From: a virus
IMG/VR virus record: IMGVR_UViG_3300042451_001157
Coordinates: 1 to 40,092 of that record
Length of the DNA stretch: 40,092 bases
Strand: one strand, 5' to 3'
The notes beneath the pieces are model-generated. The model ran no database searches. It was given only the letters and a program-made list of their open reading frames with translations, and had not been told where the DNA came from. This document shows, piece by piece, positions 1-40,092 of this stretch (position 1 is the first letter of the stretch; each line of letters opens with the position of its first letter). A program made the translations under genes and the position numbers.

Positions 1-3000
1 AATTGTGACAATCCCGATAAACCAGCAGTACCATTTGTACCCGTAGAACCTGAAGACGCTGAAGTACCGCTCGATCCACTATTTGCGGATTGACCACTTG
101 TACCAGCGCTACCTGAAGATGCTGATGAACCTGATGAACCTGATGTTCCTGAAGTTGCACTTGATCCAGCACTACCTGAAGATCCGCTTAACTGAGACAA
201 TCCTGATGTACCAACCGTTCCTGATGTTGCTGAAGAGCCTGATGTAGCTGAGCTACCTGAGTTAGCTGAAGCACCTGAAGTTCCGTTAGAACCTGTAGAT
301 CCTGAAGAACCAGATGTTCCGCTTGATCTACTTAATGATGATTGGCCATCAGTTCCTGAAGTACCAGTTGAACCTGATGAACCTGAAGTTCCTGAAGTAT
401 CACTTAATGCCGATTGACCGTCCGTACCTGAAGTACCTGACGTTCCAGCTGTTGCTGAAGACCCACTTAATCTACCTAAACCTGAGGTACCATTTGTACC
501 TGAAGTTGCGGAAGATCCTGAAGTTGCGGAAGAACCACTATTTGCTGAAGCACCTGAAGTTCCGTTAGAACCAGTCGATCCAGAAGAACCCGATGTTGCT
601 GAAGAACCAGCAGAACCACTTAACGCTGAAGAACCTGCTGTTCCTGAAGTCCCAGAAGAACCTGCGCTACCAGCTGAACCACTTAACGCTGAAGAACCAA
701 CTGTACCAGACGTACCAGAAGATGCTGATGAACCTGAAGTTCCAGCAGAACCTGAAAGTTGACTTAAACCTGAAGTACCGATTGTACCTGAAGTAGCTGA
801 GCTACCTGAAGTTGCTGAAGAACCTGAATTAGCAGATGCTCCGTTTGTACCATTTGTACCTGTACTACCTGAACTACCTGATGTACCAGAACTTCTACTT
901 AATGAAGACTGACCATCTGTACCATTTGTTCCTGAAGACCCAGAGGTTCCTGAAGAACCTGAAGATCTACTCAAACCTGAGGTACCGTTTGTTCCTGAAG
1001 AACCGCTAGATGCTGAAGAACCGCTTAATTGAGATAATCCTGAGTTACCAGCTGTTCCATTTGAACCGCTTGTACCAGAAGTCGCTGAAGAACCAGCAGA
1101 TCCACTTGAACCACTTAATGAACTTAAACCAGATGTACCCGCAGTACCACTTGTAGCAGAGCTACCAGCTGTTGCTGAAGAACCTGAATTAGCAGATGCT
1201 CCGTTTGTACCATTTGTACCCGTAGAACCACTTGATCCACTTGTACCAGAACTTCTACTTAACGCTGATGCACCATCAGTACCCGCTGATCCTGAAGAAC
1301 CAGAAGAACCTGATGTACCACTTGTTGCTGAAGTACCCGCTGAGCCTGAGCTACCACTTAATTGTGATACTCCAGATGTTCCAGCTGTTCCTGATGTTGC
1401 GGAACTACCAGCTGTTGCTGAAGAACCACTATTTGAACTTAATCCTGACGTACCGTTTGTTCCAGTTGATCCTGAAGAACCAGCAGTTCCCGATGATCCA
1501 GAACTTCTACTTAATCCAGAAAGACCATCTGTACCTGAAGTTCCCGTAGAACCTGAAGAACCAGATGTACCTGAAGATCTACTTAAACCTGATTGACCAT
1601 CAGTTCCTGATGTACCTGACGTTCCAGCTGTTGCTGAAGAACCACTTAATCTACCTAATCCCGAAGTACCAGCAGTACCACTTGTAGCAGATGAACCTGA
1701 TGTTGCTGAAGAACCACTATTTGCGCTTGCACCTGAAGTACCAGTAGACCCTGTTGAACCACTAGAACCTGATGTTGCTGAAGAACCCGCAGAACCGCTT
1801 AAACCTGAAGATCCAGCTGTTCCTGAAGTCGCACTAGACCCTGATGAACCTGAACTACCAGCTGAACCACTTAACGCTGAAGAACCAACTGTACCCGTTG
1901 TACCTGATGTACCACTTGATGCAGATGTTCCTGAAGAACCACTATTTGAAGATAAACCAGAAGTACCGTTTGTACCAGTCGATCCTGAAGACCCACTAGA
2001 ACCTGACGTACCGCTTGATTTGCTTAATGCTGAAGCGCCATCAGTACCAGATGTACCACTTGAACCTGAAGAACCAGATGTACCTGAAGTCGCAGATGTA
2101 CCAGCAGATCCAGAAGAACCTGATAATTGAGACAATCCAGATGTACCAACTGTACCTGAAGTAGCAGATGAACCAGAGGTTGCTGATGAACCGCTATTTG
2201 CTGAAGCACCATTTGTACCGTTTGATCCAGTTGAACCACTTGAACCAGATGTTCCTGAAGATCTACTTAACGATGATTGACCATCAGTTCCTGAAGTTCC
2301 TGTTGATCCTGAAGAACCACTTGTTCCAGAAGTATCGCTTAAAGCTGATTGGCCATCTGTACCTGAAGTACCCGATGTACCAGCTGTTGCTGAAGAACCT
2401 GATAATCTACCTAAACCTGAAGTACCATTTGTACCTGAAGTTGCGGAAGAACCAGATGTAGCTGAACTACCAGAGTTTGCCGATAAACCGCTTGTACCAG
2501 CTGAACCTGAAGAACCACTTGTTCCCGCTGTTGCTGAAGAACCAGCTGAACCACTAGAACCACTTAACGCTGAAGAACCAACTGTACCTGCCGAACCTGA
2601 AGTTGCTGATGTACCGCTTGTTGCAGAAGAGCCACTATTTGAAGATAAACCAGATGTACCGTTTGTACCTGTTGATCCTGAACTTCCACTTGTACCTGAA
2701 CTTCTACTTAAAGCAGATGCTCCGTCAGTACCAGCAGATCCTGAAGATCCACTTGATCCTGATGTACCTGAAGTCGCAGATGTACCAGCAGATCCAGAAG
2801 AACCTGATAATTGAGACAATCCAGATGTACCAACTGTACCTGAAGTAGCAGATGAACCAGAGGTTGCTGATGATCCAGAATTAGCACTTAATCCTGATGT
2901 TCCAGCTGAACCAGTACTTCCTGAAGAAGCTGATGTACCCGCTGAACCAGAAGATGCACTTAAACCACTAGAACCTGATGTTCCTGAAGTCGCAGAAGAA

Positions 3001-6000
3001 CCCGCACTACCAGCAGAACCGCTTAATGCTGAACTACCTGATGTACCAGTTGTACCTGAAGTTGCTGAAGAACCTGAAGTTGCTGATGAACCACTATTTG
3101 AAGATAAACCTGATGTACCGTTTGTACCAGTTGATCCACTTGAACCTGAAGAACCTGAAGTTCCTGAAGATTTACTTAATGCTGATTGACCGTCTGTTCC
3201 TGAAGTTCCAGTTGATCCACTTGAACCAGAAGTTCCAGACGTATCACTTGTAGCAGAAACACCATCTGTACCTGAAGTACCAGATGTTCCAGCTGTTGCT
3301 GAAGAACCACTTAGTCTTGATAAACCTGAAGTACCAATTGTACCTGAAGTTGCTGAAGAACCTGAAGTTGCTGATGAACCACTATTTGCACTAACACCTG
3401 ATGTACCAGCAGTACCTGTAGATCCAGAAGAACCTGAAGTTGCTGAACTACCACTTAATGCGCTAGCCCCTGAAGTTCCAGCCGAACCACTTGAACCTGA
3501 AGTTGCTGATGTTCCAGCTGAACCTGAAGTTGCTGATAGACCTGAAGAACCTGCGGTTCCTGAAGTTGCTGATGTTCCAGCTGAACCTGCACTACCACTT
3601 AATGCTGAGCTACCTGATGTACCAGTTGTACCTGAAGTTGCTGAAGAACCTGAAGTTGCTGATGAACCACTATTTGAAGATAAACCTGATGTACCGTTTG
3701 TACCAGTTGATCCTGAAGATCCGCTTGAACCAGATGTACCTGAAGATCTACTTAAACCTGATTGACCATCAGTTCCTGATGTACCTGTAGAACCACTTGA
3801 TCCAGAAGTTCCTGATGTATCACTTAATGCCGATTGACCGTCCGTACCTGAAGTACCTGACGTTCCAGCTGTTGCTGAAGACCCACTTAATCTACCTAAA
3901 CCTGAAGTACCGTTTGTACCTGAAGTCGCTGATGAACCACTTGTTGCTGAACTACCACTATTTGCTGAAGCACCTGAAGTACCAGTAGAACCAGTCGATC
4001 CAGAAGAACCCGATGTTGCTGATGAACCTGCGCTACCACTCAACGCTGAACTACCAGAAGTACCTGTTGTTCCAGAAGTTGCTGATGAACCTGCACTACC
4101 TGAAGAAGCGCTCAATCCTGAGCTACCAGCTGTTCCTGAAGTAGCAGAGCTACCTGAAGTTGCTGAAGATCCGCTTAATTGAGATAAACCATTTGTACCA
4201 GCAGTACCAGTTGTACCAGAAGATGCTGACGTACCACTTGATCCACTATTTGCAGCTAAACCTGAAGTACCATTTGTACCAGAGGTTGCTGATGAACCAG
4301 AACTCGCTGAAGTTCCTGAAGATGCTGAAGCTCCTGAAGAACCGTTAGAACCTGTTGAACCAGAAGTACCAGAAGTAGCCGAAGAACCAGACGATGAACT
4401 CAATCCTGAAGACCCTGCGGTTCCTGAAGTCGCTGAAGAACCAGAAGATGCACTTGAACCTGAATCACCCGATCTACCAGAAGTACCTGTTGTACCTGAA
4501 GTAGCAGAAGATCCTGATGTAGCAGAAGAACCAGAGTTAGCACTTATACCTGAAGTACCTGCGCTACCAGCTGACCCACTCGTTGCTGATGTTCCTGATG
4601 TAGCTGAAGAACCACTCAATGCGCTAGAACCTGATGTTCCTGAAGATGCTGATGATCCACTAGAACCTGATGTTCCTGATGTAGCTGAAGATGCAGAAGC
4701 ACCTGAACTACCCGCAGTTCCTGAAGATGCTGAAGAACCAGCTGAACCTGAAGTACCGCTTGTTGCTGAACTACCTGATGTAGCGGAGCTACCACTATTA
4801 GCACTTAAACCTGATGTACCGTTTGTACCCGATGTTGCACTTGAACCTGAAGATGCTGATGTACCGCTTGATGCGCTTAAACCAGATGATCCATTAGATC
4901 CAGATGACCCAGCAGTACCAGAAGTTGCTGATGAACCTGAAGATGCTGATAAACCTGAGCTACCAGCTGTTCCACTTGTTGCTGAAGTACCCGCACTACC
5001 AGCTGAGCCACTCAATGCAGAGCTACCAGAAGTACCTGTTGTTCCTGAAGTAGCTGAGCTACCTGAAGTTGCGGATGAACCACTATTACCTGATAAACCA
5101 GATGTTCCATTAGAACCAGCAGAACCTGAGGTTGCTGAAGTTCCTGATGAAGCACTTGATCCACTATTTGCACTAGAACCTGAAGTACCAGCAGAACCTG
5201 AACTACCAGATGTACCTGAAGTAGCTGAAGATCCACTTGAACCTGAAGTTCCTGAACTATTACTATTACCTGATGAACCAGCTGTTCCTGAAGATGCTGA
5301 TGATCCGCTTGAACCATTTGAACCTGAGGTTGCTGAAGAACCTGAAGTTGCACTTGATCCGCTATTTGCGCTTAAACCTGAAGTACCATTTGTACCACTT
5401 GTTGCTGAACTACCACTTGATGCTGAAGTTCCAGAAGATGCTGAAGCACCTGAAGTACCAGCAGAACCAGAAGATGCTGAAGTCCCTGATGTTGCGCTTG
5501 ATCCTGATGAAGCGGATAAACCAGAAGAGCCAGCCGTACCACTTGTGGCAGAGCTACCTGAAGTTGCAGACGAACCTGAATTAGAACTCAAACCTGATGT
5601 ACCGTTTGTACCCGATGTTGCACTTGATCCTGATGAAGCGGATGTTCCCGATGAAGCACTCAATCCTGATGAACCGTTAGAACCAGTTGACCCTGAGGTT
5701 CCTGATGTCGCAGAACTTCCTGATGAAGAACTTAAACCAGAAGACCCAGCTGTACCTGAAGTAGCGGAGCTACCTGAAGTCGCAGATGAACCGCTATTTG
5801 CTGACAATCCCGATGTACCGTTTGTACCAGAGGTTGCAGATGAACCAGATGTTGCTGAGGATCCGCTTAAAGCAGATGCCCCACTTGTACCAGCTGAACC
5901 TGAAGAACCACTTGTTGCTGAAGAACCACTTGTTGCTGAAGAACCTGAATTAGCACTCAATCCTGACGTACCATTTGTACCAGTACTACCAGAAGAACCT

Positions 6001-9000
6001 GAAGAACCTGAATCAGCACTTTGACCAGATGTTCCTTTGGAACCTGTTGAACCAGCAGAACCACTTGATCCTGAAGATCCAGAAGTTGAACTTAAACCAG
6101 AAGATCCAGATGTACCTGAAGTTGCTGATGAACCTGAAGTAGCAGAGCTACCACTATTTGAACTCAACCCAGATGTACCATTTGTACCTGAAGTTGCGGA
6201 ACTACCAGAAGATGCGGATGTACCAGAAGATGCTGAAGCACCTGAAGAACCATTAGAACCAGAAGATCCAGATGTTCCTGAAGTTGCTGAAGACCCACTT
6301 GAAGCAGATAAACCAGAACTTCCAGTGGTACCACTTGTAGCAGAGCTACCTGATGTTGCTGAAGATCCACTTAATGCACTTAAACCACTTGTACCATTTG
6401 TACCTGAAGTCGCAGATGAACCAGAAGAAGCAGATGTTCCTGAAGATGCTGATGCACCTGATGAACCTGCTGATCCTGAAGAACCAGCTGTTCCTGATGT
6501 AGCTGAACTACCAGAACTTGCACTCAACCCTGATGAACCTGCGGTTCCAGAAGTTGCTGAAGACCCTGATGTAGCGGAGCTACCACTATTTGAAGATAAT
6601 CCTGATGTACCATTTGTACCTGATGTAGCTGAGCTACCTGATGTACCTGACGAACCAGAACTATTACTATTTCCACTCGAACCTGCGGTTCCTGAAGAAG
6701 CTGAACTTCCTGAAGAACCTGATGTACCGCTTGTTGCTGATGACCCACTTGTAGCAGATGACCCTGAATTTGCGGCTAAACCTGAAGTACCATTTGTACC
6801 TGAAGTTGCTGAAGATCCACTTGAAGCAGATGTTCCTGAAGAAGCTGAAGCACCACTTGAACCAGCTGAACCTGAAGAACCCGAAGTTCCACTTGTAGCA
6901 GATGAACCAGAACTTGCGCTTAAACCTGAACTTCCAGCTGTTCCTGACGTAGCAGAGCTACCTGAAGTTGCTGAAGAACCACTATTTGAACTCAATCCCG
7001 AAGTACCGTTTGTTCCACTTGTAGCAGAAGAACCAGAACTTGCTGATGTACCTGAAGAAGCTGAAGCACCTGAAGAACCAGCTGATCCACTTGTACCTGA
7101 AGTACCTGAAGAAGCTGAACTTCCAGATGATGCACTTAAACCTGAAGATCCAGCTGTCCCTGAGGTAGCAGAGCTACCAGAAGTTGCTGAAGAACCACTA
7201 TTAGCGGCTAAACCAGAAGTACCATTTGTACCAGAAGTAGCCGAACTACCACTTGATGCAGAAGTTCCTGAAGATGCTGACGCACCACTTGACCCAGCTG
7301 AACCTGAAGATCCTGATGTCGCAGAAGTTCCTGAAGAACCAGCTGAACCCGAACTACCTGAATTAGCGGCTAAACCAGAAGTACCATTTGTACCTGAAGT
7401 AGCTGAACTACCAGACGATGCTGATGTTCCTGAAGAAGCGGAAGCCCCTGATGAACCAGCAGAACCTGTTGAACCTGAAGTTCCACTTGTTGCTGAAGAC
7501 CCAGCAGAAGAACTTAAACCTGAAGATCCAGCCGTACCACTTGTAGCAGAGCTACCTGAAGTTGCTGAAGACCCACTATTACCTGATAAACCACCAGTAC
7601 CATTTGTTCCTGAAGAACCTGAAGATCCTGATGTAGCTGAAATAGCTGAAATACCATCAGCACCATCAACCCCACTTGAACCTGAAGTTCCTGATGAACC
7701 AGATGTTTTACTTGAACCACTTAAACCACTTGTACCTGTTGTACCCGAAGTTGCTGATGAACCACTTGTAGCAGATGATCCTGAATTAGCTGATAAACCA
7801 CTTGTACCAGCTGTTCCTGAAGTTGCAGATGAACCAGATGATGCTGATGTTCCTGAAGATGCTGATGCACCTGAAGAACCAGCAGAACCGCTTGATCCAG
7901 CTGTACCAGAAGTTCCTGAAGAAGCGGATGACCCACTTGAACCACTATTAGCCGCCAATCCTGAGGTACCATTTGTACCTGAAGTAGCAGAAGAACCAGA
8001 TGATGCTGATGTTCCTGAAGAAGCAGATGCCCCTGATGAACCTGATGTAGCTGACGTACCACTTGTAGCTGAAGAACCACTAGTTGCAGATGTGCCTGAA
8101 GAAGCTGATGATCCTGATGTAGCTGAACTACCACTTAATGCAGAAGCCCCACTTGTACCAGCTGAACCTGAACTACCTGATGTAGCTGAAGTTGCTGATG
8201 AACCACTATTAGCGGCTAAACCTGAGGTACCGTTTGTACCTGAAGTCGCTGACGAACCCGATGATGCACTTAAGCCTGAAGAACCCGCAGTTCCTGAAGT
8301 TGCAGATGTACCTGAAGAAGCTGACGCTCCTGATGAACCATTAGAACCTGAAGTTGCAGAGCTACCTGAAGTTGCTGATGATCCTGAGTTTGCTGATAAA
8401 CCAGAAGTACCATTTGTACCTGTAGAACCAGCTGTTCCTGAAGAACCTGAAAATTGACTTAAACCTGACGCACCAGCAGTACCATTTGTACCAGTTGATC
8501 CTGAGGAACCGCTTGATCCAGATGTTCCTGACGTTGATGACAAATTACTATCCCCACCAATACCTGATGTTCCAGTTGAACCCGAACTACCTGAAGTTCC
8601 TGACGTTGATGACAAATTACTTTCACCATCTATACCTAAAGTACCATTTGATCCACTTGACCCTGATGTACCTGAAGAAGAACTATCACCACTTATACCT
8701 GAAGTTCCATTGGAACCATCGTTTCCTGAAGAACCATCTGTACCAGTTGAACCTGATTCACCTGACAATCCAGATGTTCCAAAACTACCGTCATTTCCTG
8801 AAGAACCGTCAGACCCAGTTGACCCAGACGTACCTGATTGACCAGATGTGCCATAAGATCCATCATTTCCTGAAGAACCGTCACTACCTGTGCTACCACT
8901 TTCACCACTTAAACCTGAAGTACCGTTAGAACCATCTACACCTGATAAACCAGATGTACCATCTGAACCTGAGACCCCACTTACGCCATTAACACCATTT

Positions 9001-12000
9001 AAACCTGAAGAACCATCACTACCATTTGAACCTGACTCCCCACTTTGACCACTTGTACCAAATGAACCGTCTGCTCCTGAAGAACCATCGGACCCTGTAG
9101 AACCCGATTCACCAGAAACACCAGAAGTTCCATTAGAACCATCATTTCCTGAAGATCCATCGGACCCTGTGCTTCCAGATTCCCCTGAAACACCTGAAGT
9201 CCCATTGGAACCATTATCACCACTACTACCATCGGATCCTGTAGAACCACTTTCACCACTTAAACCTGAAGTTCCATTGGAACCATTATCACCACTAGAT
9301 CCATTGCTACCAGTACTTCCAGATTCACCAGAAACACCACTCGTACCAAAACTACCATCGTTACCTGATGTACCATCTGAACCAGTTGACCCCGATTCGC
9401 CTGATTGGCCTGAAGTTCCAAACGATCCGTCATTTCCTGAAGAACCGTCAGTACCTGTACTACCAGATTCACCTGATATACCACTTGTTCCGTTAGAACC
9501 GTCATTTCCTGAAGAACCATCTGAACCAGTTGACCCTGATTCACCAGAAACACCTGAAGTTCCATTGGAACCATTATCACCGCTACTACCATTAGTACCT
9601 GTTGATCCAGATTCACCTGACAATCCTGAAGTACCAAAACTACCGTCAGCACCACTTGAACCATCACTACCTGTACTACCAGATTCCCCTGATTGACCAG
9701 ATGTTCCGAAAGAACCATCTAAACCACTCGATCCATCTGTTCCAGTTGAACCAGATTCACCACTTAAACCTGAAGTCCCGTTAGAACCATCGTTACCTGA
9801 ACTTCCATCTGTTCCAGTCGATCCACTTTCACCTGATTGACCAGAAGTACCAAAACTACCATCCGCTCCTGAAGAACCGTCAGAACCTGTACTACCTGAC
9901 TCACCACTTAAACCACTTGTACCAAATGAACCATCATTTCCTGAAGATCCATCTGTTCCAGTCGATCCACTTTCACCTGATAGACCTGAGGTTCCGAATG
10001 AACCGTCATTACCTGACGTACCGTCACTACCTGTAGATCCTGATTCACCACTTAAACCTGAAGTTCCGTTGGAACCATCATTACCACTACTACCGTCTGT
10101 ACCATTACTACCAGATTCACCAGAAACACCACTCGTACCAAAACTACCATCATTTCCTGAAGATCCATCGGATCCTGTGGAACCACTTTCACCACTTATA
10201 CCTGAAGTTCCGAAGGAACCATCGTTTCCTGAAGAACCATCTGTGCCCGTAGAACCACTTTCGCCTGAAACACCACTTGTACCAAATGACCCATTTTCAC
10301 CACTACTACCATCTGTACCTGTTGATCCTGATTCACCTGAAACACCAGAAGTACCAAAACTACCATCATTTCCTGAAGAACCATCTGATCCCGTTGAACC
10401 AGATGTTCCTGACTCACCAGAAGTTCCGAATGAACCATCATTTCCTGAAGATCCATTGGATCCCGTAGATCCTGATTCACCACTTAAACCACTTGTACCA
10501 AATGAACCATCAACACCAGATAATCCAGATGTACCATCTGATCCAGAGATACCCGAACTACCATCAACACCATTTAAACCAGAAGTACCAGTTGAGCCTG
10601 ATTCACCAGAAACCCCCGAAGTACCAAAACTACCATCCGCTCCTGAAGAACCGTCAGAACCAGTTGATCCTGATTCACCTGATAAACCAGAAGTTCCGTT
10701 GGAACCCTCATTTCCTGAACTTCCATCTGTTCCAGTGCTACCACTTTCACCTGATATACCACTTGTCCCAAAACTACCGTCATTACCTGAAGTACCATCA
10801 GAACCAGTACTACCTGACTCGCCACTTATACCAGAAGTTCCGTTGGAACCCTCATTTCCTGAACTTCCATCTGTTCCAGTGCTACCACTTTCACCTGATA
10901 TACCACTTGTCCCAAAAGATCCGTCATTTCCACTACTACCGTCAGAACCCGTACTACCAGATTCACCAGAAACACCACTCGTACCAAAACTACCATCATT
11001 TCCTGAAGATCCATCTGTACCAGTCGATCCGCTTTCACCGCTTATACCTGAAGTTCCGTTGGAACCATCATTCCCCGAAGTACCATCTGTTCCAGTCGAT
11101 CCACTTTCACCACTTTCACCTGAAGTTCCGTTGGAACCATCATTCCCCGAAGAACCGTTAGTACCCGTACTACCAGATTCACCTGACAATCCAGAGGTTC
11201 CAAAAGAACCGTCATTACCTGAAGAACCATCGGATCCTGTAGAACCGCTTTCACCTGAAATACCAGAAGTTCCGTTGGAACCGTCATTTCCTGAACTACC
11301 ATCAGTTCCAGTTGAACCACTTTCACCTGAAATACCACTTGTTCCAAAACTACCGTCATTACCTGAAGATCCATTGGATCCTGTAGATCCTGACTCACCA
11401 CTTAAACCACTTGTACCAAATGAACCATCATTTCCTGAAGATCCATCGGACCCTGTGCTTCCAGATTCCCCTGAAACACCTGAAGTCCCATTGGAACCAT
11501 TATCACCACTACTACCATCTGTACCTGTTGATCCGCTTTCGCCTGATTGACCAGATGTTCCGAATGAACCATCAGCACCCGATAAACCGTCTGTGCCAGT
11601 GCTACCACTTTCTCCACTTATACCTGAAGTTCCATTGGAACCGTCATTACCACTTTCACCTGAAGTTCCGTTGCTTCCACTTTCACCCGATTGACCACTT
11701 GTACCAAAACTACCGTCATTTCCTGAAGAACCGTCAGTACCTGTGCTACCAGATTCTCCTGATTGACCAGATGTTCCAAAACTACCATCATTTCCTGAAG
11801 AACCGTCAGAACCTGTTGATCCAGACTCACCTGACAACCCTGAAGTACCAAAACTACCATCAACACCAGATAATCCAGATGTACCATCTGAACCTGAAAC
11901 ACCAGAACTACCATCAACACCATTTAAACCAGAAGTACCAGTTGAACCGCTTTCACCTGAAACACCACTTGTACCAAAAGAACCATCCGCTCCTGAAGAA

Positions 12001-13004
12001 CCGTCTGAACCAGTTGAACCGCTATCGCCACTTATACCTGAAGTTCCGTTGGAACCGTCATTACCGCTTTCGCCATTTGTTCCCGAAGAACCACTTTCAC
12101 CTGATATACCTGAAGTTCCAAAACTACCGTCTGCTCCTGAAGATCCATCTGAACCCGTGCTCCCACTTTCTCCACTAACACCAGATGTACCAAAGCTACC
12201 ATCGTTACCCGAACTACCATCTGTTCCTGTAGATCCGCTTTCACCCGAAATACCACTTGTACCAAAAGAACCATCATTCCCCGAAGAACCATCTGAACCA
12301 GTTGAACCAGATTCACCTGATTGACCACTTGTTCCGTTAGAACCATCATTCCCCGAAGAACCATCTGTACCAGTTGATCCTGATTCCCCTGATTGACCAG
12401 AAGTACCAAAACTACCGTCATTACCTGAAGAACCATCGGATCCTGTAGAACCGCTATCGCCACTTATACCTGAAGTTCCGTTGGAACCATCTGCACCACT
12501 TTCACCTGAAGTTCCAGTTGATCCTGATTCACCTGAAACACCAGAAGTACCAAAACTACCATCATTTCCTGAAGAACCATCTGATCCCGTTGAACCAGAT
12601 GTTCCTGACTCACCAGAAGTACCGTAAGAACCACCTAAACCTGAATAACCTGAAGTACCAGCGGTACCAGATGTACCTGCTAATAAGGGTGAATAAGAAT
12701 ATTCACCAGTAGCAGAATTAAACGACACGAAATAGTTTGGAGAACTATTTTCGGTCATACCAGTAACAAATAATTGATTTAGGGTGTATATCCCTTTAAG
12801 ATCTTGGGTATTTTCCCACTGAAGTGTGGTATTATTCCAAACTAAAATGTCCCCTTCATTGGGGCCACTTATTACAACGTCTGATAGATCATCTATTCCA
12901 AGATTTTCTATAACGTCCTTTATATTCTGGAAGTTAGCATCTAATTCCGCATAGGATAGTGCCCTTCCTAGATCATCTCTAAGATAAATTGTTACTGTTG
13001 CCAT
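1..13004 (-). CDS. Giant collagen-like tail fibre protein (C-terminus beyond window)
   Basis: The minus-strand frame opens at ATG 13004-13002 and is still open at position 3, giving 4334 codons without the C-terminus. Residues 1-109 are non-repetitive; the start MATVTIYLRDDLGRALSY continues into a YAELDANF motif typical of the N-terminus of phage tail-fibre proteins. From residue 110 (first Gly codon 12677-12675) the protein is about 1400 Gly-X-Y triplets rich in Ser and Thr, such as GTS, GSS, GSD, GND and GES, with essentially no Pro and one Lys seen (near 7712). From about 12.67 to 8.6 kb Gly is nearly invariant; from about 8.45 kb leftwards Ala or Ser often replaces it. Probable role: a long flexible or fibrous host-contact fibre. 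I followed the frame at many points but did not translate every codon. A loss of frame would show as loss of the Gly period, which I did not see. Confidence 0.88.
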   Translation of the reverse strand, partial: MATVTIYLRDDLGRALSYAELDANFQNIKDVIENLGIDDLSDVVISGPNEGDILVWNNTTLQWENTQDLKGIYTLNQLFVTGMTENSSPNYFVSFNSATGEYSYSPLLAGTSGTAGTSGYSGLGGSYGTSGESGTSGSTGSDGSSGNDGSFGTSGVSGESGSTGTSGESGADGSNGTSGISGDSGSTGSDGSSGNDGSFGTSGQSGESGSTGTDGSSGNDGSNGTSGQSGESGSTGSDGSSGNDGSFGTSGISGESGSTGTDGSSGNDGSFGTSGVSGESGSTGSDGSSGADGSFGTSGISGESGSSGTNGESGNDGSNGTSGISGDSGSTGSDGSSGADGSFGTSGVSGESGSTGTSGLNGVDGSSGVSGSDGTSGLSGVDGSFGTSGLSGESGSTGSDGSSGNDGSFGTSGQSGESGSTGTDGSSGNDGSFGTSGQSGESGSNGTSGESGNDGSNGTSGISGESGSTGTDGLSGADGSFGTSGQSGESGSTGTDGSSGDNGSNGTSGVSGESGSTGSDGSSGNDGSFGTSGLSGESGSTGSNGSSGNDGSFGTSGISGESGSTGTDGSSGNDGSNGTSGISGESGSTGSDGSSGNDGSFGTSGLSGESGSTGTNGSSGNDGSNGTSGESGESGSTGTDGTSGNDGSNGTSGISGESGSTGTDGSSGNDGSFGTSGVSGESGSTGSDGSSGNDGSFGTSGISGESGSTGTDGSSGNEGSNGTSGISGESGSTGSDGTSGNDGSFGTSGISGESGSTGTDGSSGNEGSNGTSGLSGESGSTGSDGSSGADGSFGTSGVSGESGSTGTSGLNGVDGSSGISGSDGTSGLSGVDGSFGTSGLSGESGSTGSNGSSGNDGSFGTSGESGTSGSTGSDGSSGNDGSFGTSGVSGESGSTGTDGSSGENGSFGTSGVSGESGSTGTDGSSGNDGSFGTSGISGESGSTGSDGSSGNDGSFGTSGVSGESGSNGTDGSSGNDGSNGTSGLSGESGSTGSDGTSGNDGSFGTSGLSGESGSTGTDGSSGNDGSFGTSGLSGESGSTGSDGSSGADGSFGTSGQSGESGSTGTDGSSGNDGSNGTSGLSGESGSTGTDGSSGLDGSFGTSGQSGESGSTGSDGSSGADGSFGTSGLSGESGSTGTNGSSGDNGSNGTSGVSGESGSTGSDGSSGNDGSNGTSGISGESGSTGTDGSSGNDGSFGTSGQSGESGSTGSDGTSGNDGSFGTSGVSGESGSTGSNGSSGDNGSNGTSGLSGESGSTGSDGSSGDNGSNGTSGVSGESGSTGSDGSSGNDGSNGTSGVSGESGSTGSDGSSGADGSFGTSGQSGESGSNGSDGSSGLNGVNGVSGVSGSDGTSGLSGVDGSNGTSGLSGESGSTGSDGSSGNDGSYGTSGQSGTSGSTGSDGSSGNDGSFGTSGLSGESGSTGTDGSSGNDGSNGTSGISGDSSSSGTSGSSGSNGTLGIDGESNLSSTSGTSGSSGSTGTSGIGGDSNLSSTSGTSGSSGSSGSTGTNGTAGASGLSQFSGSSGTAGSTGTNGTSGLSANSGSSATSGSSATSGSNGSSGASASSGTSATSGTAGSSGLSASSGSSATSGTNGTSGLAANSGSSATSATSGSSGSAGTSGASALSGSSATSGSSASSGTSATSGSSATSGTSATSGSSGASASSGTSASSGSSATSGTNGTSGLAANSGSSGSSASSGTSGTAGSSGSAGSSGASASSGTSASSGSSATSGTAGTSGLSANSGSSATSGSSATSGTTGTSGLSGSSKTSGSSGTSGSSGVDGADGISAISATSGSSGSSGTNGTGGLSGNSGSSATSGSSATSGTAGSSGLSSSAGSSATSGTSGSTGSAGSSGASASSGTSASSGSSATSGTNGTSGLAANSGSSGSAGSSGTSATSGSSGSAGSSGASASSGTSASSGSSATSGTNGTSGLAANSGSSATSGSSATSGTAGSSGLSASSGSSASSGTSGTSGSAGSSGASASSGTSASSGSSATSGTNGTSGLSSNSGSSATSGSSATSGTAGSSGLSASSGSSATSGTSGSSGSAGSSGASASSGTSASSGSSATSGTNGTSGLAANSGSSATSGSSATSGTSGSSGSSASSGTAGSSGNSNSSGSSGTSGSSATSGTNGTSGLSSNSGSSATSGSSATSGTAGSSGLSASSGSSATSGTAGSSGSAGSSGASASSGTSASSGSSATSGTNGTSGLSALSGSSATSGSSATSGTTGSSGLSASSGSSATSGTSGSSGSNGSSGASASSGTSASSGSSATSGTNGTSGLSSNSGSSATSGSSATSGTSGSSGLSSTSGSSGSSGSAGSTGSKGTSGQSADSGSSGSSGSTGTNGTSGLSANSGSSATSGSSATSGSSGSAGTSGASALSGSSATSGSSATSGTNGTSGLSANSGSSATSGSSATSGTAGSSGLSSSSGSSATSGTSGSTGSNGSSGLSASSGTSASSGSSATSGTNGTSGLSSNSGSSATSGSSATSGTAGSSGLSASSGSSATSGTSASSGSAGTSGASASSGTSASSGSSATSGTNGTSGLSANSGSSATSGSSATSGSNGSSGSSASSGTAGSSGNSNSSGTSGSSGSSATSGTSGSSGSAGTSGSSANSGSSASSGTSATSGSAGSNGTSGLSGNSGSSATSGSSATSGTTGTSGSSALSGSAGSAGTSATSGTAGSSGLSASSGSSATSGTAGSSGSNGSSGLSASSGTSASSGSSATSGTNGTSGLSANSGSSATSGSSATSGTSGSAGSSASSGTAGSSGASASSATSGTSGSSGSSASSGTSGSSALSGSSATSGTSATSGSAGSAGTSGISANSGSSATSGSSATSGTTGTSGRSGDSGSSASSGSSATSGTAGSSGLSSSSGSSATSGTSGSTGSNGSSGASASSGTSASSGSSATSGTNGTSGLAANSGSSGTSASSGTTGTAGTNGLSQLSGSSATSGSSATSGTAGSSGLSASSGSAGSSATSGTTGTSGSSALSGSAGSSATSGSSGSTGSTGTSGASANSGSSATSGSSATSGTNGTSGLGRLSGSSATAGTSGTSGTDGQSALSDTSGTSGSSGSTGTSGTDGQSGLSRSSGTSGSSGSSGSTGTNGTSGLSSNSGSSATSGSSATSGTTGTSGSSALSGSAGSAGTSATSGTAGSSGLSATSGSAGTSATSGSSGSAGTSGASALSGSSATSGSSGSTGTAGTSGVSANSGSSATSGSSATSGTIGTSGLSRLSGSSATAGTSGTSGTDGVSATSDTSGTSGSSGSTGTSGTDGQSALSKSSGTSGSSGSSGSTGTNGTSGLSSNSGSSATSGSSATSGTTGTSGSSALSGSAGSAGSSATSGTSGSSGLSASSGSAGTSASSGSTGSAGTSGLSANSGSSATSGSSATSGTVGTSGLSQLSGSSGSAGTSATSGTSGSSGSSGSAGTDGASALSRSSGTSGSSGSTGTNGTSGLSSNSGSSATSGTSATSGSAGTVGSSALSGSSGSAGSSATAGTSGSSGSAGTSGLSANSGSSATSGSSATSGTNGTSGLGRLSGSSATAGTSGTSGTDGQSALSDTSGTSGSSGSTGTSGTDGQSSLSRSSGTSGSSGSTGSNGTNGASANSGSSATSGSSATSGTVGTSGLSQLSGSSGSAGTSATSGTSGSSGSSGTSGTDGASALSKSSGTSGSSGSSGSTGTNGTSGLSSNSGSSGTSASSGTSGTTGTVGSSALSGSAGSSGSSGSSATSGTAGSSGLSGSAGSSATSGSSGSTGSTGTSGASANSGSSATSGSSATSGTAGTSGLGRLSGSSATAGTSGTSGTDGQSGLSRSSGTSGSSGSTGTSGTDGLSGLSRSSGSSGTAGSSGSTGTNGTSGLSSNSGSSATAGSSATSGTAGTSGVSQLSGSSGSAGTSATSGTSGSSGSSGSAGTDGASALSRSSGTSGSSGSTGTNGTNGASANSGSSATAGSSATSGTAGTSGLSSLSGSSGSAGSSATSGTSGSNGTAGNSGLSQLSGSSASSGSSGTNGTSGLSRSSGSSGTSGSSGTNGTDGQSSLSRSSGTSGSSGSTGTNGTNGASANSGSSATSGSSATSGTIGTSGLSQLSGSAGTSGSSASSGTSGTVGSSALSGSAGSAGSSGTSGTAGSSALSGSAGSSATSGSSGSTGSNGTSGASANSGSSATSGSSATSGTNGTSGLGRLSGSSATAGTSGTSGTDGQSALSDTSGTSGSSGSTGTSGTDGQSSLSRSSGTSGSSGSTGSNGTSGASANSGSSATSGSSATSGTVGTSGLSQLSGSSGSAGSSATSGTSGSSGSSASSGSAGTSGQSANSGSSGTSASSGSTGTNGTAGLSGLSQ
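397..485. repeat. 89-bp exact duplication with 3817-3905
   Basis: The segment beginning gtatcacttaatgccg is identical to the one at 3817-3905, offset 3420 bp. It is much longer than expected from codon-level repetition alone, indicating a recent copy or gene conversion within the fibre array. Confidence 0.8.
5400..8450 (-). repeat. Distal collagen-like array with 216-bp super-repeat
   Basis: Within the fibre ORF, the GTNG-coding anchor (plus strand ttt-gta-cc) recurs near 5386, 5602, 5817, 6178, 6395 and 6610. Successive intervals count as 24 triplets (216 bp), with a few shortened blocks of 20 or 18 triplets. Ala-for-Gly triplets such as ATS and ANS hold fixed places in each block. Confidence 0.7.
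8700..12640 (-). repeat. Proximal collagen-like array with 72-bp super-repeat
   Basis: Triplets follow an eight-triplet (24-residue, 72-bp) order in which GND, GSF, GTS, a GxS, GES and GST triplets recur in register for about 4 kb. Gly is uninterrupted, unlike the distal array. An 80-bp stretch starting at 10693 recurs at 10837, exactly two units away. Confidence 0.75.
10321..10424. repeat. 104-bp exact duplication with 12517-12620
   Basis: The segment beginning gttgatcctgattcacc is identical, including synonymous positions, to 12517-12620, and the copies diverge abruptly on both sides. This points to recent internal exchange within the fibre gene. Confidence 0.8.
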
Positions 13005-13070
13005 TTATATATGTTAGTTTAAACTTACTAACATATAAATAGTACTAAAACTCAATAAGGCAACAGTAAC
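12991..13070 (-). promoter_or_regulatory. Nested inverted repeat enclosing the fibre-gene start codon
   Basis: GTTACTGTTGCC at 12991-13002 is the perfect reverse complement of GGCAACAGTAAC at 13059-13070. On the minus-strand mRNA this places a 12-nt complement of the start-codon region (the G of AUG plus codons 2-5) in the leader. Between the arms lies a second perfect hairpin, 13009-13018 with 13027-13036 (ATATGTTAGT, 8-nt loop). The structure could mask translation initiation. A T-run at 13074-13082 follows the outer arm on the plus strand, so a terminator for plus-strand transcription is the alternative, although no plus-strand gene ends here. Confidence 0.55.
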
Positions 13071-13094
13071 AAGTTTTTTTTTACTTATTTTTTT

Positions 13095-15560
13095 TTACTC
13101 CGTAATACTCACGTTTATTTTTTCAACCTTAGTATTATAGGTTATAACTATTTTACCAGATTTAGGCATTTGTTTACGTAACATTTCGTCAGAAATAGGA
13201 TCCTCAACATATTTTTGTATGGTTCTTTGGATCTCTCTTGCCCCATATAATTTATTAAAACCTTTTTCTAAAATAAAATCTTTAGTTTTTTTATCAATTT
13301 TAACAGTAAAGCCGATTTTATTTAAATGATTCTCAAAATCTTTTAATTGTAAATCAATGATTTTAATCACATCATCTTGTGTTAAGTAATTAAAATAGAC
13401 AATCTCATCCAAACGATTAATAAATTCTGGTTTAAAAGTTTTCTTAAGATTTTTTTCAATAATACTTTTTGAATTAGTATTGGACTCAGTTTCAGAATCA
13501 CTAAAACCAATCTTTGTACCAAAATCTTGAACTTCTTTTAACCCAATATTTGAAGTCATGATAATAATGGTGTTTTTAAAGTTAATTTTTCTACCATTAC
13601 CATCAGTTAGGAAACCTTCATCCAATAGTTGGAGCATTACGTTAAAAATATCTGGGTGAGCTTTTTCAATCTCGTCAAATAAAACCAAAGAGTATGGTTT
13701 ATTCTTAACTTTCTCGGTTAATTGACCACCTTCATTGTAACCAACATATCCTGGGGGCGCTCCAATCAATTTACTAATGTTAAATTTTTCAGAATATTCT
13801 GACATATCAACACGAATGATAGCATTCTGTGAGCCAAAAACTTTCTCAGCCAAAGATTTCGCTAATTCCGTTTTACCAACACCAGTTGGTCCGATAAATA
13901 AGAATGAACCGATTGGTTTAGATTGTTTTCTAATACCAGTTCTATTTCTTTTAATAGATGAAACTACTTTATCAATTGCATCTGACTGACCAATTACACA
14001 ATTAGCTAATTCTTTATCCATTGATAATAACCTAGTTATTTCATTTTCAGATACTTTGCTAACAGGTATACCAGTCATCATTGAGACAACTTCAGAAATC
14101 ATATCCGCATCAACAATATTCCTTTTATCATTAATCGATAATTTCCAAACCGAATTTTCTTTTTCTAATTCAGTTATAATTTTCTTTTCTTGGTCACGAA
14201 GTTGTGCAGCTTGTTCAAAATTTTGCGTTTTAACAACAAGTTGTTTTTGTTCCTTGATGTCTTTTAATTTAGTCTCAAGGTCTTTAATTTTTTGTGGTGC
14301 CTTAATTGCAACCTGAGTTCTTGAACCAGCTTCATCCATAATGTCGATAGCTTTATCAGGGAACTCTCTATTTGTAATGTAACGATCGGCCAATGCAATG
14401 ATTTCATTAATAGCCTCTTCGGTATAAGTTACCTTATGGAAATCTTCATACCTTTCTTTAATATTCATCAAGATTTGTTTCGTCTCATCCAATTGAGGTG
14501 GGTTAACCATAACTTTTTGGAATCTACGATCCAGCGCACCATCTTTTTCAATATGCTCACGATACTCGTCAAGAGTTGTAGCACCAATACATTGAAGTTC
14601 ACCACGTGCTAAAGCTGGTTTAAATACGTTTGCAGCGTCCAAAGAACCAGAAGAGTTACCAGCACCAACGATTGTATGTAATTCATCAATAAAAAGGATT
14701 ACATTTGGGTTATCCTTAGCTTCATCAACGATTGCTTTAATTCTCTCTTCGAATTGACCACGATATTTTGTACCAGCAACTAACGATGTCATGTCCAATG
14801 TTACGACACGTTTATTCATTAAAGGCCTTGGGCAATCACCATTTGCGATTTTAATTGCCAAGCTTTCAGCGATAGCTGTTTTACCAACACCTGGATCACC
14901 AATAAGGATTGGGTTATTTTTCTTTCTTCTCGTTAGAATTTGACAAACTCTTTCCACCTCAGAACTACGACCAATAACTGGGTCTAATTTACCCTCTTGC
15001 GCTAACACAGTTAAATCACGGCCAAAATTATCCAACGTTGGTGTTTTTGATTTAATATTTTTATTAGCCTCATTTAATGGTTTTCTATCCTTAGGGATTT
15101 CATCATCATTAGAAAATATACTCGATTGAGGTGTTGACAACTGTTTAATTTTTTTAGCAATAAACGTTTTTGTTAAACCATATTCCTTGAATAATTTAAC
15201 AATCGCATTATCTTTCTCCATCGAAATTAGAAAAAATAACTCAACTGTAATGTGGTCAGTGGGTTTTTTTCTAACAATACACTCTTTTATTATTTCCTGT
15301 AATTCTGGTTCAAACGGTAAGATACCATCTTGTTTATCGCTTGATGAATCCGACAATCTCTTATTAATGTCGTTTAAATCATTAACCATTACGTCAAAAT
15401 CAAGGACTTTGTTCTTAATAACCTCATATATCATATTCTCAGTAGTGAGAATACCAAATATAACATGCTGTAACCTAAGCATTGAATCGTTGTACTTAAT
15501 TGCCACGGATTGCCCTCTGGTAAAGGCGCTTCTCAATTCGTTTGTCATTTTTTCTTTCAT
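13095..15560 (-). CDS. clpC: ClpC/ClpA-type AAA+ unfoldase (Hsp100)
   Basis: An 821-residue two-AAA-module Hsp100 protein. A Clp N-domain occupies about residues 1-145. D1 has Walker A GDPGVGKT (221-228), Walker B VILFIDE (287-293) and an Arg-finger region RRF (345-347). A UVR-like coiled segment (about 445-465) separates the modules, as in ClpC rather than ClpB. D2 has Walker A GPTGVGKT (557-564), LVLFDE (625-630), FINRLDE (713-719) and sensor-2 GAR (773-775). Residues 684-686 are IGF, matching the [LIV]GF loop that docks ClpP, so the product probably feeds substrates to the host protease; no clpP lies in the window. Length fits cellular ClpC. ATG 15560 is the most upstream start, with a second Met at codon 5. 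It has its own divergent promoter. The family call is firm; the phage role is inferred. Confidence 0.95.
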
Positions 15561-15580
15561 GTGCGAGTATATATTTTATG

Positions 15581-15610
15581 CAAAGATAGTAATAATCTTG
15601 ACATAACCAA
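15581..15610 (-). promoter_or_regulatory. Bacteroidota-type promoter for the Clp gene
   Basis: On the minus strand, TTG (15610-15608), 19 nt, then TATCTTTG (15588-15581), matching the Bacteroidota -33/-7 form TTG-N19/20-TAnnTTTG. It lies 20 nt before ATG 15560 and overlaps a divergent plus-strand promoter. Confidence 0.65.
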
Positions 15611-15628
15611 ACTTTTTACCTATTTTTG
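15598..15628 (+). promoter_or_regulatory. Bacteroidota-type promoter for the 15.6-18 kb genes
   Basis: TTG at 15598-15600, a 20-nt spacer and TATTTTTG at 15621-15628, 15 nt before ATG 15644. Divergent from and overlapping the Clp promoter. Confidence 0.65.
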
Positions 15629-15643
15629 TTAAAAATAAATATT

Positions 15644-15895
15644 ATGGAAAAAACAACAATCTATTTTAAGGATGGTAATTTCATCGAATACTCCAATCAC
15701 GATTTAAACAAAATTGTGTCTATGATCAGCGGTAATCATTTAATTATAACAACAAAATCCACAGAAGAAACTGATAATGGGCCAGTTATCATTAACAATA
15801 CGATTGTATATGAATTGGATAAGATAAAAAACTTTGTAAAAATAACACCAACAGTAAAATTTAACATCGAAGAAGAAAATGTCAGTAACAAGTAA
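15644..15895 (+). CDS. Small unknown protein
   Basis: An 83-residue protein from ATG 15644, the first ATG after the promoter at 15598-15628; the frame can be read from a TTG at 15626, but that lies inside the -7 element. The protein alternates short charged and hydrophobic segments (IYFKDGNFIEY, LIITTKST), suggesting a small beta-rich fold. I do not recognise a family. Its end overlaps the KTSC gene start by 17 nt, so the two are probably translationally coupled. Confidence 0.7.
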   Translation: MEKTTIYFKDGNFIEYSNHDLNKIVSMISGNHLIITTKSTEETDNGPVIINNTIVYELDKIKNFVKITPTVKFNIEEENVSNK

Positions 15896-16121
15896 ACAGT
15901 ATTTGGGTGAGAACGTTGTAGTTTCGTATGAAAGCTCAAATATTAAAGAAGGTAAGTACAATACCAACACTAAAAAACTACAAGTAACATTTAATAACGG
16001 TGCGATCTATGAGTATGATGATGTACCTCATGAAACTTTTGCTGCTATGAATTTAGCGGAAAGTCAAGGTAAATATTTTAATAGTAATATCGCAAAATCA
16101 TTCACCTATAGAAAAATTTAA
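15879..16121 (+). CDS. KTSC-domain protein
   Basis: An 80-residue protein whose core reads SSNIKEGKYNTNTKKLQVTF, followed by NGAIYEYDDVP and a C-terminal segment with AESQGKYFN and YRKI. This is the layout of the KTSC domain: paired strands with the S-S-N-I opening, the Y-x-Y-x-x-VP turn, and a K-Y-F-N helix end. The family name comes from a lysyl-tRNA synthetase-associated short C-terminal domain; free-standing copies are common in phages, with no proven role. It overlaps the preceding gene by 17 nt and is 3 nt from the next, so it belongs to the same transcript. Confidence 0.85.
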   Translation: MSVTSKQYLGENVVVSYESSNIKEGKYNTNTKKLQVTFNNGAIYEYDDVPHETFAAMNLAESQGKYFNSNIAKSFTYRKI

Positions 16122-16124
16122 CCT

Positions 16125-16589
16125 ATGTACGTTGATGTAAGATATGAATCAAGAGCTAATATAACTTTCCATAATATGGCGAAGGTTTCCATACGTGGTA
16201 ACCAAAATTACCTTGTTAAATGGTATTATAATGATGAGTTTTTCGGTGAAATGTTCTTAAATGGTGGAACATGGGGGGCTTATCCGATGAATGAGATAGG
16301 TAATTGGAGAGTGGAATTTTGGCAAGAAAATAGATTAATATACACCTACACCAATATACTTGAAAAAAATAATATTCTTATATTATTTGATAATGATGGT
16401 AATGATTTTGGTGAATTCGCCAGAAAAGTTAAAGAATATTCTGATGACATATCAAATAGATTTGGTTGTAACACCTTTGTTTTCTTTAAAAATTCGGAAT
16501 TATGTGATTTTACCGATCATAAGGGTATACCATTAAGATTAAATGATGATATTAACAGCTTTAAAATTATTTATAACAAAATATTATAA
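16125..16589 (+). CDS. Unknown protein, 154 aa
   Basis: A 154-residue protein with an aromatic-rich N-terminal half (WYYNDEFFGEMF, NWRVEFWQEN) that looks like a small beta-sandwich of about 80 residues. A compact alpha/beta C-terminal half starts at the hydrophobic strand NILILFDNDGNDFGEF. No signal peptide or membrane segment is visible. I do not recognise a family. It starts 3 nt after the KTSC stop, and its stop shares a base with the start of the oxygenase gene, so it is co-translated with those genes. Confidence 0.75.
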   Translation: MYVDVRYESRANITFHNMAKVSIRGNQNYLVKWYYNDEFFGEMFLNGGTWGAYPMNEIGNWRVEFWQENRLIYTYTNILEKNNILILFDNDGNDFGEFARKVKEYSDDISNRFGCNTFVFFKNSELCDFTDHKGIPLRLNDDINSFKIIYNKIL

Positions 16590-17251
16590 TGGATAATTTA
16601 ATTAAAATATACGAAAACACTATTCCTAGAGAAGTTTGTGATTTTATCATAAACGAATTTGAAACATCTAAAAACCAAACGGAAGGTATTAGCGGTGCTG
16701 GTGTTAATAAACTCGTTAAATCCTCAACAGATTTGATGATTCACTTAAATCTGGATAACCCAAATTGGTTATATATCTATGATTACTTAAGAGAAAATTT
16801 ATTGGGTAATCTTGTTGAATATATTGAACAAAACAGTTTTATGACAATTACTGGTGGGTTTGCATCAAAAGCCTCTGCCGTGAGAACAGCTCAATCTTGT
16901 TATATTGCTGGTAATAACGGCCAACCACATATGCAAATGCAGAGATATATCGATGACCAAGGATATTATGCCTGGCACCATGAAAATGAGGGCGGCACAA
17001 CGGCTAAAAGAGAATTATTTTTTATTTATTATCTAAATGATGTTGATGGTGGTGAAACTGAATTTAAATTTAACCAGCAAAAAGTAAAACCAGAAACTGG
17101 TAAATTAGTTATAGCCCCAGCCTTATGGACACACAAACATCGTGGTAATCCCCCACAAAATGGTCAATACAAATATATCATCACAGGTTGGATCGAAAAA
17201 AAGGATGAACACTATATTTCTGAAGAATTTGAGGAAGATTACTTAATTTAA
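16589..17251 (+). CDS. 2-oxoglutarate/Fe(II)-dependent oxygenase
   Basis: A 220-residue protein of the prolyl-4-hydroxylase-like 2OG-Fe(II) superfamily. The iron site is visible as H130-x-E132 in WHHENEG (an HxE variant of HxD) and a distal His in WTHKHRGNPP (H182, with H184 nearby). Lys195 in KYIITGW is the likely 2-oxoglutarate contact. The double-stranded beta-helix core is suggested by LFFIYYLND and GGETEF. Such enzymes are frequent in large phages, where substrates are mostly unknown; protein or nucleic-acid hydroxylation are both possible. It overlaps the upstream gene by one base. There is no secretion signal, so it acts in the cytoplasm. Confidence 0.88.
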   Translation: MDNLIKIYENTIPREVCDFIINEFETSKNQTEGISGAGVNKLVKSSTDLMIHLNLDNPNWLYIYDYLRENLLGNLVEYIEQNSFMTITGGFASKASAVRTAQSCYIAGNNGQPHMQMQRYIDDQGYYAWHHENEGGTTAKRELFFIYYLNDVDGGETEFKFNQQKVKPETGKLVIAPALWTHKHRGNPPQNGQYKYIITGWIEKKDEHYISEEFEEDYLI

Positions 17252-17276
17252 CCGAAAATACAGATATTTATCTGAT

Positions 17277-18020
17277 ATGGACAATATTTTAAGGAGTTTT
17301 ACTGTTCGACCTAGCTTATATTCAGACATATGGGAAAACCCATCATCTGATGATTTTAAGGGTATAAAACTTAAAAAAGAGATTAGAGAACGTTTAATTG
17401 CAATAGCAAAAGATTTTATTGAAAGTCTTGGTATTGATAGTTTTGCTATTGAAGATATTTTGTTTGTTGGTAGTTTAGCTAATTACAATTGGTCTGAGTA
17501 TTCTGATATTGATTTACATGTTGTTGTTGATAAAAAAGCTGTTAATGATGATTCTGTTTTAGTTGACGAATTTTTTACAGCTAAAAAAGAATTATATAAT
17601 TTAAAACACGATATTAAAATCAAAGGTTTTGATGTTGAATTATATGTTCAAGATACGGAAGAGATTTTAGATGCAGCGGATGGGATATACAGCATTCTTT
17701 ACAATAAATGGAGAAAAGAACCAAGTAAAGATAAACCAGAAATAAATAAAAAAGATATTGTCAAAAAAGTAAAAGAATTCAATAAAAAATTAAATGACAT
17801 CACCAATGAAGAGGATCCTGATGCTAAAATTTTAAAGTTGAAAAAACTAAAAGAAAAGATTAAGGCCTACAGAAAAAGCGGATTAAATGCAACTGGGGAG
17901 TTTAGTACTGAAAATTTAGTTTTTAAATATTTAAGAAGATCTGGGTACATGGAAAAATTAGCTGATATGGGTATTGATGTTAAAGATGAATTTTTATCGT
18001 TAGAAAATCTGGAATATTGA
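17277..18020 (+). CDS. Nucleotidyltransferase-fold protein
   Basis: A 247-residue protein with the minimal polymerase-beta-type nucleotidyltransferase signature: GS at 65-66 in FVGSLANYNW, the metal-binding pair D77 and D79 in YSDIDLHVVVD, and a likely third acid at D119 or E121 in FDVELYV. The C-terminal 100 residues are Lys-rich and helical. The reaction (NMP transfer to a protein, RNA or small molecule) cannot be read from sequence. A short hairpin (CAGAT/ATCTG, 17261-17274) sits immediately before ATG 17277. It follows the oxygenase by 25 nt in the same direction. Confidence 0.82.
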   Translation: MDNILRSFTVRPSLYSDIWENPSSDDFKGIKLKKEIRERLIAIAKDFIESLGIDSFAIEDILFVGSLANYNWSEYSDIDLHVVVDKKAVNDDSVLVDEFFTAKKELYNLKHDIKIKGFDVELYVQDTEEILDAADGIYSILYNKWRKEPSKDKPEINKKDIVKKVKEFNKKLNDITNEEDPDAKILKLKKLKEKIKAYRKSGLNATGEFSTENLVFKYLRRSGYMEKLADMGIDVKDEFLSLENLEY

Positions 18021-18078
18021 TATTTTCCTCTTTTTGCTTATATTTATAAGAAGAATAATTATTTTAAATAAATAAGAT

Positions 18079-18450
18079 ATGAAACCAATAGGTTCTGAAA
18101 AAATAGAAAACGTAGACGAAAAATTAGCTAGAATCTTAGAGATTGCTGGTATTAAAAAAGAGATGATTAACGAAAGTAAACCAACTCTTGGTCATTCGTC
18201 TAATGTATTACACGAGGCTGTAGCAGCCAATGGTACCGAATATGGTATCGTACAGGAAGAAAAACATGTATACATCAAAGCTAAAAACGCTGACGGTGAA
18301 TACGATTATCTAAGTGGTGTTCAAAATATACATGAACATTCATACAAATCATACGCTGATGCCTTAAAACATTTAAATATGATGTTTAAACAAATTAACG
18401 AGTCTGTTGATTTTAAAGAAAACATCGATGTTTTAAAAAAAAAAGCATAA
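18079..18450 (+). CDS. Tagged phage protein, first part of a probable frameshifted gene
   Basis: A 123-residue protein, mostly charged and helical. Residues 13-25 (DEKLARILEIAGI) match an N-terminal tag shared with the proteins at 37487 (NEELTRIQEMMGV) and 38614 (NEQISRIKTMMGL). The frame ends at TAA 18448-18450, directly after a ten-A run; a -1 shift there continues into the acidic protein ending at 19013, giving a product of about 310 residues. The tag with an [I/L]xE triplet recalls T4-type capsid-targeting peptides, but that is inference. No enzymatic domain is seen. Confidence 0.75.
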   Translation: MKPIGSEKIENVDEKLARILEIAGIKKEMINESKPTLGHSSNVLHEAVAANGTEYGIVQEEKHVYIKAKNADGEYDYLSGVQNIHEHSYKSYADALKHLNMMFKQINESVDFKENIDVLKKKA

Positions 18451-18461
18451 CTGAGCGTTAT
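18432..18461 (+). other. Candidate -1 ribosomal frameshift site
   Basis: In the frame of the upstream gene the sequence reads T-TTA-AAA (18432-18438), a canonical X-XXY-YYZ slippery heptamer, inside a run of ten A (18435-18444). The zero-frame stop follows at 18448, and the -1 frame is open from here to 19013. A small hairpin (ATAAC/GTTAT, 18447-18461) lies downstream. A homopolymer sequencing error is the main alternative. Confidence 0.55.
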
Positions 18462-18515
18462 ATCCTAAAACTTAAAAACAGTAATCCAGCACCAGCCGTT
18501 GATACAACAGCAGAT

Positions 18516-19013
18516 ATGGGTGTGGATACCACAGCTGAACCAGCGGCACCAGTCGAAGAACCAGCTGAATTAGCCACGGATTTTTCAAGTGAAACACCTA
18601 CTGATATGGGTGTGGATACTACAACCGATCCAGCGGCAGCAGAGGTGCCAGCAGCACCAGCAGAAGAAACTGGTACTGAGAATGTTGATGAACCTATTTT
18701 AAAAACTGTTCAAAAACTTACTGGTAAGCTAACCCAAAAAATGAGAGATGGTGCTCAAGAATTGGAATCAAAAGATTATAAATACGTTGTTAATTCAATC
18801 TTATCTGCAATCGATATGACAAAGATAACAGAAGAAGATATGAATGATATGTTAAATAAACTACAAAACAAAGATTCTGAGGATACAACAGAAGCTGAAC
18901 CAGGTGCTGAGGAAATGACACCAGAAGAGCCAGTTCAAGAACAACCAAAAGATTATTTAAGAAGAATACATAAATCGGTTATAGACGAATTTTTAAATGA
19001 AATAAATAAATAA
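18516..19013 (+). CDS. Acidic Pro/Ala-rich protein, -1 frame continuation
   Basis: 165 residues from the first ATG, but the frame is open and coding-like upstream to the A-run at 18435. Those upstream codons give PAPAVDTTADMGVDTT, matching the repeat that continues after the ATG (PTDMGVDTTTDPAA). The N-terminal 55 residues are a Pro/Ala/Glu linker, followed by a helical domain around LTGKLTQKMRDGAQEL and a C-terminal helix DYLRRIHKSVIDEFLNEI. It is therefore most likely the C-terminal half of a fusion with the 18079 gene. Function unknown; the linker-rich composition suits a scaffold or virion-internal protein. A strong terminator follows. Confidence 0.7.
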   Translation: MGVDTTAEPAAPVEEPAELATDFSSETPTDMGVDTTTDPAAAEVPAAPAEETGTENVDEPILKTVQKLTGKLTQKMRDGAQELESKDYKYVVNSILSAIDMTKITEEDMNDMLNKLQNKDSEDTTEAEPGAEEMTPEEPVQEQPKDYLRRIHKSVIDEFLNEINK

Positions 19014-19015
19014 TA

Positions 19016-19043
19016 AAATCCCCGAAAGGGGATTTGTTTTTTT
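19016..19043 (+). terminator. Rho-independent terminator
   Basis: Stem AAATCCCC with a gaaa tetraloop and GGGGATTT, followed by a T-run, directly after the stop codon at 19013. Confidence 0.9.
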
Positions 19044-19064
19044 AAAACGTTTTTACTACTATTG
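19034..19064 (+). promoter_or_regulatory. Bacteroidota-type promoter for the dNMP kinase gene
   Basis: TTG at 19034-19036, a 20-nt spacer, then TACTATTG at 19057-19064 (one mismatch to TAnnTTTG), 15 nt before ATG 19080. Its -33 element lies inside the tail of the preceding terminator. Confidence 0.45.
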
Positions 19065-19079
19065 TATAAATAAATAAAA

Positions 19080-19649
19080 ATGATAGTAGGTATTCTAGGA
19101 AAAAAACGTTCAGGTAAAGACACTACAGGTGATTACCTTGTTGCTAACAAAAATTTTGTGAAATATAGTTTCGCTAATCCAATCAAACGTGGTGCGATGG
19201 AATTATTCGGTTTTACCGAAGACCAAGTTTTTGGTGATGCCAAAGACGAAATCGACCCAACCTGGGGAATCACACCAAGATTAGTATTACAGATAATGGG
19301 TACTGAGGTTTTTCAATACGACATGCCAAAATATATACCAGAATTACAGGTATTTGGTAGAAGTTTTTGGGTTAAACGTTTTGAACAATGGTATAACCAA
19401 AATAAAGATCTGGATGTCGTTATTTGCGATGTTAGATTTCAACATGAAGTTGATGCGATATTAAAGATGGGTGGTACAATATTGTCAGTGCAAAGACCAA
19501 ATCTAAGTACTGGTGATGAGCATGCGTCTGAAAAAGAAATGGACTCCATTGTTGGTATTACAACCGAAATAATAAACGATCGTACTTTACATGATCTGTA
19601 CGATAAGATAGATAATTTGGTAAATGATTTACGAAAACCCATTAGCTGA
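19080..19649 (+). CDS. Deoxynucleoside monophosphate kinase (T4 gp1-like)
   Basis: A 189-residue P-loop kinase with GKKRSGKDT at 7-15, the GxxxSGKD form of phage dNMP kinases. Further T4 gp1-like features are the LID-side segment GITPRLVLQIMGTE and a Walker B-like strand VVICDVRF. The enzyme phosphorylates dNMPs to dNDPs for phage DNA synthesis; whether it handles a modified nucleotide cannot be told. Length fits the family. It starts a new transcript after the terminator at 19016-19043, and its last 26 nt overlap the next gene. Confidence 0.9.
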   Translation: MIVGILGKKRSGKDTTGDYLVANKNFVKYSFANPIKRGAMELFGFTEDQVFGDAKDEIDPTWGITPRLVLQIMGTEVFQYDMPKYIPELQVFGRSFWVKRFEQWYNQNKDLDVVICDVRFQHEVDAILKMGGTILSVQRPNLSTGDEHASEKEMDSIVGITTEIINDRTLHDLYDKIDNLVNDLRKPIS

Positions 19650-20004
19650 GATATTATCAGTACATAAATTTAAAGTTGATAGAGCCACAGCTGAAATGTT
19701 ATGTTATACTTTTAACAGTGAAATAAAGTGTGACAGAAAAATTAATATACAGTTATTTAGTAGATTTGCTAAATACAACCCTTTATACATCTTCAGTTAT
19801 GGTGGTGTGATAAATTATGAAATAAAAGACCAACCCATAAAATTGCAGGGTGTTGAAATTGTTGTTTCACCTGGAAAAGAGGAAAAGTTTATGGATGAAA
19901 ATTCTAATTTTATATTCTACGGTGGGCCAAACGCTGGTCTTCAGTGGTTAGATGATGAAGATGGTTATGAAGGTGTTTACGGAGCCTGTAGAATTAACTT
20001 TTAG
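19624..20004 (+). CDS. Unknown protein, 126 aa
   Basis: A 126-residue protein beginning inside the kinase gene (26-nt overlap, ATG 19624), implying coupled translation. The C-terminal half is rich in Gly and aromatics (FIFYGGPNAGLQWLDDEDGY), suggesting a small beta fold. No signal peptide or transmembrane segment is visible and no family is recognised. Its 3' end overlaps by 11 nt the end of the convergent minus-strand gene 19994-20272. Confidence 0.75.
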   Translation: MIYENPLAEILSVHKFKVDRATAEMLCYTFNSEIKCDRKINIQLFSRFAKYNPLYIFSYGGVINYEIKDQPIKLQGVEIVVSPGKEEKFMDENSNFIFYGGPNAGLQWLDDEDGYEGVYGACRINF

Positions 20005-20272
20005 TTATTTTTAACCTAAGATTACCAGTACCCTTTATAACTCTGTGCCAGTCATGTCTCGCTATTTTTAGTGAGACATTTTCTTTTAACGGAATGGGTA
20101 ATTGATTATCGTATTGAAATTTCCAATCGGTTGTGTTTAATACCTCAACAACACGATCTTCATTATCCCTATGCCACATAAGTTCAATAGGGTCAATATT
20201 TTCATCAAATTCTCTTATGACATAATTGTCACCAACCTCAATGTCTTTGTATGGTTTACCAGTATCCACCAA
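19994..20272 (-). CDS. Small cupin-like phage protein
   Basis: A 92-residue frame, last of a three-gene minus-strand operon. It has an IDPIELMWHRDNEDR motif, DWKFQYDNQLPIPL and a C-terminal HRVIKGTGNLRLKI. That alternation of His/Asp turns and short strands resembles a compact cupin-like barrel, and I have the impression that similar proteins occur in cyanophages; neither is confirmed. No ATG is available: the candidates are TTG 20272 or GTG 20269, both after an in-frame stop 12 nt upstream. The start overlaps the upstream gene by 17 nt, so re-initiation is likely. Confidence 0.7.
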   Translation of the reverse strand: MVDTGKPYKDIEVGDNYVIREFDENIDPIELMWHRDNEDRVVEVLNTTDWKFQYDNQLPIPLKENVSLKIARHDWHRVIKGTGNLRLKITKS

Positions 20273-21218
20273 ATTTAGATTTTAATCCAAGTAAACTAGC
20301 GTATCTAGGTAATCTACATGACCAATAAGACGCCTTTGTTCTATCCTTTTTATTAGCACAATCATGTCTAGAAGCAAACGCCTTACGTGCTGCTGGGTTA
20401 TTTAACTTAACAGATAAACCAGTTGTATCACCAAAAGAAACTTTCTTAACACCACCACCTGGTTTTCTAACGTAAACATAAAACTTTTTAGAACCCCCTC
20501 TTTTAGGTTTACCGAGTTCAACTTCTTTACCCTGATACTTTGCCTCAGCTATGAGTTCGTCTTCTGGCATATCCTCAGTAAATGGTAAATCCAATGGAAC
20601 CATCTGGCCTTCAAATAAGTCAAATCTACCTAAATCTGTATTTTCAAATAACTTTGTATCTAAAGCTGATAACCTAATCACCTTCTTTTCCCAAAGATTT
20701 CTAGCTTCCTTAATAAGCAAAGCATGTTTTTCACTACCAGGTCTGTATTCATTCTCTAATAAAGGTATACTATTACTTAAATGGTATTTTACATCTTCAG
20801 AAACCAAATCTTTTAATACCCAAGAGTCAAAATTCTCCATTAATTTTTTCTCAATAGATAACTCAAAACATTCCTCACAGACAATATCTGATTCAGAAAT
20901 TAATGACTCAAACTCTTTGTTTTCATACATATCATTAATAACTTCAAAAACAAAAGAAAGGTCTTTATATTCTGGATTAACAACAACATGATAACAATCA
21001 TCGGATTTTTCCATCATGGGTTTACCAAAATTATTTTTACTTTTTGAAATGTAAAACGCTGGATTTTCCGCTTCCTCATGAATTGAGAACAATTCCGAAA
21101 TCACATCAAGACTCAAACCCTCATCTTTAGGGGATGATAAATCGTTATTTTTTGAACCTCTATTACTCAAAATTTTAGCCATCTGGCTTTCGGTCATTTT
21201 GTATATTTTTTTACCCAT
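20256..21218 (-). CDS. Phage structural-type protein with C-terminal RHxC/YWSC domain
   Basis: A 320-residue protein from ATG 21218. Residues 1-220 are acidic and helical. The last 95 residues form a distinct basic domain: AKYQGKEVELGKPKRGG, then a YVYVRKPGGGVKKVSFGD strand pair, then NPAARKAFASRHDC and ASYWSC. The paired HxC and WSC motifs suggest a zinc site. I recall similar C-terminal domains at the ends of large-phage proteins, but not a function. The opening KMTESQMAKIL vaguely recalls the N-terminal tag of other proteins here. It overlaps the next gene by 17 nt. Confidence 0.75.
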   Translation of the reverse strand: MGKKIYKMTESQMAKILSNRGSKNNDLSSPKDEGLSLDVISELFSIHEEAENPAFYISKSKNNFGKPMMEKSDDCYHVVVNPEYKDLSFVFEVINDMYENKEFESLISESDIVCEECFELSIEKKLMENFDSWVLKDLVSEDVKYHLSNSIPLLENEYRPGSEKHALLIKEARNLWEKKVIRLSALDTKLFENTDLGRFDLFEGQMVPLDLPFTEDMPEDELIAEAKYQGKEVELGKPKRGGSKKFYVYVRKPGGGVKKVSFGDTTGLSVKLNNPAARKAFASRHDCANKKDRTKASYWSCRLPRYASLLGLKSKFGGYW

Positions 21219-21248
21219 TACTAATGATATTATATTATAAATATCTAG

Positions 21249-21803
21249 TTAAATGAATAAATTCTTAAAGTCGTATACATTATTTGGTATCGGTCTTAAA
21301 TGCTCAAAACCATAAAAAGCACTCATATTTGATTGTTCCCGTATTGTTTGGTTATTAACTAGCATTTTTGAGTGGAAACTATCAATCAGTCTAGGGGTTG
21401 CGTATCCACAAACAATGAACTCGGTGTCACTAACTTTACATATAAAAATAGCCTTTTTATACATTGGTTTATAAAAAATTGGGAACTCATTATAGTTAAA
21501 TATAATAACATCAACCCATTTTTCAAAAGACGATCGCAATTGTTGCAATGGTTCAACATTAACATTATTATAATCCATGATAGGGTGTTGAACACGTTTT
21601 GAAATGGCCGTTATTGCACAAGCTAGTGTAAACATCTCCTTGTATTTCTGGTTATTTTTAACTAATTTTGTTGTATTATGTTGTTTCTTAACAACACACC
21701 TAATAAACGAAACGCAGTTGTGGATGTCCCTCTCATCCAATTTAATCCTACTAAATTTTTTGATATGTGCATCAAACGCACCTTTAAATGTTATTATACC
21801 CAT
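21249..21803 (-). CDS. Unknown protein, 184 aa
   Basis: 184 residues starting at ATG 21803 (MGIITFKGAFD). Longer readings of the frame run through the promoter and are unlikely. The protein is Lys/Asn-rich with two Cys in CVSFIRCVVKKQ and hydrophobic strands AIFICKV and FIVCGYA; it has no signal peptide and no recognised family. It heads a minus-strand operon with the genes ending at 20256 and 19994. The start codon lies only 4 nt after the -7 element, so the mRNA is probably leaderless. Confidence 0.75.
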   Translation of the reverse strand: MGIITFKGAFDAHIKKFSRIKLDERDIHNCVSFIRCVVKKQHNTTKLVKNNQKYKEMFTLACAITAISKRVQHPIMDYNNVNVEPLQQLRSSFEKWVDVIIFNYNEFPIFYKPMYKKAIFICKVSDTEFIVCGYATPRLIDSFHSKMLVNNQTIREQSNMSAFYGFEHLRPIPNNVYDFKNLFI

Positions 21804-21807
21804 GACA

Positions 21808-21838
21808 CAAAAGTAAAAAAAAATTTGTTTATAACCAA
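21808..21838 (-). promoter_or_regulatory. Bacteroidota-type promoter, leaderless
   Basis: On the minus strand, TTG (21838-21836), a 20-nt spacer and TACTTTTG (21815-21808), a full TAnnTTTG match, 4 nt before ATG 21803. It interleaves with the helicase promoter on the other strand. Confidence 0.7.
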
Positions 21839-21855
21839 ATAAATTCCTAATTTTG
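21825..21855 (+). promoter_or_regulatory. Bacteroidota-type promoter, leaderless
   Basis: TTG at 21825-21827, a 20-nt spacer and TAATTTTG at 21848-21855, 5 nt before ATG 21861. The expected transcription start falls at or next to the A of the start codon. Confidence 0.7.
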
Positions 21856-21860
21856 TAAAC

Positions 21861-23258
21861 ATGAAAGGATATACTAAAGAACAACTTGAATTTATTGAGT
21901 TTAGCGGGCCAGAATCCGTAATATTATCAGCAACAGCTGGAAGCGGTAAAACCCACTCAACAGTAGGTAGATTAAACCACCTATTAGCAAGTGGTGTTGA
22001 CCCCAGTAGAATAATTTTCTTCTCATTTACTAATGATGCTGTAAATGAACTAAGGAGCCGTATTGATAATGAGGTTAAAATTACAACTATACACAGTTTT
22101 ACAAGCGCAACCCTAGCAAAATTAGGCAAGTTTAAACCAATCGTAACGTTTTATGATTTTATAAACTGGTATCGTGACAAAAAGAAGCCGTCATTTAAAG
22201 ACCCAAGGAAAATTAGAGAGGAGTATTACTCAACCATTGAAAGATTTTATGAAGAAGGTACTGGTATATCATCTTCATTTTCAGCTTATAAATTACAGTT
22301 CTATGATGGGGTTAAAGCACCAAAACCTAATTTTTATGATCACTACGTGGCCTTTTTAAGGGAAACAAACAGTCGTGATTTTTCTGATATGTTGATTGAC
22401 ACAGAAAAGTTAACAAGAAACCCAGAACATAAAGATTTTTTTAATGGTATGTACGATTACATATTCATTGATGAGTACCAAGATACCTCAACACTCCAAA
22501 TGAAAATATTGTCAGCGATCAACGCAAAACAATACTATCTTATCGGTGATAAAAACCAATCAATCTACGGCTTTTCTGGTGCTAACTGTGAAAAAATTGA
22601 ATCGTTACTTAAACAAAAAAAGACTGTTGTTGAATTAACATTAACAAAAAACTTTAGATCGCATAAAAGAATTGTTGAAAATGCGAATAAGTTTAGTTCA
22701 TTAATGGCAATACCTGAATCGGAACATGATGGTTTTGTTGACGAGAAATTTATAACAAAAAAGCGGTTGTTTGAGATGATGCAAGATGGTAACCCATTAA
22801 CCATACTTGTTAGAACAAACAATATCATTAAAGAAATTGAGAAACAAGCTTTGAAGAAAAAAATACCGATGAGGTATTTTAATTACATAACAAAAACAGA
22901 TCTTGATAACGTTAAGAAATCTAACATAACGGATAGTCTTAAAAAGAAATTAAATGAGGTCCTACCCTATTATTTAAACAATCAAGATTTTGTTGACTTT
23001 ATTGAATCAAATAGTGACTCTGATGTGTTTGTAACTTCAATCCATAAAAGTAAAGGTAGGGAGTTCCCAAGATGTGTTGTTATCAATTCTGCGGACCCAG
23101 AGATGTTAATTAAACACGGTAGTTTAACGCACAGCTTATCAGAGTACTCTTTTATTACCGATGATGGTGATGTTGATGAGGAAGGAAGAAATATACACTA
23201 CGTTGCGGTTACAAGGCCGAAAGAGGAGTTATACTTCATGATATACGATGATCTATAA
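21861..23258 (+). CDS. UvrD/Rep-type superfamily 1 DNA helicase
   Basis: A 465-residue SF1A helicase with a complete motif set: Walker A ATAGSGKT (24-31), motif Ia FFSFTNDAVNEL, motif II DEYQDT (204-209), motif III LIGDKNQSIYGFSGA (227-241), motif IV NFRSHKRI, motif V SIHKSKGREF (393-402) and motif VI VAVTRPKEEL. It is much shorter than cellular UvrD (about 720 residues), with reduced 1B and 2B insertions, as in phage recombination or replication helicases. It probably unwinds 3'-5' during phage replication, recombination or repair; polarity is inferred from the family. It is transcribed alone from a leaderless promoter and ends at a terminator. Confidence 0.93.
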   Translation: MKGYTKEQLEFIEFSGPESVILSATAGSGKTHSTVGRLNHLLASGVDPSRIIFFSFTNDAVNELRSRIDNEVKITTIHSFTSATLAKLGKFKPIVTFYDFINWYRDKKKPSFKDPRKIREEYYSTIERFYEEGTGISSSFSAYKLQFYDGVKAPKPNFYDHYVAFLRETNSRDFSDMLIDTEKLTRNPEHKDFFNGMYDYIFIDEYQDTSTLQMKILSAINAKQYYLIGDKNQSIYGFSGANCEKIESLLKQKKTVVELTLTKNFRSHKRIVENANKFSSLMAIPESEHDGFVDEKFITKKRLFEMMQDGNPLTILVRTNNIIKEIEKQALKKKIPMRYFNYITKTDLDNVKKSNITDSLKKKLNEVLPYYLNNQDFVDFIESNSDSDVFVTSIHKSKGREFPRCVVINSADPEMLIKHGSLTHSLSEYSFITDDGDVDEEGRNIHYVAVTRPKEELYFMIYDDL

Positions 23259-23263
23259 AATAT

Positions 23264-23292
23264 AAAAGCCACCAATTACGGTGGCTTTTTTT
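23264..23292 (+). terminator. Rho-independent terminator after helicase
   Basis: AAAAGCCACC, 6-nt loop, GGTGGCTTTT and further T residues, 5 nt after the helicase stop. Confidence 0.9.
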
Positions 23293-23401
23293 ATAGAGGT
23301 TATTTAAATTTTTGACTTTACTTTACCATATATATTGGTTCAAGAGTAACCACAATTAACTTATAATTAGCTCTCTACCTGGTTTAATTTTTTTTCTAAA
23401 G

Positions 23402-23563
23402 TTATCTTCTACCTTGGCCTCTATATGGTTTCTTATAGTTTTTAGTATTTTTACCTTTACTACTTTTATTTTTAGAGTGGATACCCTTTCTGTTTTTTTT
23501 AATTTTACGTCTAAACTCCTTAATACCTGTTGAAGAAGTTTTCTTTTTACCTGGTGCTGCCAT
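23402..23563 (-). CDS. Small highly basic protein
   Basis: A 53-residue frame from ATG 23563 to TAA 23402. About 40% of residues are Lys or Arg (KEFRRKIKKNRKGIHSKNKS), it opens with MAAPGKKKTSSTG and ends RGQGRR. The composition suggests nucleic-acid binding or packaging with DNA, but no family is assigned. It is the only minus-strand gene between the helicase and the endolysin. Steady codon use and an uninterrupted frame in AT-rich DNA support it as real. Confidence 0.65.
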   Translation of the reverse strand: MAAPGKKKTSSTGIKEFRRKIKKNRKGIHSKNKSSKGKNTKNYKKPYRGQGRR

Positions 23564-23607
23564 AGTTAGTTTGTTTTAATAATAGTTTAGTTTTTTCAAT
23601 AAATATC

Positions 23608-23635
23608 TTGATAAAAATGAAAATTAACCTATAAT
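23608..23635 (+). promoter_or_regulatory. Possible promoter for the endolysin cluster
   Basis: TTGATA at 23608-23613, 16 nt, TATAAT at 23630-23635: near sigma-70 consensus, and also TTG-N19-TATAATCC in the Bacteroidota spacing. It precedes ATG 23663 by 27 nt. Confidence 0.4.
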
Positions 23636-23662
23636 CCTAAATATTTATTAATAAACAAACAT

Positions 23663-23821
23663 ATGATTATTTTTTACAATAGATTCGATAAAACCAAAGA
23701 ACCAATTGGTAGAACAAACAAACACGCTTCAAGATTGGAAGCGGCAAAATTTTTTGCTGAAATTAAAAAAATGAGTCTTAAGGATTTTTTGAAAGTATTT
23801 ACTGTTAGTATAATAAAATAA
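23663..23821 (+). CDS. Small unknown protein, 52 aa
   Basis: A 52-residue frame from ATG 23663, opening MIIFYNRFDKTKEPIG and ending in a helical MSLKDFLKVFTVSIIK. It contains a basic central helix around HASRLEAAKFFAEIKK. It sits 20 nt upstream of the endolysin in the same direction with an A-rich leader between, consistent with an operon. No membrane segment is strong enough for a holin call, and no family is recognised. Confidence 0.6.
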   Translation: MIIFYNRFDKTKEPIGRTNKHASRLEAAKFFAEIKKMSLKDFLKVFTVSIIK

Positions 23822-23841
23822 AAAATCAAAAAAAAAGAATT

Positions 23842-24678
23842 ATGTTATTAAAAGTAGGTTCAAAAGGAGATGATGTAAAAAAACTCCAGGCGAAATTGGG
23901 TACGGCAGCTGATGGTGCTTTCGGTCCAGGAACAGAAAAATTAGTTAAAGAATGGCAAACCGCTAATGGTTTAACCGCTGACGGTATTGTTGGTGATGCA
24001 ACTTGGGCAAAAATGGGTTTGAATGAAGGTTCAAAACCAGCTGCGCCAGCTGCTGCTCCAGTAGCAATACCACCATCAAACTTTAAATTAGCAGCGTTAA
24101 AAGGCCATATTCCTGATGCAGTTATCGCACAGATCCCTGACACAGCGGCTAAATTTAATATCACAAACACTTTAAGATTAGCGCATTTCTTGGCTCAATG
24201 TGGTCACGAATCTGGTGGTTTTAAAGCTGTTACTGAAAATTTAAATTACAGTGCTGATGGTCTTAAAAAAATATTCCCAAAATATTTCCCAGGTACATTA
24301 AATGAGTCTTATGCTCGCCAACCAGAAAAAATTGCTAACCGTGTTTATTCATCTCGTATGGGTAATGGTGACGAAACATCTGGTGAAGGTTTTAAATTCC
24401 GTGGTCGTGGTTACATTCAATTAACTGGTAAATCAAACTACACAGCGTTTGATAAAATGGTTGATGATAATATTTTAGAAAATCCTGATCTAGTTGCTAC
24501 TAAATACCCGTTGGCTTCAGCCGCATTTTTCTTTAACTCAAATAATCTTTGGACTATTTGCGATAAAGGTGCTGACACAGCAACTGTTACAGCTGTAACA
24601 AAAAGAGTAAATGGTGGTACAATAGGTCTTGATGATCGTATTAAACACTTTAACGAATTTTACAACTTGTTAAAATAA
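23842..24678 (+). CDS. Endolysin: peptidoglycan-binding domain plus GH19 muramidase/chitinase-like domain
   Basis: 278 residues. Residues 1-60 form a PG_binding_1 repeat domain (VGSKGDDVKKLQAKLG, DGAFGPGTEKLVKEWQ, DGIVGDATW). An Ala/Pro linker follows at 63-78, then a GH19-type catalytic domain with HESGGF (E123 the likely catalytic acid), E132 in VTENLNYS and the signature GEGFKFRGRGYIQLTG (181-196). GH19 phage enzymes cleave the glycan strand of peptidoglycan for host lysis. There is no signal peptide, so release needs a holin or another export route; the small membrane proteins at 32.4-33.1 kb are candidates. It lies in a plus-strand run with the zinc ribbon gene 6 nt downstream. Confidence 0.93.
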   Translation: MLLKVGSKGDDVKKLQAKLGTAADGAFGPGTEKLVKEWQTANGLTADGIVGDATWAKMGLNEGSKPAAPAAAPVAIPPSNFKLAALKGHIPDAVIAQIPDTAAKFNITNTLRLAHFLAQCGHESGGFKAVTENLNYSADGLKKIFPKYFPGTLNESYARQPEKIANRVYSSRMGNGDETSGEGFKFRGRGYIQLTGKSNYTAFDKMVDDNILENPDLVATKYPLASAAFFFNSNNLWTICDKGADTATVTAVTKRVNGGTIGLDDRIKHFNEFYNLLK

Positions 24679-24684
24679 TTTATC

Positions 24685-24888
24685 ATGGCTTTACCTTGCC
24701 CAAATTGTCAAACTCCCCTAGGCATTAGTTTAGATTTTATTATTAAAAATCCTGTATCGGTATGTCCGACATGTCAAACTGTGTTTAATTTTGCGGTAAA
24801 TGACGAAATTATAAAAACTTTTAAGGAAACTTTAAATGAAATAGAGGACATAAAAAGACAATACAAGGGTATGGTTAAATTTGGATAA
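24685..24888 (+). CDS. Small zinc-ribbon protein
   Basis: 67 residues with two CxxC knuckles, CPNC at 5-8 and CPTC near 27-30, giving one four-Cys zinc ribbon, followed by a helical Lys/Glu tail (IIKTFKETLNEIEDIKRQ). Starts 6 nt after the endolysin stop and precedes two DUF2589-like genes. Such mini-ribbons bind nucleic acid or serve as assembly adaptors; nothing in the sequence decides between these. Confidence 0.8.
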   Translation: MALPCPNCQTPLGISLDFIIKNPVSVCPTCQTVFNFAVNDEIIKTFKETLNEIEDIKRQYKGMVKFG

Positions 24889-24935
24889 TTATCTATAAAT
24901 AAAAAATAAAAAATAAAAAAACTAAAAACAAAATT

Positions 24936-25535
24936 ATGGCAGCAGACATTTCCGCTCAATTTACGGGTCTTCCTATTGAAGAACTGATTGTGTCACCTAT
25001 CGTTGGTATGGCGAAGGGGCAAGCAAAATTAAACGATGTAACATGGAAATACATCAACGAAGTTGCATTCCAAACAGATAAAGAGGGTAACACAACAGCT
25101 CGTTCTTTAGACGTTCAAATGCAAAGAGTTATGACTGATCCTACAGATGGATCTCAGTCGGTTAAAACTTTGTATTCTAAAGTTGCGATGTTACCTTTAG
25201 TTCCACTTCCAGCATTAGCTATCACATCAGCTGATATTGCTTTTACTATGGAAGTTAAAACATCTGAGGTAGACAAAACATCAGAAGATAAAAGCGGTAG
25301 CTTTAGTGCTAGTGCATCTGGTGGATTCTGGGGTATGAAATATTCAGTTAATATGTCTGGTAGTGTTGCTACTCACAAGGAGAACACAAGAAGTACAGAT
25401 AATTCAGCTAAATATGAAGTAAAAGTACACGCAGAGCAATTACCACCAACAGAAGGTATGTTGAAATTATCGGATTACCTAACACAAATGTTAGAGCCAA
25501 CTTTAATTCCACCATCTGTTAACACAAACGCTTAA
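24936..25535 (+). CDS. DUF2589-like protein A
   Basis: 199 residues. The opening FTGLPIEELIVSPIVGMAKG and the later LPLVPLPALAITSADIAFTMEV match my memory of DUF2589: an N-terminal helix with LPxEELI and a following strand with P-x-P-x-L-x-I. The middle contains a Ser/Gly-rich low-complexity stretch (SGSFSASASGGFWG). No signal peptide is seen. The family has no established function that I can name. It is paired with a second related protein downstream and preceded by a long A-rich leader without Shine-Dalgarno sequence. Confidence 0.75.
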   Translation: MAADISAQFTGLPIEELIVSPIVGMAKGQAKLNDVTWKYINEVAFQTDKEGNTTARSLDVQMQRVMTDPTDGSQSVKTLYSKVAMLPLVPLPALAITSADIAFTMEVKTSEVDKTSEDKSGSFSASASGGFWGMKYSVNMSGSVATHKENTRSTDNSAKYEVKVHAEQLPPTEGMLKLSDYLTQMLEPTLIPPSVNTNA

Positions 25536-25545
25536 TACCAATAAC

Positions 25546-25576
25546 TTGACTTTATGAATAATTTTAACTACATTTG
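25546..25576 (+). promoter_or_regulatory. Bacteroidota-type promoter upstream of DUF2589-like B
   Basis: TTG at 25546-25548, 20-nt spacer, TACATTTG at 25569-25576 (full TAnnTTTG), 19 nt before ATG 25596. Confidence 0.65.
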
Positions 25577-25595
25577 AAAAAAAATTACAACATAT

Positions 25596-26081
25596 ATGTC
25601 AAGATTGAATATTGAGGAATTAGTTGGTGGACTTCTAGAAGCTGCCATGGTTTCTCAGGGTATAAGTGAAAGACAGCATATTAATGCTCTTAGGAATTAT
25701 TTCAATGAAGACGGTACACCCAAAATACAAACCTTTGTAATAGGAGATAAAACTTTGGATGTACCGCTTTATATTTTGGCCGACCACTCATCTATAGGTT
25801 TAGATGAATTAGATATTGAATTTGAAGCTAGACTTATTTTTGGGGATAGTGATGGTGAGGTATCTGATCTTAAAAAATCCCTACTAGGTCTTTTCAAAAA
25901 GAAAGGTTATCAACACAATATTAAAGGTATTGAAGTTGATTCTGGTAAAAATACCGATAGGTCTGGAATGGCTAGAATAAAAGTAAAATTTAAAGCGGAT
26001 GAAAAACCTGAAGCTGTTAGTAGATTAGTAGATGTCTATATTCAAAAAATGACTGAAACGGGTACTAATGAAAATAAATAA
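25596..26081 (+). CDS. DUF2589-like protein B
   Basis: 161 residues. The N-terminus NIEELVGGLLEAAMVSQG resembles the EELI helix of the preceding protein, and VPLYILADHSSIGLDELDIEF parallels its strand segment. I read it as a shorter, diverged paralog or partner. The C-terminal part (GMARIKVKFKADEKPEAVSRL) looks like a strand plus helix. It has its own promoter, so expression may be separable from protein A. Function unknown. Confidence 0.65.
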   Translation: MSRLNIEELVGGLLEAAMVSQGISERQHINALRNYFNEDGTPKIQTFVIGDKTLDVPLYILADHSSIGLDELDIEFEARLIFGDSDGEVSDLKKSLLGLFKKKGYQHNIKGIEVDSGKNTDRSGMARIKVKFKADEKPEAVSRLVDVYIQKMTETGTNENK

Positions 26082-26110
26082 AATAAATATAAAACTAAAA
26101 AACAATTAAA

Positions 26111-26365
26111 ATGGCATTTGTAAAAAATTTAAATGGAAAAGCTGTAGAATGTGAGTATGAAGATGGTGCACAATTAGTACCAGCATCTGGTTATATCGCA
26201 GCTATTGTTCAAAATGGTGAAATTCATTTCTTTGGTGCTGCTGATGACGCTGGTATTATTGATATCGGATCAACAGCTAACGGAAGTGCAGTTGAAACAT
26301 TAACTGAAGCTAAAGCGGCTATCGCTACTTTAGGAAAGTTATTCTTAGATGGTGTAGCTGTCTAA
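26111..26365 (+). CDS. Small unknown protein, 84 aa
   Basis: 84 residues, neutral and Ala/Gly-rich (GYIAAIVQNGEIHFFGAADD), with a C-terminal helix ETLTEAKAAIATLGKLFL. There is no export signal and no recognised family. It follows DUF2589-like B by 29 nt with an A-rich leader and ends just before a terminator, so it closes that transcription unit. Confidence 0.7.
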   Translation: MAFVKNLNGKAVECEYEDGAQLVPASGYIAAIVQNGEIHFFGAADDAGIIDIGSTANGSAVETLTEAKAAIATLGKLFLDGVAV

Positions 26366-26383
26366 TTAAACTAAATTAAAAAT

Positions 26384-26412
26384 AAAGGCTTGGTTTTACC
26401 AGGCCTTTTTTT
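26384..26412 (+). terminator. Rho-independent terminator
   Basis: AAAGGC...GCCTTT stem with an inner TGGT/ACCA pairing and a T-run, about 20 nt after the stop at 26365. Confidence 0.85.
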
Positions 26413-26423
26413 ATTATTATAAT

Positions 26424-26624
26424 ATGAGTTTTAATAAAAGATACGTTGACAGCCGTAAAATTTTAATATATAAAGATAGGTTGGGAGACCTCTTTACTGA
26501 TAAAATAGATGCATTTATATTCAGTGATAATTTCTCAAAAGAAATATTTGATTTATACGAAGAAAAAAAATTTGATTTAATTAGGCATCGAATACTTGAA
26601 TATGAAACTAAATCTTTGATCTAA
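26424..26624 (+). CDS. Small unknown protein, 66 aa
   Basis: 66 residues, Lys/Asp-rich and probably helical (DNFSKEIFDLYEEKKFDLIR). No family is recognised. It lies right after a terminator, with no promoter that I can see, and its last 48 nt overlap the 3' end of the convergent gene 26577-27314. Codon pattern and AT content match neighbours, but it could be a chance ORF. Confidence 0.5.
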   Translation: MSFNKRYVDSRKILIYKDRLGDLFTDKIDAFIFSDNFSKEIFDLYEEKKFDLIRHRILEYETKSLI

Positions 26625-27314
26625 AGGTTTTATATTTTTATTTAGTTCAGAACTAATTGTTGATAGATACCCCTCATAAACAAATCCAATGGATGTTGTT
26701 TTCTTAATTGCTTTGGTTATTGATAGGTTGTAATTACCAACCGTATTTTTAGCCCAGATTAAATCATTAGTCGAGACAACAGCTGGTTGTAACAACATAT
26801 TATGTTCAAGGGTATAATCAGTTATCTTATATTTTAAAGTATGTCTATACGATAACCTTTTACTACCAAACCAAAGTTTTGATATTTCAGACCTATCATA
26901 AACATATGCGAGTGATACGCTACCACCCAATTTATTAGTCTTAAATGACTTTTTAAGACCCATACCACCAGAAATACTTAAGTCCAAATTCTTAACCAAA
27001 GAATGTTCAACAGTTGAGAATAAAATCACACTGTAATTATTTTTAACCTCTTTCCAGGAAAAAATATTTAATCTGGCATCCTCAGATTGTTTAATAAATT
27101 CGTTATTTTTTTGTCCATAGAATAAAAAATAATATGGGTTTAAACTAACACCAACGTCCTTTTTTTTATTATTAAGTTCATAACTCATTTTAGACGTTAT
27201 CTGAACGTTTTTATTGTTTCCTGTAAGTAATACCCCACCGAAGTCAAAACTCTTTATTTGGGCCTCTAAACGGCCAAAAACGCATACTAATAGTATTGTT
27301 ATTAAGTATCTCAT
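26577..27314 (-). CDS. Secreted/outer-membrane beta-barrel-like protein
   Basis: 245 residues from ATG 27314 (MRYLITILLVCVFGRLEAQ, a signal peptide with an A-x-Q-type cleavage region). The mature part alternates polar and hydrophobic residues in short strands (DVGVSLNPYYFLFYG, YRHTLKYKITDYTLEHNMLL) and ends in an aromatic strand RFSFIFKYSMPN. This pattern fits a DUF481-like small outer-membrane barrel, as inference. It is the last gene of the eight-gene secretion-type operon and begins 1 nt after the preceding stop, so it is translationally coupled. Confidence 0.75.
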   Translation of the reverse strand: MRYLITILLVCVFGRLEAQIKSFDFGGVLLTGNNKNVQITSKMSYELNNKKKDVGVSLNPYYFLFYGQKNNEFIKQSEDARLNIFSWKEVKNNYSVILFSTVEHSLVKNLDLSISGGMGLKKSFKTNKLGGSVSLAYVYDRSEISKLWFGSKRLSYRHTLKYKITDYTLEHNMLLQPAVVSTNDLIWAKNTVGNYNLSITKAIKKTTSIGFVYEGYLSTISSELNKNIKPLDQRFSFIFKYSMPN

Positions 27315-27315
27315 C

Positions 27316-27804
27316 TTATAGTTTACTAACTGCGTCAATTATAGCCTTTTTCATTGCAATACCTATCGATGATTTACTAAATGGTACCTTACCCTCTTTC
27401 AATTCAATAAATGCGTAACTAGCGGTTGTCGCTGATTCACCAATACCATCAACAATCTTATCCCCAAAATGTAGTTTTAGTAGTATTTGTGTTGTTTCTG
27501 TTGCCGCACCAACACCAGCAATTCTAAAAGTTGTTGACGGTGTACCTACTCTAGTGATCTCAACCATAACTGGTATGGCGTTTTGTTCGCATAATGAATA
27601 TTTTTCAGATAAAACTTCTTCGGTAATTTGTTTAACCCCGAATAGTATATTCCTATCTTTAAATTCTTTTATTTTCATTGTGCTGTAAACCGAATCTACA
27701 CTAACACAAATTTGAGGGTACGCTGAGATCGGCCCATTGGTTTGAGAAAATGCTGAATTTGATACTGCGAGTATCATAATTAGCGAAAAAATAAACTGTT
27801 TCAT
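27316..27804 (-). CDS. Small secreted periplasmic/lipoprotein-like protein
   Basis: 162 residues with signal peptide MKQFIFSLIMILAVSNSAFS. The mature domain has an alpha/beta pattern (ITEEVLSEKY, IPVMVEITRVG, TTQILLKLHFG) and ends in a helix SSIGIAMKKAIIDAVSKL, reminiscent of the periplasmic alpha/beta fold of CsgG or LpoB-type proteins and of the end of the CsgG-family neighbour (STIGTSTKKALETA). I infer a periplasmic partner of the operon's export components. No catalytic residues are seen. Confidence 0.72.
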   Translation of the reverse strand: MKQFIFSLIMILAVSNSAFSQTNGPISAYPQICVSVDSVYSTMKIKEFKDRNILFGVKQITEEVLSEKYSLCEQNAIPVMVEITRVGTPSTTFRIAGVGAATETTQILLKLHFGDKIVDGIGESATTASYAFIELKEGKVPFSKSSIGIAMKKAIIDAVSKL

Positions 27805-27808
27805 AATT

Positions 27809-30106
27809 TTATTGTTTATAACCTGTTCTTATTATATAAAAATTTGTTGCCCCGTTATGGGATAAATTATCCATTGTAATGGATTGGGTGCCACTGTAAG
27901 TTGTTTTTAGATTACTATTAGACCCGTTAATAACAGACCACTGCGCTGCTGTAAATAATCTGTAATTTGGTGTTGAATTTAACCAACTAGGTATTACATT
28001 ATTTTTTCTTTGGAAGATTAAAACAACATCTGTTATTGATAATATATTATTGTTATTTACATCCATTCTATAATAATCTTTAGAGTTAAAAGATTGTGTA
28101 AATATTTTTTGGTTAAAAAATTGTGCATCCGTCACATCTGGTGCTAAAATACTAATGCTTTCACCCACTATAATTCTAAAATCATTTAAATTAACACTTT
28201 CATTAGTTGTTATCGTATATTTACCACTCACATCCGTAGTGTATGTACCAAGTAGTGTATATGTTGATTGTGTTTTAAGTTTAAAATGTAGTTTTACTGT
28301 TATCCCAGAAACACCAACCCCCTCAGCGTTGTAAACGTACCCAGAATACGCAAATGGTGCGACCACAATAACACCAGCATTAGAAAAAGTAAAACCGCAA
28401 GTACCACTCTGTAATTGGGCTCTAAATAATGTTGCATCTGTTTGATTTGTATAACTGTTTGTTGTACCTGTATTAGCGATATCAGTCCACGTAACACCAT
28501 TGTTTACAGATCTTTGCCACTTTACTATTGTACCTGTGTGACCACTCAAAGTTAAAGTACCAGAGTTTGTTGTTGTTGCATGCACAGCTGATGAAACTGA
28601 ACCACCTGTGGGTGGTGTACCAGAAATAACAGTAATGGTTTTACTGGTTGAAAAAACTGCGCTACCACAATTAGGTGTTTGAACTTCCACACGATAATAA
28701 TATGTACCAGATGATGATATTGTTTCTGTTAAAGTTGTGGTTGTGTTTGTTATATTTGTCCAGTTAACATTATCTGTTGATCTTTGCCATCTATTGATAT
28801 TACCTTGTTGGCCAGATAAGGTTAGTTCAACAACACCACCAGCACATATTGTGTTATTTGCCGCAAATACTGTCCCAGCATTAGTTGGTTTAACAGATAG
28901 ATAAACACTAGATGATGCTAATGATGAGCAGGTTACTGGACTACTTGAATTAACAATTGCCCTATAATAAGTTGTTTTTGTTATATTCGATATTGTTATA
29001 CTTGTTGACGTACTTGATATTGTTGTACCAGCTGTAAAGAAGTTATCAAAAGATGATTCCCATCTAGCGACACTACCAGTCATACTATTAAGGGTTAATG
29101 TGGTGCTATTTGAGCCAGAACATACATTTATATCCCCACCACTAATTGTACCAGTTGATCCATTACCAACATTAATTCGCCTTGTAAATATCGTTACACT
29201 GGATGTTAAATCACCTGGCATGTCACCGTATTCACAAATATAACCAGGTAAAGTTGTGTTAGGTAAGTCATTCCATGAACCACTATTTGCGGAATAGAAT
29301 TGTGCGTAATGTTCACCACCAGCGTTATTTGGCTCCCCGCTAGCCCACTTATGATATCGCCCACTAATTACTGTTGTACTCGGGGTGTTACCGTTTGAAA
29401 ATTGTGTACCTTTTTCTGGGCCAGTCACCCAGTGCCATTTCCCCTCTACCGCAGCTTGTGAAGCAAATGCTGTTGTACCTTTTGCAGTGTTAACTTGTGA
29501 AAGCTCATCAGAACCACCAAACCAACCGTCATTAGCCATAATTCTCCAGATAAAGTTATTTTCAGCTTCAGATGACATTGTCGCTAAATAACCAACTCTA
29601 CCAAAATATGAGCGATTTTCAGCTGAGGTTTTAGCACTTGTCCAAGATCCAGATGATGCAACATATTCATAAAAATGTTCGGTTAATGGATTATAAAATA
29701 CTGTACCCGCAACAAAAGTGATTCTTCTTATATTAGCGTAGCAAGTTGTTGTTGTTGATTTAAATGTAACCGTTCTTAAAAGAGTTTGCCAGTTTGCTGC
29801 TGTTGTTGTACCGTTAAAACTTAATATACCTGTTGTTGAGTTCCATGAAGCTGTTACACCGCTTGGTAACGTTCCAGTATAACTCAAAACATCACCAGAA
29901 GTATATGTTTGTGATATTTGAACCCTAAAGCCCGTTATATTACCGTTTGCTGTTATTGTTAAATCTGAATCAACAACACTTGTTGTGTTATATGAAACGG
30001 ATAAATTAGATGAGGTACCACCAACGGTTATAGAGGTTGCTTGTGCGTTAACAATGTTTGCACAACAGATAAACATAACCAAGAATAAAAAAAACCTTCT
30101 CATCAT
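27809..30106 (-). CDS. Secreted C-type lectin / Ig-like / dockerin-like surface protein
   Basis: 765 residues with signal peptide 1-22 (MMRRFFLFLVMFICCANIVN, cleaved near AQ). A C-type-lectin-like domain spans about 138-293, with EPN at 258-260 (mannose-type calcium/sugar motif), WND at 278-280 and a closing YICEYG. Three Ig-like repeats (about 320-405, 410-492, 500-580) share WQRS-type strands. A carboxypeptidase-regulatory-like domain (587-650) precedes a dockerin-like duplicated calcium loop (DVNNNNILSITD at 682-693) and a short C-terminal module shared with the 33102-35000 protein. It probably binds a glycan outside the cell. Its start overlaps the preceding stop (ATGA). No T9SS tail is visible, so anchoring may be through the dockerin-like module. 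Confidence 0.85.
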   Translation of the reverse strand: MMRRFFLFLVMFICCANIVNAQATSITVGGTSSNLSVSYNTTSVVDSDLTITANGNITGFRVQISQTYTSGDVLSYTGTLPSGVTASWNSTTGILSFNGTTTAANWQTLLRTVTFKSTTTTCYANIRRITFVAGTVFYNPLTEHFYEYVASSGSWTSAKTSAENRSYFGRVGYLATMSSEAENNFIWRIMANDGWFGGSDELSQVNTAKGTTAFASQAAVEGKWHWVTGPEKGTQFSNGNTPSTTVISGRYHKWASGEPNNAGGEHYAQFYSANSGSWNDLPNTTLPGYICEYGDMPGDLTSSVTIFTRRINVGNGSTGTISGGDINVCSGSNSTTLTLNSMTGSVARWESSFDNFFTAGTTISSTSTSITISNITKTTYYRAIVNSSSPVTCSSLASSSVYLSVKPTNAGTVFAANNTICAGGVVELTLSGQQGNINRWQRSTDNVNWTNITNTTTTLTETISSSGTYYYRVEVQTPNCGSAVFSTSKTITVISGTPPTGGSVSSAVHATTTNSGTLTLSGHTGTIVKWQRSVNNGVTWTDIANTGTTNSYTNQTDATLFRAQLQSGTCGFTFSNAGVIVVAPFAYSGYVYNAEGVGVSGITVKLHFKLKTQSTYTLLGTYTTDVSGKYTITTNESVNLNDFRIIVGESISILAPDVTDAQFFNQKIFTQSFNSKDYYRMDVNNNNILSITDVVLIFQRKNNVIPSWLNSTPNYRLFTAAQWSVINGSNSNLKTTYSGTQSITMDNLSHNGATNFYIIRTGYKQ

Positions 30107-31629
30107 AACGCCAATCTTGTACCCATCATTAAAGTGTAGTTTAACACATTATCCCCAATTGAATAAGCACCGCCAAAATTAAAATTTAATTTAAATGTTT
30201 TTGTAACACCTAAATTCATACCAACGATTGGTAAAATAACAAATGGTGATTTTAATAAAGCATCATCATAATACCTAACAAAAGGTGCGTAAACGAACAA
30301 AGCCATTGTTTTAATATCAACCCTTTTACCTATTTTAAAATCCCTATTACCACCAATAATCGCTGCTGACCCATAATAAGGTTCTTTATATATTTGCCCA
30401 GCTGAAGCTGTTAACATGTAAACAGCTTTAAATTTTTTAATACTCCTCATCTGACCAAAAGCGAGGGTGTTATACATAGACCCACTACCAGCAAAACCAA
30501 TTGTTATTGTATTTGAAAGTAGTGTAATTGCTTTACGGTTTATCCAAGCGTAATAACCAGTAATGTTACCACCTTGTATTGAAGATGTGTAATCAAGCAT
30601 AAGGCCATGTGATCTTAGACCGTCATATCTTACCGATGAGTAGCCCGCATTAACCCTTGAACCCCTGTTAATTTCTCCTTCATTGAATTGAAAACCAACC
30701 AAATCACTACTCATGAGTATTGATGGTCTACCCCCATTTTTACTTGTAGCTGATCCTTTACTATTACTACTACCACTTTTCACAGCGTTAGTTGTCCCAC
30801 CTACGGCATCAGATTTTTTATCCGAACTACCTTCTGTTTGATTTGGTGTAGAGCTACCACCGTCCCCGCCACCAGAACCTGAGCTGCTTGTGGTGGTACC
30901 ACCTGAGCCACCAGAGCCTGAACCACTTGTAGTGGTTCCACCCGAGCCACCAGATCCACCAGTGTTGTTTGGTGCACTACCTTTTTCTTCCGACCCATTC
31001 GAACCACCAGTTTGTCCCCCTGACCCACCAGTTTGCTCCCCTGATCCACTCGAATTACCAGTTTGCCCCCCTGATCCACTCGACCCATTCGAACCTTCAT
31101 TATTATTAGAACCAGTATTACTTCCACTACCAGAACCACCAGAAGTTGTTGATCCGCTAGAATTGTTTCCATTTTTATTTTCTTTGTTATTGTTAGAGGA
31201 TTTAGAATCACCGTTACCACCCCCCACGTTATTTATTGACCCAGCGGCTGCCATTATATTTCCCGTACCACTAGATGCCATATCACTAATAGCCGATAAA
31301 GCTCCGAATATACTAATTACATTCAGAGCGGTACTTTGAGTTTGTGACACCGTAACAGCTGTCCCAATACCACCACATGGTGAAGCGTTTTGATATTGAT
31401 TAAAAACACCAGCGGCCCAGTTATCAAACGCACCGTTATTAAAATCATTAGCTGTAAACGTATTAACTTGACCGTAGTACGTTACAGCTATTTGATTTTG
31501 CCCATAAGGAATTGATAAATTGTAAACCTTGCCATTACAAGGGTCTGTATAGGAATAGTTAAATGTTTGTGCATTTGCTATACTGCATAGCAAAGACACA
31601 CAAAAAATTATAATTAATCTTATTCCCAC
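30103..31629 (-). CDS. Secreted protein with Gly/Ser/Asn linker and outer-membrane barrel-like C-terminus
   Basis: 508 residues from a GTG start at 31629 (no ATG precedes the signal peptide MGIRLIIIFCVSLLCSIANA). A Cys-containing N-terminal domain (about 22-130) is followed by a low-complexity Gly/Ser/Asn linker (about 131-300; GGSGG, GQTGG and TTTSG motifs). The C-terminal 200 residues show alternating strands (GLMLDYTSSIQGGNITGYYAWI) ending MMGTRLAL, suggesting an outer-membrane barrel. The linker could span the periplasm or project a head domain. It starts 6 nt after the CsgG-family stop. No homolog is recognised. Confidence 0.75.
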   Translation of the reverse strand: MGIRLIIIFCVSLLCSIANAQTFNYSYTDPCNGKVYNLSIPYGQNQIAVTYYGQVNTFTANDFNNGAFDNWAAGVFNQYQNASPCGGIGTAVTVSQTQSTALNVISIFGALSAISDMASSGTGNIMAAAGSINNVGGGNGDSKSSNNNKENKNGNNSSGSTTSGGSGSGSNTGSNNNEGSNGSSGSGGQTGNSSGSGEQTGGSGGQTGGSNGSEEKGSAPNNTGGSGGSGGTTTSGSGSGGSGGTTTSSSGSGGGDGGSSTPNQTEGSSDKKSDAVGGTTNAVKSGSSNSKGSATSKNGGRPSILMSSDLVGFQFNEGEINRGSRVNAGYSSVRYDGLRSHGLMLDYTSSIQGGNITGYYAWINRKAITLLSNTITIGFAGSGSMYNTLAFGQMRSIKKFKAVYMLTASAGQIYKEPYYGSAAIIGGNRDFKIGKRVDIKTMALFVYAPFVRYYDDALLKSPFVILPIVGMNLGVTKTFKLNFNFGGAYSIGDNVLNYTLMMGTRLAL

Positions 31630-31635
31630 GCACCT

Positions 31636-32361
31636 TTAATTCTTGAATAAACCTTTTTTAATTAATTTTACAACAACTCTAGATGATGCGGTTTCTAACG
31701 CTTTTTTTGTTGATGTGCCTATTGTAGATTGATTAAATTTGATTTCATCCACATCATCTAATATTGTTGACATTTTTACAGTTTTAGCTTCACCTAAACC
31801 AGAACCAACGATAACCTCACCAGTCTCAGCATCAACAAATTTAACTTGCATACCTAATCTGGTTGTTTGTGTTGCCGTAGCTTTTCCATTAACTTTAACA
31901 ACCTCATCTTCGGATACACTAAAGTCATAAACCTCAATGTACACAAAGTATTTTGCTAATTTAACTTTACCCCTACCATCTACCTTGTTTTCGGTAAAAC
32001 CTTTATCAGATGCTTTAAATTGGTTAACCATTCTTTCTTTGATTTCTAACTTATCTTCAGTAAAGACAAATCTATTAGTCATTTCAAGGAACTCGATAAC
32101 AATATTAGTTACACCCAAACCAACTCTTTTATCTTTTAGTTCAGGATACATCTCATAAAGTTCTTCTGTGAACCCAATTTTTAATAATTGGATTGGGTAC
32201 TTTACGGTATCAGTATAGTTCGAAACAACATCAATAGATTGTGTTTGCTCAAAACTAGCCTTATATTCTTCGGTTTTAACGCTACCAATAGTAACTGGTT
32301 GTCCCTGTGCGTAAACACAAGAACAACCAATCATTAATAATATAAAAAATATTCTTTTCAT
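31636..32361 (-). CDS. CsgG-family secretion-channel-like protein
   Basis: 241 residues from ATG 32361; the longer reading starts at a non-conserved Met. The signal sequence MKRIFFILLMIGCSCVYAQG contains two Cys in a lipobox-like setting (MIGC), though an AQ-type cleavage is also possible. The body follows the CsgG pattern: GLGVTNIVIEFLEMTNRFVF, then KLAKYFVYIEVYDFS, then RLGMQVKFVDAETGEVIVGS and a final helix GTSTKKALETASSRVVVKLI. CsgG forms the outer-membrane pore for curli subunits in other bacteria. No CsgA/B-like amyloid repeat is in the window, so substrate and pore activity are unproven. Confidence 0.82.
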   Translation of the reverse strand: MKRIFFILLMIGCSCVYAQGQPVTIGSVKTEEYKASFEQTQSIDVVSNYTDTVKYPIQLLKIGFTEELYEMYPELKDKRVGLGVTNIVIEFLEMTNRFVFTEDKLEIKERMVNQFKASDKGFTENKVDGRGKVKLAKYFVYIEVYDFSVSEDEVVKVNGKATATQTTRLGMQVKFVDAETGEVIVGSGLGEAKTVKMSTILDDVDEIKFNQSTIGTSTKKALETASSRVVVKLIKKGLFKN

Positions 32362-32362
32362 T

Positions 32363-32719
32363 TTAAATTTCTGTTGTATTTGATAAAGACACACCGTCTT
32401 CCTCATCAACTTTTTGTATTAACATCTTATCTCTATCTTCTGAATTAAACCAGTAGTCAACAACTTTATTCAAGTTACCAACAAAGGCACCTAATAAAAT
32501 TAATAACATTTCTTTCCAGTCTTCTCCGATTGTAGCCCCCATGAAAACACCTGCGTTGATACCAACAATTATTAATGTGAATAACCCCAATACAATTGCT
32601 GTTATTCTCCATCTATTAGATTGCATTTGTTGCAACATGTAGTAAAATCTGTTTTTATCCTCTACTTGTACAGGCGCTGGTGAGCTAACCATGCTTTTTA
32701 AAGTTTCTTTAATTTTCAT
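32363..32719 (-). CDS. Small membrane protein, holin-like
   Basis: 118 residues from ATG 32719; an earlier frame opening uses TTG and is less likely. After a basic N-terminus there is a membrane segment WRITAIVLGLFTLIIVGIN, then a second hydrophobic segment MLLILLGAFVGNLNKVVDYW and a charged tail with KMLIQKVDEEDG. Two segments plus a charged tail resemble phage holin-like proteins of the yyFGSS type. The stop lies 1 nt before the CsgG-family start. It may serve as holin for the GH19 endolysin, or act with the secretion operon. Confidence 0.7.
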   Translation of the reverse strand: MKIKETLKSMVSSPAPVQVEDKNRFYYMLQQMQSNRWRITAIVLGLFTLIIVGINAGVFMGATIGEDWKEMLLILLGAFVGNLNKVVDYWFNSEDRDKMLIQKVDEEDGVSLSNTTEI

Positions 32720-32754
32720 ATCTTCTTCGTTTGTTTTATTTATTTTCTTTTTCC

Positions 32755-33090
32755 TTACCAAGGACTATCTTCAGTTTCTGATTTTTTAGCTGGTTTTTCT
32801 TCTTTAACTGGTGCTGCTTTTTCAACCACAGTTGTTTTTTCTTTGATGATAGTGTTAGTACCACCAGCAGCTGCATTATTTTTAGAAGAGTTATCAACAC
32901 TTATGTTGATCGCTGGGGCTGGAGCCGCTTGCTCTGTCTTCGTCTCTTCTTTATCATCACCACCACCAAATAAAGTTGTGGTAAAGTAGGTACCACCAGC
33001 CATAACAGCTGTTGTGATGATACCAATTATTGTTTTCTTTAAACCTGACCATGTTCCGTCTGATTCAGGTACGTTTGTTTCTTCTGACAT
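32755..33090 (-). CDS. Small single-pass membrane protein
   Basis: 111 residues: an acidic N-terminus, one membrane segment (KKTIIGIITTAVMAGGTYFT), then a long Lys/Glu/Ala-rich soluble tail (KEKTTVVEKAAPVKEEKPAK) ending in DSPW. No cleavable signal peptide. It lies 11 nt below the T9SS-tailed gene. The long charged tail could span the periplasm, TonB- or spanin-like; no motif settles this. Confidence 0.7.
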   Translation of the reverse strand: MSEETNVPESDGTWSGLKKTIIGIITTAVMAGGTYFTTTLFGGGDDKEETKTEQAAPAPAINISVDNSSKNNAAAGGTNTIIKEKTTVVEKAAPVKEEKPAKKSETEDSPW

Positions 33091-33101
33091 TGTTTTAAAT
33101 T

Positions 33102-35000
33102 TTAGTTTAGTTTTATTGTTTTATTTGTTTTAACTTCATTTTGTGTTTTTAAAATACCATAGTATGTACCTGGTATAACATTACTTAAATCAACAGGGTA
33201 AACATACTTACCTTCGTACATTTTACCACTGAATACGGTGTATACTAATCTACCGTTTGCGTCATAAAAACCAACTGTAACTTCACCATCTTCTGGTACA
33301 CTAAAGCTAACATAAGTCAAACCTTCAGTAGGGTTAGGGGCAACAATTATTTCACAATCTTTGGTTAATGTACCACCACCATTTATTTTGAATATTTTAA
33401 CAACACCATTTGTTGGGGTTATTCTTAAATCAGTTGCACTCGCATCACCAGCGAATTTTCTAATAACATATAATGGACTATCATCCCAATCAACTTGTGG
33501 TGATAACGCTAAAAATTGTAACGTTAAAACAGCGTCATTGTTATTAGCTAAATACTCATTTCTACTCATATCAGCACCAGCCCATTCAACAACTCCATTA
33601 TTAGGGTTTAAGAATGACATCCAGTTCATAAATTTTTGTTCTGTTTTGATACCTTTAAATTCTAATAAAGCATTGTCGTAAGCTAAAGCTAATTGGATTG
33701 AACCAACCTGACCACCATCAGTTAAAACTTTCATAGGTACATTAACTAAATTACCTTCGCTAACTTCAATTTTAGGTAAATTGATTTCGATTGTTGATGT
33801 AGGGAAATCATATTCAACAGTTTCGTCAATGATATATTTAGGGGTTTTACTAGGGTTTAAGATTTCGATAGGGATTGTACGAGCCATGTTAAATCCAGTA
33901 CCGTTAGCATCACCACCACCTAATACATAATATGTTACTGAGTCTGGTTGACCAGCGATGATATCAAATACTAAGTTAGTTACACCAGCGATAGTTGATG
34001 TGTAGTTAGTTGAAGATCCGTTAATAGTGTTATATTGTGAAACCGTAAAGAATCTTATGTCTTGTACAGCATTTGGCCATACAGAGAATCTACCCGCTAA
34101 ACGACCATAGATGGCTGATACGTCAGCAATTGTAATGTTATTTGATCCGTTAACGTCTGAAGCGTAATAATCAAATCCAGTTGGTGTCATCTCACCAAGT
34201 ATGTATTTGTTAACTCTTTGTGCATCTGCAACAGAAACTTCATTACCAATAGCCATTGTATCACCTTTAACATATAAATGAGCATCCCAATAGGTTGTAT
34301 CCAATATCTCGTCAAAAGCGAAATAGCCAGTAATGTCTGTTGTATCAAGTTTTACTTGAGTCCAGGCACCAGTTGATGTCTTAGGCCTCTTCTCAAGAGC
34401 CACTGTAATATCTTTAGACCCAGAACCAGTTACGTTTGTAAATCTTCCGTGGTATTTCAATCTATTCATCTTAAATTCACCACCATAACTATGCAAAGAT
34501 AATGTTGTATCTATACCAGCAATTGTTGAAGCGTAAGATGGGAACGTTAAAGTACCAACCACTTTTAAACTATCAATGCTCGTTAAAGCTTGGAATGCTG
34601 TTGCGTTTTGGTGAAAGAATTTTATTTGGAAAGCAGCGCCAGTAGCATATGTAAATGCAGTGTTTGTACCTGTATAAGCTAACGTAACTGTGATGTTACC
34701 ATTAACCGAATCCGCTACATATTGCATGTACTGATCAGAAGAACTGTACTGTAAAGTAACGATTGGTTTTGCACCCCCGAAAGCTACTTTGTCGTAGAAC
34801 ACACGGAACTGTAAACCAGCGATTTTAGTCGTTGTTGTGTTGTCATAATAAAGGTTGGCTAAAGTGTAACCTTGTGATTGTGGACCAACATTGTAAGATG
34901 AGTCAACGATAACCCAATTACCATTTGATGGTGCCGTTGTTTGTGCGTAACCAATAACGGTTAAACATGCCATTACTAGCGTTAAAAAGAAATTTTTCAT
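33102..35000 (-). CDS. T9SS-targeted cohesin/dockerin-like surface protein
   Basis: 632 residues from ATG 35000 (MKNFFLTLVMACLTVIGYAQ signal peptide; the longer frame adds 20 unlikely residues). Numbered on the longer frame, a cohesin-like beta domain spans about 45-180, a regulatory-like beta domain about 200-265, and a dockerin-like pair of calcium loops 270-322 (DVNGSNNITIAD at 302-313). A shared C-terminal module follows, then a second cohesin-like domain at about 425-555 (GSIQLALAYDNALLEFKGI). A T9SS type A sorting domain closes the protein (571-652; VAPNPTEGLTYVSFSV, then YDANGRLVY and PGTYYGILKT). The tail predicts export by the host type IX secretion system. First gene of the operon; no clear promoter seen. 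Confidence 0.9.
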   Translation of the reverse strand: MKNFFLTLVMACLTVIGYAQTTAPSNGNWVIVDSSYNVGPQSQGYTLANLYYDNTTTTKIAGLQFRVFYDKVAFGGAKPIVTLQYSSSDQYMQYVADSVNGNITVTLAYTGTNTAFTYATGAAFQIKFFHQNATAFQALTSIDSLKVVGTLTFPSYASTIAGIDTTLSLHSYGGEFKMNRLKYHGRFTNVTGSGSKDITVALEKRPKTSTGAWTQVKLDTTDITGYFAFDEILDTTYWDAHLYVKGDTMAIGNEVSVADAQRVNKYILGEMTPTGFDYYASDVNGSNNITIADVSAIYGRLAGRFSVWPNAVQDIRFFTVSQYNTINGSSTNYTSTIAGVTNLVFDIIAGQPDSVTYYVLGGGDANGTGFNMARTIPIEILNPSKTPKYIIDETVEYDFPTSTIEINLPKIEVSEGNLVNVPMKVLTDGGQVGSIQLALAYDNALLEFKGIKTEQKFMNWMSFLNPNNGVVEWAGADMSRNEYLANNNDAVLTLQFLALSPQVDWDDSPLYVIRKFAGDASATDLRITPTNGVVKIFKINGGGTLTKDCEIIVAPNPTEGLTYVSFSVPEDGEVTVGFYDANGRLVYTVFSGKMYEGKYVYPVDLSNVIPGTYYGILKTQNEVKTNKTIKLN

Positions 35001-35126
35001 GTTGTTTTGTTTTGATATTAATAAATACTGAAAAAAGTTAAAAAAACCATTTACTTTCAAAAAAAAAGTACTAAAGATGAAAATAACTTTTGCGATAAAT
35101 CAAGATATTTATTGACAAAAAAGGGT

Positions 35127-35369
35127 ATGAATAAAATTGCGTTTGAATACTTAAAAGAATTACAACAACAGTTAACAGTATTAGCTGATGAACAACAAAA
35201 TAAATTAGAAGATATAAATAATGAAAATTTTAAAGATGATGTTTCTGAAAACATTTTTGGTCGTATAGATGATGTTCTTTATGAGATTGAAACTATAATG
35301 ACTGATGCTGAAGAGGGTTATTATAGCAACGAAAAGAGTGATCAAGACGATGATTTTGACGATTTTTAA
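35127..35369 (+). CDS. Small acidic protein, 80 aa
   Basis: 80 residues from ATG 35127; the upstream frame opening is a TTG. The protein is helical and acidic: AFEYLKELQQQLTVLADEQQ looks like a coiled coil, and the C-terminus is an Asp run (SDQDDDFDDF). Such short acidic proteins may be inhibitors or DNA mimics, but nothing here proves it. It is isolated between a divergent minus-strand operon and the tRNA region. Confidence 0.65.
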   Translation: MNKIAFEYLKELQQQLTVLADEQQNKLEDINNENFKDDVSENIFGRIDDVLYEIETIMTDAEEGYYSNEKSDQDDDFDDF

Positions 35370-35386
35370 AAAAAAATAAAAAAAAC

Positions 35387-35417
35387 TTGTTTATTAACTA
35401 AACTTTGCTTACTTTTG
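35387..35417 (+). promoter_or_regulatory. Bacteroidota-type promoter upstream of the short transcript and tRNA cluster
   Basis: TTG at 35387-35389, a 20-nt spacer and TACTTTTG at 35410-35417, a full TAnnTTTG match. Transcription should start near 35423. It drives the segment ending at the terminator 35577-35609 and, by read-through, possibly the tRNAs. Confidence 0.7.
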
Positions 35418-35444
35418 TACTAATTATAACAATATAACATAAAA

Positions 35445-35543
35445 ATGAAAAATATGAACCTTCATATCGCAGTGATTAAACCGATGGCAGTGTGCCAGTG
35501 GTATCCTCGTGCCGTATCAGGTTCAGACCAAGTATTTTCATGA
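35445..35543 (+). CDS. Possible 32-aa leader peptide or small RNA
   Basis: Between a strong promoter and a terminator lies about 190 nt holding one short frame, ATG 35445 to TGA 35543 (MKNMNLHIAVIKPMAVCQWY and 12 more residues). The peptide has no known relative. The unit is more GC-rich than neighbouring intergenic DNA, so it may instead be a small regulatory RNA. Which applies cannot be read from sequence. Confidence 0.4.
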   Translation: MKNMNLHIAVIKPMAVCQWYPRAVSGSDQVFS

Positions 35544-35576
35544 TGTTATAGATAAAACTAAAACTAGAAAACACAA

Positions 35577-35609
35577 AGCCCTGAACCTACAAGTTCAGGG
35601 TTTTTTTTT
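35577..35609 (+). terminator. Strong rho-independent terminator
   Basis: CCCTGAAC (35579-35586), 6-nt loop, GTTCAGGG (35593-35600) and nine T. It ends the short transcript 34 nt before the first tRNA. Confidence 0.92.
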
Positions 35610-35642
35610 GCAGTTCTTTGACGTATTGGTAATTTTAAAAAT

Positions 35643-35717
35643 AGCGTAGTTGGCCAATTGGTAGGCCGCCTCATTTGGGATGAGGACATAGTGCAGGTTC
35701 GAGTCCTGTCTACGCTA
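35643..35717 (+). tRNA. tRNA-Pro (TGG), copy 1
   Basis: Seven-pair acceptor AGCGTAG/CTACGCT, D-stem GGCC/GGCC, anticodon stem CCTCA/TGAGG with loop TTTGGGA (anticodon TGG, G37), T-arm with TTCGAGT. CCA is not encoded. Confidence 0.9.
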
Positions 35718-35723
35718 CTATTT

Positions 35724-35799
35724 CAGGATATGGGGGAGTCAGGCCGTCCCTACCTGCCTTGGACGCAGGGGATCGCTGGTTCGAATCCAGCTATTCTGA
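35724..35799 (+). tRNA. tRNA-Pro (TGG), copy 2
   Basis: Acceptor CAGGATA/TATTCTG gives C1-G72 with A73, as expected for bacterial tRNA-Pro; T8 and A14 are in place. Anticodon stem CCTGC/GCAGG with loop CTTGGAC (TGG, A37). The body differs strongly from copy 1. Confidence 0.82.
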
Positions 35800-35805
35800 C
35801 AAAAT

Positions 35806-35880
35806 GTCTTCGTAGCTCAGTTGGTTTAGAGCACCTCACTTTTAATGAGGGAGTCACAGGTTCGAGTCCTGTCGGGGACA
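35806..35880 (+). tRNA. tRNA-Lys (TTT)
   Basis: Acceptor GTCTTCG/CGGGGAC, anticodon stem CCTCA/TGAGG, loop CTTTTAA, T-arm CACAGG-TTCGAGT-CCTG. Confidence 0.92.
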
Positions 35881-35885
35881 CAAAC

Positions 35886-35955
35886 GTATAAGTTGATCGT
35901 GGTGGTCGGTTGGTCTGCAAAACCAACGGTGTTGGTTCGATTCCAACCTTATACT
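35886..35955 (+). tRNA. tRNA-Cys (GCA)
   Basis: Acceptor GTATAAG/CTTATAC with discriminator T as in other tRNA-Cys; anticodon stem TTGGT/ACCAA with loop CTGCAAA. A short 70-nt body. Confidence 0.88.
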
Positions 35956-35963
35956 CAAATATA

Positions 35964-36036
35964 CACGGATATGGTGAAATGGTATCATAATGGTCTCCAA
36001 AACCACAGTTCAGGGTTCGAATCCTTGTATCCGTGC
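35964..36036 (+). tRNA. tRNA-Trp (CCA)
   Basis: Acceptor CACGGAT/ATCCGTG; anticodon loop CTCCAAA closed by TGGT/ACCA; T-arm AGGG-TTCGAAT-CCTT. The 5' end may be off by one base. Confidence 0.85.
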
Positions 36037-36041
36037 TAAAT

Positions 36042-36121
36042 GCCCTTGTAGGCGAATGGTATAGCCGCTGGTTTTAGAAACCAGAGCGAAAGCATTGCAG
36101 GTTCGAGTCCTGCCAGGGGTA
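36042..36121 (+). tRNA. tRNA-Leu (TAG)
   Basis: Acceptor GCCCTTG/CAGGGGT, anticodon stem CTGGT/ACCAG with loop TTTAGAA, a long variable arm, and T-arm GCAGG-TTCGAGT-CCTGC. Confidence 0.9.
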
Positions 36122-36126
36122 CACAT

Positions 36127-36199
36127 GCACCTTTAGCTCAGTTGGTAGAGCGCTGCCCTTACATGGCAGATGTCATAGGTTCGAGTCCTATAGGGTGTA
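36127..36199 (+). tRNA. tRNA-Val (TAC)
   Basis: Acceptor GCACCTT/AGGGTGT, anticodon stem CTGCC/GGCAG, loop CTTACAT, T-arm ATAGG-TTCGAGT-CCTAT. Confidence 0.92.
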
Positions 36200-36204
36200 C
36201 AAAG

Positions 36205-36333
36205 GTTGATCGGGGAATGATTGCATCAATAGTTCGAGAGTGAATACTGACTGGTGTGATCGGAGTTTGCAGGTATTCACCCAAGTAATGCCGATCGTAA
36301 AAGAGGATGTCCACTGAACCATCTTCCTCTTTC
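36205..36333 (+). ncRNA. Structured non-coding RNA candidate within the tRNA array
   Basis: About 130 nt between tRNA-Val and tRNA-Tyr that is not tRNA and holds no convincing ORF. Perfect stems are visible: GATCGG (36208-36213) with CCGATC (36291-36296) enclosing GTGAATAC (36240-36247) with GTATTCAC (36273-36280). A 3' hairpin follows, pairing AAGAGGA near 36300 with TCCTCTT near 36325. A second GATCGG at 36258-36263 could compete for the same CCGATC. No known RNA family is recognised. Confidence 0.5.
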
Positions 36334-36340
36334 CTAACTT

Positions 36341-36422
36341 GCCAGTATCGCATAGCGGCAATTGCGGCAGACTGTAAATCTGCTCCCTTACGGGTTCGGT
36401 GGTTCGAGTCCACCTGCTGGCA
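36341..36422 (+). tRNA. tRNA-Tyr (GTA)
   Basis: Acceptor GCCAGTA/TGCTGGC, anticodon stem GCAGA/TCTGC with loop CTGTAAA, a long variable arm as expected for bacterial Tyr, and T-arm GGTGG-TTCGAGT-CCACC. Confidence 0.92.
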
Positions 36423-36434
36423 CTATTTATTAAT

Positions 36435-36896
36435 ATGAGAAAACTAATATTAATGATTGTAATGGTTTTATCCACAACGATTTGTAAATCACAAATTGTG
36501 ATCGATAAAGCTGGGGATGGTTGGGATCTAAGAGCTGATAGCGCTTTAGCTATTATCAAACAAACGGATACCACCGCTTATAAACTTGTGTTACGAGTTT
36601 GTAATAAAATAACTTTTTGGTCTGGGAACTACTCAACAAATGAGGGTTCTAAAGACACAAAAGGAAGTATAATAATATCATCTACAGATGCTAGGGCAAA
36701 ATCCCTAAATAACCTTGCTGCTGTTATTGTACATGAATCTTTACATCTTTATCTTAGATATAGAGGTGTTCAAGAATCACCAAGAGAAGAAATACTTTGT
36801 TATTCATATGAGTATGACTTCTTGAGGAAAATACCAAATGTTGAACAGTATCTGTTGGATCATTGTCTAAAACAGATAAGTCTTCGACAAAATTAA
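36435..36896 (+). CDS. Secreted HExxH-motif protein (putative zinc metallopeptidase)
   Basis: 153 residues from ATG 36435. Signal peptide MRKLILMIVMVLSTTICKSQ. HESLH at 100-104 fits the HExxH zinc signature, and EE at 118-119, 15-16 residues after its second His, could supply a third ligand as in gluzincin-type enzymes. Two Cys near the C-terminus (122 and 144) may form a disulphide. The gene is embedded between tRNA-Tyr and tRNA-Ala with only 12 and 1 nt of spacing, so it is co-transcribed with the tRNAs. It may process or degrade envelope proteins; activity is not shown. Confidence 0.78.
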   Translation: MRKLILMIVMVLSTTICKSQIVIDKAGDGWDLRADSALAIIKQTDTTAYKLVLRVCNKITFWSGNYSTNEGSKDTKGSIIISSTDARAKSLNNLAAVIVHESLHLYLRYRGVQESPREEILCYSYEYDFLRKIPNVEQYLLDHCLKQISLRQN

Positions 36897-36897
36897 T

Positions 36898-36970
36898 GGG
36901 GTCATAGCTCAATTGGCTGAGCGCTACCCTTGCAAGGTAGAGGATGTGGGTTCAAGTCCCACTGGCTCCA
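36898..36970 (+). tRNA. tRNA-Ala (TGC)
   Basis: Acceptor GGGGTCA/TGGCTCC, anticodon stem CTACC/GGTAG, loop CTTGCAA, T-arm GTGGG-TTCAAGT-CCCAC. It begins 1 nt after the preceding stop codon. Confidence 0.92.
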
Positions 36971-36976
36971 CTATAT

Positions 36977-37047
36977 TGTCCCTTGGTGTAATGGCAGCAC
37001 ATCTGGTTTTGAGCCAGAGAATTCAGGTTCGAGTCCTGAAGGGACAA
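36977..37047 (+). tRNA. tRNA-Gln (TTG)
   Basis: Acceptor TGTCCCT/AGGGACA, anticodon stem TCTGG/CCAGA, loop TTTTGAG, T-arm TCAGG-TTCGAGT-CCTGA. Confidence 0.9.
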
Positions 37048-37052
37048 CTAAT

Positions 37053-37124
37053 GGCGAGATAGCTCAGAGGAAGAGCATTCGGCTCATATCCGAAAGGTCG
37101 GGATTTCGAAACTCCCTCTCGCTA
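37053..37124 (+). tRNA. tRNA-Met or tRNA-Ile2 (CAT)
   Basis: Acceptor GGCGAGA/TCTCGCT, anticodon stem TTCGG/CCGAA, loop CTCATAT. An unpaired first base pair, as in initiator tRNA, is not seen, so it is an elongator Met or a lysidine-modified Ile2; the sequence alone does not decide. Confidence 0.85.
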
Positions 37125-37132
37125 CCATATAT

Positions 37133-37206
37133 GGTGTCTGTAGCTCAATCGGGAGAGCACTTGATTGTGATTCAAGAGGTAGTGGGATCGAAACCCACCA
37201 GTCACC
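37133..37206 (+). tRNA. tRNA-His (GTG)
   Basis: An extra 5' G (37133) faces C 37206, the tRNA-His G-1:C73 hallmark. Acceptor GTGTCTG/CAGTCAC has one T-T mismatch; anticodon stem CTTGA/TCAAG with loop TTGTGAT. Confidence 0.9.
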
Positions 37207-37212
37207 CAAAAT

Positions 37213-37286
37213 ACCTTCATAGCTCAATGGATTAGAGCGTTTCGCTACGAACGAAAAGGTTGGGAGTTCGAGTCTCTCTGAAGGTA
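37213..37286 (+). tRNA. tRNA-Arg (ACG)
   Basis: Acceptor ACCTTCA/TGAAGGT, anticodon stem TTTCG/CGAAA, loop CTACGAA; A34 would need deamination to read CGN codons. Confidence 0.92.
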
Positions 37287-37329
37287 CAATAAACTTGTTT
37301 TTGCAACAATAAACCAACCAAGTTTATTG
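37287..37329 (+). repeat. Intergenic hairpin between tRNA-Arg and tRNA-Ile
   Basis: CAATAAACTTG (37287-37297) pairs perfectly with CAAGTTTATTG (37319-37329) across a 21-nt loop. No T-run follows, so it is more likely an RNA-processing or stability element than a terminator. Confidence 0.6.
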
Positions 37330-37346
37330 AGCAAAATCTAATTTAT

Positions 37347-37420
37347 CGTCCTGTAGCTCAGTTGGTTAGAGCGTCTGCCTGATACGCAGAAGGTCGTTGG
37401 TTCGAGTCCAGCTAGGACGA
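37347..37420 (+). tRNA. tRNA-Ile (GAT)
   Basis: Acceptor CGTCCTG/TAGGACG, anticodon stem TCTGC/GCAGA, loop CTGATAC, T-arm GTTGG-TTCGAGT-CCAGC. Last tRNA of the array. Confidence 0.92.
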
Positions 37421-37486
37421 CTTAAGATTTTAATTACCAATACCGTCTTTTTTTCGTTTATAAAAGTATTTATAATAAAAGCTTTT

Positions 37487-38371
37487 ATGAAAAAAATTAC
37501 CTTAAACGAAGAACTTACCAGAATACAAGAAATGATGGGTGTTAAACATACTAGCCCAAGTGGTAAAGTTACAAATATGTCACCAGAAGATGATGACTAT
37601 GAGATTAACTATGGTAAAGATGCTGTACAAGAAATTTCCCCTACAGATATAGTTGGTTCCATGAGAGAAGAAGAAACCGATGAGAACGTTGAGGTTAAAG
37701 ATAAATTCAAAGACCAGTACGGTAAAGAAAAAGGTGAAGAAGTTTATTACGCAACCGCTAATAAACAAGATAGAGATCCAGAAACATTTGAAAAAAATGA
37801 GGAATCCGCAATTGGTGGATGGGATCTTGCGATGGAAGGTAGTATGGTTAGTTCTGATAATAGAGCTGCTTACCTTGAAAACGCTTTAAAACATGTTTGG
37901 AACATGGGTAAGTATGGTAACGACATCAATTTCGAAGGGATGGTGGGGTCATTAATTAATGACTTGTTCGGTGATGAAGAGGAAAATACAGATGAAATCC
38001 CTGGTTTTAAAGGTACCAGAGATGCTTTGGATGATTTAAATATTAGAGAAGAAGAAAAATCTTTCATGCAAACAAGAGGTGGTAAAGACGGCCCAGTATA
38101 TGAAAACGAAGAAATGGGTGAGGCGAGAAAACTCCAACAAGAAACATATTTTGAAACACAAGCTGGTGCTTTACAATCAGCTGAAGAATATGCTACCCAT
38201 AAAGGTTATACTGTTAATTGGGAAAGTATTAACCCAGAACATGTTGCTTATGGAAAAACTGTTAGCTACAGCGTTGAATTAATGAAGGATGGTGTTCCAG
38301 CTAGAAAGATGTTGCAAATATCTTTATATAGGATGGAATCTGGTAAATATGAATTGACAAACTACATTAAC
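37487..38371 (+). CDS. Tagged acidic phage protein
   Basis: About 295 residues from ATG 37487; the frame extends upstream through the tRNA-Ile gene but that part is not coding. Residues 7-19 (NEELTRIQEMMGV) carry the tag shared with the 18079 and 38614 proteins. The segment QYGKEKGEEVYYATANKQ is, from memory, a motif frequent in cyanophage and freshwater phage proteins of unknown role. The C-terminal 65 residues (EEYATHKGYTVNWESINP through SGKYELTNYI) form a separate small alpha/beta domain. It is strongly acidic. A virion-internal or scaffold role is plausible; no enzyme motif is seen. Confidence 0.75.
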
Positions 38372-38375
38372 TAAA

Positions 38376-38621
38376 ATGAAAGAGCTCATCCGTTTATACA
38401 TAATACCGTTTTTGGTTTTGATGATATTCCAATGTGGTTTTGTATACGGTATTTTAGCTCTTACCATCGGTAAAGTAAACCCATTAGATTGGCACCCGAT
38501 AATATACACATTATTTTTTGAATTTGTGTTATTAATAACTTACACAAGTTATAGAGCTTTAACTGATAATGATGATTTTAAGGATATCGAAGATATATTT
38601 AATAACAGTAAAAATGATTAA
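38376..38621 (+). CDS. Small two-pass membrane protein
   Basis: 81 residues with two hydrophobic segments (LIRLYIIPFLVLMIFQCGFV and IIYTLFFEFVLLITYT) joined by a short loop, and an acidic tail DDFKDIEDIF. It starts right after the preceding stop and overlaps the next start by 8 nt. A holin-like or membrane-anchor role is possible; no family is recognised. Confidence 0.7.
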   Translation: MKELIRLYIIPFLVLMIFQCGFVYGILALTIGKVNPLDWHPIIYTLFFEFVLLITYTSYRALTDNDDFKDIEDIFNNSKND

Positions 38622-39156
38622 AAAAATGGAAAACATTAACGAACAAATATCACGTATAAAAACTATGATGGGTTTAAATGAGGATGGGTCAACCCCTCAA
38701 TCACAAAACCCCACTGGTACAACAAAACGTAAATGGACTGATGGTGTTGGTCGTGGCCCAGCTAACCCTGTTGGTAACGCACCATCTAGTGTAAGAACAA
38801 CACATGGTAGAGCTAACCCCATTGAATTGGCCGAAGACGACTCAACAAAACTTGAATCATTCGCTGAGACAAGATTGGGTGGTGCTGAAAAAATAGTTGA
38901 TAACGCAAAAGAAAAAGGTGGTCTCGCTTTATTAACATACCATCACTTCGAAGTGAAATTAGAATATTACGAAAAAGCTTCCAAAGGTGAGTTGGATATG
39001 GAAGACGCTAAAAAAGAATACAAAGATTTGTTAGAAAAACTATACACATCCACTAAAGATGATATGGGTATTGAACAAATAGATTTTCAAGAACTGCTCG
39101 GGAAAATGGAAGTTCTAGGTGAACTAATAATTAAAGAAAATGAAAAAGGAGCTTAA
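38614..39156 (+). CDS. Tagged phage protein, 180 aa
   Basis: About 180 residues from ATG 38614, with ATG 38626 as alternative. Residues 9-21 (NEQISRIKTMMGL) are the shared N-terminal tag. A disordered Thr/Asn/Pro-rich stretch follows, then a helical domain from about residue 80 (FAETRLGGAEKIVDNAKEKG, KKEYKDLLEKLYT) to the end. Its start overlaps the upstream membrane-protein gene, and it ends in a bidirectional terminator. The tag shared across otherwise different proteins suggests common targeting or processing. Confidence 0.72.
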   Translation: MIKKMENINEQISRIKTMMGLNEDGSTPQSQNPTGTTKRKWTDGVGRGPANPVGNAPSSVRTTHGRANPIELAEDDSTKLESFAETRLGGAEKIVDNAKEKGGLALLTYHHFEVKLEYYEKASKGELDMEDAKKEYKDLLEKLYTSTKDDMGIEQIDFQELLGKMEVLGELIIKENEKGA

Positions 39157-39173
39157 AAGCTCCTTTTTTTTTT
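39143..39173. terminator. Bidirectional terminator between convergent genes
   Basis: A near-perfect palindrome, AAAAAGGAGCTT and AAGCTCCTTTTT with a 2-nt loop, overlapping the stop codon of the plus-strand gene. T-runs on both strands serve it and the convergent minus-strand LamG gene. Confidence 0.9.
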
Positions 39174-39193
39174 GTCTTAAGAAATTGTAATTG

Positions 39194-40092
39194 TTATAAT
39201 CCGTATTTTGATTTATCCGCATTAAAGTTTTGTAAAACTTGGGTAGAGGTAAGTGATGTGTTGTATAAACGTGTAATACCAATTTTTCCATCAAACCATT
39301 GAGAGTATTCCCCCCCATTATAACTACCTATGTAAAGTGGGTTAGTTGAGTTTAATATACTTGGTAAACTATGACTTACACTTCCTATACTTACACCATT
39401 TACAAATGTTTCAAGTGTATTAGATGCGACATTAGTAAACACATAAACTATCTGATACCAAGTACCAATCGTTCCAACGTAGTTTGTACTATTAACAAAC
39501 AATGATGAACCACTACCACTACCTGAACCTAATTGAGCGTAGTATGTAGTATTAGTTGTTCTGATACTATAACTTACATCTACAGTAAGACCACCATTAT
39601 CAAACTTTCCAATTACAACATCGTTACCCGATACTGCTTGATTAACCCATACTTCTATAGTCCAATCGCCACTTCCTGGTTCTAATAACACATTATCCGC
39701 AACTTGAACTTGTGATGAAGTTCCATTATATGTGAAGTATGGTGATGTATATGTGATATTGGACATTGTACCATTCAAACCATTACCTGATAAATCATTA
39801 ATTGTCGTACCTGTTCCAGGGTAACTTGATAAATTACTTGGGTCATAATATAACCTAAGGTTACTTGTTACAGGTGCCACAAATCTTGGGGCCAAATAAT
39901 TGTATTGTTGTGTTATTTCTCCTAACGTTAATTTCCTATTATAAAAATATAAATTCGCTAAGTACCCAAATGGTTGACTTGGTCCCTGATTATTACCCCA
40001 AGTCCAATGTGTGGTACCACCCGCACCAAAAGAAATAGGATCACCGACTTCTATATTATTAATGTAGAATGTTTGTGATGAACTATCCCCGA
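39194..40092 (-). CDS. LamG/ConA-like repeat adhesin, C-terminal part (N-terminus beyond window)
   Basis: The minus-strand frame is open from the right edge to its stop at 39194, about 299 codons; its start lies outside. Two consecutive LamG-type jelly-roll domains are visible. The first is only a C-terminal portion (FYINNIEVGDPISFGAGG, then YLANLYFYNRKLTLGEI). The second is complete, with LRLYYDPSNLSSYPGTG, WTIEVWVNQ, TFVNGVSIGS and a closing GKIGITRLYNTSLTSTQV. Such domains bind carbohydrate and are common in phage tail fibres and large adhesins. The TTG at 39895 is not a convincing start because the frame continues coherently upstream. Confidence 0.85.
   Translation of the reverse strand, partial: GDSSSQTFYINNIEVGDPISFGAGGTTHWTWGNNQGPSQPFGYLANLYFYNRKLTLGEITQQYNYLAPRFVAPVTSNLRLYYDPSNLSSYPGTGTTINDLSGNGLNGTMSNITYTSPYFTYNGTSSQVQVADNVLLEPGSGDWTIEVWVNQAVSGNDVVIGKFDNGGLTVDVSYSIRTTNTTYYAQLGSGSGSGSSLFVNSTNYVGTIGTWYQIVYVFTNVASNTLETFVNGVSIGSVSHSLPSILNSTNPLYIGSYNGGEYSQWFDGKIGITRLYNTSLTSTQVLQNFNADKSKYGL

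Follow-up and report, generated by a model that had tools for sequence, protein, structure and literature searches.

The question raised by the present locus is what a phage may do with a compact operon of exported proteins. The window, i.e., the whole stretch of DNA analysed (40,092 nucleotides, positions 1 to 40,092 of the IMG/VR virus record IMGVR_UViG_3300042451_001157), carries eight genes, A–H, at positions 26577-35000 of the minus strand (the open reading frame of A as listed reaches 35060). As had been noted in the preliminary description, the genes are co-directional and tightly spaced, gaps or overlaps between neighbours being of a few bases throughout 26577-35060. Six signal peptides had been assigned, and this number is correct (A, D, E, F, G and H), because B and C are inner-membrane proteins and are not exported. 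Signal-peptide-like starts were scored by a rough rule devised for the present analysis, other than SignalP, and were found among the homologues of A (73/84), D (77/82), E (59/70), F (59/68) and G (55/65); other proteins of at least 120 aa at the same loci gave 62/711, and the enrichment in the operon proteins is not due to chance. The same rule counted C too in 17 of 44 loci, since C has a membrane helix. Nine proteins were compared with the PADLOC anti-phage defence models (E 0.01), and no match was obtained.

The origin of the operon was addressed through its distribution. Protein D is encoded in about 210 IMG/VR contigs of large phages related to viruses of Bacteroidota, and the gene order A-B-C-D-E-F-G was kept in nearly all of the 80 loci examined; of the 77 new loci obtained in a second scan with A as query, 76 had D beside A and the other was incomplete. 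A divergent version of the module was found in the cultured Flavobacterium phage vB_FspM_immuto (immuto; gp013-gp019, NC_055915), the D protein of which is 66% identical; unlike in the window, A is split into two genes, F stands first and a homologue of C was not found. The cohesin family exceeded its cut-off in 0/121 Flavobacterium genomes, D was present in Flavobacterium genomes only in one phage-like contig, and the only two matches in the genome collection were both phage-like contigs binned into MAGs. A host-DNA chimera or host island was rejected, because ~210 contigs of phages and one phage in culture share the module; it was also absent from the Flavobacterium chromosomes sampled. The operon is thus phage-borne, as had been proposed, has exported homologues in related phages and is far more conserved than could be known at first description. 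In immuto the module directly follows RNR and nuclease genes and lies ~130 kb from the tail genes; it follows DnaB-NrdB-NrdA in loci L023, L040, L054 and L061.

Protein A (33102..35000, minus strand; likely start Met at 35000) is a secreted protein with a dockerin-like module, a cohesin and a C-terminal T9SS type A sorting domain, assigned by Pfam, NCBIfam and homologues. The sorting domain had been recognised at first description and lies over the curated cut-off in both families: 28.3 bits for PF18962 (Pfam; cut-off 27) and 27.5 bits for TIGR04183 (NCBIfam; cut-off 23). The tag was present in 29/29 homologues of A and occurred exactly once in each of 19 phage records (18 from IMG/VR, 100-434 kb, and immuto). 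A tblastn search for T9SS tags in other phages with a consensus drawn by eye gave no match and has little power, because even immuto was missed. The cohesin (PF00963: 33 bits, cut-off 24.1, E 8e-8) was found in 28/29 homologues. The dockerin-like module of the window copy scored 19.4 bits in Pfam, under the cut-off of 22.9; Pfam matched it in 11/29 homologues of A and 5/30 of F, and the dockerin calcium-loop pattern was found in 29/29 and 26/30, respectively. The cohesin/dockerin pair is the informative part of the operon and had been overlooked; the cohesin of A, the dockerin-like domains of A and F and the second CsgG-fold protein, G, had all escaped notice.

Protein F (27809..30106, minus strand) is exported and carries a C-type lectin at approximately residues 172-292 and a C-terminal dockerin-like module (Pfam; calcium-loop pattern); it is without a T9SS tag. 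The lectin, proposed earlier, scored weakly in the F of the window, with 16.8 bits against a cut-off of 22.6, and clearly in a homologue (E 1.4e-16). Binding domains among 30 homologues were Lectin_C (19), LamG (9), GEVED (3), Ig_7 (3) and PA14 (2); the dockerin end stays constant while the binding domain is swapped between phages. A recent capture of the LamG domain of F from the phage's own tail fibre, a prediction derived from the masking idea, was rejected; the LamG domains of F form two groups, 45-83% alike across phages and at most ~37% like the fibre domains.

Protein D (31636..32361, minus strand) is exported; with 66-79% identity between diverse phages, it is one of the best-conserved proteins that the module encodes. 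The top 17 Foldseek matches of its AlphaFold2 model were all CsgG (best E 5.8e-7); with pLDDT 69 and TM-scores to CsgG <0.5, D is assigned only to the CsgG/PelC/LptE fold class. The Pfam CsgG family (PF03783) was not matched at E 10 by the window protein or by any of 21 homologues, and membership of that family by sequence was rejected; of the CsgG-family assignment made earlier, the predicted fold holds and the sequence relation does not. Neither curlin nor CsgF was matched among the operon genes of the window (Pfam, NCBIfam). A Cys near the signal peptide of D is present in some members and absent in others. Protein G (27316..27804, minus strand; exported, 162 aa) is a short paralogue of D (hhalign: 96.4%, E 1.3e-9). 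Sequence searches of solved structures with D and G returned nothing meaningful.

Two barrel-like proteins had been described. Protein E (30103..31629, minus strand) consists of a signal peptide, a short conserved N-terminal domain, a Gly/Ser-rich linker of variable length and a C-terminal barrel (alignment, model, Foldseek); its last 209 residues are predicted to form a 12-strand antiparallel barrel of the outer-membrane type (pLDDT 83), and in 66 loci its gene is next to that of D, with a median gap of 0. Protein H (26577..27314, minus strand) is exported, beta-rich and barrel-like as judged by eye from its translation; it occurs in a minority of loci (19 labelled homologues; family of 22 loci). 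The description is accordingly supported by a model for E and by visual judgement for H.

The two small proteins lie between A and D. Protein B (32755..33090, minus strand; 111 aa) shows by hydropathy a single weak membrane segment close to its N-terminus and has a low-complexity tail ending in Trp; among 77 loci the C-terminal W was found in 77 and the start MSEE in 70. Protein C (32363..32719, minus strand; 118 aa) has two predicted membrane segments (hydropathy), is of holin-like size and is extremely conserved (70-86% identity to most homologues in the alignment). It is replaced in some phages by a 93-aa membrane protein; homology of the two was not supported (8% probability). Comparison of B and C with known holin families gave only weak, unrelated matches.

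The reading preferred for these data, given about an even chance of being right, is that the operon encodes an assembly which the infected cell displays on its surface, and not a part of the virion. With its Sec signal and its T9SS type A tag, protein A would be carried across the outer membrane by the host T9SS and left at the surface; bearing also cohesin and dockerin, A could bind F via the dockerin of F and possibly chain its own copies. Protein F would present the lectin domain, variable from phage to phage, at the surface. The D and G proteins may join the barrel E in a complex at the outer membrane, with B and C as its link to the inner membrane; the most likely task of this complex would be the export or anchoring of F. 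The leading benefit may be a glycan-binding coat, made in the course of infection, by which other phages are blocked or progeny are kept from sticking to spent cells. Envelope remodelling, suggested earlier, can reasonably be inferred; masking, exclusion, aggregation and biofilm attachment are each put forward as a proposal. The T9SS tag and cohesin kept among homologues of A, the calcium-loop pattern of A and F, the swapped binding domains of F, the enrichment of signal peptides, the absence from the Flavobacterium chromosomes sampled, the fold results for D and E, the strict linkage of A and D, and the position of the module near RNR/nuclease genes in immuto, remote from the tail genes, and after DnaB-NrdB-NrdA in the four loci named above argue for a surface assembly; against it count the missing tag of F, the pLDDT and TM values of D, the unlikeness of the LamG domains of F to the phage's own fibres, and the endolysin found immediately before A in at least 10 loci, which fits lysis too. 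The more specific proposal of a new class of viral machinery is advanced tentatively and may well prove wrong: a cohesin-dockerin fibre would be built on the infected cell via the host T9SS, with exchangeable lectin heads and a phage-specific B-C-D-E trans-envelope complex, and would serve exclusion or capture as a surface that can be programmed.

A surface scaffold whose lectin heads can be exchanged would also suit adhesion or capture (sibling capture), whereby infected cells, siblings or particles are glued together for progeny to find new hosts. The same idea was proposed for phages with CsgG/F (PMC7029224); Melnitz, which has CsgG/F, nevertheless showed no clumping (PMC9004378), and this role is considered possible but rather unlikely. 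Lower still is the probability of a lysis module, in which B and C are holin- or spanin-like, D, E and G open the outer membrane, and A and F are accessory. Protein C, like the 93-aa protein, is a small membrane protein with two segments and of a size within the range of holins; the gene of the 93-aa protein stands immediately before that of the endolysin in 7 loci, at least 10 loci have the endolysin gene immediately before A and in the same orientation, and CsgG was proposed as a pinholin in Melnitz (PMC9004378). In the window, however, the endolysin is on the strand opposite to the operon; B and C have no family match, the module in immuto and its relatives follows replication/RNR genes, and lysis leaves the T9SS tag, cohesin, dockerin and variable lectin unexplained.

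Extracellular digestion, in which scaffold enzymes degrade outside DNA or protein and thereby feed the infected cell or destroy incoming phage DNA, is very unlikely. A signal-peptide DNA/RNA endonuclease (Pfam 5e-21) lies within or beside the operon in 16 loci, and in immuto a NUC1 nuclease is encoded 14 bases upstream of F. A second candidate is Z (36435..36896, plus strand), an exported putative zinc peptidase by its HExxH...E motif, which in the window lies within a tRNA array apart from the operon and in most other phages directly after G (G-Z adjacent in 39 loci); HExxH with the downstream Glu was conserved in 42/42 homologues, and Z matched no protein family. The endonuclease, however, is absent from most loci, that of the window included, and a dockerin was seen on neither enzyme. 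Later joining of the exported proteins to released virions as outer adhesins is the least probable reading: lectin, LamG and PA14 domains do occur on phage fibres also, but proteins with signal peptides and a T9SS tag are directed away from the cytoplasm, where virions are assembled, the immuto module is far from structural genes, and the LamG of F is a lineage separate from that of the fibres.

Compared with known systems, the operon resembles the CsgG/CsgF operons of pelagimyophages and of the Methylophilales phage Melnitz (PMC7029224, PMC9004378) in being phage-borne and in combining an exported CsgG-fold protein with small proteins of obscure role; unlike D, their proteins match CsgG and CsgF, and the present operon has a T9SS-tagged cohesin protein, a lectin-dockerin protein and a 12-strand barrel. 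As in the cellulosome, cohesin and dockerin (with calcium-loop pattern) occur on separate secreted proteins encoded together in an operon; here, in contrast, they are phage-encoded, the partner bears a lectin instead of a cellulase, dockerin scores are weak and binding is predicted. Protein A resembles Bacteroidota T9SS type A cargo in its signal peptide and in a C-terminal domain that exceeds the cut-offs of TIGR04183 and PF18962, and differs in being phage-encoded, exactly one per phage and, as far as searched, reliant on the host machine. A CsgG/PelC/LptE-fold periplasmic protein beside an outer-membrane barrel recalls PelB-PelC and LptD-LptE; no sequence relation to these was found, and adjacency and fold suggest the D-E partnership.

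No paper on phage T9SS cargo or phage cohesin/dockerin was found, a paper of 2020 on Flavobacterium phages from the Baltic Sea mentions no T9SS cargo, cohesin or dockerin, and no published description of a phage system with this gene set was found, in line with the preliminary description. If the preferred reading of a surface assembly is true, this would be, within the literature searched, the first case of a phage system that borrows the host T9SS for the display of phage proteins on the cell it infects, and likewise the first of cohesin-dockerin assembly employed by a phage; as the module occurs in >200 environmental large-phage sequences, it may shape how infected Bacteroidota of lakes and seas deal with phages, cells and particles. 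The immuto record already names lectin and cohesin domains and assigns no function; immuto and Flavobacterium sp. LMO8 are a cultured phage-host pair in which the module is directly testable.

The eight genes A–H of the preliminary description were found at 26577–35000, all on the minus strand and almost gapless. They constitute a form of phage-borne surface operon that has an appreciable chance of meriting a separate class. The window is one IMG/VR virus record (40,092 bases), and its genes outside the module include clear phage genes: an endolysin (phrog_181 match, 3e-68); a deoxynucleotide monophosphate kinase; a ClpB/ClpC-like AAA+ ATPase with a UVR motif (13095–15560, minus strand, 821 aa; phage family match phrog_4871); and a very long repeat fibre gene (3–13004, minus strand, open at the window edge), whose product of at least 4,334 aa is built nearly entirely from two or three kinds of short Gly/Ser/Thr-rich repeat and is probably a giant collagen-like fibre.

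That the segment is host DNA is contradicted by the scan of 84,980 genome species, where only two D relatives were found, each on a contig bearing phage-like genes (an endolysin, tail-collar-like proteins, a tRNA array), and by the cultured myophage vB_FspM_immuto (NC_055915; host Flavobacterium sp. LMO8), which carries the module at gp013–gp019. Among 121 Flavobacterium genus-group genomes, the only strong D match was a phage-like contig already among the two, belonging to the MAG through which this genome set was chosen, and the cohesin family was over cut-off in 0/121. Carriage by immuto and these scans show that the module is a stable phage possession.

Scanning of IMG/VR with D gave 211 relatives and an independent scan with A gave 217; the two sets share contigs, and near-duplicates are common among IMG/VR contigs, so that locus counts exceed independent cases. 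Gene calls in the fetched loci were mechanical and signal peptides were assigned by a rough rule. In 80 fetched loci and the immuto locus the order A-B-C-D-E-F-G was held nearly everywhere, C often being substituted by a different small membrane protein; D was present in 76/77 newly fetched A loci (the remaining locus is cut short), and its identity between the window and diverse phages was 66–79%. Each of 19 whole phage records (18 from IMG/VR, 100–434 kb, and immuto) held exactly one T9SS sorting domain, adjoining a cohesin match. An exported DNA/RNA non-specific endonuclease, absent from the window, lies within or beside the operon at L055:14075-14665, L064:13423-14010 and in 14 other loci.

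Protein A (likely start 35000, minus strand, 652 aa as listed) contains a cohesin domain (Pfam, 8e-8), a T9SS type A sorting domain exceeding the curated cut-offs of both Pfam and NCBIfam, and a dockerin-like region scoring under the Pfam cut-off; all of its 29 homologues matched the sorting domain, 28 matched cohesin and 11 matched dockerin. F carries a C-type lectin domain that is weakly matched in the window copy, and its C-terminal module is dockerin-like and similar to that of A; the calcium-loop pattern fits 26/30 F proteins and 29/29 A proteins. Throughout the 30 F proteins the dockerin-bearing end is constant and the binding domain variable (C-type lectin 19, LamG_3 9, GEVED 3, Ig_7 3, PA14 2; some carry more than one), the pattern expected of a binding protein that has to meet varied ligands but docks to a single partner. 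There is no support for F reproducing the receptor specificity of the phage itself, since the LamG of F is not close to tail-fibre LamG of the same genomes. B and C are predicted small inner-membrane proteins (hydropathy and inspection by eye). In two distant phages C bears an extra Asp/Gly-rich C-terminal tail with a Cys/His pattern (L016:9334-9984, L084:6908-7480), which resembles calcium- or zinc-binding sequence.

D had been assigned to the CsgG family; the fold class stood and the sequence family did not. Pfam CsgG gave no match to D; with the AlphaFold2 model (mean pLDDT 69), all 17 best Foldseek matches were CsgG (best E 5.8e-7), followed by FlgT, PelC, LptE and others. The model thus places D in the CsgG fold class, and only this is claimed, not a curli pore, because the query-normalised TM-scores against CsgG are <0.5. 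G, a short paralogue, is related to D by hhalign (96.4%, E 1.3e-9). The C-terminal part of E is a predicted 12-strand barrel (pLDDT 83) resembling autotransporter domains, NanC and FapF, a generic outer-membrane barrel result. D adjoins E in 66 loci with a median gap of zero; as proteins of this fold class often partner outer-membrane barrels, a D–E complex is plausible by analogy.

In immuto, RNR and nuclease genes directly precede the module, which lies about 130 kb from the sheath, tube and tape measure genes; DnaB, NrdB and NrdA precede it in L023, L040, L054 and L061, and a replication block without RNR in L048–L050. This placement speaks against the module being part of the virion and suggests that it is expressed before lysis. 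A link of the module with lysis is kept open by 10 loci of other phages, where an endolysin gene lies directly upstream of A on the same strand.

The observed parts of the surface operon, their signals and their linkage suggest a scheme for the binding of A to F, the export route of F (which is without a T9SS tag), the timing and the benefit. The host T9SS would carry A outward for display, the cohesin of A would bind the dockerin of F, and F would present the lectin head; D, G and E may assemble at the outer membrane into a complex linked to B and C. The favoured benefit is the exclusion of other phages or the shielding of progeny from spent cells, since exported phage surface proteins of known role are mostly of this kind; adhesion follows close behind. 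No paper on T9SS cargo or cohesin–dockerin pairs in phages was found in a search thin on subscription journals. The closest published parallel comes from pelagimyophages and phage Melnitz, whose CsgG/CsgF operon was interpreted in terms of sibling capture or of lysis control (PMC7029224, PMC9004378); the feature in common is only the fold of one protein, D, or of two with G, by profile comparison.

Elsewhere in the window, an array of 14 tRNA genes (35643–37421, plus strand) encloses the gene of a putative secreted zinc peptidase, Z. A LamG-domain protein (39194–40090, minus strand, cut by the window edge) matches phage virion structural families and is likely a fibre or tip protein. The closest phage-record relatives of a 2OG-Fe(II) oxygenase (16589–17251, plus strand) are from cyanophages and other marine phages, at about 35% identity.
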